DNA of 64,000 nucleotides. It comes from Chloranthus sessilifolius (Eukaryota; Streptophyta; Magnoliopsida; Chloranthales; Chloranthaceae). The stretch's first letter is position 1. Each line of letters begins with the position of its first letter. The stretch covers positions 47,381,811 to 47,445,810 of the forward strand of contig CM037584.1 of the NCBI GenBank assembly GCA_021018995.1, given 5' to 3'. Shown here piece after piece: positions 1-64,000 of the stretch. The notes below the pieces were generated by a model. It was not told where the DNA came from. It saw only the letters and a list, made by a program, of their open reading frames with translations, and searched no databases. A program made the position numbers and the translations under genes.

Positions 1-126
1 TCAATCTTTGTTTTCATACTTGCCCCTATATACACTCCTAAGCCGTGACAATAAAATTAAAATGGGTATCATTATTTACCATCCAAAAAATTATAACTTC
101 AGCTCACCTCTTTCAGTCTGAATATA

Positions 127-412
127 TTGATCGCTTTGAATCATACGATGGAGATTATTTTTCGTCTCAATCTTCTATATAGTTGATCTTGACATACTGT
201 TTGTATCATCAGGCAGTAAAAATTTTATTTCACTTGACGCACAACCGAAAAAGTGACTTTAAAATCAAATGACTTACATCACTCTCAAACATTATTTTAA
301 TATCATTTTTTTAAAAACCGACGGTCTAATAATACTCTCATGATACCAAGATCATTTAGGTAAAAGATGGAGATAAAAAATGATCTCCATCTTCTAATTC
401 AAAGCGGTCATT
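127..412. mobile_element. Foldback MULE-type MITE, copy 1
   Basis: The two ends are inverted copies of each other: the left arm carries tgaatcatacgatggagat and the right arm gatctccatcttctaattca. The core matches the family consensus (GACGGTCxATTTTTTATTT and AAAGTGAC). It shares arms with copies at 2325, 34325, 44572, 46790, 52290 and others. Confidence 0.7.
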
Positions 413-739
413 TCATACCTACTAGAGGATATTGACGAGGTCACAATTTTAAGGGTTGCAAATAATGATACCCAAATAGAATCTCTTTTCCACTGGGAAT
501 ACGTAAATAATGGTATCCAAATAAGTTCTTTTTCTTTCCTTATTGTTAGCACCTTCAAAGAAACCCATAAAGTTAAAAGAATTAACAATTTTGCTATAAA
601 AGTTATCTTTCCTTCCTTATTTTTAGCCCTTTCAAAGAAATCCACAAAGTTAAGAGAATTAATAATTTTACCATAAAATATTTGACTTGCTTTGAATTAT
701 GTGGCATAGATCACATAAAAATAGCCCAAAAATTAAATT

Positions 740-900
740 TGAGCATGATATGTCATGTAAATTTAGGGCCATATTTTGGGATCTGCACCTTATGAAATAA
801 AAAATGATCGTCTAATGGTAAGCCAATGATATCAAGATCCCTTATGTCGAAGAATGGGCCGAAAAATGATCTCCATCAACTAATACAAAAAGTCAATGGT
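740..900. mobile_element. Foldback MULE-type MITE, right arm only
   Basis: The segment carries the family right half, reading aaaaaatgatcgtctaatgg and then gatctccatcaactaatac. No matching left arm is seen, so it is a truncated copy. Confidence 0.55.
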
Positions 901-1189
901 TTTTTGCATAGGTGCCCTCTAAGATTCCGTGGGTGTTAATAAAGCTACCAAAATAATAATTTACTAGAAAGTTGAAACCCTCTGGGCCACGATTAATGTA
1001 TCCCTGATCAAATTTTGTCATCTTACCTAATCAGATTCGAATTTCGGCCTAAAACTTGTACTCATACGTATGTTGGTCGTAAGACTTAGGGGAGCACTTA
1101 ACTTTATACATAGACAAACATATGATACTTCTACGTAGGGCTCTCAACTTATCGGGTAGACTTGATACTTGACTTTCTCGAGGCAACTT

Positions 1190-1324
1190 TTTTATTGGGC
1201 TAGGTACTAAACTTGGGTTATTCGGCTAAGTAAGGTATGAAGTGTCAGATACAATCTATAAGTATGGTTGGGTTGGGTTAAGGAAAAATTTGATCGACTA
1301 AGCTCGAGTTACAAGATTTTATAT

Positions 1325-1364
<40 letters not shown>

Positions 1365-1790
1365 GTAGAGTGTTTTCAACCAGGTCAAGTCAGGTGTCAG
1401 GTCGGGTTGGGCATATACACTCGACCCTTCAGGTTAAGGTTGGGATAGGTGTCAGGTCGGGTTTGGTCGACTAAGCTTGAGTTACAAGATTTTATATAAT
1501 AATTAATAATAATAGTAGTAGTAGTAGTAATAATAATAATAATAATAATAAAATAGAGTGTTTTCAATAAGGTCAAATTAGGTGTCGGGTCGGGTTGGGC
1601 ATATACACTCGACTCTTCAGGTTAAAGTCGAGATAGGTGTCAGGTCGGGTTGGGCATATACCCTTGACCCTTCAAGTATTAGGTCGAATCAGGGTGCACC
1701 ATCAGGCCAGGTCAGGTCAGCATATGCCATTTACCAATCAAACAGTCAAACCTTTAACACTATCCATTGGCAACCCTACTTTTAAGTTCT
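1190..1790. repeat. Region with two 173-bp direct repeats, TAA microsatellites and GGGTCGGGTTGG words
   Basis: The words TCGACTAAGC at 1294 and 1467 start two 173-bp units. Each unit contains a TAA/TAG trinucleotide tract and then AGAGTGTTTTCAA. A following GGTCGGGTTGGGCATATAC word recurs at about 1405, 1585 and 1645. The region resembles the GC-rich MITEs at 48183 and 51167. The 67-codon open frame here has no gene-like support. Confidence 0.6.
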
Positions 1791-2324
1791 AAATTATATA
1801 TTCATTTTTATTTTTTAATGTTATTTTAACATAAATATGATTTATATGATGATCATATGGCTTTAAAATGATGGCATGCATATAAAATTAAGGTTAGCGA
1901 TTTTATATATGAGACACCATTTTGACACCATGTACTGATACGTGGTGCAAGTGATTATTATGCAGCTTCTGTCACATTTTTCAGTTAAAATTTTTATTTT
2001 GGTACCATGTGTAATGCACATGCGTTTTTATGAGATTTATAGTTAATGATTCTAAGTTTTTAACTATATAACCAATAAACCGATTGAATGTCAAATAACA
2101 TGAGGTGGTTTGCCAATTGCATGAACCACATTCTTGTACATGTTCCAAAAATTAGTAAGCTACATGACTCTTTGCCCTTTTGATGGTATGCCCATGATCA
2201 TGTTTTCGTATGTCACATGATTTCCAATTATTTTTTGGGATGAAAGATTAAAACGAAAATCGAACCGTTCTACTTAAAATGACCGAATTTTTAATGGTAC
2301 TATAACCGATAACCATTAACTATT

Positions 2325-2905
2325 GTGAATCAGAAGATGGAGATCGTTTGTCGCACAATCTTCCCCATAATGTATGAGATCATGGGTGTACCGACAATCA
2401 ACTTTTTATTTCAGGTGTTGCACATTTCAAAACGTGATCGAAAATCATGTTTGAGCATGATGTCTGCCACATGATTTTCAGTTAGTGTTTTGGGATGTGT
2501 GTCACGCAAATTAAAAATTGACCGTCTAATGGTACACCATTTACCTCAGGATCATCATATAGAAGATCAAATTGGAAATCAATTTTGAATGATATCACAG
2601 CCGAATATCATTGACTGTTTTGAATTAGACAATAACGGTCGTTTTTGTCCAAATCGTAGATCTTGAGATCATGAGTGTACTGACAGTTAATTTTTTATTG
2701 CATGTGGTACAAATAAAACATCCTAAAAAGTGATCGAAAATTACGTTTAAGTATGATGCGTGCCCCATAATTTTCAATTATTTTTTTGGGATGTATGCAA
2801 TAAAAACCATAAATTGACCGTCTGATGGTACACCATTGATCTCGAGCTCCATTATGTGAAAGATTGAAAAGAAAATGGATCTCTATCATTTGGTTCACAT
2901 CAGTT
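2325..2905. mobile_element. Two adjoining foldback MULE-type MITEs
   Basis: Two family copies lie back to back (about 2325-2620 and 2610-2905). Each has the left arm with GATGGAGATCG-like sequence, the core GACCGTCTxATGGTACACC and the complementary right arm. The middle arm is shared or overlapping. Confidence 0.65.
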
Positions 2906-3054
2906 AATGATTTTTCGAATGTAGTGCATTTAGAAATCTGATTGGTATAATTAGAGTTATCCTTTAAAGGAAAGACTTGGTATTTGGAGGACTTATGCCA
3001 AGTGGAAACTTCATCTTAGCCATCGGATTTGAAGGTCATGTTCTAAATATGTTT

Positions 3055-3350
3055 AATGCAAAAGATTGGTATAAAATAAAATCTCTATTATATAATTCAA
3101 AGCAGTAAAATATGGATGGGATGATGACCATTTATTGTGTTAAGTCATATGATAGAGATCGAAGATCTTTAGAATATGACATTTAAATCAGAGGAATTCG
3201 ATGATGTCTTCACATTTATATTAACATGTGCAACGCACATGCACTTTTACTAGTAAATAGTAAAACAATAAACTAAAAAAATTCAAAACATCTCCACCGT
3301 GTATTATTTGAGGCTTAAAATATGGACAGTTCAACCACAAGTAAAATTTA
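3055..3350. other. Repeat-derived DNA where the last flippase exon was expected
   Basis: A half copy of the foldback MITE (3055-3115) is followed by unremarkable AT-rich DNA. I looked for the missing C-terminal flippase exon on the minus strand here and through position 1, and did not recognise it. Confidence 0.4.
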
Positions 3351-3490
3351 ACATTCAATTTTTAAATTCAGTCTGAAAACCTTTTTTATTAAAAAATAAT
3401 CTTCTACCACCTGCTGGAATTCTGTATGAGTTTGGAGTACTCATCTTTGATACTCTATTGGAGTATGCTGCCTTTTCCACACATAAGTGT

Positions 3491-3552
3491 CTATATGTGT
3501 ATTTGTGTGTGTGTGTGTGAGAGAGAGAGAGAAGAGGAGAGAGAGAGAGTAC
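3491..3552. repeat. Compound TG/GA microsatellite at the last visible splice donor
   Basis: A (TG)n-(AG)n tract begins right after the donor of the last recognised flippase exon. On the gene strand the intron starts GTACTC followed by CT and then CA repeats. Failure to splice would add a short low-complexity tail and stop near 3441. Confidence 0.7.
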
Positions 3553-4091
3553 CAGTAGCCAGGTAATGTAGGGACTAAATCGATGACAATGACACATATG
3601 CATGTAGCAAGTATGGAGCCCCATATAGCTGCGTGCGTAATCCATGTCCACCGATATACGTCCATGGCTAAGTGGATGTTAACCAGTATTACCACTGCAA
3701 GAGTCCATAGATCTCCGATGCCTGATCCATCTACAGAAGTTTGTCTATACGCCAAGAAAGGGATATAGAAAATAACTGCACTTTGCCACACAGTATCCAT
3801 CATGGTCAGGCAAAATAGTTTCAGGTTGTAGCTTTCGCCTCTCTGCCCGGCTCCATATAGTTGAGGATACTTGAGCAGGGTCCTCCTACTCAAGTCCTTG
3901 TCCAGAATCCCAACAACGATTGTTGGCACGGCCGTATAGATCACAGAATACAGCACACTACTCCACTCAGTGATTGCAGTAGTCAAACTGAATGCAGTGT
4001 AAAGCACATACCTGAGACAAATTGCCGATAACTACTATTAGACGCAACATCAGAAATTCTATAGGACATAACATAAAAGTATAATAATTGG

Positions 4092-4130
<39 letters not shown>

Positions 4131-7100
4131 ACATAAAGAACTGCTCACCAGAAAAGGATGAGTACAAACACGGCATTCCTGTAAAAGTTATATAAAATCA
4201 TATATCCCATCCGCTGGTAATTCCAATGGCCATGGACCAGTAGGAGGGGGACTAAGAATCTAAACTGTCCCATAGCAAAATCGGAAGCCATGACAGCTTG
4301 CCGTCCCTCTTGACCACTAATGCCGATCCCAACATCAGCCATTTGGATCATTGAAACATCATTTGCACCTGGATTGAATTTAGACATACTAACACATAAA
4401 TATTTCTGTCTTTCACAAAGTATCAATGTAACTGAAGAAACAAAACAATGCAATCTGGTTTGGTGCGAAAATATCTGCACATTCCCCAAGATTGTCAGAA
4501 GGAGATCGACCCGAGTGCCGAGACTGGTGCTCGGGTCGGATACCTAATACCAATTCATTTGGAAATAACTGTGTAAACCATTTTAATGAAATTAATCCAA
4601 CATACAATGAGAGGGATGCTTACCATCTCCAATGGCAAGAGTCATGTCATCCGTCCTGTTCTTTATGAGAGCAACAATTCCAGCTTTCTGCAATGGAGCT
4701 ACACGGCAACACAGCACCACACTACACAACGTGGCTAATTGAAAGAGCTGCAAATCCGAGAATGCTAAGTTACTTTATATACAGCGGGGGGCAGCAAAAC
4801 AAAGAAACTTATGTTAGACAAATTATGCATGCATACCTCATCCTCTAATTCGGTTTCAAGAATATAGACGAGGCTGTTACCATCAATAATCAAAGCCAAA
4901 GGAATTCTACCAGATCCGACACCTCCTTCAATAGTTTGCGAACCAGCGAACATTGCTATAATTTTCCTAGACATGTCCATTGCATCTTGCAGGCGCTTTC
5001 TACATGAGTCCTTGGAATGACTGTTTATTATGATCTGAGTCATGTCACTGGTTAAAAGTTTGCAGGAATGGCCAATGGAAATGGCGGTTTCCTGCTTATC
5101 CCCTGTCAAAACCCAAACTTTAATCCCCGCTTGTCTCATAGATTCTATGGCTTCGGGTACACCTCGTTGCAGCTTATCTTCAATTCCAGAAGCCCCTAAA
5201 AGGGTAAGATTGTTTTCAATATTGCTTGCAACTGCTCGTAGTAACCCCGCCCTTCCCATCACTGCAGTACTTGCTCTCTCGTAGGCAGATTGCCACTGCT
5301 CTAACTCTGAAGCACTCAGTTCCTTCATGCCAATGACCAATGTTCTCAGACCCAACATCGAGTAGGCATGCAGATGGGTCTCTGTCACACCAACTAACTC
5401 TGTATTTAAGGATTTCCGACTTATGCGAAGCATTGAACTATCTGCACCTTTCACAAACACTTTGACGATCTGATCAGGGCAACCCACTATAACTGACATC
5501 CTCTTGCGATCACTATCGAACTCATGCAGACCCAAGACATCTAACCTGCACCACCCACAAACGAGTATTCAAACAATCACAAGCTTCGTAAGTTACAGAT
5601 CATTCCAACGGCAACTATTACTACTAATAGAATCCTATTGCTACCATAACTATTACTGCCACTAAATCATTGAGAAATAACAAAATAACAAGAGGACAAA
5701 AAAACATGAAAAGGGACGTAATTACCTTTGTCTTTCCCCCTGAACATCAATAACTATGTGCCCTGAGGTTCTTTCTATAAGCACAAAACCATAGGCAGCA
5801 GCTGCATAAACTAGTGCCTGTTCGTCAGGAGATTCACCCTGATAGTCTATCAACTTCAATGCTGGGTCAGGTGTCTCCACAATCAGAGGCACAATAGTAT
5901 TGCAAGCAGCCAGCGCAAGGAAGAAATCACGGGTGTGCTGTTTCTCCTCTGTATCCTTGCCAATTCTCAGTAGTCGCAAGAGATCAGGATCAGTCTTCAC
6001 CTTCATCTTTGGCTTACAAACTTGACCATTGACTGTTCCAAAGAAGTGAATATAAGAGAAATCCCATTAAGCACAAACAAATCATTACCGTAATTCCTCA
6101 AATGAAATACAAGAAAGAGGAGCAAGACAAAATCCATATTACCTATTACAGAACAACTGTCGGACTCGCCCGGCAAAGGAGCTTTTCCACTGCTGTAGTC
6201 AACCCCACGTATGCTTGCGCACTGAAATTCCATCTTGTTCTCGGTAAGCGTCCCAGTTTTATCGGAAAATACAAACTTAATTTGTCCGAGATCTTCATTT
6301 ATATTCAAAGCCCTGCACTGGAACCTCGAATTTGTGGCCTCGTCAAAGAGTCTATTATCTCTGATCATGAAGTAGGCCTGTCCGAGGCGAACCAGTTCCA
6401 TCGATATGTAAAGAGATATTGGAATCATGATCTGAAACACAATGACCGCCATGAGGAATGCAAAGAAAATCTCCAATGCAATCCCATAGTAATTGTAATT
6501 ATCTTCCTCAGGCCCGGAAAAATCCCTCTTCCTATAATAAGGTGAATAATCAAGCTCGTCTCGGTGGCGCCATAACCAAACACCAGCACAGGTCGAGACC
6601 ACTGTACACAAAGCCATGAGGAACAGGGAGAGAAGTAAAGTCTCCCTGTTCATATGAGTCTCTAATCTGCTTCTCTTAGACGGAGCTCCGGAACTATTGA
6701 GCATAACCTTAGTCTCCTGGCCGGTGTAAACCGCAACCCCAACAGCAAAACTTGTGTTCTTGAGTTCACAACCACGGAGGATGATATTAGATGGCCCCAG
6801 TGAAATACGTTTTCCCTCGATCTCCATATTTGCCTGGAACCCATATATGTTCCGATTAGGCCGTTCACACCGTATCAAACCACCAATTGGTTCCTTCTCG
6901 GGCACCCTCGACAGTGTTTCCTGCTTCGCATACCGTGTTTTCAAATTCGATTCGCCATCCAAATTGATGGTCTGGACATAAGCTACGCCTGTGGGATCAC
7001 TTGTGGAGAGCAAGACAGTGTCACAGGGGAGGGTTTCATTGGCACGAACCTGGAGAATCTCACCAGCCCGGATATCCTTCCATCTCTTTGGTTGGAACTG

Positions 7101-7736
7101 GCCATTTTGGAGCACAGACGCCGTCCGATTGTTCTCAATGCGGTCTGATCGGTGCCGCCGCCAATCCTCATAAGCATCCTTAACAGCTGATACGAGCAAT
7201 ACGAAAGCTAATGGAAGAATCGAAGCGGCTCTACCAAAAACTGCAAGCTGAGGGAGCTGGTTCAAGACGGCGATCACAAGGAAGTATATATAGGCGACAC
7301 GGTGGAATTGCTCGAACAAATTTCGGGGTAAAAACGTGAGGATCGAGTACTTGCTGGTACTGATCGAATTGCCTCTGAATTCGAATTTCTGGTTTGTTCT
7401 CTCAGGGTCATTTATATATACCAATCTCGCATCTTCGTCGCTTATCTCTTTAAGGGAGGCTCCAAATGTATCAGATTCAGCTCGCCGAGATCCGTGCCGC
7501 GTCGGAACCGAACCGGAGTGATCTAAGCTCTCAATGGAGAACAACCCCGGAGCCCTATCGACAGATTTTCGATCAGTGGTTTTCGATCGAGAAGACCTAC
7601 TCCTCTGAGAATACGAATTCAAGTCCATATTCGGAACAAAATTAGGGTTTCGAGATTCCGGAAGATTCAAAGTCGAAGGGTTTGTGGTATTGGGCGTTCG
7701 AGGGGAAGGGTCAAGCAGAGGCCGACCAGAGGCCAT
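3553..7736 (-). CDS. ALA1: P4-type phospholipid-transporting ATPase (flippase), ALA1-like, six exons, 3' end incomplete
   Basis: P4-ATPases flip phospholipids from the outer to the cytosolic leaflet of plasma or endosomal membranes, usually with a CDC50/ALIS partner. Exons on the minus strand, all with GT-AG borders and matching phases, are 7736-6143, 6032-5726, 5545-4837, 4747-4624, 4368-4149 and 4011-3553. They encode about 1137 residues without a stop. Visible landmarks are the N-terminal membrane pair ([12 protein letters not shown]), the P4 actuator motif DGES, the PISL motif of M4, the phosphorylation site DKTGT near residue 492 (D492), KGADSS and LTGDKQET in the nucleotide domain, GDGANDV, and the C-terminal membrane bundle. 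ALA1 of Arabidopsis is about 1158 residues, so roughly the last 50 are missing. The start ATG at 7736 gives a family-like variable N-terminus. Reading is clean, with no indels, which also argues that the assembly is accurate. ALA1 identity is from remembered family sequence. Confidence 0.93.
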
Positions 7737-7841
7737 AAAGATCAGTTGGCTAAATACGAGTAAAATAAAAACGCAGAGAATTCATAAACACAGAAATTAA
7801 ACCTGTAGCCCTAAGCCGTAAACCCTAATTAAAAAAATCTG

Positions 7842-7889
<48 letters not shown>

Positions 7890-8230
7890 ATGAAGACAAA
7901 TTCTTGGCGGTCCTAATGTTGCTTTCGATCTGATGAAATTTTATCAGAAAAAAAATTTCTTTTATTTTTAAGGAGAGAGAGAGAGAGAACGGAGGAAGTC
8001 AAAGACAAATAATGGAGGCGGGCGGCCAATGTTAGATGTGAGAAATTGGGAATCAACACCAAGAGTAACCAGGCAAAAGTCTTGGCTTCTAGAAACATTC
8101 TCTCTCCTTTCTCTTCTCTCTCTAGATCCAATTCTCTTCCCTAATTTGCCCGAGGCAGCTTCATAAAATCGAATTGACAAAATCTTTATCCTAGTCTTCG
8201 TTCAAGGAGCTCTCCCTCTCTCTCTCCCTC
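7737..8230 (-). promoter_or_regulatory. 5' leader and proximal promoter region of the flippase gene
   Basis: Just upstream of the start codon lie a telo-box (AAACCCTAA on the plus strand at 7820-7828), a pure GA repeat (7846-7885) and further GA/CT-rich tracts (7973-7990, 8210-8230). Telo-boxes and GA/CT repeats are common in promoters and 5' leaders of broadly expressed plant genes. The transcription start and any leader intron cannot be placed from sequence alone. Confidence 0.5.
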
Positions 8231-8774
8231 CTTGTCTGCCCACATCATTTTCTTTTATTAATAATATATACTTTATACACTATGGTGCTTTGCATCAGAT
8301 ATTTTGATTGTCCCAAACATTTCAATCAAGTAACGGGGTAAATGTTTTTAATGATCATGACCGTCCAATCAATTGTCTGTCTTTTTTATGGGATAATTAC
8401 TTATTAGACATTCAACCTTATTTAATGATATTTTCACTAGGTTGGTTGGTTGGTTACTCATGCTTTATAGATTGGCCAAAATTAATAACTAGTTTATTGG
8501 TCGTTATTATCCTTTTGTATGTAAGAAAGTCGTAGGGGTTCGTTTATTGATTTGAATTTGATGGGCTATTTTGAATGGGATGTGCACTGATTTCTGGGAA
8601 AGAAGAGGCATTATTTTGCCTTTGGTGGTCTTAGATGATTTGTAATTGATAAGGATTTTTGTTTGGTTATTTGATTTTTTTTTTGGACTGGTTTGGCCAT
8701 TTGATTGATACGTTAAATGTATTTAGCCGTTTAACAATTTATGTTGACCATTTCTTTTTCCCAGACCTGGAAGG
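8231..8774. other. Intergenic DNA, nothing recognised
   Basis: AT-rich DNA without a supported gene, RNA or clear element termini. A 75-codon open frame at 8308-8535 has no recognisable motif and is taken as chance. Confidence 0.4.
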
Positions 8775-9075
8775 CAAGGTGTGATACAGCTCAAGGTATC
8801 AAATCGGGTATCCGTATCGTTGGTTTGCCGAGCACCGATATTTATCATTGATACATATAGGTATCGGCCGGTATACCAAAATGGTAAATAATGAAAATGT
8901 GAAAAAACTTTAAATTTTTTTATAAACTTAGTCTTAAAAGTTTAAAATATCATAAAAGACCTATATTGTCAAACGGTCGATACTTGCCTGAGCCGTATCG
9001 GCCGATACTTAATACGCATCAGTCAATACCGTGCAGTATCGGACGATACCAATACCTGATACCGATACCACCCCG
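8775..9075. mobile_element. hAT-like MITE, GTATCGG-word family (degenerate copy)
   Basis: The segment is dense in GTATCGG and its complement CCGATAC (for example GTATCGGCCGATAC near 8995). It starts CAAGGTGTGATAC, close to the termini of the copy at 14885-15160. No clean target duplication is visible. Confidence 0.5.
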
Positions 9076-9237
9076 AAACTATTATCAAAATAAATAAATA
9101 GATTTTCGTTCCAAAATAAAAAAATAGAACATTCTCTAAAAAGATTAATAGGTTGCAAGGAGCCAAAATATTAGATTTGGTACCGCTAATTTGCATCCAT
9201 AAATTCTTTTTTCACAATTAGAGGTTTGTACATTTGA

Positions 9238-9445
9238 AATTGATTGCTTTGAATCAGATGATATAAATCGTTTTTCATTCTAATCTTCTAAACAATAGAT
9301 CTTAAGATCATGGGTCTACTGTCATCAGATTTTGATTCCAAGTGACACATTTCAAAAGTGACTTGATGTGTGTGTCACGTGGAATCAACATCTCTCATGA
9401 TATCCTCGATATAAAGATCTATTGTGTGGAAGATTTCAATGCCCT
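9238..9445. mobile_element. Foldback MULE-type MITE
   Basis: The left arm (GATTGCTTTGAATCAGATGA, then ATAGATCTTAAGATCATGGG) and right arm (AAGATCTATTGTGTGGAAGA) are inverted copies with a short core. Confidence 0.65.
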
Positions 9446-9596
9446 AAAGTCCCACGGATAATAGGAGAACCTTACCTATGCATTTTTGCTTCATAAGCCA
9501 CGTTATAAATATCGCCATATCCGATATATATTTTGTATCAGGTTAGGCCCCGATTCAATATGGGGTCAAATATTGGCCCATATTGGCTCATTCGGA

Positions 9597-9925
9597 TCAT
9601 TGTCCTCCAACCTTCCGTGTGGAGCTCCACGTGGCACCCAAAATACTTTTTGGGTGCCACGTGGACCTTGGTGCATTGCTCAGATCATCTTTGAAAAAAA
9701 ATAAATTAACTCACTTCTACCGTATATATTTTGAATCGTGAAATGTGGACCAATGAAAATCGACAAACTTTGACTTGTGAGTTTAAAATTTATTTTTTAA
9801 AATTTATTTTTTTTAATATTGATCTAAACTGTTCACTTGTGCTCCAGTGACACCCAAAAAGCGTTTTGAGTGTCACGTGGAGCTCCATGTGAATCTTGGA
9901 GGACGTTCACCGTCCTCCATTGGAG
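9597..9925. mobile_element. Non-autonomous element with palindromic G-box-containing ends
   Basis: The left end carries GAGCTCCACGTGGCACCC and, after a short loop, GGGTGCCACGTGGA. The right end carries GTGACACCC and GAGTGTCACGTGGAGCTCC. TCCTCCAA at the left and TTGGAGGA at the right give outer inverted repeats. The CACGTGG words are G-box-like. Confidence 0.55.
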
Positions 9926-10440
9926 GACCTAACCGATTCCATATATATATAAATCCATGGTCGTTAATCGCAAGTCATTAAATTGTTACGAAAATTACAT
10001 TTTTAACTCTTTTACCCAATTTACGATCACTATGATTCAATTTTAACCTCTTTATAAATATAACTTTTTAGTTTATTTTATTGTACTAAGAGGTGAAAAC
10101 GATAATTCCGCGTGACCTTTGAGACGCGTGGAGACTTTGAACGGTATGGAGATTTCAATCACACAGCGTCCTCTCATTCTAGACTGATTCTGTGTTCCTA
10201 CGGGAAAATTGGTCTCACATTTCCTACCTCTGCCGACCATCCATCTGCTGATCACAAAGTTGACTGATCAATGATCCTCTTCATTGATGGATGCTTACTG
10301 AAAGATAAGGATCACCTTGAGATTTACAAAATTTTGGTTTGGAAATGGTCTTTTCTTTCAATCTCGTAAGATAATCTTTATCGTTCATTTACAACTCTAC
10401 AAACTAGTAAAATTACGTGGTCTATCTATCAGTTGAAGGC
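9926..10440. other. Intergenic DNA, nothing recognised
   Basis: No gene, RNA or element termini are supported. Short open frames here lack motifs. Confidence 0.35.
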
Positions 10441-10446
10441 TACTAA

Positions 10447-10449
10447 TCA

Positions 10450-10485
<36 letters not shown>

Positions 10486-10510
10486 GATTATTTTAAAATT
10501 ATTTTATTTT
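10447..10510. repeat. TTA microsatellite and T-rich tract at the LINE 3' end
   Basis: A (TTA)n run (10452-10484) followed by TTTTATTTTATT sits where the A-rich tail of the minus-strand LINE should be, so it probably derives from that tail. Confidence 0.55.
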
Positions 10511-12337
10511 ATTGATATAAAAACTTGGCAAATGCCTCAGAATGCCCGATAACAACACTAACAAGTACTTTAAGCATTGCTACTTGAAAAATCGGACTTC
10601 TTGGAGAAAACCAAAGTAGGTACTTGGAAAATGTAGGAAACTCAAGCGAAGCGAGAAAAAAATATATATTAGGAGGAAACTGAAAGATCTGAGAAAAACC
10701 CTCCAAGAACAAAAAGCAAAAAATCAAAGAAAAAAAACCCTCCAGTTAATGGGATAGAATCCTATTAAAATACAAAGCAAGATTCCCTACAAAGTATTTA
10801 GAAAAGAGAGTAAATGTTCGACCTCGAATCTGCAATTGCTTATGATCAACGGGTCTTCATTCCCAACAGCAATTTCTCATTTGCAAACCGTTAGAAGGCA
10901 GTATCTGATGAGGTTGTTAATGTGAAGGGTGTCACATTGCATCTGATCTTATTTATGATTAGCCAAATATTTCATAGAAACGAGATGTATATGTGAGACC
11001 AAATCCATTTTTTCAATCCTTTATAGATATCAATGTCCCAACAAGCGAGAATGTCGTTGATACTCTTAGGAAGGCAATAGGATAATCTGATAGCTTTGAA
11101 ACACTTACCCTATAGCAGCCAAATATGCTTGCAATGAAGGAATAAATTATCACAATCTTCTTATTCGTTGCAGAAAAAATAATTCTGAGTTGTTGGCATG
11201 CGCTTGTGGTTGAGGTTAGAGATGGTTGACAATTTGTTCCAGAGAACCGTCCACAAAAAGAAAAAGATTTCAGGAGGGATTCTGAACTCTCAGATGTAAG
11301 CCCAATTGATCTTAGGAAAATTCTCATTTAGAAATTTAAACGCCGATTTGACAGAAAAGATCTCATTATTGCTGCAAGTCCAAATCCTTTTATCATTTTG
11401 AGATGATACCAGTCTAATATTATCTAGGATATTAGAAAGAATGTCGTATTCTGAAATTTTGATGTCAGAGAAACATCTAGTAAAACCAGCATGTCATAGA
11501 AAAGGGCCACCCAAGTTGATAATGCTAGAAAGGTTGGAGGTTGGATTTACAATTATTTTGCAGAGATTAGGACACTTAACACAAAAGCTCCATTTGTTAT
11601 TCTTCCAACTATTTGTCCAAAGGTGGATACATTCACCATTAATAACAGTGAAGGAGATATTTTTTAGAAAATCATCTCTAACGGATAGGATTCCCTCCCA
11701 CCACCAAGAAAATGATCAAGATTTGGTATTTTGTTATCGCTAATTTGTCATCCCTTATTGCAGGGTATTTGTTTGTGACGATGTTTTTCCACCACGAACT
11801 ACCATTTTCGCCTAATCTTCACCACCACTTCATGAGGAGGGATTTATTCATAGCTTCAATTGGTCTAATACCTAATCCTCCAGCAGATTTAGGATTGGTG
11901 ATCTTATCCCAACTAATAAGATGAACTTTTCTTTTATCACCCAAATCATTCCATAGAAAGTTTCTTTCTAATTTTTTAATTTTTCGGCAAACCTTGATCG
12001 GACATTTGTAAAGCGACAGATAGTAATTAAAAATAGCACTGAGCACAAATTGGATTAAAGTACGCCTCCTGCCTTTCGATAAAAATTTACTTTTCCACCC
12101 TCTACATTTGTTGTTACGTTTAGATAAGACCAGATCTCAATTGGATATATTGAGTTCTCTGGTCCCAATAGGAATACCAAAGTATTTGAAAGGAAGTTTA
12201 GCCACACACAAGTTGGCAGCGTTAGCCCAATTATTTGGGATATGCTCTTCAATGTGAATGTTGTAATTGTTAGATTTCTCGTAGTTAACTTTCTGCCCAA
12301 AAGTCTCTTCATATTCTTTGAGAAGCTCACAAATGTG
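10511..12337 (-). pseudogene. LINE (L1-type) 3' part: end of RT domain, RT zinc-binding domain, 3' UTR
   Basis: Read on the minus strand, 12346-11819 gives the post-catalytic RT region typical of plant L1 elements: GQKVNYEKS, AKLPFKYFGIPIG, YYLSLYKCP, RNFLWNDLGDKRKVHLISW and GGLGI. Downstream, about 11790-11100 gives the RT zinc-binding domain with WTCSNNEIFSVKSAF, PEIFFFLW and RMPTTQ. Several stops and frameshifts break it. About 10511-11000 is probably 3' UTR. The element is cut at 12338 by a solo LTR and resumes at 13746. Confidence 0.8.
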
Positions 12338-13740
12338 TGTAGACACTCAAATTTGGCCCAAGGCCCGATTGACCCATATATCAAGAGCGGTGTACTCTCG
12401 AACTTCCGAAAGTACCTCCCAAACCCTTAGAACTTAATCTAACCTTTAGAACCATATCCAAACCCTTAGGAAGCAACCCTAGCCCTTAGAATGCCTAAAA
12501 CGGACCCATATAACCCATTTCCAATCAATCAAAATAGTTGATGAGAAGAAGAGTGCTAAAGTTTGTACAGATAATTTCCCTACCTAAGGCTCATACCATT
12601 GGAAAGTAGAGGTTCCCAACTTTTCAACGAGCTAAGAATCGCCTAATTTGAAGTTATACATTAAATGTTATTGCAATTTGAAAAACACGAATTTGTGCAA
12701 GAAACTGTAAATTCGGGTCCTAACTTCTCAAAACTCAAAAAGCTCATTTTAAAAAAATGGTGGATTTGAAAATTGGGGTTTTGACTTGTGGACCATCCCA
12801 AAGCCTGTGGTTTGTTTCTTTAGGAAGCCCTTCCCAACCTTAGGTATCACCGTTTCGTCATTTAAGTTATCACCCCATCATCCACCATTAAAACTCAACT
12901 CTCTTTTCTTCAAGCTCTTAAAAACCTCAAAAACCTTAGATTTAAGATTACCTAATTTCTAAACCCATTAGTAACCTAACCACTCACTAATCCACCTTTC
13001 TCTATAAATATAGGCCCCCTCTCTCTTGTTTAAGCCACTTGAAAAATCTCCAAAGGAGAGAGAAAACTCTAGAAAACTTCCTCCCCATTTTCAAGCCCTA
13101 ACCTTTCCAAGTTTCGGAACCCATCCTCTCCCTCATACCATCGCATCCTCCATCATTAATTCATCCTTCTTAAAGCTTTGAAGCCTTAACCTAGATCATT
13201 ATCATACCCTCATACCTAGCCTTCCAAACCTTCAAGCCTTAGAAGCTAGAACCTTGCCCTAACCATTGTGCTATCGGAAGCTCATCGGAATCGGCACCCA
13301 CGCGAAGATCCATGGCGGTGCAACAAAGGCCCGAGAGCTTCGACTCTCCCCTCTATTCCTCTACCTTATTTATTTATTTTTCCTCTTTCTTAGAATTTGA
13401 GCCGTTACGTCATCGAAATTTCGGTGATTGCGGTGGGCTCAAATAGGATCGGAGTACCTTCGGGCAAGAGAAAATACCACTCATTTTTATATATTTTTTT
13501 ACACTTGACCATAGTAGAGACCGCTTACGAACGGGTCAATCAAGTACTTAACACCTTCCCGATTTATAACCGAAACCCTTACCCAAGAGTCTTTGGCATA
13601 GACCGAATTGGAGTCAAATCGAGCACTTCGATACACACGATCTTGTTTTTGGGTATCCTGAGACACCAAAAGCTCCGGGTGGCAACTCCATTTTTTTGAG
13701 TGCATCGTCACAACGAATTGATGAAATCCACGGTTGCACA
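12338..13740 (+). mobile_element. Solo LTR inserted in the LINE
   Basis: The 1403-bp unit starts TGTAGACACTC and ends GGTTGCACA. It is flanked by the perfect 5-bp duplication ATGTG (12333-12337 and 13741-13745). Removing it with one duplication rejoins the LINE frame as INHICELLKEYEE. A plant-type TATA box (CTCTATAAATATAGG, about 12998) and a following CT-rich leader support the plus orientation. No internal region is present. The superfamily is not determined. Confidence 0.85.
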
Positions 13741-13745
13741 ATGTG

Positions 13746-13819
13746 GTTGATTTGACGAAAATTTCCTTCATGCATGATGAGAGAATCATCTGCATATTGA
13801 AGAAGATTAATGTTAAAAG
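13746..13819 (-). pseudogene. LINE fragment carrying the RT catalytic YADD box
   Basis: On the minus strand the fragment reads NLLQYADDSLIMHEGNFRQINH. YADD lies at 13796-13785 and is the conserved LINE catalytic motif. The fragment lies between a solo LTR and a hAT-like MITE. Confidence 0.8.
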
Positions 13820-14283
13820 CACTATTTTAAAACTCGCCGAGCCGACTCGAAACTCGAGCGAGTGGACTCAACCTAGTTTCGGGTCGACTCGGCTGCAGAC
13901 TCGATTTGGGCTGAGACTCGATTGACTTGCCGAGCTGACTTGATAACTCGCCCAAGTTTGTCTACTCGGCGAGTCGACTTTAATGACCCAAGAAGAAAGA
14001 AGAAGAAAGAAAGAAAGTAAAAAAGAAAGAAGGAAAGAAAAGAAATGAAAGAAGGAAAAAAGGAAAGAAAGCAAAGCAAAGAAACAAAAAAAGAAAGCAA
14101 AGAAAGAAATAAGGAGAAGAAGAAAAAAAGAAGAAAGAAAGAAAGAAAAAAAAAAAAAAGAATATATATATATAAAATTTTAAATAACCCGAGTCGAAGC
14201 GAGTCGAGTCGGACCGATTTTCCGCGTTGACTCTACTCAAATGATTTCCGAGTCGAATCGAGTTTTCGTGTTTTAAAACCATG
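13820..14283. mobile_element. hAT-like MITE, ACTCG/CGAGT-word family
   Basis: A perfect 8-bp target duplication GTTAAAAG flanks it (13812-13819 and 14284-14291). The ends are CACTATTTTAAAACTCG and GTGTTTTAAAACCATG. Both flanks of the interior are packed with ACTCG/CGAGT words, including GTCGACTCG and GGCGAGTCGACT. The centre is a GAAA-rich purine tract (13990-14160). Open frames over this tract are low complexity. Confidence 0.85.
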
Positions 14284-14291
14284 GTTAAAAG

Positions 14292-14369
14292 AGCTCCTAG
14301 GATTGGAGAAGCCGATAACTAGCCCTTCTCATTCCACCTTTTGAAATATCACAGCAAGACCTTCACTGA
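14292..14369 (-). pseudogene. LINE fragment upstream of YADD
   Basis: On the minus strand it reads roughly VIFQKVE, stop, EGLVIGFSNPRSS, which leads into the YADD fragment at 13819 once the MITE between them is removed. Confidence 0.6.
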
Positions 14370-14709
14370 TATAATGACAAATTTCTCTGAAATTTTTTGA
14401 AATTTCTTCAAAATTTACCGAAATAGGGGTCGGCGAAACTTTCGGCAAAATTTATATGATTTCTTCGAAATCGCTGAAATTTTATTAATTTGGGCAAAAT
14501 TAACGAAATTTCATCGAAATTAATAAATCTTTTCTAATTTTTATCATTTTTTAAATAATAAGTAAAATTTTTATGAAGTTTAAATATAATTTATATTTAA
14601 TATTTTTTGTACTCCCCGAAATTTTTTCAAAACTTTTTGAATTTTTCTCGAAATTTATCCGAAATGACCCCCTACCGAAATGAGGTCGAAAACAAAATTT
14701 GTCACTATG
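14370..14709. mobile_element. hAT-like MITE, CGAAATTTCG-word family
   Basis: It is flanked by 8-bp repeats TTCACTGA (14362-14369) and CTCACTGA (14710-14717), 7 of 8 identical. The ends TATAATGACAAATTT and AAATTTGTCACTATG are inverted. The interior is built of GAAATTT/AAATTTC words. Related degenerate copies lie at 43731-45108. Confidence 0.8.
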
Positions 14710-14717
14710 CTCACTGA

Positions 14718-14884
14718 CTATGTCAAAGAGGTAAGGTGATAAACAGCATCCTTGTTTAGCCCTCTTGAAGTTTTGAAAAATCCACACGCTTTACTGTGAT
14801 AATGATGGAAAATTCGGCGCTAGAAAGAGACCCATGAACCCATGATCTTCTTCATTTCTCTCCAAACCCCATTTTCTTCCCAAC
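14718..14884 (-). pseudogene. LINE fragment with QG-LSPYLFDIVSE motif
   Basis: On the minus strand it reads GKKMGFGEK, FKRAKQGCCLSPYLFDIVSE and so on. This is the LINE RT segment between the AYDRVNW and YADD boxes. Frameshifts are present. Confidence 0.75.
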
Positions 14885-15160
14885 CATGGTATCAAAAATC
14901 GGCCGATACCGATACGTATCGGTTTCTCTGCAAACTAATACATATCTACTCCGATACGTATCGGTATCAATATCGACCGATACAAGCCTGTATCGGCCGA
15001 TATGTTTCGAGTATCGGACGATACCTCTATTTTTTTTAAAAAAAGGCTGATAGTATCGGTATCGGACGATACGTATCGCTATCAGCCGATACATATCAAC
15101 CGAGTCGTATCGGTTCTCCATGGACCGATACATGAGTCTGATACCAATTTTGACACCTTG
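14885..15160. mobile_element. hAT-like MITE, GTATCGG-word family
   Basis: The ends are CATGGTATCAAAAATCGG and CCAATTTTGACACCTTG, inverted with few mismatches. The interior is nearly all GATACGTATCGG, GTATCGGCCGATA and similar words. Flanking 8-mers TTCCCAAC and GTCTCAAT match at 5 of 8 positions, so the target duplication is eroded. It interrupts the LINE just after AYDRVN. Confidence 0.7.
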
Positions 15161-15867
15161 GTCTCAATTGACCCGATCATAAGCTTTTTCCATATCGACT
15201 TTGAGTAAAACTCATTTTCTTTTGGCGGTGTGCATAGAGTGGATGCTTTCTTGAGCGATAACATCGATGTCCAAAATCTGATTTCCTTCGATAAACGCCC
15301 CTTGGTACTTGGAAATTACCGACCTAATAACTCTTTTTAGTCTATTGGCTAAAAGTTTGGCAATAAGCTTGTAGAGGCTAGTAACAAGGGATATTGATCT
15401 AAATTTTTTTAGCTTGATTGCTCCTCTTTCCTTAAGAATAAGGACAAGGAAAGTAGAGTTAATGGATTTATGGATAGAGCCATCTTCCCAAAATTTATCC
15501 ACCATCTTAATTATGTCAAATTTAATGGTTTGCCAAAATTTATGGAAGAATCCAAAAGTGTAGCCATCCGGTCTAAGAGCCCGATCTGCGGAACATCCCT
15601 TAATAGCGGAAACAATTTTATCTTCATGAAACCTTTCTTCAAGAGGGATAGCAGCAGTGGGTTCAAGGGTTTGTGGTTGGACATTATGAATTCTTGGTCT
15701 GCAATGATTTTCTTCACAAAATAATTTCGAATAAAAATCAATTGCAATATTCACAATATCATCAGTTTTGGAATAAGAAATATCGTCTTTGAAGATGGTT
15801 AAAATAGTGTTTAGAAGTTTTCGGTTGTTGGCATGCACATGGAAAAAAGGGTATTGTGGTCGCCGTC
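15161..15867 (-). pseudogene. LINE fragment: N-terminal half of the RT domain
   Basis: The minus-strand frame reads FFHVHANNRKLL, EERFHEDKIVSAIKGCSADRA, RPDGYTFGFFHKFWQ, FRSISLVTSLYKLIAKLLANRLK, YQGAFIEGNQILD and then VDMEKAYDRVN near 15200-15165. These are canonical plant L1 RT blocks. It is continuous with 35401-35920 on the far side of a 19.5-kb nested insertion. Confidence 0.88.
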
Positions 15868-16330
15868 TGTCATGACTCAGAATTCTACCCAATCTCGAGG
15901 GCCTAAAATTTCGTGTTATAACACCGGATGCTTGTTAAGGCAATAAGCAGACATGCATACTAACTCATAATTCATCATAGAAAATAAGATCGAGACATTT
16001 AAATAACAACTTATGATGAATGGCTCACAAGGAAAAGCGAACAGTGTAGACTGCAATTAATAAGGTAAAATTCTAACCATGCATCTAAGACATAAAATAA
16101 GCGAAAGTTTCACGTAAGGTAAAACCGTCCCATACGTAAGCCCATAAGATGTACGAAAATAAATCAATTGGAAATATGTCTCTTAAGAAAATAAAAAAAT
16201 CTAGAGCTAAAAGAATACTCAAAGCTCATAATAGTCTAACAGATCTACACCCTCATCCAATTGGTAGTCGATGTCTTCATCTTCATAAGCCGCTTTCAGT
16301 ACAGCTGCCTCCACGTCATCAAGTGGTAGC
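15868..16330 (+). mobile_element. Long LTR (solo LTR, copy 1), part 1 of 3
   Basis: It begins TGTCATGACTCAGAATTC and continues after the Athila-like insertion. The same sequence, inverted, ends at 43230. Flanks CCGTC (15863-15867) and CCCTC (35396-35400) are a 4/5 target duplication. Start and end are mutually complementary (TGTCATGACTC, GGGTCATAACA), as in Tekay/Del-type chromovirus LTRs; that assignment is inference. Confidence 0.7.
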
Positions 16331-17750
16331 TGATCGGTGCTGAAATATGACTATATTTCATACCTTAAACCCTACACTTAGCAGTTCGATGAAAGTATTT
16401 GATGGCAGTTGTGGAGTTTTGATGTTAACAGGTGTTCCTAAACCTTGGATCTTCCAAGTGCATAAAAGAAAGAAATTAGAGGTTACAAAAGAACTATGGA
16501 CAAAAAGGTTTAAAGAAGCACTGAAATCTGTGAAGGGAATCAAACTCCATCAAGGGAAAGAAAGATATTGAACCCCGCGAAGCGCATAAAATCTAACCCA
16601 GCGAGCACCTGAGTTCTTAAAGTACAATCAACCTCGCGACAAGGAAAGTCTCCTTATCCAGTCAACCACGCGAAGAGCAGAAAACCAACCTAGCGACTGT
16701 TGCTGCTGAGGGCATATTGGAGATTTCACCAAAAAGGGCATTTACTTCCAACTAGTGTCAATCGATTGAGACATGAATTTCAATCGATTGAGATAAAAAG
16801 GCAAAAGTGTCTTAAAGGAGGTTAAATTCAAAGTTCAATCGATTGAGATCTAAGCCTCAATCGATTGAGGCAATTATTCAAAGTTCAATCGATTGAGATC
16901 TAAGCCTCAATCGATTGAGGCAATTAGGGTTAGGTTGAATCGGCTATTATAAATAAGAGGCCCACAGCTTTGTAAGGGGGAGGGGTTTTTATTCTGAGAA
17001 AATTTGTGTAATAATTTGCCAAGAGAGACTTTTGTAGAGGGTTTTCTTAGAGTAATAAAATTGTGTTGAGATTTTCCGAGAACATATTTTATTTTACACC
17101 TTCTTTGCTCTTTAATTTGGGAATGGTTTTGAATGAAATTGAAGATCTTGCACCAAGGATGAGAGGCTAAAGGCTGTAGATCAAGGAGGATGCGATCCCC
17201 AGATAAGCACCCATATTTTATGTTTAATGCCATAGTTTGATAATTTCATCATCAAATCGTTTTTCTCAAAGTGTAGTGATCATGTTTTTATTGTTTTGAT
17301 CTAAAATACCATGAGATACGCTATGCTTTTCACATGATTCATACCGCGATTAGGCTGAGTCATTGTTTTTAGATAGGATATGCCGGGTTAATGATCATGC
17401 TTAATTACTAGTCATGTTTCTCTTAGAATGATGGTGTGTTTGATGTTAATAAAATTGTGGGTTTAAAAATAGAAAAGGGTATAAATCTAGGGTAGCAAAT
17501 TCCTTGATCTTGTTTTTAAAATTTGTTCTTAGATTTCTCATTACATAATTTTTAGATTAATTTATTTTCTTTCTTGCAATTAGAAAAGTGTTAATTTTGG
17601 TAAAATTAAATCGCTTACTTCCTGGGATATTTTCTAAATCTCTAGGAAGAATTGATTAAAATTTCAGATTTTCATGGGTTCGACACCCTTGTTCTTGCCT
17701 TACTAGAAACGGATCTTGTACACTTGCAAGGGTTTATTTAAAATCGATCA
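16331..17750 (+). repeat. 5' LTR of the Athila-like element
   Basis: It is 1420 bp. It contains three pairs of TCAATCGATTGA (16758/16780, 16835/16857, 16885/16907), the last two pairs being a 50-bp tandem duplication, then CTATTATAAATAAGAGG as a likely TATA box (about 16943). By eye it differs from the 3' LTR at only about eight positions over the first 1250 bp, then at a cluster in 17590-17715. Confidence 0.92.
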
Positions 17751-17785
17751 AGTTTTTTGGCGTTCTTGTGAAAATCGGCGAAATT
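17751..17785 (+). other. Probable primer-binding region of the Athila-like element
   Basis: Immediately after the LTR the sequence reads AGTTTTTTGGCGTTCTTG. Athila-type elements usually have a TTTGGCGCCGTTG-like primer site here, so this looks like a degraded version. The tRNA cannot be named with confidence. Confidence 0.4.
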
Positions 17786-17827
17786 TTGAGTAAATTCCGA
17801 TTAGAGATTTTTTTGTTTTTATAACAG

Positions 17828-18683
17828 TCAATCGATTGAGACTTGTTTCTCAATCGATTGAGGTTGTGTGTTTTTGGCAATAATTGTGCCTCAATCGATT
17901 GACTCAACTCTGTCAATCGATTGACAAAAAAAAAATTTCTTTCCCTAATTTTCTTTCTTAGATTAGATTTTGTGATATTCTTTAGGAAGTTTAGGTTTTT
18001 AGAAGTTCTTAGTTTAGAAGTTTTTTTTTTTTTTTTTTTTTTTTTATTATTATTTTCCACTTTTAGAAATTTTAGGATTTTCTAAAAATTGGTTATTCAT
18101 TTTTTTTTTAGGAAATTTATATTTTTAGGAAATTTATATTCTTAGTTTAGAAGTTTTCTTTTAGGAAAGATTTTCTAGGTTTTTAATTTCTAATTTCTAA
18201 TTTTCGAATTTAGATTTTATTTTTATTTTTCTGAATTTTAATTTTTTTAAAAAAAAAAAAAAAATAATAATAATAATAATAATAAATAAAAATAAAAATA
18301 AATTTCCTGAGTGGTTTTCTTTCCTTTTTCTTCTTACTTTGCTCTCTGTTCATAGCAGCATTCAATCGATTGAAGCTCCTTTCTCAATCGATTGATACTG
18401 AGCTACTTTCTGTGTGCTCTCTACTCTTTTCTCAATCGATTGACATTCCTATGTCAATCAATTGACAGAACTCTTGTATGTTTTAATCTTTGAACCTCAA
18501 TCGATTGAGAGAATCCTCTCAATCGATTGACTGACAAAGTCTTTTTCTGATATTCTGTGTGCTTTCTGACTCTTGGAACCTCAATCGATTGAGAGCATCC
18601 CCTCAATCGATTGCCTGACAAGTCATTTGTGTGAAATTTTATGTGCTTCATTAATCTATTGAGACCATGTCTCAATCGATTGA
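17828..18683 (+). repeat. Leader cluster of paired TCAATCGATTGA palindromes
   Basis: Seven pairs start at 17828/17850, 17891/17913, 18362/18384, 18432/18454, 18497/18519, 18581/18603 and 18651/18672. Six are spaced exactly 22 bp and the last, degenerate one 21. Between the second and third pair lie long T and A/AAT tracts (18018-18300). The cluster ends right where the gag frame begins. Confidence 0.9.
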
Positions 18684-18686
18684 GTC

Positions 18687-19770
18687 TTGAGGACTTATTT
18701 TGGGTTCTTCAAACCTTTGATTGTGGGTGTGGTGTATGAGCTTTACTCGTTCTCATCACCCACATTTGCTACCTGCTTAATCCAGGAGATCGAGCGATCT
18801 TTGCGAGACAATCGTAGAATCCAAAGGAATCGTATCATCCCTCGATACCATGGCGATCAAGAGCAAGAAATGAATGAAAACAACAACAATGGCAATAATG
18901 TAAATAATGGAAATAATGGGAACAATAATTACTATGAGGGACCTAGAACACTTGAATACTATAATGATCCCGATTTTACGAGGATCGAGTGTATCATGCA
19001 TGCTCCCATTCCAGAATCATTATGAACTCAAATCGGCGATGATACAAATGCTACCAATATTCCATGGTTTGTGGCGAAAATCCGCATACGTTCATCCGAA
19101 CGAGTTCACTGAGGGTATGCAAAATGTTCAGAGTCCACAATGTTGATGAGATAGCTCACTCTTTCCGTTCTCTTTAAGAGACAAGGCAAAAACTTGGTTC
19201 TATTCTTTAGAACCGCAATCTATTCGAGTTGGGCGAGCTACATCGTCGGTTCCTCAAAAAGTATTTTCCCATGACTAAAGCCATAGAGATGCGTCAAAGA
19301 TCCTTTTCTTTTCCCAACCTCTGAGACATTCCATGAATGTTGGGAACGTTTAAGGAGTTGATCGAAGTTGCCCTAACCATCACGTTCCAAGGTGGCAACA
19401 AGTCCAAAGTTTCTACAATGGATCGATTCTCAAGAAAGACGCATGGTTGATGCATCTTGCGGTGGATCTTGTGCCACGAAGGGCCGATGAGTTGTGGGCA
19501 TTGTTTGAGAAATTGTATCAAACCTCGATACAAAGTGAGACAACGAACCACTTTGGACTTAGCACCTAAATCTCATGTGTTGACCAAAGACGGATTGTAT
19601 GAGGTCAACAATAATAACTCGATCTATCAACCAAGGTTGATATGTCATTCAAACAGATGAACATGTTGTTAGTCGCAACCAAGCAAGCTAAAGTTCCTGT
19701 CACACCCCCATCAGTATGCTCAATTTGTGAACACCCAGTCATATGGCTAATGAGTGCCCAACTACCTTGA
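18687..19770 (+). pseudogene. Athila-like gag remnant
   Basis: Pieces in shifting frames match a Ty3 gag. After an asparagine-rich stretch come LKSAMIQMLPIFHGL, SLLRDKAKTWFYSLEP, CWERFKELIEVA and, near 19710-19765, a zinc-knuckle-like CSICEHP followed by MANECP in another frame. At least four frameshifts or stops break it (first stop at about 19023). No functional capsid can be made from this copy. Confidence 0.75.
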
Positions 19771-20299
19771 CATTCCTTCGATGAATCTACTCTTCCAGCG
19801 GATAAATGTCACTCAATCTTATCGCAAGGTAGAAACGTGTACTCAAATACCTACAACCCAGTGGAAAAATCACCCCAACTTAGGATGGGGTGGATCAAAC
19901 CAAACCGTCAGTCAACCAATCAATACCGAGCCAATCCTATGAGTGGACAACAAGCGGTTCCACAAAATTTTCAAAGAAAATTTCCGTCCACAACATTTTC
20001 GGTAGAATTCTAATTTTCACCGAATTCTAACTTTCGAGAATGCTCCATATTCTCATCCAAATTCGATTTCCTAAAATCGAATTTCAATCGAAATCTAATC
20101 AACCTCATACAAGCACTTCAAAGGATTACGATCCGGAAGAAAAGGTGATGCAGATGCAATCTTTTCAACGGATGATAATCGACCAAAGTCGACCAATTGG
20201 CAAATCAACCGAGTCGACAAGAGGAGGGTAAGCTTCCCACCAACCCAACAATCCTCGCGACCAAGCATCATCGATGAAGGACCATTAAATAGTCAGCAG

Positions 20300-20660
20300 T
20301 TGAAAGTCATCGTGTTGAGAAGTGGACGGCTTATAATCAAGTGGAAATGCACTGTGGAAGCAGAGGACGAAAGTGAAGCGGACAAAGAGCGAGGCAGAGA
20401 AAGAGAAAGAGTCACGAGAAGAGCGGAGAAAGAGAAAAGAAAAGAGGAAGAGAAAAGAAGAGAGAAGGGAAAAGAAAAGGTGATAGAGGATGAGTCTCCC
20501 CCAACTGTCCAACAAGGACAAGACGAAGAATCAGAAGGGGAACCCGCACCTTGTGTCCCAAAGGCACCATTTCCTCAATGCCTAACTCCTCCATCAAGAA
20601 TGGGAAAGGGACCAACAAAATGGAAGATATTTTCAAACATTTAAGCAAGTAAAGATAAAC
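20300..20660 (+). pseudogene. gag-protease linker remnant, charged (E/K/R-rich)
   Basis: The frame 20300-20644 encodes LRSGR followed by a highly charged stretch rich in E, K and R, then proline-rich KAPFPQCLTPPSR. Athila gag-pol has a similar LRSGR motif and acidic/basic linker ahead of the protease. A stop at 20642 breaks the link to the protease. Confidence 0.6.
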
Positions 20661-20666
20661 CTTCCA

Positions 20667-21237
20667 TTGCTTGAAACGATCAAGCAAGTGCCCGAGTATG
20701 CAAAGTTTTTCAAAGATTTATGCACTAAGAGAAAGGCACGTAATCATGTTTCGAGGAAAGTGTTCTTGACTAATCAAGTCGTTCCATATTGCAATTGGAA
20801 ACCCCACAAAACTAAAAGACCTCGAGTTCCTCTTTGTTCCATGTGTCATTGGTGGGCAACCATTGGGAAAGAGTTATTGGATTTGGGAGCCGGTGTTAAT
20901 TTAATCCCATATTCATTGTACGAGAAACTCGAATTTGGGTGAATTGAGGCCCTAGCGGTCCTGCAAGCTGGCGATAGATCGGAAAAGGCACCGAGGCGTT
21001 ATTGAGGATGTCTTGGTTGGAATAGATAAGTTTGTCTTTCCGATGGATTTTGTTGTTTTGGACATGGACACACCTAAGTCACTTAATCAAGTCCCCATCA
21101 TCCTTGGACGTCCGCTTCTCGCTATTGCCAACGCTTGCATTAATTGTCGAGCAGGAGTCATGGACGCTTTCTTTTGGAAACATGAAGGTTCGATTGAATA
21201 TCTTCCATGCGATGAACCATTTCCCAAACGAGGATGA
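20667..21237 (+). pseudogene. Retroviral-type aspartic protease remnant
   Basis: The frame encodes IKQVPEYAKFFKDLCTKRK, then LLDLGAGVNLIPYSLYEKL, and in another frame VGIDKFVFPMDFVVLDMD and IILGRPLLAIANACINCRAGV. DLGA at 20880-20891 is the catalytic aspartate box. A stop near 20940 and a frameshift before 21013 break the domain. Confidence 0.8.
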
Positions 21238-21489
21238 GGTCGAATGTTTTTACATCGATCGAGATAGATGAAGTGGTGGATGAGGCGGACCTTCAATGCT
21301 TACCAAAGAGGAATTTGAAATGCTTTGTTGGCCATCTATGAAGAGAAAGGATCTAAGAGAAGCGATCAAGCGAGATAGAGTCTAGCTCATCATGCCGGGA
21401 TGATCACTTAGATGCGAGTGTGCACGAGATAGAATCATTACACGTTGAGGTGAAGGAAGTCGCCTCCATCACTTGAGCAGCCACCAATT

Positions 21490-22576
21490 GTGGAATTGAA
21501 ACAATTGCCAGAGTCCCTTAAATATGCTTTTCTGGGACCTCGTGAAACACTTCCAGTAATAATCTCATCCACGTTGTCGGCAGAACAAGAAAAAGAATTG
21601 TTGAAGGTGCTGAAAGAGCACAAGGAAGCTATCGGTTGGACTTTCACTGATCTCAAAGGGATTGACCCATCGGTATGTATGCATAAAATACATTTGGAAG
21701 ATGAGTAAACCTTCAAGGGAACCACAGAGGCGACTTAATCCAAACATGCAAGAAGTCGTTCTAAAAGAAGTCATTAAACTCCTTGATGCTGGAATCATCT
21801 ATCCGATTTCTGATAGTGAATGGGTTAGTCCACCCAAATTGTTCCGAAAAAGTCCTAATCATCGTGAAGGAAATCAAGGAGAATTGGTCCCCACTGAGAA
21901 ACTCGGATGGCGTGTCTGCATTGACTATCGGAAATTAAACACCGCCACCAGAAAGGATCATTTTCCCCTTCCGTTCATTGATCAAATCCTTGAGAAGTTA
22001 GCTGGGCAAGAGTTTTACTGTTTTCTTGATGGGTATTCGGGATACAATCAGGTGCTGCTACTACCGATCAAAAGACAACGTTCACATGCCCTTATGGTAC
22101 GTTTGCATACCGCAGGATGCCATTCGGCCTATGTAATGCCCCGGCCACATTTCAACGGTGTATGTTAGCCATATTTTCATATATGATCGACAAATTCATT
22201 GAAGTATTCATGGAGCGACTTCTCGTTTTTGGGAGAACCTTTGATTCTTGTTTGAATCATCTTTCACAAGTGTCGCAACGTTGTGTTGACTCCAAACTTG
22301 TTCTTAGTCGAGAAGAGCCATTTATGGTTAAACAAGGGATTGTTGGGGCACATTGTTTCACGTAAAGGAATCGAGGTGGATAGAGCAAAAGTTGATCTAA
22401 TTGCTAACTTGCCACCACCCAACAAGTTCGTTCACAAATTCGATCATTTACGGGTCATGCGAGATTTTATAGAAGGTTCATTAAGGATTTCAAAGAAGGT
22501 GGCTAAACCATTGTGCACCTTGCTTGGCAAAGATGTTCCTTTTGAATTTACTAAGGAAGCATGCAAGCATTTTTGA
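21490..22576 (+). pseudogene. Ty3/gypsy reverse transcriptase remnant
   Basis: Blocks in order are LPESLKYAFLGPRETLPVII, HKEAIGWTFTDLKGIDPSVC, SREPQRRLNPNMQEVV, WRVCIDYRKLNTATRKDHFP, LPFIDQILEKLAGQEFYCFL, DGYSGYNQV, MPFGLCNAPATFQRC and IEVFMERLLVFG. The FMDD-type catalytic box is replaced by FMER (22207-22218 region). Stops and frameshifts occur near 21706, 22120 and 22300. These blocks are strongly Athila-like. Confidence 0.88.
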
Positions 22577-23085
22577 AATTATGAGCTCTTATCCAATGCA
22601 CCAATCATCCAGCCACCGAATTATTCTCTCCCATTCGAACTCATGTGTGATGCCTCTGATTACGCAATTGGAGCTGTCCTACGGCAGAGGGTGAATAAAT
22701 TACCTCACGTTATTTATTATGATAGCATGTCATTAATTGGTGCCTCAATTACACCACCGAGAAAGAATTATTAGTCGTGGTGTATGCTCTCGACAAGTTT
22801 CGCTCCTATTTGCTTGGATCAAAATAGTGGTCTTTTCGCACTATTCCGCTCAAATATCTTCTAGCAAAGCAGGATACTAGACCGAGATAAATCCTTTGCA
22901 TCCTTCTGCTCCAAGAATTCAATTTCGAGATTAAGGATAAGAAGGGGGTTGAGAACGTGGTGGCTGATCATTTGTCGAGAATTCTACCTAACGAATCTGC
23001 AATACCTGAGACCATCCGTGACACGTTTTCGGATGAACATTTGATAGCAATTGATGTAGCTTGTGCAAAGGTTCCATGGTTTTAA
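22577..23085 (+). pseudogene. RNase H remnant of the Athila-like pol
   Basis: Reading across frames gives LPFELMCDASDYAIGAVLRQR, PHVIYYDSMSL, LLVVVYALDKFRSYLLGS and IRDKKGVENVVADHLSRILP, which are the RNase H and connection blocks of Ty3 pol. At least three frame changes occur. Confidence 0.75.
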
Positions 23086-23187
23086 CATTGTGAATTATCC
23101 GTTATCGCGTAATCCCCACCGAAAGTGGGGTAAGAATGATAAGAATCTCTTTTTCTCCCAAATAAAATACTATTTTTGGGATGAACC

Positions 23188-24300
23188 ATGTCCTGCTCAA
23201 ATTCGCTCGGATCGATCATCGAGATGTGTACCGAAGAGGAGCAAATGAGCGTCCTACACTTGTGTCATCTTTGGGCTGTATGCGGCCACTTCGGAGGACA
23301 GAAGACCGCCCAGAAAATCCTTCAAAGCGGATTCTACTGGCCCTCCATCTTTCGTGACGCTGCACAATTTTGCAAGGAATGCCGACGATGTCAACAGCTT
23401 GGCAATATTTCCAAACGGAATATGATGCCCTTAATCCAATTCGATTGTTGAAATTTTTATGTTTGGGGATTGACTTTATGGGTCCTTTTCCCCATCCTTT
23501 GGGTTTTCATATATTCTAGTGGTCATGATTATGTCTCAAATGGATAGAAGCTGTGGCAACCCGATCGAATGATCATAAGGTTGTGGTCAAATTCCTCAGA
23601 GAAAATGTGTTTAACCGATTCGGATCCCAAGAGCAATCATCAGCGATGGCCATTCGCATTTTGTAATAACCATTTTGCCACCTTAATGAAGAAGCACGTC
23701 ACTCACAAAGTTGTTAATACCAGTACCATCCACGAACTAGCGTCGGTGGAAGTGTCTAATCGGAAATTGCGAATTCTAGAAAAAAAATTCAACGGATAGA
23801 AAAGATTGGTCAAACCGGCTCTCGAGGCTCAGGCCTATCGGACCGCATTCAAGACTCCGATTGGAATGTCTCCGCTTTGAATTGTTTACGGAAAGCTTGC
23901 CATCTTCTGTCGAATTGGAGCATAAAGCACTCGGCGATAAAAGATTTAATTGACATGCAAGCAAAGTGTCGATCGCCGATTGCAATTGAATGAATTGGAG
24001 GAATTACGCTCTACGGCGTATGAGAATTAGATGTACAAGGAAAGGTACAAAAAGTCGCATGATGCGTCCATTTCTAAAAGAATTTCACGTTGGCCAAAAG
24101 TTTGGTTATTCAATTCCATCAAGCTCCACCCGGGAAAATTAAAATCTCGATGGGAAGGCCCATTTCAGGTAGTGTCCATGAGTGCGCATGGTGCCATTGA
24201 AATTCGGAGCCTTGCTGACAATCGCATTTGTAAAGTTAATGGGTAAAGACTCAAACCAATGTTTGAGCCGATCACCCAGTTTAAGATTGAGGCGATGCAC
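23188..24300 (+). pseudogene. Integrase remnant of the Athila-like pol
   Basis: The H2C2 zinc module is visible in 23188-23451 (GHFGGQKTAQKILQSGFYWP, FCKECRRCQQLGNISKRN). Fragments of the core follow: DFMGPFP, WIEAVATR-like, HKVVVKFL and VEVSNRKLRILEKK. The C-terminal part is GKLKSRWEGPFQVVSMSAHG and RLKPMF (24130-24260). Multiple frameshifts break it. Confidence 0.85.
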
Positions 24301-24482
24301 CTCCGTGATCCACGAGGATTGATCCAAAGGTCATTTTCGACATGTAAACTCGGCCTTCACAGGAGGCACCCATTTGTTTTATTTATTTTTTCTATGTGTG
24401 TCTTTCCATGTTTGTTGTTCTTTTTAGTTTAGTTTTATTTTTCGAGAAACAAAAAAAAAAAAAAAAAAAAGAGAGTCCACAG

Positions 24483-24895
24483 TCAATCGATTGACTGTGA
24501 TTCCTCAATCGATTGAGCTTCATCATCATTTTTCAGTCTTTTGTCTCAATCGATTGAGAAATTGGCCTCAATCGATTGACATTTTAAGAGTTTGTGCATT
24601 TGTGTTGGAATTTGGACAGCCACCCGACAACTCTTGTCATGGCAGCTGACTTCTTGGGTTGGGCATTGACTCCCATTACACTTGGTTTTCCTTGGCCCTT
24701 TAATGCCTTACGTTTCCAAGGACACCAACCGGCGCTATTTTATTCTCACAACTATTCCTCAATCGATTGACACCTTAGTGTCAATCGATTGACCTTCAAT
24801 AGTGGAGTAATGGCAAGAGCCACGTCTCCCAGGCAGTGCCAAGTTGCCGCTTCCACCTCGCGACGTGGGAAGTCCATGCATCCTCAATCGATTGA
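24483..24895 (+). repeat. Palindrome-pair cluster between pol and accessory ORF1
   Basis: Pairs of TCAATCGATTGA start at 24483/24505, 24546/24568 and 24759/24781, each spaced 22 bp, plus a single site at 24884. The cluster stops about 100 bp before the ATG at 24997. Confidence 0.9.
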
Positions 24896-24996
24896 GGCTC
24901 ACTCTATATATGTGGTACTCCCCACCCGTGGAGTCCTCATTCGAAATCCAGCCAACTTGTCACGCCGATATCTTTGCTCCTCCTTGTTTTGATCAA

Positions 24997-25995
24997 ATGG
25001 CTGCCCTTATCCGACCACCGCGCCCAGCCAATGATCCGATGCGCATCCCTAATGAGCATTATATCGATCGCCAATTCCAAACGGAAAATTTCTTCGACTT
25101 GGTGAAATACCGGAACATCGCGGAATACGCACGGTCGATCGAATTCATCGAGGCCCTCCGCTTGGAAATGCTGCTGACCCCACCACCCATCGATGTAGCC
25201 CCGCGCATCATTCGGCTATTCTATCAAAAGATGGTGTCGGAGCCCGAGACCCTCTCCCCAACCGGCTTGCCGTTCATCACCATCGAGATCGATAACTGGC
25301 AATATAACCTCCATGCCGCTGATCTCGCCCGTGCTTTTAATTTCTACGAGGCTCGTCCCGTGAACCACCACCTTCCTCCGGCTATCGAGCGTAGCCAAGA
25401 TGATATGATCAACGATATGTGTGGTGGTCGTCGTGGGACCGGTCAGGCCACAAAGCGCGCTGTGTTGCCCATGGATATCCTCTTTTGGGATATCGTTATG
25501 GCCAATAACCTTCTGCCACATGGCACAAAGTCCGAGAGGACTTTGGGTCGGGTGAAGGCGCTCTACGCGGCACACACCAATACTTGGTTTGATGCGCCTG
25601 GGTTGATGCTCGCGGAGATGTACCGCTGCCATAGTGATATCGCCGGCGCCGCCGTACCCGCCAAGCGTGCTGCGATTCTCCTACACTTCCCACACTATGT
25701 GATGCACATTCTGGATCACCTTGGCTGCCCCATCTATGACGATGAGGTGATGGGTGACATGCAATTTTATCAATATGGTGTGAATGTTTGGGTCAAGAGT
25801 ATCAAGGCGATCATCCGCGCGCAATCGGCCCCGGTTGAGGATGCACCTCCACCTGCCCGTCCAAACCCCGCACAGCGCCAACGTGGCGGTGTTAGGCGAC
25901 CTCGTCCTGAAGAGGTCCCCGATTTTGATCTTGTCGGTAATGCTCGCCTCGAGGCGCGAATGGACGGGCTGAATGCACGGCTCGGTGGTGGATAG
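24997..25995 (+). CDS. Accessory ORF1 of the Athila-like element (putative plant transposon protein type)
   Basis: An intact 332-codon frame lies in the position of the extra 3' ORF of Athila elements. I start it at MAALIRPPRPAND (24997) because the upstream in-frame part overlaps the palindrome cluster; the frame is open back to 24844. It resembles the family annotated as putative plant transposon protein: an N-terminal FDLVKYRNIAEYARSIEFIE block, a central IVMANNLLPHGTKSERTLGRVKALY block and a following LAEMYR...AAILLHFPHYVMHIL block. The C-terminus is proline/arginine-rich (PPPARPNPAQRQRGGVRRPR). No signal peptide or clear transmembrane segment is seen, so an env function is not supported. 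It is GC-richer than its surroundings and free of stops, unlike gag-pol. Function unknown. Confidence 0.75.
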   Translation: MAALIRPPRPANDPMRIPNEHYIDRQFQTENFFDLVKYRNIAEYARSIEFIEALRLEMLLTPPPIDVAPRIIRLFYQKMVSEPETLSPTGLPFITIEIDNWQYNLHAADLARAFNFYEARPVNHHLPPAIERSQDDMINDMCGGRRGTGQATKRAVLPMDILFWDIVMANNLLPHGTKSERTLGRVKALYAAHTNTWFDAPGLMLAEMYRCHSDIAGAAVPAKRAAILLHFPHYVMHILDHLGCPIYDDEVMGDMQFYQYGVNVWVKSIKAIIRAQSAPVEDAPPPARPNPAQRQRGGVRRPRPEEVPDFDLVGNARLEARMDGLNARLGGG

Positions 25996-26277
25996 GCGGT
26001 CCCGATTTCAAACCGCTCTCCTTATGCGGATGGTTTCATGAAGTCATTCCCGGTCGTCGACCATTTCATCGACGCGAGCGCAATGAACGAGAGCGTGAAC
26101 CAATATGAGGATGATGATGATGTCTACTGATTGTCTTGTTTTGTTTTGTTTTGGAGTTTTTCTGTTTTGTGTTTATTTTGTTTTTTGTTTGATATGTCGG
26201 ATCAGTGTATGCATGCAAGCATCAATGATAACATTTTCTTTGTTTTGGCATATTTGTGGTTGGTTTCGAGCTCTCAG

Positions 26278-26611
26278 TCAATCGATTGAGATCTCTCTCT
26301 CAATCGATTGAGCTCCCTCATGCTCCCCTATATTTTCCTCAGTCAATCGATTGAGAATTCTGTCTCAATCGATTGACTGATGCACCTAAATTTGGAAAGT
26401 CCTGATTTTGACCTTTATTTTTACTATGGTATATCAATCGAATGACATTTAGGTGCCAATCGATTGAAACTTGCTTGGTCAACCAGTCACCCCTGCTGGA
26501 ATAGGAAAGTTTCTCCAAATATTTGATTTGGAGAACGGATTTAATTTGCCACCACCCCATATCTTTGCCCTCTCCTGTCAATCGATTGACACCAACATGT
26601 CAATCGATTGA
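26278..26611 (+). repeat. Palindrome-pair cluster between accessory ORF1 and ORF2
   Basis: Pairs start at 26278/26300, 26343/26365, 26434/26456 and 26578/26600, all spaced 22 bp. The second extends to a 16-bp inverted repeat (CAGTCAATCGATTGAG and its complement) with a 7-8 nt loop. Confidence 0.9.
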
Positions 26612-26757
26612 TCATTTTTCTAAAATTCTTCATGCAACATCGTCCGAAATTTCTTTCTTTAGAGTGTCCTTCTTTTAGGAACTTTTCAGCTATTTAGGGC
26701 ACTTGCTGGGTCCTCCTCTTAGTCCCAATTTTCAGTATCCGTCCCCACCTTGTCGCC

Positions 26758-27045
26758 ATGTCTTCCTTCCGTCCTCGTACTCGAGCCGCAGTCCAACAGT
26801 TAATGGAGCCCGCACGCAAACGTGCCCGATACAACGCTCCACCGCCACCATTCGATTGGTCCACCCATGCCATCCTCCACCTTGATGAAGAATCTGTTTC
26901 ATCACCCGTACTCACCACCCCTACCCCACCCTTATCACCACCTCGGGCACCAATCCCACCCGTCGGCGCGGTTGGAATTTCTGAAGAAATGTGGCGCTAC
27001 GCTTTTCCGAAGCCGCGGGGCGGAATTTCTACCATGGAGGACTAG
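26758..27045 (+). CDS. Accessory ORF2 of the Athila-like element, small proline-rich protein
   Basis: A 95-codon frame starts MSSFRPRTRAAVQQLMEPAR. It has a basic patch PARKRARY that could act as a nuclear-localisation signal, a proline-rich middle (TPTPPLSPPRAPIPPV) and ends GGISTMED. It follows a palindrome cluster just as ORF1 does and is GC-rich like ORF1. I do not recognise a family. It could be a small accessory protein or the displaced 3' exon of ORF1. The intact frame and matching composition favour a real reading frame, but the short length leaves doubt. Confidence 0.5.
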   Translation: MSSFRPRTRAAVQQLMEPARKRARYNAPPPPFDWSTHAILHLDEESVSSPVLTTPTPPLSPPRAPIPPVGAVGISEEMWRYAFPKPRGGISTMED

Positions 27046-29276
27046 AGGATTTGTTTTCGGTTTTTAGGATCTAATTTTACATGTCTTTAGGGTAGGGTTG
27101 TTTTTTTTATGTTTTCGTTGTTTCGGTTCGGTTTGTTTTTTATTTTCGTTTTGGTTACGTTTGTTTAGTTTTGCGTCACGTTAAATTTTGCTTTAGTTTG
27201 TAATAATTTTCTTTTTAATAAAAATTTAGTTTCGTATTTGTGTTTTTCTCTCTTTCACTTGCTCGGTTGTTTTGTCCTTTGATTGCATAGAACGGGTTTG
27301 GGGGAGGCCTTCTTCCCTTTCTCCGCATCTTCACCAATGAGGACATTGGCCAGTTCAGGTTTGGGGGGGTAATTGGTTGTTTTCTGAAAAAAAATAAATA
27401 AATAAATAAAAAATAACTTTTTAGCAGTTCTCGGATTTTTGAATGCGTATCAGTCAATCGATTGAGACTACTGTCTCACTCGATCAACTGATAAACATAA
27501 AAGGGTATAAGAATTTGTGGCTCAGTCAATCGATTGAGTCCAATCTGTCAATCGATTGAGAATTTGGTCTCAATCAATTGACTGATGGTTGGCAAATGCT
27601 ATAATTTAATTGATTATTCATATTTTTGAGCATGAAGATTCTTCCTGAATTTCTTTAAACAAAGCTATCATACCATGGTTATTTTATGAGTGCCCATAAG
27701 GTGTAGATATTGAACATTAATGATCATGAATCATGCTTAAAAATAATTGTTTTCATCACTCGCTTTCAATCTCAAAATCGGAGGATTAAGTGTGTAACAT
27801 GGAATCTTAAAGATCACAAAGAAAGACTAAAACCTTGAAAGTTTTTGAAACACTTGTCCTCATTCTTGATGAGTGCTGAAATAAATTCGGAGTATTCTTG
27901 AAATTCTTGTTCCAATTGTTAAATCTCATTCCGGTTACTTTGATTTGTGATTTTATGTGTGTTATAACATTACACTAGAAATCATTGTGTACTAACTCAA
28001 GGCAAATAGGCGTATTTTACCATCATGAAAGGAAATGATCTAAGGCCATCATTGGTTCGTCTGTGCTTAAAATGTCCCACCTCATAAATTTATCCTTCTA
28101 GTACACCTTTGAGCTTATTGGAAAATTTACCTTTATACATTCTTTGTTAAGCTGCAATAACCTTTAACCCCTTACCGCTTCTGAAAATTCAGCTTGCCCT
28201 TACTTATTTCTGAGAAATTAGGAACAAGGGATGAAAATGAGTGAAAAGAGAGTAAGTGGGGATTATATGTGTTGTAGTGTGTACTGAAAAAAAAAAAGGG
28301 AAAAAGGAAATTGTAAAAACAATGAACAATATGAGGTGCTTCACGAAAAAAAAAATATATATATATATATTGAGAAGAATGGTGAGAGACTAGAAAAGAA
28401 AAAGAATAGAAATACAAAATCAGAAATTGTTTCTTTTCCAATTTCTCAGAAATTTTTGAATCCATCTTTTCCTTTCTTTTCTTAACCTTAACCCGAGCCC
28501 CATTACAACCTTAGAAAAGACCTTTTTGATCCAATCATGAGTGATGAAATGCCTTGTGGAGAGTAAGTACATAATTGTCTATGGTGCTTGATATATGCAT
28601 GCTTAAAATACAGATATCTTTCTTAATGAGATTTCCCTTATAATTCTTTGATACACCGTCTTTCTTTAAAACTTGTGAGATTTTCTTCTAATTGTGTTGC
28701 AATTCCATCTCACACATGAAAAAAAAAAAAAAAAAAACTGCAATTCCATCTCACCATGAAAAAAAATTTTGTATACCCATGGGCACCACGTTCCCAGTGG
28801 GGAGTGATTTCATTCTGAGTGTATACCCATGGTGAGGATTGGAGTCTAGACATGTGATCTAAAAGTTCCAGTTTAAGCTTTTCCTCTGATATAAGAACTT
28901 TGGGCAGTGATGATCTCATGACATTGAGGCATGAAATATGAACATTAGAAGACAATGGTCTGAACTGAATGTGGCATAAATGGAATGAACATGGTTAGAT
29001 GTATTCTAAAAAGATTTTTCAGGGGCATCTAATTGCTAAAGGACATGATTAATCAATTCTGAAATTCCGATAGCCTTGAAGTTTGTAGGTACCTTCACTG
29101 AAAACCTTCAGGAGACACAACTCCTCCACTAGGGATCACCTAGGGGTTTAAAGGCTTGTTGCACGTGCTAAGTGCAATCGTGTTCCCTACGAAAGTGGCA
29201 TTTAAATTTTAGGATGTCAGTTTTATTTTACTTTATATATTTATCATTCTCTTTGCTCGAGGACTAGCAAAGTGTA
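27046..29276 (+). other. 3' non-coding region of the Athila-like element
   Basis: AT-rich DNA with T-rich tracts, a TA run (28356-28369) and A tracts (28708-28737). Two G-rich tracts, GGTTTGGGGGAGG (27294) and GGTTTGGGGGGG (27358), resemble extra polypurine tracts. A palindrome group occurs at 27454-27581. No open frame is convincing. Confidence 0.7.
27454..27581 (+). repeat. Palindrome group after accessory ORF2
   Basis: Sites start at 27454/27476 (the second degenerate) and at 27526/27548/27570, a triplet with two consecutive 22-bp steps. Confidence 0.85.
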
Positions 29277-29288
29277 AGTTTGGGGGTG
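29277..29288 (+). other. Polypurine tract of the Athila-like element
   Basis: AGTTTGGGGGTG directly precedes the 3' LTR. This is the usual form of the plus-strand primer in Athila-type elements. Confidence 0.8.
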
Positions 29289-30721
29289 TGATCGGTGCTG
29301 AAATATGACTATATTTCATACCTTAAACCCTACACTTAGCAGTTCGATGAAAGTATTTGATGGCAGTTGTGAAGTTTTGATGTTAACAGGTGTTCCTAAA
29401 CCTTGGATCTTCCAAGTGCATAAAAGAAAGAAATTAGAGGTTACAAAAGAACTATGGACAAAAAGGTTTAAAGAAGCACTGAAATCTGTGAAGGGAATCA
29501 AACTCCATCAAGGGAAAGAAAGATATTGAACCCCGCGAAGCGCATAAAATCTAACCCAGCGAGCACCTGAGTTCTTAAAGTACAATCAACCTCGCGACAA
29601 GGAAAGTCTCCTTATCCAGTCAACCACGCGAAGAGCAGAAAACCAACCTAGCGACTGTTGCTGCTGAGGGCATATTGGAGATTTCACCAAAAAAGGCATT
29701 TACTTCCAACTAGTGTCAATCGATTGAGACATGAATTTCAATCGATTGAGACAAAAAGGCAAAAGTGTCTTAAAGGAGGTTAAATTCAAAGTTCAATCGA
29801 TTGAGATCTAAGCCTCAATCGATTGAGGCAATTATTCAAAGTTCAATCGATTGAGATCTAAGCCTCAATCGATTGAGGCAATTAGGGTTAGGTTGAATCG
29901 GCTATTATAAATAAGAGGCCCACAGCTTTGTAAGGGGGAGGGGTTTTTATTCTGAGAAAATTTGTGTAATAATTTGTCAAGAGAGACTTTTGTAGAGGGT
30001 TTTCTTAGAGTAATAAAATTGTGTTGAGATTTTCCGAGAACATATTTTATTTTACACCTTCTTTGCTCTTTAATTTGGGAATGGTTTTGAATGAAATTGA
30101 AGATCTTGCACCAAGGATGAGAGGCTAAAGGCTGTAGATCAAGGAGGATGCGATCCCCAGATAAGTACCCATATTTTATGTTTAATGCCATAGTTTGATA
30201 ATTTCATCATCAAATCGTTTTTCTCAAAGTGTAGTGATCATGTTTTTATTGTTTTGATCTAAAATACCATGAGATACGCTATGCTTTTCACATGATTCAT
30301 ACCGGGATTAAATTTGAGTCATTGTTTTTAGATAGGGTATGCCGGGTTAATGATCATGCTTAATTACTAGTCATGTTTCTCTTAGAATGATGGTGTGTTT
30401 GATGTTAATAAAATTGTGGGTTTAAAAATAGAAAAGGGTATAAATCTGGGGTAGCAAATTCCTTGATCTTGTTTTTAAAATTTGTTCTTAGATTTCTCAT
30501 TACATAATTTTTAGATTAATTTATTTTCTTTCTTGCAATTAGAAAAGTGTTAATTTTTGGTAAAAATTAAATCTGCCCCTTGGTACTTCCTCGGGGATAT
30601 TTTCTAAATCTCTAGGAAGAATTGATTAAAATTTCAGATTTCCCTGTGAGTTCGACACCCTTGTTCTTGCCTTACTAGAACAGATCTTGTACACTTGCAA
30701 GGGTTTATTTAAAATCGATCA
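29289..30721 (+). repeat. 3' LTR of the Athila-like element
   Basis: It is 1433 bp with the same termini as the 5' LTR. Palindrome pairs are at 29716/29738, 29793/29815 and 29843/29865. It is slightly longer than the 5' LTR owing to differences at about 30555-30685. Confidence 0.92.
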
Positions 30722-30726
30722 GTAGC

Positions 30727-33192
30727 CGACGTCCTGATCTTCATAAGGCGCTTCCGGTACAACTGCCTCCACATTATCAAAGGTTGAAAGATCTGTGTTC
30801 TCACCTACACCAATTAGATTTCATGGGATGAGTTTACTTAGTCGCGTAAACTCAATGGGTTGCATAATCGATTCACCCTAACTTACCTAAGTGATCGTAT
30901 GTACAATCGCTTGAGTTGCAGTAATTTTTGAAGATAAAATCAAGTATTTTTATATGATGACAAAAATATCCATAATCTCATAACTTATCATTTTAAAACT
31001 GAAAAACTATATCGTAGCAAAAAATGTATATGATACACCTACTTTTTATTTATTTTTCTATATGTCTTCTCAACTTATCATACGTGACATATCTAAAATT
31101 TTATCATTGCTTCATACGCCTAAACAACATACTGCACATCTTACTTATCTTACGTAAATGTCTTGTGCCAAGGACATTGTTCGAGCCTACCACCGAGGTC
31201 CACGTGTAAATAATCACCTAACTTTCATAACATAATATATAACATAAACCACCATCCAGTCAGATGAAGTTACACGTATCAGTACAACATGTTTCTTTAA
31301 GTCGAAACCTCCAATGTTCACTTAATTCGAGATAAAGTTAAACGTATTGTCCTTAAGACCCGTCTTAACTGCAGACGTTAGACCCTTACGGTGGCTTGTA
31401 AGGTATGACACATGTAGAAATTAGTTCGTGTTCAACTGGCCTTCACAACATGTCTTATCATATCATTATTCGATTCTGAACTTAAGACCCCGCCCCGATT
31501 TCATTATTGACATGGGTTTAAGTCTTCACTTCCTTATCGTATCTGTATCTTAATATATTCATTTATCATCTTATTCTTATAACTTAATTAGAGTGAGCCA
31601 CTGTGTGATAGGCTTTACTAAATCACGTTTTCTAATGGACGAGTTCCGTAGTAATCTAGATGTACTTCGTATGACAGCCTATACTCCCATAGAGGTGTTG
31701 TATCCGTACATGGATGCCAACATTCAAAGTTCTATGTGACCGTGAAAATTTTTTTACTGTAGCAAAGGCTTATGTCATGTGTCATATCTTATCTCTTATC
31801 TTATTATGCGTATGCCCTATCGTAATTTTCTATGTGATGAATGTCATATGATAAAAATGAAATATATATAATAATTATTATTATTGCCAGCACCCTAAGC
31901 ATTTTGTGAACATAATAAAATCAATCTGAAGCATAGAACATGAACCATTGATTGTAATCGAAGCATAAGAAATACTTCAAATTCTTTGAGGTAGTCGTGT
32001 CTATATAACTTATAGAACGGTAAAGCGATTAGACTTGTTTCGATCCCTAAAGAGAAACACGTATCCTTAGAATGACTGTAAGAGTCTTAAAAGAGGTAAC
32101 AAATATTCTTATTGTGTCTGAAAGGTCTAAAAACTATAAGATCGAGTCCTGATTCACTTAAATCAGATGTCCCCGTGAAAAGATCTCAAAGATTGAATTA
32201 TAACGAAACATAGTTCGGAACTGTCAATCTCGACTGGTCGAACTTTATCTTGTCATGTCAGGATTAGAGAAGAAGATAGAAGAGAAATAGAATTCGGCAA
32301 GTTGAATTTACATTTCGACCAGTCGTGTTTCCAAAACAAAGAGCAACTCAAACTGATATAAACTAGACTGGTTGAATTTGGTTTTCGACGGGTCGAGTTT
32401 TCTGAGAATCCATCTCGATTGGTCGAAAATGGATTTCGACCGATCGAGGTCATAAGAGAAAGTTCTGAAGGAAATCATAACTCGACTAGTCGAATTTACA
32501 TTTCGACCAGTCGAGATCAAAATGAAAATTTGGAAAAAGGCAAACTCGACTGGTCGAATTTGGATTTCGATCGGTCGAGTTTCCAAGCAAAAAGCAAAAC
32601 TTTAATATATCAACTCGAGTAGTCGAATCTAATTTCGACCGGTCGAGTTATCCAAACAAAGGACTGAAGAGGCTTTATACAAACTCGATTGGTCGAAAAT
32701 GAATCTCGAACGGTCGAGTTTGAAGTTTCAGGCACAGGTTGAGTTTCCTGCGCAGGCTGAGATTTCATTCTTCCTCGATTGATTTCTAGGGTTGATTTAG
32801 GGTTTCCTTTTAATATAAAAAAATTGAATAATTTAAGATGGATTGAGAGGCACCCACCTGTTGAAGCGTGAACCGTGATTTTCGCGGCGATTTGGGTTGA
32901 CGGAGATTGGATTCGGAGCGTCAATTTGTTCGAGTCTTTTTGCAAAAAATATCGTCTCACGACTGAATCTGCACAGCGATGAGGATCCTCGATGGGAGGT
33001 GATTGGGCTTCAGAAAAGGATGTTCGGGTTGCCATTAAGATGGTGGTCCGAACTCGAAGTAATGTTCGACCGAGAATCTCGCTTGAGGATGAGATGGTGG
33101 TGCACAGTGATTGTGCTTTTGCAGAGAAGAGAGAACAAGAGAAAGTGATGGCTGTGAGAGGGAATAAAGTAGAAAGTAGAGCATTATATTTA
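30727..33192 (+). mobile_element. Long LTR (copy 1), part 2 of 3
   Basis: It is colinear with the inverted copy at 39066-43230: for example, the stretch around 31660-31740 (GTACTTCGTATGACAG, TACTCCCATAGAGGTGTTG) matches the complement of 42060-42120. A short repeat flanks the Athila insertion point (16263-16330 resembles 30727-30790). It contains the TCGACYGGTCGA array (32230-32717). No coding frame is supported. Confidence 0.7.
32230..32717. repeat. Array of paired TCGACYGGTCGA palindromes
   Basis: Seven pairs of imperfect 12-bp palindromes start at about 32294/32315, 32364/32385, 32415/32436, 32482/32503, 32546/32567, 32615/32635 and 32685/32706, spaced 20-21 bp, plus a first single site at 32230. 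Pairs recur every 50-70 bp. Each pair can form a hairpin with ACTCGAC and GTCGAGT arms. Confidence 0.85.
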
Positions 33193-33513
33193 GGTTTTTT
33201 TGCAAATAACCCCCTGAGTTATGTTGATATTACAAATAGCCCCCTCAGTTATAGCTATTTGCTTTAAACCCCCTGAGTTAGCATTTTGGTGTTTATAAAA
33301 CATCATCTTTAACGGATGCTACTTTAAATGGTTAACTAGCCGTTAAAGAATAGCCTAAATGCCATATTTATCCTTTTTTAAATTAAATTACTAAATTGCC
33401 ACCCCACCCTCTACACGTGGTAAGAGTAATTTTAAATCCACTCCTCCACTTACAAAAAAGAATAGTTTTAAATCCACCTACCAAATATTTGAGTTCACCC
33501 ACGCTGAAAAACA

Positions 33514-34045
33514 TTGACTGCATTGAATCGGACGATGGAGATCGTTTATCGTCCCAACCTTTCACACGATGGATCTTGAGATCACGGTGGCACTATTAGA
33601 CAGTTGACTGTAGTGAATCGAATGATGGAGATCATTTATTGTCCCAACCTTTCACACGATGTATCTTGAGATCATGGTGGCACCATCAGATAGTTGACTG
33701 CATTGAATTGGACGATGGAGGTCGTTTATCGTCTCAACCATTCACACGATGGATCTTGAGATCATGGTGGCACCATCAGACGGTTGATTGCATTGAATTG
33801 GACAATGGAGATTGTTTATCGTCCCAACCTTTCACACAATAGATCTTGAGATCATGGTGGCACCATCAAATGATTGATTTTTTATTTCATGTGGTACACA
33901 CCCAAAAAAATGACCTTAAAATTAATTTTAACCGTATACGTGATGTTAAGGTCACTTTTCTAAGATGTGTGCCACAAAATAAAATATTGATCGTCTAATG
34001 GTATGCCTAAACGATCTCCATCCTCTTATTCAATGCAATCAATGT
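33514..34045. mobile_element. Foldback MULE-type MITE with a left arm tandemly repeated four times
   Basis: The left-arm unit, starting TTGACTGCATTGAATCG, is repeated at 33514, 33604, 33694 and 33784, exactly 90 bp each time. The core and a single right arm follow, ending in the GATCTCCATCCTCTTATTC region. The 90-bp period keeps frame and creates a 30-residue repeat in a 67-codon open frame that is not a gene. Confidence 0.88.
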
Positions 34046-34324
34046 GTTTTAGAGTGGGTGAAATCAAAGATTCGGTGGATGGAAGCAGACACGGTTAGGC
34101 AATCCAATTCCTAAAAATGGGTCTTGAATCATATAGGAAATTGGAGGGACGAGTATTTTGAATGGAACACGTAGATTGAAGGTTTTCTTTTCAAGAATAA
34201 TTGCATCGTTTGCCACAAATCCTCCATTGGTTGAGTATTCGTCCAAACGTTGGCATGCTTTAATGGAGGAATCACCCTTCTGATGAATATTGAATTTGAT
34301 GGGTGAATGAAGGGCCTTTTAGAA

Positions 34325-34751
34325 GAGTACCTTTAAATCCACCCACTGAATCTTGAAGTTCACCCACTGAATCTTGAAGTTCACCCACGCTGAAACACGT
34401 TGATTGAATTGAATCGAACGATGGAGATCATTTATCCTCCCAATCTTTCACATGATGGATCTTGAGATTATGATCGTACCATCATACGGTCAGTGTTTTA
34501 TTTCACGTGGCACACATCTCAGAAAAGTGACCTTAACATCTCGTGTATGCTTAAAATTGATATTAAGGTCACTTTTAGGGGTGTGTACCACATGAAATAA
34601 AAAGTTGACAGTCTACTGGTACACCCATGATCTAAAGATCGATCTCATGAATGATTGGGACGATAAAAAATCTCCATCGTTTGATTCAATGCAGTCGATG
34701 TGTTTCCGCGTGGGTGAACTCAAAGATTTCGTGGGTGGATTTAAAGGTACT
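34325..34751. mobile_element. Foldback MULE-type MITE, reference copy with target duplication
   Basis: A perfect 10-bp duplication CCTTTTAGAA flanks it (34315-34324, 34752-34761). Ends are GAGTACCTTTAAATCCACCC and GGTGGATTTAAAGGTACT. The inverted arms extend inward past TTCACCCACGCTG and the GATGGAGATCATTTATC block, well over 100 bp. The 9-10 bp duplication and long inverted ends indicate the Mutator superfamily. Confidence 0.88.
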
Positions 34752-35079
34752 CCTTTTAGAATAATGGTAAATTATAATGGCATGACTTGTAAATAAAGGT
34801 GAATGAAGGGCCTTTTAGAATGGTGATAAACTTTAATGGCATGACTTGTAAATATAGATGAATGAAGGGCCTTTTAGAATAGTGGTATTTTTAAAATATT
34901 GGTTTCATTAAAGGCAAAATAGGCTTTTCGTCTATAAACTCACGGCTAGTTAATGGCAGGGGGTTATATGAAACAGAAACACAAAAGTAGGGGCTATAGA
35001 ATAAATACCCATAACTCAGGGGTTTTCTTATAATATTAGCATAACACAGGGGAGTATATGCAAAAAACCCTTATATTTA

Positions 35080-35395
35080 TCTCTAAATTTCTCATTTATA
35101 TAGAAAAGGCAATTAGAGAAAGAGACTAAATAGGCAAGTTGACTTGTCAGTCCTTTAAGGACTCTAATTGATTACCAAAACAAATCTTATGAATAGTGGG
35201 ATTTAATTGCCTTAGTTGATTAAGGCAATAGGTCACTTGAGATTCGGATACTATTTTTGTGTAAATTGGATCTTATTTAGAACTCTCTTAATTTAGTGGT
35301 ATGGGCTATGATAAGGTATGTGCACAAGCATCGGCCTTGGTGCTTCTCCCATCTATTACCATTAAACACGATCAAAATAGACTTGGGTCATAACA
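35080..35395 (+). mobile_element. Long LTR (copy 1), part 3 of 3
   Basis: It ends GACTTGGGTCATAACA. The stretch TTGGTGCTTCTCCCATCTATTA matches the complement of 39100-39125 in the second copy. Confidence 0.65.
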
Positions 35396-35400
35396 CCCTC

Positions 35401-35920
35401 TTTAGCCTTCACTCTTTCTCTTCATATGATGCATAATTTTCAAGATTGCATTTAGCAAACTCTCTCTTTAGGGATTCTTCTGTGGATAAAGATTTCTCTT
35501 TTTCAATGACATCAATTTCAGTTATGGCAGCAGTGAGGGAATATTAAACTTCCTTGGCTTTGAAAATCTTGTTGTGATTCCACTCGGATTTAATGGATTT
35601 GACTTTGCGGAATTTAGAGGCAATGGGTAAGGAAATATCAGATGATGGGAAAAGAAATGGCTTTGACTTTGCTAAATTTAGAGGCAATGGGTAAAAACTT
35701 ATGAGATGATGAAATGGAAGATCACCTGTTTGAAACTTTGGAATGGGGATAGCCCCATTCAATTCCCTTGAGATTTAGTAAAATCCGAGTGTGGTTGGAA
35801 GTCACATGAGTTATAGCTTTGTAGTCGACAGTCGGATAGATAGCATCGAACTCGGCGTTGATGAGCTACTACCTCTCTAAGAGGCGTCCTAATTACCAAA
35901 TTATTAGACGCTCCAGATTA
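35401..35920 (-). pseudogene. LINE fragment: region ahead of the RT domain
   Basis: The minus strand reads SKFRKVKSIKSEWNHNKIF, then EIDVIEKEKSLSTEESLKRELQ, matching the linker between endonuclease and RT in plant L1 elements. Upstream, AITHVTSNHTRILL resembles the SDH end of the endonuclease. It joins 15867 after removal of the long LTR and one CCSTC duplication. The upstream endonuclease is not seen, so the LINE is probably 5' truncated. Confidence 0.7.
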
Positions 35921-36640
35921 ATCTGTATGCATCCAAAATTGTTCTAAACAAGGGCTTCACTTTATATAATGGACCGTAGGAAACCTAAACTCATGTTTAT
36001 GGGATCCGACTCTCTTGACCATCATATATTTTTATTTTTATGAATAGACTTTCTTGACCATCATTTAAACACTATTTTCGTATTCAATGATCTTACACCA
36101 TTAAAGGTGTATAAAATGTGAGTAATCGAAGCTGTTAAAGTGATAGCTTATACATTGAATGATAGTAGGCCTAAAATTCACATGTACGCTTGACTCTTTT
36201 GTTGGGATATGCTCTAATTAGTGTTGTCAATGGGGGGAAAATTCCCAAAATTGGCCCGACCCAATTCTGACGTGATCTTTGATTAGACCAAAGCGACCTC
36301 AAGGTTGGTCTAGATGCTTCATGCCTGACTTGACCCAACCTAACGGGTCAAGTTTCTGTGTTCGACCCGATTAAAAAATTGGATTGGGCGTGTCCAGTAT
36401 CTGATCGCCCCTACATGTTATTGGTAGCCCTAGTTCTAAAAACAGATTGCTACTTGGACCATTTAGACGATCACAAATGTGTGCCACAGGCATACCACGA
36501 AACTGAAGTTCAATTATGTTAGATTATTCAAACACGATTTTAGGGCTTAAATATTCGTCATATAACTCATTATTCTTCATTTATAAGACTATAAGAGGGC
36601 AACTCGAATAATTGATAAGGGCAACCAAGGTTTTCCATTG
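35921..36640. other. AT-rich spacer with a probable GC-word MITE
   Basis: The segment 36213-36430 starts GTGTTGTCAATGGGGG and ends GGTAGCCCTAGT, like the AGGGCTGTCAAT-ended MITEs at 48183 and 51167. No target duplication is clear. The remainder shows nothing. Confidence 0.4.
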
Positions 36641-36647
36641 TGAGAAT

Positions 36648-37008
36648 TGTTGATTGCCTCGAATTAGACGATGAAGATCGTTTTTAGTCTCAATCTTCCA
36701 CACAATAGGTTTTGAGATTGTACACCACCTATCAAACAATCAAATGTTGATTCACAACGTAAACTTCACCGAAAGTGACTAGATCATTGCCGTACCATGA
36801 CAAGGATTCTCGAGTCACTTTTGAGGATGAGTGCTGTGTCGAATCGACATTTAATCGCCTGCTAAGTTGGCCATGATCTAAACATCTATTGTGTGAAAGA
36901 TCGACATCTATTCGCCTGCCTAGCAGGCCATGATCTTGATCTAAACATCTATTGTGTGAAAGATTGGGATAAAAAATGATTTCTGATTGAAGACAGTCAA
37001 CAACTCTC
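36648..37008. mobile_element. Foldback MULE-type MITE
   Basis: The left arm (GATTGCCTCGAATTAGACGATGAAGATCG) and right arm (GTGTGAAAGATTGGGAT, then CTGATTGAAGACAGTCAAC) are inverted. The right part contains a duplicated block (GATCGACATCTATTCGCCTGC, about 36850 and 36900). Confidence 0.65.
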
Positions 37009-38199
37009 ACAGCGTGAAACCCTAGGTGTGCTTAACAAATTCTAGTACCTGCGAGATGAATGGCGCAATGATAGACCTTGGGCTCAGGATCCTAGAGGTT
37101 CTGCCATTGACTCGCCCGTTTCCAATTACCCAGGAGCACGCAGGCAGGTGGCCACGTACGACCCGGAGGAGTAGGCCCTTGCGGTCTACGATAATCGGGC
37201 ATGCGCCTTACGGGTTTGAAGTCCGGATACCTTCGATAAAAAATTAATTAAAAAAAATATATACTAGTTCCCCATGAATCCATTTTTATTTTGAAAAAAA
37301 ATTATTCCCTTTTTATAAGACATAAGCAGACAAGGTGTTAGTGTTCTTTACCGTATACTTTTGTGATTCCAATCATACTAGGGGTGTGGTTTTCAGTTGG
37401 CTGGTTTGAATATTTGAAGGTGAGTCGTCATCTTCGTTAATAACAATAGTTGATGGACTGATGGGCCCGAGCAGCGTGGATGTTCTCAATTTATTTATCT
37501 ACTACATTTATAGTGCACGTGACAAATATGACAATATAGTTGCTCATGCCGGCTTGAAGATGTTGACCGTTGAATCTCCATCATATTTATTTAAATTATA
37601 TATCTCTCAATAATCTCATCTATACAACTACTTCACGATTGATCAGAGCCGTTAATTATGTTTCAAATGTTGCATTTATAAGGATACTCCAATGCATCAT
37701 CTGATCAGCCCCAACCTGGTGTTGGCATACCTGAAGCCAAGAAAAGAAACGGTGACAGTACCGGAGAATAAAATTAAGGAAAACTACCAATTAAATTCTG
37801 CCCAATTAAACTATGTATACAAAACATAAGGAAAATTATAATGAGTGGGCTTAAAACAACATACCAACAACACACTGCTTACATGGCGCGATACAAGTGA
37901 CTGGCTCGACCTGCATTGCTGGGACCCACTGTGCTTGCATTGCACCATATAAATGGTCCAGTGAATTGTCTGCTGCTTGTGGTCCGCCCTATATCAGGAT
38001 CCTCTCCAAGTTTTAAAACCTTGCTCCAATCAATTACCTTACCTAGTGGCTGTCCAATTTAATTTACTCTTTTTATTCATGTTTGCTGTCAAATCTGCAA
38101 AGTATATATGAAACCGAGTCCCTTGTAAATACATAGGTAACCACTTTATCTAGGTTAAACGAGATCATCATAACTATCTTCTTTAGTCCCCAACAACGA
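37009..38199. other. Intergenic DNA, nothing recognised
   Basis: No supported gene or element termini. The 73-codon open frame at 37026 lacks motifs. Confidence 0.35.
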
Positions 38200-38362
38200 C
38201 CTAGATCATGGACAAAAGAATTGACCTTCACTTATAGTGACGAATGTCATATGGAAATAACATCTGACCGTCTGATAGACGCACCATGATCTTAAGAACT
38301 ATTGTAAAGAAGATTGGAGTAAAAAAAATCTCCATCATCTGATTCAATTCAGTCAAGAGTTT
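38200..38362. mobile_element. Foldback MULE-type MITE, right half
   Basis: It has the core ACCGTCTGATAGACGCACCATGATC and the right arm AATCTCCATCATCTGATTCAA. The left arm is missing. Confidence 0.55.
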
Positions 38363-38976
38363 TCGCTCATAAAAAAATTGTGTAGTACTTATTAATGAAC
38401 AGGTGAGACTAGCAACCCTTTTTAATATTGGTTCAACTAATCATCATCATAGCATTATTCCATCTATCTGGAGTTGGCAGTATTCGCTCAACCAGTGTTG
38501 TCTGCAAAGTTTGAAGATTCGAGAAAGCCGTCGTGACAGTTTGAGTCAACCCAACTTTCATAGTGCCGAAACAAGTCATTTGATAACATATAGGAATTTC
38601 CCTGGGATAAGCTCAATTTAGTTTTGCACAGATTTTATAGTGGCTAAAGATTGGCATGAAACAGTATCTCAAACCTCTGATTTCTTACAGTCAACCATTG
38701 AATTAGAGGATGGGTCGGATGATAGAGATCGTGTTTTGGGTTAATCTTTGGCTTTAGAGATCTTTACATCACGGTCTTCAAATCAGCCAGCCTAGATAGT
38801 GTTCCATATGACACTGAACCCCAAAATAAAAATCATGTGACATAGTACAAATCTCGTGCTCAAGTTTTAGCTCCATTTAAATAATTAAGTAGCGCAATTT
38901 GAACCTGCCCAAGTAATTAGGGCCCTATGTAGTAAATTCGCTGACTGCGTTCAATTAGACAATGGCTATCGATTTT

Positions 38977-39065
38977 TATTTTTTTGATAACCTAGATATC
39001 CGGGCCTCTTAAAGCACCCGCCTAATCTCAGTGGCACATGCACACCCCAAATTCAACACATGTCA
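38977..39065 (-). mobile_element. SINE, 3' part with A-rich tail
   Basis: This is the distal half of a minus-strand SINE whose head lies at 43231-43350. Both halves together are bounded by a perfect 15-bp target duplication ATGGCTATCGATTTT (38962-38976 and 43351-43365). The T run at 38977-38986 is the A-tail of the minus strand. The solo LTR 39066-43230 splits the element. Confidence 0.75.
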
Positions 39066-39478
39066 TGTTGTAACCCGGGTCTTAAGAGGCTAATTCGATG
39101 GTGTTAGATGTTGAGGAGCACCAAATTTTGTATGCGTGCTCCACACCCTGTCACTACTTACAAAGAAAGAAAGAATTTGAACTAGACTTGGACACCAAAC
39201 TGGCATCTGAATTCTATATTTTTCATGCTATGTTTTTTACATCTAAATTCCAGAGAGAAAGAATCCTTTTTGGAATCTTCCTCCTTTTAGCTAACTAAGC
39301 CGAATATAATCCCATAAATTAAGATATTTATTTTATATTTGTGGCATAGAGTCCCTTTAGACTCTTGATTTCATATCATAGAGTCCCTTTAGACTCTTGC
39401 TTCTTTGGGATTGGGGACTTGCCCAATCGGGCCTCCTCTCTCTACACTCCCTCATATACCCGAGAGCATGAGAAAGCC

Positions 39479-39526
<48 letters not shown>

Positions 39527-42500
39527 GAGAACCCATCTTCCTCCATACAACCTCAATTACTGTAGTTCTCAGGATTTTTGCTACCACCAAAACAGCAGTC
39601 CGGCATCTCTCCCTCCACCAACTTCAAGGCATTGGTTGCCACACTCGCGACGCTACTTACGACCACCTTTCTCAACGTTTGATCAAGCTGCAACGTGGTG
39701 CTCATCGTAGCAGAAGAATCACCACAAAGAAAGGTCGGCACTGGGAAGAATTTGCTTGCGAAATAAGTCTTTTGGGACTCCGAAAACCATTTATCTAAGA
39801 ACCCGGACCGTTGCGACGCGACAATCAAGGTGGTGCCCTCTTATCTTCTTCAATCTACTCATTACACATTTAAACATATTTAATGTGTTTAAATTACAAA
39901 ATTGAAAATGCGTAGGAACTGATTTTTCTTTCACACTTTTAGAGAACTTGCTTTATTTTACCTTAATCCTCATCATTGCTAGTGTTAAATATATTCTAAA
40001 TGGCGATTAGTTAGATTAAATTAGTGGCATGAGTATGTTAAATATATGCCCGGATTAATACATGTGTAGTGACTCATTTTATTTTCAATCGTATGAAATA
40101 AATGGTTAGTTGGGAGAAATCACTAACATCATGAAAAAGACTTTCTCTTTATAAAAGGCATCAGTATGAGAATATATTCTATATACTAGAATTTGATCTA
40201 AGGATGTTAATAGAGCAGGCTCTTATTTAAATTTTCGAACCCTTACAAATTAGATACTAATTCATTCCTTCATTTTAGGAAAATCAATGATCATTGACCT
40301 GTATTCCATTATAGAAATTTCTAGTTTTAGCATAATGAAAGTACACTTTCATTAGTTGCGCATGTAACCAACATTGGATAAAGGACTTTATGATCTTAAT
40401 GAATTGTGCACATAGTGTATTGACATTGTTGATCAAAGGAAGTTTACACTCTTATGTAAATATGTGCAAATTGGACGATTAGACTCTTGACTAACTGGAC
40501 CACTAATCTCTTAGTTCAATAAAATGGGCACAAGGCTATGTGGAATAAAGTTGGGTTGAGACTCTTTATTTTCAATCTAAATAGGATCAGAGGCCCTTAG
40601 CTTCAATCTCATGATCCTAGCCCTTTTATTCAAATTGAGACAGGCCTAATGTCCTCTTATGTTCTGCGTTGGGCCAAGACCCTTTTTCCTATGCAAATGC
40701 CTAACACCTTTTAGTTACTCATATGTACATGAACCCAAGCTCTTTTAAACTTGTATGTATACACGAGCCAAAGGCCCTTTAGTGAGTTTAGATAGGATTC
40801 AATGCCCACCTCGTTTAAAACACTTGGGGTCTCATGTTTCTCATTATTTTTATGAGAGGCTCGTAATCCTTGTAACCAACGTATAACCCATATGTTAAAT
40901 ATTTCACACATGAGACATGGGAAACTCATGTGCCCCATGTAACTTGTATGTCACGTGGACTCGTATGATCTGTATATCATGTGGGTCATGAAACTTATGT
41001 GTCATAAGCAAATATCGAACTCTTGGGATATGTTCATGTGAATTGGCGTACAACCTGAGTAGAAAAAGTTTAGGATTACTGAATATTAAAGTTACCCAAA
41101 ATCATAAATCCTTGAAGAATAAATGGGTCTGCCCTTGTGGCCTTTTTTTTTTTCTGTTTATGGACCCTTAATGGACCTAGATATCCTGAGTAGTCAAACA
41201 GGCATTTTGAGAAATCACGGACCAATCTTCAAAGATGAGCCCAACCCACCTTCTAAGTCTTGATGGACTCATTAGATGTATTATTTATCCATGCTTTGAA
41301 GCATGTGGTACGTCTATGATCATACGATGGGATGATCTCAATCAGAAATAAGTGACCGTTTAGTTAATGGTCTAAATGATCAAATCAATAGTGAAAATCA
41401 TGAGAAACCCGAATACTCATTACACTGATGACATCGGTAGGATTAGATTGTTCCAAACCCTATCACGTACAACTTAAAATACGTGTATCAAATATTCGAT
41501 TGTCTATAAGTGATTCAATCATACCCAGACTAAAGCTTATTGAAATCGCATAAATGACTAACCCATTTTCATCAGGATGATCTAATAAGAACAGTCTATC
41601 ATCATGTTGGGACACACATCATAGGGTTATGTATCGAATTACCCTTGACCTCTTTATATCTCTCCTTTAGTAGATAGAAAACTCTAAACCACTCTCTTAC
41701 CTAATTAAAACCTTAGCTCTCCATCTAACGTCATAAGTCAAAGTTTGACTTTCGTTGTAACCTGTAACTGACTGATGATCAATTCATTAGTACCTTTTTG
41801 TTCTAGTACATTACTGGTTTGACTTTTATGTGACTCATCAATAGAATAAGTTTGCTTCAATTGTCGAAATATGTTGTTGGGATTATATAAGATATATGCA
41901 ATATTGGGTGTTTTCATCGACAATGTATTATATCCATATCATAGAAATATAATAGGGCATACACATGATAAGTTAAGGAATAAGATACAACACACGACTT
42001 ATAAGCTTTCGTCATGGTGAGGTTTCTTTCACGATCACATGAAACTTAGAATGCAGGCATTCATGTACGGATGCAATACCTCTATAGGAGTATGGGCAGT
42101 CACACGAAGTACATCCAGGTTACTATGGAACTCATCTCTTGAAAAGTGTGATTTAGTGAAGCTTATCGCATCATGACTCACTCTAATTTAAGTTGTATGA
42201 AAATGATACAATAAGAAAGTGTAAGTAAGAATAAGATAAGATACGGATACGATAAGAAACGCTGCGAAGGTTAATTGAATATGAAATTAACGTGTCATAT
42301 ATACCTTACGCGTTATCGTAAGGGTACAATGTCTGCAGCCAAGACGGGTCTTAAGGATAATATGATACGATAGTGTCCCGACGTAAGGGGACACTGATTT
42401 TTATGCGCGCAACCTCATCGGGCTGGATGTTGGTTTATGATATGATATGGAGGTTAGGTGATTATCTACACCCAAACCTCGCATAATAGGCTCGAGCAGC

Positions 42501-43230
42501 GGCCCTGACACATATCATTTACATAAAATAAGTAAGATACGAAGTACATTGTGTAGACATATAGAGTAATAATAAGACTTCCGATATGCCACGTTAGTTA
42601 AGTTGACAAGACAAGTAGAAAAGTCATAAGCATTAGAAGCATCATATGCATTGAAACATATTACGTTCTTTCAGTTTATTTGATATGAAATATTTATGAG
42701 ATCTTTCATTATATTGGTTATATATATATAATTGTAATGAATTCACTTCCACTCACGAAGTTGCACTCACGATCACCTGGGTAGATTGTGGTGGATCGGT
42801 TGTGCAATCCACTGAGTTTACGTGACTGAATAAACTCACTCCCTCCCAAAAACTAACAGCTGCAGATGAAGATATAGACTACACTGTCCGGTGGACTTGA
42901 TGTATTGGAAGATTATAAGGATTATGAGGGTGACGACCTGGATGACCAGCTAGACGACGTCATGTATATATTAATTATTTAGAAAGACCTTCCAGTAGTT
43001 GACCGAACCTCTATTTTTAGTTAGTTTGTTTAATAGGCTCAAAATTCAATATAAGCTTATTTAAGAGAATTTTTAATATAGGAAGAAAATTTGATTCACG
43101 ATTTTTGGGAGCCCCATTTTACATAAGATCTTGTAAGATATGTATGTCCGATTATCGCCTTAACAAGCGTACGATGTCATAACACGGAATTCTAGGCCCT
43201 CGAGATCGGCTAGGATTTTGGGTCGTGACA
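39066..43230 (-). mobile_element. Long LTR (solo LTR), copy 2, inserted in a SINE
   Basis: On the minus strand it starts TGTCACGACCCAAAATCC and ends GGGTTACAACA, about 4.2 kb. It is colinear with the interrupted copy at 15868-35395 but in opposite orientation. No gag-pol is seen. Flanking 5-mers TGTCA and TGCCG match only in part. It contains a 39-bp CT microsatellite (39483-39521) but not the TCGACYGGTCGA array of copy 1. Confidence 0.68.
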
Positions 43231-43350
43231 TGCCGGGTCAGCACAGGATATAAATCCCTAGGGTGGCCTCAAGGGGGGAAGGGGATTCGAACTCAGGTCT
43301 CCTATTTTTGGAAGCAGGTACCTACCAGCCCACTTAACCCCTTGAGGTTT
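43231..43350 (-). mobile_element. SINE, tRNA-like 5' head
   Basis: On the minus strand a box-A-like GGGTTAAGTGGGCTGG precedes a box-B-like GAGTTCGAATCCCC (about 43290), as in tRNA-derived SINEs. The 15-bp target duplication follows at 43351. Confidence 0.72.
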
Positions 43351-43365
43351 ATGGCTATCGATTTT

Positions 43366-43600
43366 CATTCCAATCTTTCACATGATTGATCTTGACACCA
43401 TGGGCATACCATCATACCGTTACTCAACTCACATTTGAGTGTAATGTATCTCCCATAGTTTTTGGGTCACTTTTTTGGGATTTATGTCACGTGGAATACA
43501 AATTTCAGAGTATGAGAGTATATCCATGGTGTCAAGGTCAGGCATATGTGGATGATTGGGATGAAAATCGATTTCCATCATCCGACTAAGTGCAAACAAT
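43366..43600. mobile_element. Foldback MULE-type MITE, right part (left tip at 38938)
   Basis: The MITE begins at about 38938 (CGCTGACTGCGTTCAATTAGACAATGG split by the SINE) and resumes here with CATTCCAATCTTTCACATGA, ending TTTCCATCATCCGACTAAG. The SINE target duplication lies inside it. Confidence 0.65.
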
Positions 43601-43730
43601 GAGGTAGACGACCTCAATACAATAATTGGGTAGGCGAGGACAAAGCTACCCTTAAATAATTATACTTGTCATTCAATGATCGGCAGGCTATAGGCATACC
43701 TTTGTTTTAAGGATAAAAATGGTGTTGTAG

Positions 43731-45108
43731 AAATAGTGACAAATTTCGTTGAAATTCAGCGAAATTTCGCGAAAAATGACGAAATGGGGGTCAAACGAAA
43801 CTTTCGAAGGAATTTCGGTACTTTTTGAAAATTTCGATTTTTTCAGCGAAATTTCGAAATTTTAGATAAATTTCAAAATTTTTAAATTTTTTTATTTTTT
43901 ATATTAGTAATTTACTAATAAATGACAGAAGCAAAGTTGACTCTTTGCTCACAAGTCACTAATTGTGAATTGTTTAAGTGTAGAGTTGAAGCAAGAACCT
44001 ATTATATAGAGGGGTTTGAGTGTCCATATTTCCCTCCCCAACGATGTGGGACTAAAGCTACTTAACGAAAAAAAAAAAAACTTTTTCTATATGTCTTCTA
44101 GCTTTATGCTTAAGCTTGCTTTTTTTTTTTGTTAGGGGGAATACTTATGCTTAGTGCTTAGCACAATCATAGTGAAAAATTTTGCCAAAATTTGGCGAAA
44201 TATCACGAAAATAGCCGAATTGGGGGTTAAATGAAAATTTCGAAGAAATTTCGACCCTTTTCGGTAATTTCGATATTTTTCATCGATATTTCATAAATTT
44301 CGGTAAATTTCAAAATTTTCGACATTTTTTTAATAAATTTTTTTTTTTCTCTTTTTTTTTATTTTTTTAATTATCAAATAAATTGATAATTTAGCTAAAG
44401 AGGCCACCAGTCACTACAAAGCAGCTGCGTGGGATGGATACTTGGGAATGAAACCATTATATAGATGGGTAGAGTGAAGATTTTGTCCCTTGAATGATGT
44501 GGGACTAAATGCATTGTAAAAAACAACACTCGCTGTATTAGTTGCTTTTTCACCCCACCTACTTTAGCTAGTAACCATTGACTGCCCTTGAATCTGAGGG
44601 TGGAGGTTATTTTTAATCTTCATCTTCTTCACAATGGATCTATGGATCGTGGGGATACCATCAGACGGTCGATTTTTTACTATACACGACACACATCTCA
44701 AAAGTGACCTAAAATTATATGACGCCTATCACGCTCAAGCATGATTTTAGCATCACGGTATATATATCCACTGTGCAAAAGATGGGGACGAGAAATGACC
44801 TCCACCATCTGATCAAAGGCGATCAATGCATGTCTAGTGGAGGAGGTGGGGTGAAAAAGCAGCCTTTGGGTGAGTATAACTGTACCCTTTGTCAATTTGT
44901 CTTCTATAGTTCTATGTTTGAGCTTGTGTTTGGCCACTTGGATCAATTACTAATTTTTTTAAAAAATATTAAATATATATTTTTTATATTTTTAATCCTC
45001 GAAATTTTCCCGAAATTTTTTCAAAATGTATCGAAATTAATCCGAAATGTATCCAAAGGACCCCCAACCAAAAAATTACTGAAAATGAAATTTGTCACTA
45101 TAAGCACA
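43731..45108. mobile_element. Degenerate CGAAATTTCG-word hAT-like MITE copies, interrupted
   Basis: Left ends AGTGACAAATTTCG (43731) and AGTGAAAAATTTTGCC (44173), and a right end GAAATTTGTCACTATA (about 45090-45106), match the family defined at 14370-14709. Interior segments are rich in GAAATTTCG. A foldback MITE (44572-44832) is nested between. Exact pairing of ends is uncertain. Confidence 0.55.
44572..44832. mobile_element. Foldback MULE-type MITE
   Basis: Left arm CCATTGACTGCCCTTGAATCTGAGGGTGGAGG shortened with core CAGACGGTCGATTTTTTAC; right arm GAAATGACCTCCACCATCTG. The arms are complementary. Confidence 0.65.
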
Positions 45109-46789
45109 ATTACTTAAATATTTTGTTTTATATATTTTTAGCCCCAAAATTTTTTGGGAATTAATCCTCCCACCCAAAAATTACAAAAAAGGAAATTTGT
45201 CATAAATCATTAACCGTTTCTTATAATGTGATAAAGTTATGGATTTTTTATTACGTTTTTATCCAAACAGCCCTAAAAGGCATATTTTTTTTATTTGTTT
45301 CAAATTTCGTTGCCGGTACTTGAACCCCGATCTCTCGGGTGAGAGCCGAGTGTCCTAATGTTTTGTTAAGATGGTGCTTAAATGGATATTAATATTTAAA
45401 TCCTAGTGTTCGTATCTTCTACCATTAACTTTCTGGTTGATAAATACATTGATATACCAAGCCCAATCACCTCAACTTTAAATCACATAGTGAAGATACT
45501 TTTTTTATCCCAATATTAAACTCCATGATCTTCAAAAAATTACACATATAATAAACTACTTACAACATGCCTCAAAATTAACACAAGAACCAAATCATTT
45601 GTCGCTTGTGTTGGTTCCCAATACCCACTCTCGTACAATATTCCTCATGGATTGAGTTTGAGTTTTATCAGTTTTGAACCACTTGGATGCGAGGTGTTAT
45701 GACTTATGACGTCCAAAACGTTTGCAAAATCTGCCTTACGCTTTCTAGTATATATACTAGTAAAGTGCACGTGCGATGCACTTTACTAGTAAAGTGCACG
45801 TGACTTTCTTTTTCTTAAATATTTTTATATGATGCTTATAATTTAAGTATCTTAAATTAAGATAAGCGTAGATATGAAAGTAATTTGTTTTAGAGTTATT
45901 TAATCGCCTGTCGATTTCCTCAAAATGAATCCAAAACATAAACAGTGAAGTTGTAGATATTAATTTTTCGCCTCACAAATCATTGATAGGAATTTAATTT
46001 AATTTGAAATGCATCTTTAGCTTAGCACATAGCTTGCTGGCCTCTCTTGACATAGGCACTAATTATTTGCATCCCTTAACGATATGCATATTCGTGTTAG
46101 ACTCGACTATAGTAAGTGTCACGATGGATGACATGTACAAAATCAAATGTTTGGTGGCACTTTTTATGTGCTAGATGCATAAATTTGTGGACAATAGTGT
46201 CCGACTTATACAGATATGTACATGTAGCCCTGTCAAACTTCATTGTTAGAGGGTCTAAATTACCTACTCTTTCTTGGCACAAAAAAAAGATATTCGCCAT
46301 AACGTGGTCTTAGATTCGCCTAACCAAATCTCATATCAAAGACTCAATAAGATGCAACTATTCACTATGAGGATATCTATCCATCTAATCATAAGAGGGA
46401 AAAGGAAAGAGGGGAGCAATTAACATGGGATAATTTTCAAAAAAAAAAAAGAAAAAGCGAACAACTATTCAAATCATATGGAACTTAGGATCCTTAAATC
46501 TCTGCTTAGTCAATCACCCAAGAATAAAATGAAGAACAAAATAAAACGGAAGAAAAGACAAAACCCAAGGATATGTGATGAAGATTGCTTGAATTATAGT
46601 CGGATTGGCCGAACCTTGACAATCACGATTTAGAATTCTCTTTTATTGACTGGTCAACAAATGATGGTCAATGCAGTTTGTGGACCGATTGAACCAAAAT
46701 TAAACCACTTGCCAATTGTAGTCAACTTTTAAAATACTGCGTTATAGTTTAGTTTACGGCTATCCTCCCTCGTTGATTAGTAAGTATCA
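45109..46789. other. Intergenic DNA, nothing recognised
   Basis: AT-rich DNA with a short direct repeat (AGTAAAGTGCACGTG at about 45760 and 45787). No supported gene or element. Confidence 0.35.
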
Positions 46790-47095
46790 GACAGTCTGTT
46801 TACAAATAAAAATCATGGAGTAATTTGAACCATATGATGAAAGATTATTTTTTAGTCCAATCTTCCTCAAAGAGGTCTTAAGGTCATGGAGTGCCTATCA
46901 AATAGCCGAATGTTGATTCTACATGACATACGCAACTAAAAGTGAAGGTCAATTCCTTTGCCAATGATCTAGATCACCTTTGGATATATGTTCCACGTGC
47001 AATTATCATCTAACCGTCTAATAGGCTGCTTAAGATCTATCATGAGAGATTGGAGAAAAAAACCTCTCCATCATCTAATTCAAATTAGTCAATGA
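46790..47095. mobile_element. Foldback MULE-type MITE
   Basis: Left arm GAACCATATGATGAAAGATT and right arm CTCTCCATCATCTAATTCAA flank a core with ACCGTCTAATAGGCTGC. Confidence 0.6.
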
Positions 47096-47369
47096 TGTTT
47101 GTTTGTGATAAAACTTTGTGAAAGTTACTAATAAGGGGGTGAAAATAGTTGTACCTATTTAGTTTATTATGCTTCTAAGCTGATAAGGCTTAAGTACAAG
47201 GTACTTCAAGATGAATCTCAAACCATCAATCCTATAGATGTGCCAATAATTTTAAACACATAAGTCAACTGAAAATAATTATATTAATCATTTTGTTTAT
47301 ATTTAGATGTAAAATTTTTAAAAATTAAGTATATTTGAATTTAACATAAGTACGTAAGTGTATATAGGA

Positions 47370-47371
<2 letters not shown>

Positions 47372-47409
<38 letters not shown>

Positions 47410-47849
47410 CACTAAAGCATTAAATGCGCACAGTATATATTCCACTATAGCATTAAATGCACACAGTATATATATATAAGTAACATTAATATCAACATCA
47501 ATATCTGCCAATATCAAATCTATAGGGGGAGGTATTGTTGCTATGTACTGTACGCATTTAATGTTAACCAAGTGCACTATGATGCAACAATCACTATAAA
47601 TCCAACCGGCTCACTTAATTACATTTTTGTCCCTCTTAAAATTATAAATTCCACTGAAGCAGAAACCAAACAGCATGAAAAATGATATTTAACAGGGGCA
47701 ACTAGGTGTAGATAGTTTTAAATTTTCATTTCCAACGAATGTCCTATATATATTTAGATTTGCCAAAGATTACTTACCTACAGAGTGTAAATAAGAAGGA
47801 CTTTATTGTCCAAATTGAAAAAAACGGACCAAATGCTAAACTCTCAATT

Positions 47850-47903
<54 letters not shown>

Positions 47904-48022
47904 AAAACTTTTGCCAAGACTGCACTCTATAGTTTGTGACATATATGATGGTATATATATAACCTTTTGCCAAGATTGCACTCTATAGTTTGTGACATAT
48001 ATGATGGTATATATATATATTA
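47372..48022. repeat. TA microsatellites with two short tandem duplications
   Basis: TA runs lie at 47372-47406 and 47855-47900. A roughly 36-bp unit around GCATTAAATGC is duplicated at 47415-47480. A 56-bp unit starting CTTTTGCCAAG is duplicated at 47908 and 47964. Open frames here are TA-repeat artefacts. Confidence 0.8.
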
Positions 48023-48182
48023 TAGATTTGATGGCTATGATCAAATTTCATCGCATCAGAAACAAAGATCACAAATACTGAAGATACATGATAGTTTTTA
48101 CATGGCTTACATGTTGGAAATTTGGAATTACTGTTAATGATCAAGAGTTCGAAACAAGTTGAGCCCAAGCACACTTAGGGCT

Positions 48183-49111
48183 AGGGCTCTCAATGGGCCG
48201 GATTAGGGCCGGCCTTGAGTTCAACCCGGTCCTAATTTATCCGAGCCGGGTTCCCAAAATTTCAGCCCGGCCCTAACCCGGGCTGCGATGTACTCAGCCC
48301 AAGCCAGGATTAGGGTCGGACTAGGGTTCAACCCAGCCCTAACCTACCCGGGCCGGGTTCCTAAAATTTCAGCCCGGTCCTAACCAGTCAGATGTACTCA
48401 TTAAGCCCGACCCTTTATCGGGGCACAACTTAAGGCTTCGAGCTTTTCTTTTTCTAAAGAAATTGGTTGGGCTATTTTTCGGGGCTATTATTTGGGCCAT
48501 TTTTTCTAATAAAATTTGGTTGGGCTTGAGCTATTTTTTTTCTAATAAAAGTTTGGAGAAGGTTAAAAATTTAATTAAATAATTATATTAACATTATAAA
48601 GGCTCAGGTACATGCTTTGATTCAAATATTTCATTTTAGTTTGTTACACAATGGTTATAACGGATAACAGTTGCACAATGATTATAACGGCCAGCGATTA
48701 ATCTCAGAGCATTTAAGTAAATTTTATTTAATTAAAAGGATTTTTTTTTTATAACTTATATATATATATATATATATATATAATATCCGGACCAGGCACT
48801 ACAAAAAATAAGACTATTAGTGGTAGCCAAAACTGCCGCTAATACCTTCGTCGCTAATAGTCTTAATAGCCTTTAATAGTTTTTTAATTAATAGCGGTAG
48901 TTTTTTGCCGTCACTAATAGTCTTATTTTTTGTAGTGGGGTGCGGGATGGGTGTTGGAACACTCAACCCAAGTCCGGACCGAATTGATCCTAGTTGCAAC
49001 ATGCTTAGCCCTGTCCGGATACCGGGCCGGGTTTGCTTGATTAGAAAGTACCACTTTTTTCGGGTTGGGTGCAGGCCAAAATTTGGCCCGGCCCGGTCCA
49101 TTGAGAGCCCT
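48183..49111. mobile_element. MULE-like MITE with GGCCCGG words, carrying a CACTA MITE
   Basis: A perfect 10-bp target duplication ACTTAGGGCT flanks it (48173-48182, 49112-49121). Inverted ends are AGGGCTCTCAATGGGCCGG and CCGGTCCATTGAGAGCCCT. The interior is built of CCCGG/GGGCC words. The CACTA MITE at 48797-48937 sits inside. Confidence 0.85.
48797..48937. mobile_element. CACTA-type MITE, 141 bp
   Basis: Ends CACTACAAAAAATAAGACTA and TAGTCTTATTTTTTGTAGTG are perfect inverted repeats. Flanking triplets AGG and GGG fit an eroded 3-bp duplication. A second family member is at 62900-63036. Confidence 0.85.
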
Positions 49112-50640
49112 ACTTAGGGCTATCAAGGGGTTGAGCTCAGTCCGTGATCAACTCGATTTAGGTTGTGTTTAGGCTTAAATAATAAATGTTATCCTTAAAG
49201 CACTCAGGCCTATTGGAGAATCTATAAAATTACGTAGATGCCCTAAAAATTAGGATCTTAAGATAAAATCTTAAAATTAGGTAATTAATATTAGTTTTCC
49301 GTAGTGCAATTATTTTTATCATTTGTCTAAACGTGATAAAATCACTCATTTGTTAAAACCTAATATTTCCACAATATAGTCTCTGGTGATCTCATCTCTC
49401 TATATCTCCTTTGTCATCTTTAATATTTGATTTTAATAAATCTCTTCATAAGAGTGTTTAGATTTTTATTCTTCATCTTTTAACATTTGTTTTAATAATA
49501 CTTTTCATAAGAGTGTTTAAATTTTCTAGAAGGCCAAACCCCGGGTCTTTGTTTAGGCCTAGTTTTTAGGTAATCAGGCCTATCGAAACCCGGCACGGCA
49601 TGGCCAAGCCTAATTATACTAGGGAAAAGGGCCTGGCTGACCTGAATCAGGCCTCGCTTGAACCCAGTTTGGGCCAGGTTTGGACTTAAACAAAAAATCC
49701 AAGCCCGAAAGGATACGGGCAAACCTGCCCCAATTTTGTATCTGGGCCGGGTTCGGGCCTATTTTCAGAGTCGAAATTCATCGGGACTATCAAAAGCCCA
49801 GCCCGAGCGTGTTGACAGACCTAGCACACCCTTATTAAAATATAGTAATGCACCAGTTCAAAATGGAGGGCTTGAGCTGAGTTTGAGCCAGCTGGGTCAT
49901 CAGGTTTTAGTGTCTGATTTGAAGAGTCCTCATTCTAAATCCAACAGCTGAGAAAGTGAGACGGCCAGTCTAAGGAGGCGGCCAGGCTCCACCATCGAGT
50001 CAAGTTGAAGGCACGCCTAAAAAATTTAAAAATTCATTAAAAAAACTTAGTGGTGCAATGTGTAACTTGATTATATATTATAATACTCTCTTATCAAAAA
50101 AATAAAAATAAATTATATATTATACTCCATTAAGTTATTTTTTGCGACACTAGTTAATAGAATGTTTTGTTTCTTTTTTTGATAAGAAATAAATGTTTTG
50201 TTTTTAAGAACGAAAAAAATAAAAATTGGCTACCACTCATGAGCTTTGTTTGATCCTCCTCTTGAGTCTCTCGCTCAATTTGGGATCCTTTTATTTGGGT
50301 CAAGGTGTCTCTTTCTGTTTTCCGGGTCCCTTTTAACCTATTTGTTATTTATTGAATAATAAATAATAATAATTACCCACAAGGGAGTTGTCCCAGTGGT
50401 TGATGACTTAAGTATGCATGGTCAGCTCTTTGCTTTTAGGGGCCCTAAGTGAGTTCCTAGAGTTGGGCTCTCCAACTACTGAATTGGATTACGCCTTTGA
50501 ATGGCGGGAGACTTATTTTTTTCATAAAATTTGGGGGCCACAGGTGACCGCCTCTTCGGCCTTTCCCTAGGGCCGGCCCTATGAATATGCTCTCCGAAGT
50601 CGTGAGTTCAAGTAGCGACTTCTCTTCTACGATAACAAGA
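49112..50640. other. Spacer with degenerate GC-word repeats
   Basis: The segment 49118-49826 has end-like words AGGGCTATCAAGGGG and GTGTTGACAGACCT and may be another GC-word MITE. At 50436-50583 ends like GGGGCCCTAAG and CTAGGGCCGGCCCTA define a short interspersed repeat, probably a deleted relative of 53881-55195. No gene is seen. Confidence 0.4.
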
Positions 50641-50654
50641 TGACCCGCTATTAT

Positions 50655-50862
50655 GGTATAAAAAATTGGCCAATACCGATACGTATCGGTATCCTAACTC
50701 AGTATTGGTATCTGTATCGGCCGATACCTATATATTTTTTATTTTTAAAAAAATTATAAAATAGGCCGAAACATATCAGTATTGGCCGATACGTATCTGC
50801 CGAGTCATATCAGTCCTCCAAGGACCGATACCTAAGTTCGATACTGATTTTGTTACCTTAAT
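50655..50862. mobile_element. hAT-like MITE, GTATCGG-word family
   Basis: Starts TATGGTATAAAAAATTGGCC and ends GATTTTGTTACCTTA, with GATACGTATCGGTATC and GTATCGGCCGATAC words between. Confidence 0.65.
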
Positions 50863-51166
50863 TTATATAATTCGTGACATAGTAGTGACATGATGGGGCT
50901 AAGGCATCTCTGAGATATTATTTCAAGTATAAGCTTGGGATACCTTAAGATATCAAAATACCAATAATAGTAATAATAATAAATTGAAAATTGAAAAAAT
51001 AAAAATACAGTACACTCAAGTTTAGGGTATCTTGGTGGAGAAAGGAAAAACCTACACAGGAAATCAGCTTTTTGGTTCCCATTAACCAACGAACGGTCTA
51101 AGTTGGTGGCTGTTTTACAGGCCTATTTAAAATTAGACCTAGTCCAGGCACATGCACCCCTCTAGT

Positions 51167-51427
51167 AGGGCTGCCAATAGGTGGCAGCCTGGTGGGTAAG
51201 ATGTATGCCCAACACAACCCGATGGGTGCACCTTGGCCCAATTCCAACTGACCCAACAGGTGGTTTTACCCAATCCCACCCAATTTAAAACCTCCTAATT
51301 TTCGTTGATTTTATATATCAACTATCCGACCGGATGCCTCATGTCTGTCAAATTTCATGCTTTACCCGGTGAAAAACTTGGGTTGGACGTGGTGGGTATT
51401 AGGTTGACTGAACAAGTTGACAGCCCT
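51167..51427. mobile_element. Probable MULE-like MITE, AGGGCTG termini
   Basis: Ends AGGGCTGCCAATAGG and GTTGACAGCCCT are inverted. The interior repeats CAACCCGATGGG/GACCCAAC-like words. Flanks CTCTAGT and CCCTAGT suggest an eroded duplication. Confidence 0.55.
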
Positions 51428-51442
51428 AACCCCTAGTTGTCA

Positions 51443-51658
51443 ACATGGGTCAAAATATCGGGTATCGGATACGTATCGTTCGAGTTCAAAATCGATATGT
51501 ATCGGACGATACATATCGGAATAGTAAAATATCGGACGATACATTGAATGTATCGTTCGGATATATGCATACAAAATGGCGATATGATACATTGAATGTA
51601 CCGTATCGTCCCAGTCCAAAATCGATACGTATCGATATCGGACGAAATTTTGACCCAT
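51443..51658. mobile_element. hAT-like MITE, GTATCGGACGATAC-word variant
   Basis: Ends CATGGGTCAAAATATCGGG and CGAAATTTTGACCCAT are inverted. The interior repeats ATCGGACGATACAT and CATTGAATGTA words, also found in the copy at 55655-55870. Confidence 0.7.
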
Positions 51659-52289
51659 AATTATTAGCACTTTTTTTTGAAATGAAGTTGTCAGCACTTT
51701 TTTTTTTTTTTTTTTTTTTTAGATGAAGTTGTCAGCACATTTTATTTTAATGGATGAGCACGAAATTTGAATCTCAGACCTCAACGACTACGCACTTGCG
51801 TGCATCACCACTGGAGCACATAGGCATCACCTAGTCGTTTGCGCATTCTATGAATCTACAACACTTTCTAGCCTGCTACACTATTTTGGATAAAGGAGGC
51901 ACATCCCGTATGAAGAACCCACTTAATCCATTACTCTTTACCCAACCTCAGAGCCTAAAATTTAACGTTGTAGAACCTTACTTTTGCATTTTAATGGAGC
52001 TGCTCAGAGCCTAAAACATTAAAAAATTAAAAAATGATTGGTGACAGTGATGTTGGCAGTCACTTATGTCTTGTTTGACAAAACTCATGAAAATGATTTT
52101 TTTTTTAATCTTTACATGGGTTTGTAAATAAATAAACTCATGGAAAGTTTTATTTTTAAAATTTTACAATGGTTTGATGTTTGTATTTTTTTTCAGTTGT
52201 TTGACTACATTGTGTAAAATTATTCTCCTAAGGCACCATTCTTCACACCATGTGAACATGTAACCTCATCCTATCTCGGCGGGCCAAAA

Positions 52290-52600
52290 TGCATTAATTG
52301 CTTTGAATTAGAGCATGAAATGCTTTTATTGTCCCAGCTTTTTACAAGATGGGTCTTCAGATCATAGGCATACACTCAGATAGTTACTTTTTTATTTAGC
52401 GTGGTACAAATCCCAAACAGCAACTCTATACTCGTGAGACATACATCAAGCTCAAATACAAATCACGGGTCATTTTTTGGAATAGGTGCCACATGAAATA
52501 AAAAATTATCTAATGATATACTCATGATCTTAAGATGCATCATGTAAAAGATTGGGATAAAAAACAACCTCCTTTGTCAGATTCGAAGTAGTCAATGCAT
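52290..52600. mobile_element. Foldback MULE-type MITE
   Basis: Left arm ATTGCTTTGAATTAGAGCATG and ACAAGATGGGTCTTCAGATC pair with right arm GATCTTAAGATGCATCATGT and GTCAGATTCGAAGTAGTCAAT. Confidence 0.65.
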
Positions 52601-52923
52601 GTTGATCGGAGGAGATGGGGCGATGTTATGATTTTACAGTGCAAATAAATGGTACGATTATGTGGTGAGGTTGCATATAAACCGTTTGATATAAAGGTCA
52701 TGATCTACAAATCTACGACGCAAAAGAGTGGTGCAAAACTCAATCTCTATCATATGATTCGATGCAATCAACTGTTGAATCGGATAATGGCTTTAGAGTG
52801 CAGTGAGTCATATGATAAAGATTATGCTTGGTGCCAATCTTTTCACTTATGATCTTTAGATGATGACCTTCAAATTAAGTGGCTTAGATGGTTGAGTTAC
52901 ATTTATTGGTGTCGTTGTTTATG

Positions 52924-53372
52924 AGTACCTCTGAACGCGTCCATGTGTTCTTTGAAAGCGCCCACGTCCCAGACCCGTTGAAGAATATTGATTGCTTTGA
53001 ATCAAATGAGGTTGATTATTTTTCACCCCAATCGTCCACAAAATGGATTTTAAGATCATGTAGCACCTATCGGATGGTCAGCTTGTGATTCCATGTATCC
53101 CCAGTCCCCAAAAAATGGCCCTAAAGTTACATTTGAGCATGATGTGTGTTATATGATTGAAGAGTCATTTTTTGGGTATCGGTGATATAGGAAATAAAAA
53201 ATTGACCATCAGATTGATGCACTATGAACCCAAGATCGATTTTGTGAAAGATCTTTGTTAAAAAAGATCCCCATCATCTGATCCGAAGAAATCAATATTT
53301 TTTCAAGGGTCTAGGACGTAAGCGCTTTCAGAGAACGCGTGGGCGTGAACAAAAAGGTATTGACATGTGTGC
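52924..53372. mobile_element. Foldback MULE-type MITE with long outer inverted ends
   Basis: The left end GTACCTCTGAACGCGTCCATG continues into the family arm. The right end reads CAAGGGTCTAGGACGTAAGCG and GAGAACGCGTGGGCG. A partial relative follows at 53373-53490. Confidence 0.65.
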
Positions 53373-53880
53373 CACATCAACGAAAAAATTAAGCGATTGA
53401 TGATAAGCTCATGGTCTCAAGATCCATTATATGAAAATTTATGGTGAAAAAAAAATCTCAATCCGTTGATCCAAAGAAATCAATCGATTTTAAGTATGAA
53501 ATATCCGAGTTGAGAAGAACGAATTTCAGGTTGCAAGGTGACCACCAAAATTCCTCTCTAAGCTTTTAACCCATGTCGTGGGCGGAAAAACTCTAGTTTT
53601 TTATGTGAGTTTTTTTTCAAAAAAACTCTAGTTTGTGGGTCCCACTACATTGTCAAACAGTGGGAAGGTTTCATTTCCGTAAAATCTTGGAATTTTACGC
53701 ATTTATTTTCATAACTCGTCCTACCAAACAAGGCATTAGGGTCGTGTTGTTACTTGTATAATGCCTAAAATATAGAATTATTAGAGAATTTGGGGGTAAA
53801 GTAGCTAGAATCGTCCTTTTGTCCACCCATGATAATAGGTGGATACTCATAATCTTGCATTGCTAAAAGCCTTTATGTTG

Positions 53881-55195
53881 GGCTGACCCTTAGATTTTGG
53901 GGGACCTAAGGCGAGTTCCTAAAATGGGGCACCCCTTTCATATTAGTCTTTTATCTATATATATATACTATAGTTTTTTTTTTTTTTGACAAATAAAACA
54001 ATACTCGTTGCATTTGGATTACAAATATCTCCATATATCATCTATTATTTATAATTTGAAAATGCAACTAACAAATTAATGAAAGTCTATATTTAAAAAA
54101 AATATAACACAAAAAGAGACAAGCTAAATAATAGAACGTACTCAATAGATTGAGTAACCCAACCAATAACATTTTAATATTTTTTTATTACCTCAACTAC
54201 CATTGAGTATTTCACTATTTGTCATTTTTTAGCACTTTATTAGTCTTGAAAAATTCCAAAAACTAGGTTCATTGGATACGTCTCGTTGCATAAATCAAAA
54301 TTGACAAGTCATTTGCAAAAAATGAAACTGTAACGACCCTGAAATCCCTATTTTAAGTTTAGGGTCATATATATATATATATATATAAATATGGGTCTGT
54401 GCCCACATCCGAGACCCCCTTGAAAAGCATTGAATCCTTTGAATCATATGATGGAGATTATTTTTCACCCATATCTTTCATTCAATAGATCTTAAGATCA
54501 TGGTGCACCTATCAAATAGTCGGTTTATGATTCAACATATCATAGATAAAAAAAAATGGCCATAAAATCACATTTGAGCGTGATGTATGTCATATGAGTT
54601 AGTACCATTTTTTAGGGATTTGTGACACATGTAATAAAAATTGACTGTCTGATAGGTGGGCCATGACCTAAAGATCTATTTTGTTAAAGATAGGTCTGAT
54701 AAGTGATCTCCATTATCTCATTCGAATGAATCAATGATTTTCAAGGGCTCTGTGACATGGGCGTTTTCGGAGAACGCGTGGGGGCGTTTAGAGGTACCTT
54801 ATATATAAAGGATTTGGTCAAACAAATCTAGTCCGGTCAAATATTGGGCTAAAGAATCTACTAGGTCAATATATATGGCAAGTCTGGCCCAGTGAGGCTA
54901 CTGACCCGACCAATGATCTGCATCGACCCGACCGAGACCCAATCCATGATCCATTTTTAAAAAATGTAAATATGAGACCAGTGAAAAGTCGAACCCACAA
55001 CCTGTTGTTACAAAAAGTAAAACAACACTAATCACTTAATCAACTAAACAATGAGATTATTTCAATACATTTATACATTAAAAATTATATTAAGCAATTA
55101 GATGATAAAGAGAAAAGACTTCCAAGATTTGCGATCCCAAAATATTTGGGGGCCTGAGGCGTCCGCCTCTTGGGCCTTGGGCTAGGGCCGCCCTT
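53881..55195. mobile_element. Interspersed repeat with GGGGGCC-type ends, carrying a foldback MITE
   Basis: The left part has GACCCTTAGATTTTGGGGGACC and the right part AAAATATTTGGGGGCCTGAGG and GGGCTAGGGCCGCCC, resembling a common plant repeat with GGGCCGGCCC termini. The interior holds A/T-rich DNA and the MITE 54400-54800. The class is not assigned. Confidence 0.45.
54400..54800. mobile_element. Foldback MULE-type MITE with long outer inverted ends
   Basis: Left side: GAGACCCCCTTGAAAAGCATTG and then the GATGGAGATTATTTTTCACCC arm. Right side: the complement, then CAAGGGCTCTGTGACATGG, GAGAACGCGTGGGGGCG and GAGGTACC, matching the copy at 52924. Confidence 0.7.
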
Positions 55196-55654
55196 GTGGA
55201 CATGACAGTCCACACATCTGTGTAACTTCATGACACACAGAGACTTATAATGCATGGAAGTATGTGCATTTCTTACAATCACACAAATGTGCGGACGGCT
55301 TTAATGCACATGATGGGTGGACACCCATTGTAGACTAACTCTTTTCAAATAGATAAAAGTAGTCTCGCATGAAGGACCAAGTAACTTACATATTCATCAA
55401 TTAGTTTGCTGTCACGTGACACCCAATCATGTTGCTACATAAAGGAGCAGCTTGATGATCATCAATATTTTAATAAAAAGAATAATCCTACAATAATATA
55501 AAATTGTATGGTCAATGGTTTCAACTTTCAACCCTCTGAAAAATGAAGGTGAAATCAAATGTGGTATTTTTTTTTTTCCAACAAACGTGTTATAGGCATC
55601 GAGTCACTCACTTATGTGGAAACCGATCATATGAGATGAGTGTCATATTGCAAC

Positions 55655-55870
55655 CATGGATCAAAATTTCGTCCGATACTGATATGTATCGGTATCGGAG
55701 GTCACCGATACGGTACATTGAATGTATTGTATTGGTCATTTATATGTATTTATCCGGACAATACATTCAATGTATCGTCCGATACCGTCCGATACCGATA
55801 TGTATCGTCCGATATATATCAATTTTAGGCTCGGACAATACGTATCGGTTTTCCGGCATTTTGATCCATG
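55655..55870. mobile_element. hAT-like MITE, GTATCGG-word family, reference copy
   Basis: A perfect 8-bp target duplication ATTGCAAC flanks it (55647-55654, 55871-55878). Ends CATGGATCAAAATTTCG and CATTTTGATCCATG are inverted. The 216-bp interior is nearly all CGATACNGTATCGG-like words. This copy establishes the family as hAT-type. Confidence 0.88.
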
Positions 55871-55925
55871 ATTGCAACAAATTAATGTGGGATCAAGTAA
55901 GTTACCTAGTCCTTGGTAGCAGTAT

Positions 55926-56070
55926 AGGACTGTCAACAGGTCAAGCCATGCCAAAATTTTGGCTGCCCAATAAGGAAATCTCAATTGCCCGACCAGACCT
56001 GATGGTGCACCCGACCTGATAAAATATCAGGTCGGGCTTTAAGTTGACCCACATCGTTGGCAGCCCTATA
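55926..56070. mobile_element. Probable short MITE, AGGGCTG termini family
   Basis: Ends TAGGACTGTCAACAGG and CGTTGGCAGCCCTA are inverted; the interior repeats GACCTGATGG and ATCAGGTCGGGC words. No target duplication is clear. Confidence 0.5.
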
Positions 56071-56956
56071 GGTACCAGGCTACCTTTACTCTACAAAATA
56101 CAGAAAAAATCACTGATTTCGTGAAGAATGCGAGATTGTTTACAGCTCTAAAATATTAGTAAATAGATAATATTATAAAAAGCTCGTAAAATGCATAATG
56201 CAGGATTTTACTGTACAAAAATACAAAATGCTACTGTTTTGTATTCAAGTTGTCAAACCTCAAACGCATTAAGGCGCTGCTAAAAAAGGGCCTAATTAAT
56301 GATTGGATGGGATATGTATTGTGGATAAAGGTGCAGATTCGGTTAACCGAGCTGAATCGAAATCAAAATTTTGGTTTTCGGTTCGATTCTGTAAAACCGA
56401 ACCCGAACCGTAACATTTCAATTTCGATTAATTGAAATTTTCAACCCTCAAACCAAAACCGATCCGATTTCAATTTTGGTGGGTTTGGTTTTCAGTTTTT
56501 CTTCCTATTTTTGGTATTTTTTTTGTTTTTTTCATTTTTCGGTTTTCTCATCTTACCCAGCCGATTTTCGGTTTTTAGGTACCAAAATCGAAACCAAACT
56601 GGTCCAAATTGATTCGGTTTCGATCAGATTGGGGACTGTTCGGTCCAATCGGTTTTTTATTCAAATCTGCACCCCTAATTCTGGACAATATTATTGGCAG
56701 CTACATTTTTTCTAAAATCAAAGGAAGAAGATTCTTTTTTAAAGTCTATGGTTGTTATAGCAAACGTTTTTTTTGCGTTTTGATGAATAGATTGTTTTTT
56801 TTAATCTTCACGGCAATACTGCAGAAGGTGCCAACGGATTTGATGCGAAGGTGCCAACGGATTTCATGCAAAGTTAAACGCCAATACTTAAAACTAATTG
56901 AATATGATGGACACTAGATTTATATGTTTTATGCGAATCTACACTCGAGTGTATTA
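56071..56956. other. AT-rich spacer with AACCGAACC-type words
   Basis: The segment 56330-56670 is dense in CGGTTTxGGTT/AACCxAAACCG words (for example AACCGAACCCGAACCG at 56395) and reads like another word-built repeat, ending GATTCGGTTTCG and CAAATCTGCACCCCTAA. Its left end GTGCAGATTCGGTTAACCG is inverted to it. The rest shows nothing. Confidence 0.45.
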
Positions 56957-57325
56957 GGTTGCGTAAGGCATAGCTCTTTGCTAGCTCCTACCATAGCATA
57001 TAGTTCACCTACTTTAGCAGGTTTCCATTCTCTTTGTTAACATCATGCTACCTGCTTTAGCAAGTAACCCTTCTCCTTAATAACTCCTTGCATAACAAGA
57101 TTTTATGTAAGATTTACCTGTTCAATAGTTTATCCCCCTCTCTACTCACTCCTTGCCCGAGCAGATTTTATTTGCTCTGGTAAGGAGTTAGTAGAGAGCT
57201 GGGAGGTTCGTACTAGAGCAGGTAAATCCTCCTTTGCAGAGGGTTAGAAAAGAGAATGTAAACTAAGTAAAGCACGTGAACTTTGCAGTGGCAGTGGCTA
57301 GCAGAGAGCTATGCCATACGCAGCC
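56957..57325. mobile_element. PIF/Harbinger-type (Tourist-like) MITE
   Basis: The target duplication TTA lies at 56954-56956 and 57326-57328. Inverted ends are GGTTGCGTAAGGCATAGCTC and GAGCTATGCCATACGCAGCC. A second member starts at 63852. The 3-bp TTA duplication and GG ends fit the Harbinger superfamily. Confidence 0.8.
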
Positions 57326-57433
57326 TTAGTCTTTTGTAAATTTGAAGTAATTAAGTTCAATTTATTGCTCACCGTTGAACAAATACTAAAAATTATTGGT
57401 TCAAATGGAGAATCCATGGAACCATGCTTGGTC

Positions 57434-58020
57434 CATGGTTTTAAATCTTGTCTGAGATGAGACGTCTCGTGCGTCTCACATCTCGAGCCTCACTGAGACA
57501 AGATCTTATTGTGATTCATTCTGAGATGCAATCTCGTAAATACTACTTTTATATTAAAAAATTTTAAGGTGTTACGCTTGTACACAATTGAAAGCATACT
57601 ACTCATTCTTTTGGTACACATAACACTATTTTATTTTATTATACCCTATTTATGTGATAATATTGTGAATAGCTATCCCCGTGTGTCCAAATCTATGTCC
57701 CCCTAATATCACTATTATTATTTTTTAACGGCTAGTATTATCTTTGATCGAGCGGTATACAATTGATTTATAGTTGTGATTATTTAATTAAGATGTGTTC
57801 TAATCATGAACAATTACATGAACTGTTTACCTTAGTCTCAAACTTTTGCCACATGGCATAACAGTAAAATATTCTTTCATGGTGTAAGATTGAACACCTA
57901 TTTTAATGGTGTAAGATCATTCGAAAGGTTATTTTTGTTTCATGCCATCTCGCCGAGATGTGAGACGTCTCGGTCTTAAGGCTGTCTGAGACATATCGGA
58001 AATTCAAGATTTCAAACCAT
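57434..58020. mobile_element. hAT-like MITE, GAGACGTCTC-word family, interrupted at its right tip
   Basis: Ends CATGGTTTTAAATCTTG and CAAGATTTCAAACCAT(G) are inverted with one mismatch. Both subterminal regions contain GAGACGTCTCG and CTGAGA words. The terminal G seems to lie at 62811, beyond the copia element, which would make the copia insertion later. An 8-bp duplication is not evident. Confidence 0.65.
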
Positions 58021-58255
58021 TATTAAGGATAATCATGATGCCACATCATCTTGATCACTGCTAACAATCTATTAATTCAACTGTTCTTCCTAGTTGTTAT
58101 AATTACATTGGTTAAGTAGTTACTGAGTCAATTAAGAAGTTAATTGTTGTTATAACTGTGAAGTTAAGTTGTTGTAAAACCTGTGGTATAAATATAAACC
58201 ACACTGTTGTAATTTGGATATCTCTGAAAAATCAATAGCAATCTCTTTCTCAACA
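58021..58255 (+). repeat. 5' LTR of the copia element
   Basis: It is 235 bp, from TATTAAGGATAATC to TTTCTCAACA, with a TATA-like GGTATAAATATAAACC at about 58187. It is 73 bp longer than the 3' LTR. Confidence 0.85.
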
Positions 58256-58267
58256 TGGTATCAGAGC
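58256..58267 (+). other. Copia primer-binding site (initiator Met tRNA)
   Basis: TGGTATCAGAGC directly abuts the 5' LTR and is the classic complement of the initiator methionine tRNA 3' end. Confidence 0.93.
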
Positions 58268-58393
58268 TCTAGAAGCTCTAGCGAGCAAGATAAAAAATCT
58301 ACAAATTTAATTTCTCAAAGAACTGTAAATCTTAGCAAGATCAAGCCAAGAGCATAATCTTCTTCCCCAAATTCTTGGCATAATTTTATATCC

Positions 58394-59230
58394 ATGACTT
58401 CAACTTCATCTTCTTCAATCTACCTCCCACCAGGTTTGGCGTTCTTCATCTCTAATGTCCACGCGTTGATTATAGTAAAACTTGATTCAGAAAACTATGA
58501 ATGGGGGAAGTTGCAAATGTGAAATGCATTGCGAGCAAATCAGTTATTTGAATATGTTGATGGATCGAAAGAAAAATCAGTCTCAGAGATCGTTGATGCT
58601 TCAGGGAAGAAAATCCCAAATCCACTTTATCAAGAATGGATGATAATTGATCACCATCTCTTCAATGGCATCGTTGCACCTCTCTCAAATTCAATCATTC
58701 CATATGTTATGAATCTCAATCACACATGAAATCTAGAATGTCTTGGATGATTGATTCAATTCCCTCAGCAGATCTCATGTTCATGAACTCAAAACCAATC
58801 TTTATGCTCATAAGAAAGGAGATCTGCCTATGAGAAAATACATCGATGAATTGCAGAAATTTGCAACCAAATTAGCAGCTGTTGGAAGTCCAATTGCAGA
58901 AGAAGATCTTATCTTCCATACACTCCATGGCTTCCCCTATGAATATTCTTCATTCAAAACCTCCATCAGAACTCATCCCTCACCCATCAAACTCCATGAA
59001 CTCCACTTTTTACTTAGATCTGAAGAAATCAACATCACTTACGGTAATCCAACCACTCCCGTTACAGATTTGAGTATTGCATTCATAACAGCCACTACCA
59101 ACCGCAATTCCAACCAAAACAACAATCAGAACTTTATCAATTCCAACTATAACTGTGGAGGTACTAATTCTCGGGGTGGTAGAAATAAGGAGTACAGAGG
59201 TTCTCGTGGTGGATCTCGAGGATTCTAGCA
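58394..59230 (+). pseudogene. Copia gag remnant
   Basis: It starts MTSTSSSSIYLPPG and reads VKLDSENYEWGKLQM before a stop at 58520. It resumes LRANQLFEYVDGS, then MRKYIDELQKFATKLAAVG and FHTLHGFPYEYSSFKTSIR, then a glycine/arginine-rich tail (GGTNSRGGRN). These are UBN2-type copia gag blocks. A zinc-knuckle remnant (YGKPNHEAIDC) follows at 59285-59340 with stops. Confidence 0.82.
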
Positions 59231-59414
59231 ACAAAGAGGAAGCTCGCCCGACACTGGCTATCGAGGTGGAGCAAATTATTCTCGAATCTATTGCTAGATC
59301 TATGGCAAACCAAATCATGAAGCAATTGATTGCTAGCATAAAACAGATTTGAACTATCAATGGTAGTATTATAGTACCAACAATCAAGCCTACATTGCCT
59401 CATCTTCTTAATCT

Positions 59415-59830
59415 CCTGATGCCAATTGGTATGTAGACAGCGACGCAAACAACCACATTACAAATGATCTCTTCAATCTTTCTATTCACAATACATACCA
59501 AGGAGAAGACAAAGTTGCAGTGGGCAATGGTAAGTTCTTAAACATTCAGCACACATGTATTTCTTCCCTACCAACCCCCATCAAATCTCTTTCTCTATCT
59601 TATGTACTCCATGACCCTGGGATTTCTCATAACCTTTTGTCTATGCAAAAGTTGGCTAAAGATAACAATTATTTTCTTGTCTTTGACTCACATGGCTTCA
59701 CTGCCCAGGACAAAACCACCAATCAGATTTTTTACAAGGGCCAATGTAAGCAAAGTCTATATCCCTTCATCATCGCTACTAATAAAAGCTCTCAATCAAG
59801 GGCTCTTCTCTGTACTAACTGCTCTGCGTC
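59415..59830 (+). pseudogene. Copia protease remnant
   Basis: The active-site region reads WYVDSDANNHITNDL (DSDA at 59436-59447), where copia proteases have DSGA. Then come VGNGKFLNIQHT, LSLSYVLHDPGISHNLLSMQ and KLAKDNNYFLVFD, the usual protease to pre-integrase stretch. The glycine-to-aspartate change should disable it. Confidence 0.8.
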
Positions 59831-60670
59831 TATATGACATCACAAGTTGGGGCATCCTTCATCAAAATTCTTTCAAATACTGGTTCAAAAGTACAATGTA
59901 CCTACTGTTTTACCAAGCAATTTCACTTGCGTACATTGTAAAGTAGGAAAGAGCCATCGACTCCCATTTTCAATTTCCACCTCCACTGTAAACAGTCCTT
60001 TAGAAATAATACATACTGATGTATGGGGTCCTTCTCCCATTTCTTCTTTCTATAAATTTCGATGTTATCTTTTGCTTGTTGATGATTTTTTTCAATTTTC
60101 TTGGATATATCCTATGCGAAATAAAAATAAAGTTCTTAAAAAATTCTTAGATTTTAAAGCTCTTGTTGAGAACCAATTATCTCATACAATTAAAATTTTT
60201 TGCACCGACAATGGTAGTGAGTTTGTTAATAATGTCTTGCCTCATTTTCTCAATAAGAATGAAAATTTTCATCATCACACATGCCCTCATGTACTTGAGA
60301 AAAATGGTGTTGCTGAGCGCAAACATCGCCATCTTATAGAAACTACTGTCACATTACTCCATCAAGCATCTTTCAAAGCAATATTGGCTAAATGCATTAC
60401 TCTCTGCTTTTACCATCAACTGAATGCCTAGTAGTGTGTTAAAGTTTAGAACACCATATGAAATGTTCTTTACAAATGCTCCTGATTGTACAATTTTAAA
60501 ATCTTTTGAATGTTGTTGTTTTCCATGGCTAAGATAGTACTCAAATGACAAATTATCTCCAAGGTAAAAAATCTACATTTTCATTGGTTACTGTGAAGGT
60601 TCCAAAGGTTACAAATGTCTTGATATAGAAAGTAATAAAGTCTACACCTCTAGACATGTAAAATTTATTG
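59831..60670 (+). pseudogene. Copia integrase remnant
   Basis: The frame 59847-60431 has the zinc module remnant (LGHPSSKFF, CVHCKVGKSHRLPF) and catalytic residues in context: IIHTDVWGP, FCTDNGSEF and KNGVAERKHRH. Downstream, out of frame, are PYEMLF, DYTILKSFGCCCFPWL, KCIFIGYCEGSKGYKCLD and TSRHVKFIE. Frameshifts occur after about 60390. Confidence 0.85.
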
Positions 60671-61239
60671 AAGATCTATTTCCACTAGCTTCAAATGCAA
60701 TAGTTGAAAGCTCTCCATCAACTCAGACAACTAACAAGCAAGCTCATCCTCCTCAGCACAAGTACAATTTTGAACCCAACCTTTCACCCATTCGTTTCCT
60801 TGCACTTATACCAGCTCGCACAACCCATTCCTATGACTACCATTCAAATGTCACCTCCAACTACATCCGACCCTATCCTTGACCCTATACTTTCCCCTCC
60901 CCATAGCCCACCTATAGCTTAATCCACTCATGAACCTACATCTACACCCACTTAAGAACCTACATTTGCACCTACTGTTGTACCAACACCAAACTCTGTT
61001 GCCCCATATTCCAAGGATCACCCTGCTATCCCACCTATCAATAACACTAATACAAATTCCATGATCACCAGGGCAAGGAGTGGTATATAAAAAATTAAAA
61101 CCCCATTTTGCTTGTCTACTATTTCATCCTCCCCAACAGAACCAAAGAACTACACAGAATCCTCAAAACAACCCAAATGGAGATCTACTATGTTGAAGGA
61201 ATTTAGTCCTTTAATCTCACAAGGGACTTGAATTTTAAT

Positions 61240-62000
61240 ATCAAAACTTACAAATCGAAGCACTATTGGCTGCAAATAAGTCTTCCATATCAAGCGAAAC
61301 GCCGACGGCATTGTTTCCCGATACAAAGCTTGCCTTGTAGCAAAAGGCTACTATCAAGAAGAAGGTATTGATTACACAGAAACATTCAGCCTAGTAGCCA
61401 AGCAACCCACAATTCGTGGCATCTTATCGCTTGCTCTTCACTACAATTGGCCTATTAAATAACTTGATGTCTCCAATGCTTTTCTTCATGAATTCCTTGA
61501 CGAGAAAGTATACATGGATCAGCCCCAAGGGTTTGTCGATCCAACATATCCAAACTACATTTGCAAACTTAAAAAGGCCCTATATGGTCTTGAGCAAGCA
61601 CCAAGGGTGTGGTTCTCTACCTTCTCCTCATTTCTCATAAAAAATGACTTCAAATCTAGCACAATAAATTGCTCCTTGTTTATCTCTCATATAACTCTTG
61701 TTTTGGTGTATGTTGAGGATATTTTGATCACCGGCAATGATCAAAACACCATTCAAAATCTCATCCATCACATGGAAAAATGTTTCTCAATGAAAGAGCT
61801 TGGTAACTTGAACTACTTTCTGGGCATAGAGGCCATCAAAACTCCTGGCATTCTTCTCTCTCAATCAAAATATGCTTTAGAACTTCTTGAAAAACATATG
61901 CTTCTCCTAGTACAGACAAGTCCAAGCCTCAACTCAAAGATGAAGAATTTACAGACCCGCCTTCGTACCAAAGTATAGTTGGTGCCCTTCAGTACTTAAC
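61240..62000 (+). pseudogene. Copia reverse transcriptase remnant
   Basis: Blocks are RNADGIVSRYKACLVAKGY, YTETFSLVAKQPTIR, QLDVSNAFLHEFLDEKVYMD, QPQGFVDP, YICKLKKALYGLEQAPRVWF, LVLVYVEDILITGND and MKELGNLNYFLGIE. The catalytic box is YVED (61709-61720) instead of YVDD. A stop occurs near 61460 and a frameshift near 61910. Confidence 0.88.
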
Positions 62001-62039
62001 CATCAGCCGGCCAAACTTGGCTTTTGCTGTAAATTCAGT

Positions 62040-62600
62040 GTAGCAAAACATGCACAAACCAAGCAATGCACACTTTGCTGCTGTAATGTGCATCTTACGG
62101 TTTATTAAAGGATCATTCAACAATGGACTTCAGTTTGAATCTGGGCTACTCAATGTTACAGCCTATGCTGATGCAGACTGGGTTGAGGATCATAACGATC
62201 GGTGTTCATCAAGTGATTTTTGTCTTTTCTTAGGGACAAATCTAATCTCGTGGTGTGCAAAAAAGTAACCTACCGTAGCACGTTCTTCAACTGAGGCAGA
62301 GTATCGAACTCTTGCTCGCACAACAGCAGAAATCACTTTGCTCAAATTTCTTCTCAATGATTTACGAGTTCCTATCCAAACACGGCCTCTCTTATGGTGT
62401 GATAATATCTCGGCAATTTCATTAGCCTCAAATCCAGTTTTCCACTCCCGCACCAAACATATATATTGAAGTGGATTACCATTTTATCTAAGAAAAAGTA
62501 GTCAACAAAGAGCTTGAAGTTCGTCACATATCCACCGTTGATCAAATCACTGACATCTTCACCAAGCCGTTATCTATTGCCCGGCTCAAATATCTACAGT
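62040..62600 (+). pseudogene. Copia RNase H remnant
   Basis: It reads MHKPSNAHFAAVMCILRFIK, VTAYADADWVEDHNDRCSSS, WCAKK then a stop, VARSSTEAEYRTLA and LLWCDNISAISLASNPVFHS. The acidic catalytic positions are present but stops at 62266 and about 62470 break it. The 3' end reads DIFTKPL-like. Confidence 0.85.
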
Positions 62601-62630
62601 CCAAGCTTATGATCACCCTTGTACCCATAA

Positions 62631-62805
62631 GCTTGAGGGGATATATTAAGGATAACCAAGATGTCACGTCATCTTGATCACTGTTAACAATCTATTAATC
62701 TAATTGTTTTTGCTAGCTGTTGTAAAACCTATGGTATAAATATAAACCACACTGTTATAATTTGGATATCTCTGAAAAATCAATAACAAAGTCTCTTTCT
62801 CAACA
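62631..62805 (+). repeat. Polypurine tract and 3' LTR of the copia element
   Basis: GCTTGAGGGG (62631-62640) is the polypurine tract. The LTR 62644-62805 is 162 bp and lacks 73 bp present in the 5' LTR; the gap is bounded by TTGT repeats. Confidence 0.82.
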
Positions 62806-62899
62806 ACAATGTCTGCAGCTGCAATCCTCATGGGCTAGGCCTAAGTCAAAAATTTTGACCCACAAATGCAGTAGGTCAAGCCCAGTGGACCAATCATGT

Positions 62900-63036
62900 C
62901 ACTACAAAAAATAAGACTATTAGCGGCAGTTTTTTGTAGCAAAAAACTGCTGTTATTAACAAAAATACTATTAAAGGTTATTAAAACTATTAGCGGTAGT
63001 TTTTGACTGCCGCTAATAGTCTTATATTTTGCAGTG
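62900..63036. mobile_element. CACTA-type MITE, 137 bp
   Basis: Ends CACTACAAAAAATAAGACTA and TAGTCTTATATTTTGCAGTG are inverted with two mismatches. Flanking triplets are TGT and CGT. It is of the same family as 48797-48937. Confidence 0.82.
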
Positions 63037-63098
63037 CGTTCACTCGTTAGCTAGCTAAACGTGCAACAATCATAAAAGGAGGGAAAATTATAAACGAT

Positions 63099-63412
63099 GG
63101 ATAATTTTTTTATAGATAATTTTGCAAACAGCTTATGTGGCTTGATGTGACCAACTGTAGTGCTTGGGCCTCACTATGTGTACAATCAGTCACATCGGGC
63201 CACATAAGCTGCTTGCAAAATTGTCTATAAAAAAGGGTATCATTATTCGCACCCCATGAGACTGCTTTTTCACCCCAGGAAAGAAAATAAAACAAAAAAA
63301 GTGGAGGTGTGTGTTTTAAAATAGTCCTTTTTTAGTGGGGTTTTTAGACACTGAAGTGATAGAGCAGTCTCATGAGGTGTGAATAATGGTACCCATAAAA
63401 AAATTGTCCACT
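63099..63412. mobile_element. Two overlapping inverted-repeat (hairpin) elements
   Basis: First: GATAATTTTGCAAACAGC...GTGGC pairs with GCCACATAAGCTGCTTGC (63112-63231). Second: GGGTATCATTATTCGCACCCC pairs with GAGGTGTGAATAATGGTACCC (63236-63398). The GGGTATCATTATTxxC word also occurs near 65-80 and 455-475. Class is not assigned. Confidence 0.55.
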
Positions 63413-63851
63413 ATATACCACTTCCTAAAAGGAGTCCACTATAGCACAACCACCGTCAAGCCATCAACTCTTATCCAAAACAGATGATTAGCAATACGGG
63501 GTGATATGTAGAAGTTTTAACTTTTAAGTTTGCTATCTATAAATCCTTGAATTAGTGCACCTGATTGATGCAACATTTTTTTAAATATATAAACACTCAG
63601 TTTCTCCCACATTGAAGGGAGAAGAACAATTCAATCAAACTCTAGCTGATTTTTCTTACCTTGATCTCCTTTTATGTCCTCCATTTTTAATGAATTGACA
63701 TTCATAATTTTTTATTTTTTTCAAAGAAAAAGAGAAGAAGATTAACTCAATTCCTCTAATACTTAAAATCAACTAATGATTGAGATTTTTTAAGGGCAGA
63801 CAACACATAGGCAGGACTCAGGCCAAAATTCCAACTTTTCATAGGTATTTA

Positions 63852-64000
63852 GGATGTGTATGGCATAGCTCTCTGTTAGCTCCTTGTTAGAGTAAGGTTT
63901 ACGTGCTTTAGCAGGTTTATGTTTTCTTTGCTAAATTTCTGCTACCTGCTTTAGCATATCCTTCTTCTTCTTGCTAACTCCTTGTAGAGCAGGATTTCTC
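63852..64000. mobile_element. PIF/Harbinger-type MITE, cut by the window end
   Basis: It starts GGATGTGTATGGCATAGCTC after TTA (63849-63851), matching the left end of the element at 56957. The right end lies outside the window. Confidence 0.7.

Follow-up and report, generated by a model that had tools for sequence, protein, structure and literature searches.

The window analysed here, a 64-kb stretch of the 2.17-Gb genome of Chloranthus sessilifolius, contains an Athila-like Ty3/gypsy retrotransposon at 16331-30721, in which long LTRs with TG..CA ends, a 5-bp target-site duplication (GTAGC on both sides) and RT/RNase H domains ahead of integrase are all present, in agreement with the identity proposed by an earlier sequence-only reading of this DNA. 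The 5′ LTR (16331..17750, + strand, 1,420 bp) and the 3′ LTR (29289..30721, + strand, 1,433 bp) differ by 24 mismatches (1.7%). A putative LTR core promoter, TATAAATA, is located at 16948..16955 (+ strand) by sequence match only, and AAGTTTGGGGGTG at 29276..29288 (+ strand) is likely to be the polypurine tract, judging from its composition and from its position adjoining the 3′ LTR. The gag-pol region (18770..24261, + strand, limits set by eye) is broken, the longest stop-to-stop frame on its coding strand being at most 184 aa, and retains in Ty3/gypsy order an RVT_1 trace below the cut-off (21614-22167), an RNase H-like piece (RT_RNaseH_2, 22577-22771) and an integrase zinc-binding piece (Integrase_H2C2, 23185-23450). 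ORF1 (24811..25995, + strand) is an open stop-to-stop frame of 394 aa with its first in-frame ATG, determined by eye, at 24910; its sole Pfam match is a weak one to Transposase_32 (PF20167; E 6e-4, 20.1 bits, under the 45-bit cut-off), a family for which an ORF of another locus, L016, scores 44.3 of the required 45 bits. ORF2 (26755..27045, + strand; about 96 aa) has a basic stretch, RKRAR, and gave no match in the Pfam scan. With an E threshold of 1e-3, neither the protein collection nor viral contigs yielded relatives of ORF1, viral contigs also yielded none of two pol pieces, and Rfam and tRNA scans gave no matches.

In addition to these features, the element bears 46 sites identical or close to the 12-bp palindrome TCAATCGATTGA, of which 39 are exact; the whole set has only 10 mismatches in 552 positions, and three of these fall in one partner (27476), the other 45 being non-overlapping sites with at most two mismatches. 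All sites except a single one (24884) belong to 22 groups, including the 27454/27476 pair and a triplet, and 19 of these groups lie outside the 3′ LTR. This recount reproduces the earlier description of about 46 palindromes in 22 groups with a 22-bp step (21 bp in one case), and adds the single site. Over the whole window and both strands, 57 matches with at most two mismatches are present, against a mean of 6.4 and a maximum of 14 in 100 shuffles, and no exact site lies in the window outside 16331-30721. The distance between consecutive sites, counted for the 45 with at most two mismatches, is 22 bp in 21 of 44 cases and 21 bp in one, whereas random placement in the same non-coding segments (n = 5,000) yields any one distance at most five times and 22 bp at most four times. 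Elsewhere in the window, 22-bp steps occur at 53458/53480 (four mismatches in all) and 119/141 (six mismatches), both in other repeated DNA; when up to six mismatches are allowed there, the distance of 22 is found twice and that of 34 three times, with no clear peak.

The sites, to which no strand is assigned, are clustered at particular positions of the element. The U3 cluster (16758..16918) consists of the pairs 16758/16780, 16835/16857 and 16885/16907, the final site of which ends 30 bp ahead of TATAAATA (sites at 428-588 and TATAAATA at 618 in LTR coordinates), and copies of these three pairs are found in the 3′ LTR (29716..29876). Seven pairs, including the degenerate 18651/18672 with its 21-bp step, form the leader cluster before gag (17828..18683); three pairs and the single site 24884 precede ORF1 (24483..24895), and four pairs lie between ORF1 and ORF2 (26278..26611). 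The single site is within the stop-to-stop frame of ORF1, upstream of the ATG at 24910. The placement of further sites after ORF2 holds for 27454-27585, which contains a cluster (27454..27581) of one pair and the triplet with its two 22-bp steps, and not for 27600-29288, which is empty of sites. As had been noticed, gag-pol and the accessory ORFs are avoided: none of the 45 sites falls in the intervals of gag-pol, ORF1 or ORF2, which were set by eye, and all 33 sites of the internal region are in its non-coding part, which makes up 41% of that region.

The spacing is constant while the spacers are free, as the same reading had held; spacer cores are identical at 0.28 of positions, compared with 0.26 for random sequences and 0.94-0.99 for the sites. 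The central CpG is retained in 43 of the 46 sites; outside the sites, the observed/expected CpG ratio is lowest in the leader (0.35), intermediate in other non-coding parts (0.50-0.67) and highest in gag-pol (0.88). Against a close sibling (L022+L023), the sites have 8 mismatches in 552 positions (1.4%) and other non-coding DNA has 5.0% (Fisher p 3e-5), a comparison made with one sibling, in which the window sites were picked by motif match and those of the LTRs count double. At four of these eight mismatches it is the sibling that has the consensus base; it retains every pair and every 22-bp spacing without a deletion in sites or spacers, and has a spacer one base longer in the single pair that is 21 bp apart in the window. 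In more diverged Athila copies the 22-bp step is kept while the positions of the sites turn over.

The confinement of the motif to one element is true of the window and does not extend to the genome, where the motif forms 18,872 exact pairs separated by 10 bases, these being copies rather than independent events. Spacers of 0-9 bases account for 921 pairs in all and those of 11-30 bases for 2,894, giving a sharp peak at 22 bp, and the backwards control yields none in any of the three spacer classes. The sibling, the more diverged copies and this peak cover the tests by which the earlier reading could have been refuted, and each agrees with it. The 14 first-listed clusters were all placed in LTR elements by alignments read by eye (L016 only probably): eight in Athila-like elements, three in Ty1/copia elements and three in solo LTRs of about 2.5 kb. 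In the Ty1/copia element L024, five of six scanned pieces matched gag-pol domains, the sixth giving no match. At E < 0.001, the window LTR matches the copia LTR only in pair-bearing stretches of 34-91 bp (70-88% identity), and another of these families, F2, matches the window element only in pair-bearing stretches of 42-114 bp. Longer arrays in 22-bp steps are also present, the L022 array counting five sites and that of L014 four. Viral contigs contain no exact pair; two exact pairs in prokaryote contigs, both of Acidobacteria, are read as unrelated convergence.

The recurrence of the same paired word, in the examined cases, within three or more unrelated kinds of mobile element suggests one common DNA-binding protein. 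On balance, the pairs are probably DNA-level regulatory modules of LTR retrotransposons that are bound by a dimeric factor, probably of the host, and used by several LTR families. Each 12-bp dyad would be a putative site for a sequence-specific protein dimer, and because 22 bp corresponds to about two helical turns, two dimers could bind together on one face of the DNA, an option already raised from the sequence and favored by the present comparison. Those copies that precede gag, ORF1 and ORF2 may act as internal enhancers or may propagate open chromatin. A host origin of the factor is most likely, given that site and spacing are common to Ty3/gypsy, Ty1/copia and unassigned LTRs of this genome that are unrelated to one another; the factor might activate the elements, protect them from silencing or repress them. 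A stronger version, which we put forward only tentatively and regard as somewhat doubtful, is that at least three unrelated LTR families recruit one trans-acting factor, probably the host's, via the rigid double dyad, which would then be a shared code at some 19,000 places deciding which elements escape silencing.

The nearest precedent is the palindromic repeated motif (RM) of Sireviruses. Each element has 8-32 copies of this motif, most of which lie ahead of the TATA box in the upper LTR half, and env-bearing members have it ahead of the env-like gene as well (Bousios et al., 2010; PMC2829016). The statement that no element of this kind had been described was accordingly too strong, since in the tobacco Ty1/copia element Tnd-1, which lacks a conserved TATA box, the LTR contains ACAATCGATTGT eight times, and this motif has a 10-bp core, CAATCGATTG, in common with TCAATCGATTGA (PMC2829016). 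Like Sirevirus RMs, the palindromes of the window element exceed eight copies (46 sites) and cluster in the upper LTR just upstream of the putative TATA box. This placement is not general, because the sole TATA-like match of the L024 copia LTR (1912) is some 450 bp from the sites and Tnd-1 has no conserved TATA box. Sireviruses are Ty1/copia elements, whereas the window element is Ty3/gypsy by gene order and domains; their RMs, as far as reported there, have a CGG-CCG core except in Tnd-1, which TCAATCGATTGA lacks, and several form CpG islands, whereas the window region is AT-rich. The consulted parts of PMC2829016 mention no fixed spacing, in contrast to the strict 22 bp (21 once) of the window pairs, and sites before gag and between accessory ORFs, as well as one motif in three families, also set the window apart. 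What is new is the strict spacing, the sharing between superfamilies and the internal positions. The Retand elements, which are plant Ty3/gypsy non-chromoviruses with repeats and accessory ORFs (TRP28) beyond pol, have, in the available portion of PMC11963269, tandem arrays that are specific to each family and lie downstream of pol, ahead of the 3′ LTR, instead of paired palindromes in the LTR and leader. Del LTRs have CpG islands, and the string 'palindrom' is absent from the accessible text of PMC4029996. In literature searches, the 12-mer was found only in two papers, unrelated by title and opening of the abstract, and PMC2829016 was the sole retrotransposon paper among the 18 listed of the 20 that contain the 10-bp core.

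The unit could alternatively act as RNA, with the two sites forming a 12-18 bp hairpin for packaging, dimerisation, translation or the host small-RNA machinery, and small RNAs are indeed reported to gather at the palindrome clusters of maize Sirevirus LTRs (Bousios 2016, as cited in the consulted part of PMC10760457). None of 200 shuffles folds as well as the native RNA in any of the 10 groups folded among the 22; a hairpin is, however, expected from any two copies of a palindrome, and one of the ten, 24477-24527, prefers two single hairpins. The inner flanking bases are complementary in 14 of 18 window pairs (shuffle mean 8.8, p about 0.01), in 24 of 49 non-redundant pairs including the window (14.0 expected, p 0.002) and in 19 of 40 Athila pairs with the window (13.1, p 0.02), but not significantly in 26 Athila pairs from other copies (9/26 against 7.6, p 0.32) or in other families (5/9 against 2.8, p 0.07). 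This covariation is mostly carried by the window and is therefore not established as general. Moreover, the arms are identical in sequence in all units, which is more than complementarity would demand, and inspection of the odd sites revealed changed arms with no matching change in the partner, save one possible G-U. RNA folding, which had been suggested as a role, is thus unlikely to be the main reason for the pairs, although the pooled flanks are above chance, and the RNA-hairpin readings are weaker than that of a DNA-binding dimer.

VANDALs are Mutator-like DNA transposons. The protein VANC21 binds a 9-base motif that is mainly in non-coding parts of VANDAL21 and forms dense arrays tied to tandem repeats, as described in the consulted part of PMC5735166. 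By analogy with the anti-silencing action of VANC proteins on VANDALs, a nuclear protein encoded by the element itself, ORF1 or another Athila accessory product, might bind the pairs and counter silencing, other LTR families having gained the sites and parasitising it. The short motif, the dense arrays growing by 22-bp steps and the exclusion from coding intervals resemble VANC targets, ORF1 is open although gag-pol is broken, and a sunflower Athila ORF that is partly Transposase_32-like has a predicted nuclear signal (PMC11728184, in part). VANC targets nevertheless are arrayed in a single orientation, that part of PMC5735166 mentions no fixed pairing, and their binder is element-encoded. ORF1 has only the weak Transposase_32 match and its single-sequence structure model is uninformative (pLDDT 37). 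The core palindrome is also present in the tobacco Ty1/copia element (PMC2829016, as above), and the L024 pieces contain gag-pol domains or nothing recognizable; an element-encoded binder is therefore rather improbable. The pairs might also be cassettes, selfish or recombinogenic, that have no regulatory function and were passed among LTRs through template switching or tandem duplication. The second and third U3 pairs are within a perfect 50-bp tandem duplication, the leader has an 84-bp duplication (80% identical) and F2 has repeated units of about 75 bp; flanks are alike beyond column chance in some pairs (both flanks p 0.002). The spacers of F2 and copia are also alike (TTGGATG / TTGGGATG), which counts for an exchange of cassettes between families, and such exchange may have occurred instead of convergence on one factor. 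On average, however, spacer cores and flanks resemble one another no more, or hardly more, than random sequences do, the sites are more conserved than the background and the 22-bp step is kept amid positional turnover in diverged Athila copies, which makes functionless cassettes very unlikely. The possibility that the unit inserts and duplicates a 1-bp target was rejected as well, because the pattern in 13 of 18 window pairs (p 0.0002) falls to 21 of 49 in the pooled set (16.5 expected, p 0.08) and to 5 of 26 in Athila pairs without the window.

Descriptions of clustered palindromes in the LTRs of plants go back to 2010, and none of the accounts, in their consulted portions, names the binder. 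The strict geometry, with one motif and one spacing in thousands of copies, together with the sharing between superfamilies, means that a single screen for binding to a 34-bp probe could identify the factor presumed to bind as a dimer. Should this factor prove to activate or protect, the pairs would illustrate the convergence of unrelated elements on a single host protein; should it repress, plants would have in it a sequence-specific repressor of retrotransposons. The half-site GATTGA resembles the sites of plant WOX homeodomain proteins and may serve as a lead only, the agreement of the motif with the reported OsWOX13 site, ATTGATTG (PMC7819943), being limited to this half-site.

Within the window's Athila-like element at 16331-30721 there are 46 sites (copies of a 12-bp palindrome), of which 39 are exact and one is a partner with three mismatches; deviating positions number 10 of 552. 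The sites form 22 groups and leave one single. Among the 45 sites with at most two mismatches, the distance between consecutive sites is 22 bp in 21 of 44 cases and 21 bp in one, and in 5,000 randomisations confined to the same segments no distance recurred more than five times. Eighteen pairs were compared, leaving aside the 21-bp pair, one duplicate and the copies in the 3′ LTR; between-pair identity of their sites is 0.94-0.99, and that of their six central spacer bases is 0.28 versus 0.26 for random sequence. The spacing of the pairs is constrained and their spacer sequence is free. The central CpG is retained in 43 of the 46 sites; outside the sites, the CpG ratio of the leader is 0.35. 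Gag-pol, ORF1 and ORF2, with limits set by eye, contain no site. Within the LTR, the sites span positions 428-588 and stop 30 bp upstream of TATAAATA; internal sites lie ahead of gag, ahead of ORF1, between ORF1 and ORF2, and shortly after ORF2. The two spacers of the triplet at 27526-27581 are partly complementary (GTCCAATCTG and GAATTTGGTC), and the whole triplet therefore folds as a long inverted repeat.

Compared with a close sibling copy (L022+L023), the window element differs at 1.4% of site positions; the figure is 4.4% for spacers and for coding DNA, 5.7% for DNA lying no more than 30 bp from a site and 5.0% for the rest of the non-coding DNA. For sites against that rest, p is 3e-5 in a test that uses one sibling and counts LTR sites twice. 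In four of the eight differences within sites, it is the sibling that matches the consensus. Deletions are absent from sites and spacers and affect 4.7% of positions in the remaining non-coding DNA. The sibling keeps all 22-bp spacings, has a spacer one base longer at the window's 21-bp pair, and carries an additional LTR pair. Because it also has five sites in 22-bp steps (L022:5450-5549) where the window has two, and a copia-family stretch has four in consecutive 22-bp steps (L014:4606-4683), a pair can extend into a phased array. In more diverged copies, the majority of sites lie outside alignable DNA and the commonest step is still 22, so positions turn over and geometry persists.

Genome-wide, exact pairs with a 10-base spacer number 18,872, which are copies and not independent events; they make up 83% of exact pairs with spacers of 0-30, the totals for spacers of 0-9 and 11-30 being 921 and 2,894, and a backwards-read control motif gave 0 in every count. 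A family survey covered 14 clusters (17 stretches), the first along C1 among the matches listed. Definite or probable Athila-like elements account for eight (L010, L011, L013, L016, L017/18, L019/20, L021 and L022/23, with short LTR matches as the sole basis for L016). A copia family accounts for three (L007, L014 and L015), and the other three (L008, L009 and L012) are probably solo LTRs of about 2.5 kb, termed F2. Two extra copia-family copies, L024 and L026, were picked outside these clusters. When sites with at most one mismatch are counted in both LTRs of an element, the commonest step is 22 in Athila (62; runner-up 5), copia (18; runner-up 8) and F2 (14; runner-up 4).

L024 belongs to Ty1/copia. 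Its LTRs (817 bp, 96% identical) have three pairs each, every one at 22 bp. Five of six pieces scanned match copia gag, Pol_BBD, GAG-pre-integrase, integrase or SH3_retrovirus domains, and the remaining piece gave no domain match. After the 5′ LTR comes TGGTATCAGAGC, the primer site typical of copia elements, and TAGTT stands on both flanks of the element. At E < 0.001, the L024 and window LTRs match only in pair-bearing stretches of 34-91 bp; F2 likewise matches the window element only in pair-bearing stretches (42-114 bp). The sole TATA-like match of the L024 LTR is some 450 bp beyond the sites, and the L024 sites are therefore not known to adjoin a promoter. F2 copies end in CA and start with TG (L012) or TA (L008 and L009); judged by eye, L008 and L012 have clear 5-bp flanking repeats, whereas those of L009 are imperfect. 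F2 LTRs (L008:4638-4800; L009:4198-4757) also hold variants with a different centre, TCAATGGATTGA and TCAATAGATTGA, suggestive of a shift in specificity.

Site sequence and spacing appear to be under selection, the spacers vary freely, the U3 pairs lie near the TATA, and LTR families that are not related use the motif; this combination points to the pairs as sites of a DNA-binding dimer sitting twice on one helix face, such that each dyad would be bound by one dimer. A host factor is a likelier binder than a product of the window element, because a tobacco Ty1/copia element carries the same core, CAATCGATTG (PMC2829016). The WOX homeodomain class is a lead as candidate binder: OsWOX13 is described as binding ATTGATTG, with ATTGATTGA and GATTGACAG among its top 9-mers (PMC7819943). 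No identity is claimed, since the match to TCAATCGATTGA covers a half-site only. The candidate factor may activate, shield from silencing, or repress. An exact pair with spacer 10 is also found in two Acidobacteria, a MAG (L001:3649-3682) and Geothrix rubra (L002:5233-5266), between divergent frames resembling, by eye, two TetR-type regulators, of which it may be the operator; it exemplifies the same double-dyad geometry, probably by convergence.

It is unlikely that the pairs act as RNA hairpins. The 10 groups that were folded give good hairpins, but this is expected of any two palindrome copies, and deviant arms are, by inspection, uncompensated. Inner-flank covariation, seen in 14 of 18 window pairs, falls short of significance among 26 pairs taken from other Athila copies (9 versus 7.6 expected), although pooling 49 pairs including the window's gives 24 versus 14.0 expected (p 0.002). 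That the pairs are selfish cassettes seems less probable still. Even with the sites serving as DNA, as under the dimer reading, a small-RNA side effect is possible by analogy, because palindrome clusters of maize Sirevirus LTRs accumulate small RNAs (PMC10760457, citing Bousios 2016).

Close precedent exists in the palindromic repeated motifs of Sireviruses, which are alike in symmetry, in copy number and in where they lie, both within the LTR and ahead of env-like genes. In a related case, a palindrome of maize Copia elements is likewise the most frequent motif of structured Helitron regions (PMC10760457), and VANDAL/VANC illustrates how an anti-silencing protein can make use of motif arrays in non-coding DNA (PMC5735166). 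The accessible parts of the open-licence literature yielded no precedent for fixed 22-bp pairing or for one motif common to families of both Ty3/gypsy and Ty1/copia within a single genome.

The window (C1:47381811-47445810) belongs to a host genome of 2.17 Gb in 32 contigs. Its element has GTAGC on both flanks and LTRs of 1,420 and 1,433 bp that differ at 24 aligned positions (1.7%). The pol pieces follow the Ty3/gypsy order, which, with an open ORF1 (394 aa) weakly matching Transposase_32, fits an Athila-like element. An element of this type implies a plant host. At 18770-25995, ORF1 is open yet gag-pol is broken throughout (longest frame at most 184 aa), despite the small LTR difference, and the element may have been mobilised by borrowed proteins. 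Elsewhere in the window are fragments of a probable host gene for a phospholipid-translocating P-type ATPase (3441-7736, minus strand), remains of a reverse transcriptase, non-LTR-like by eye (15212-15934, minus), and remains of a Ty1/copia element (59847-61978, plus). An 86-nt repeat occurs in twelve diverged copies (126-211, 9239-9324, 33513-33868, 34399-34484, 36649-36734, 44578-44663, 52293-52378, 52987-53072 and 54429-54514); four copies lie together in a 90-bp tandem array, which belongs to a larger inverted repeat.
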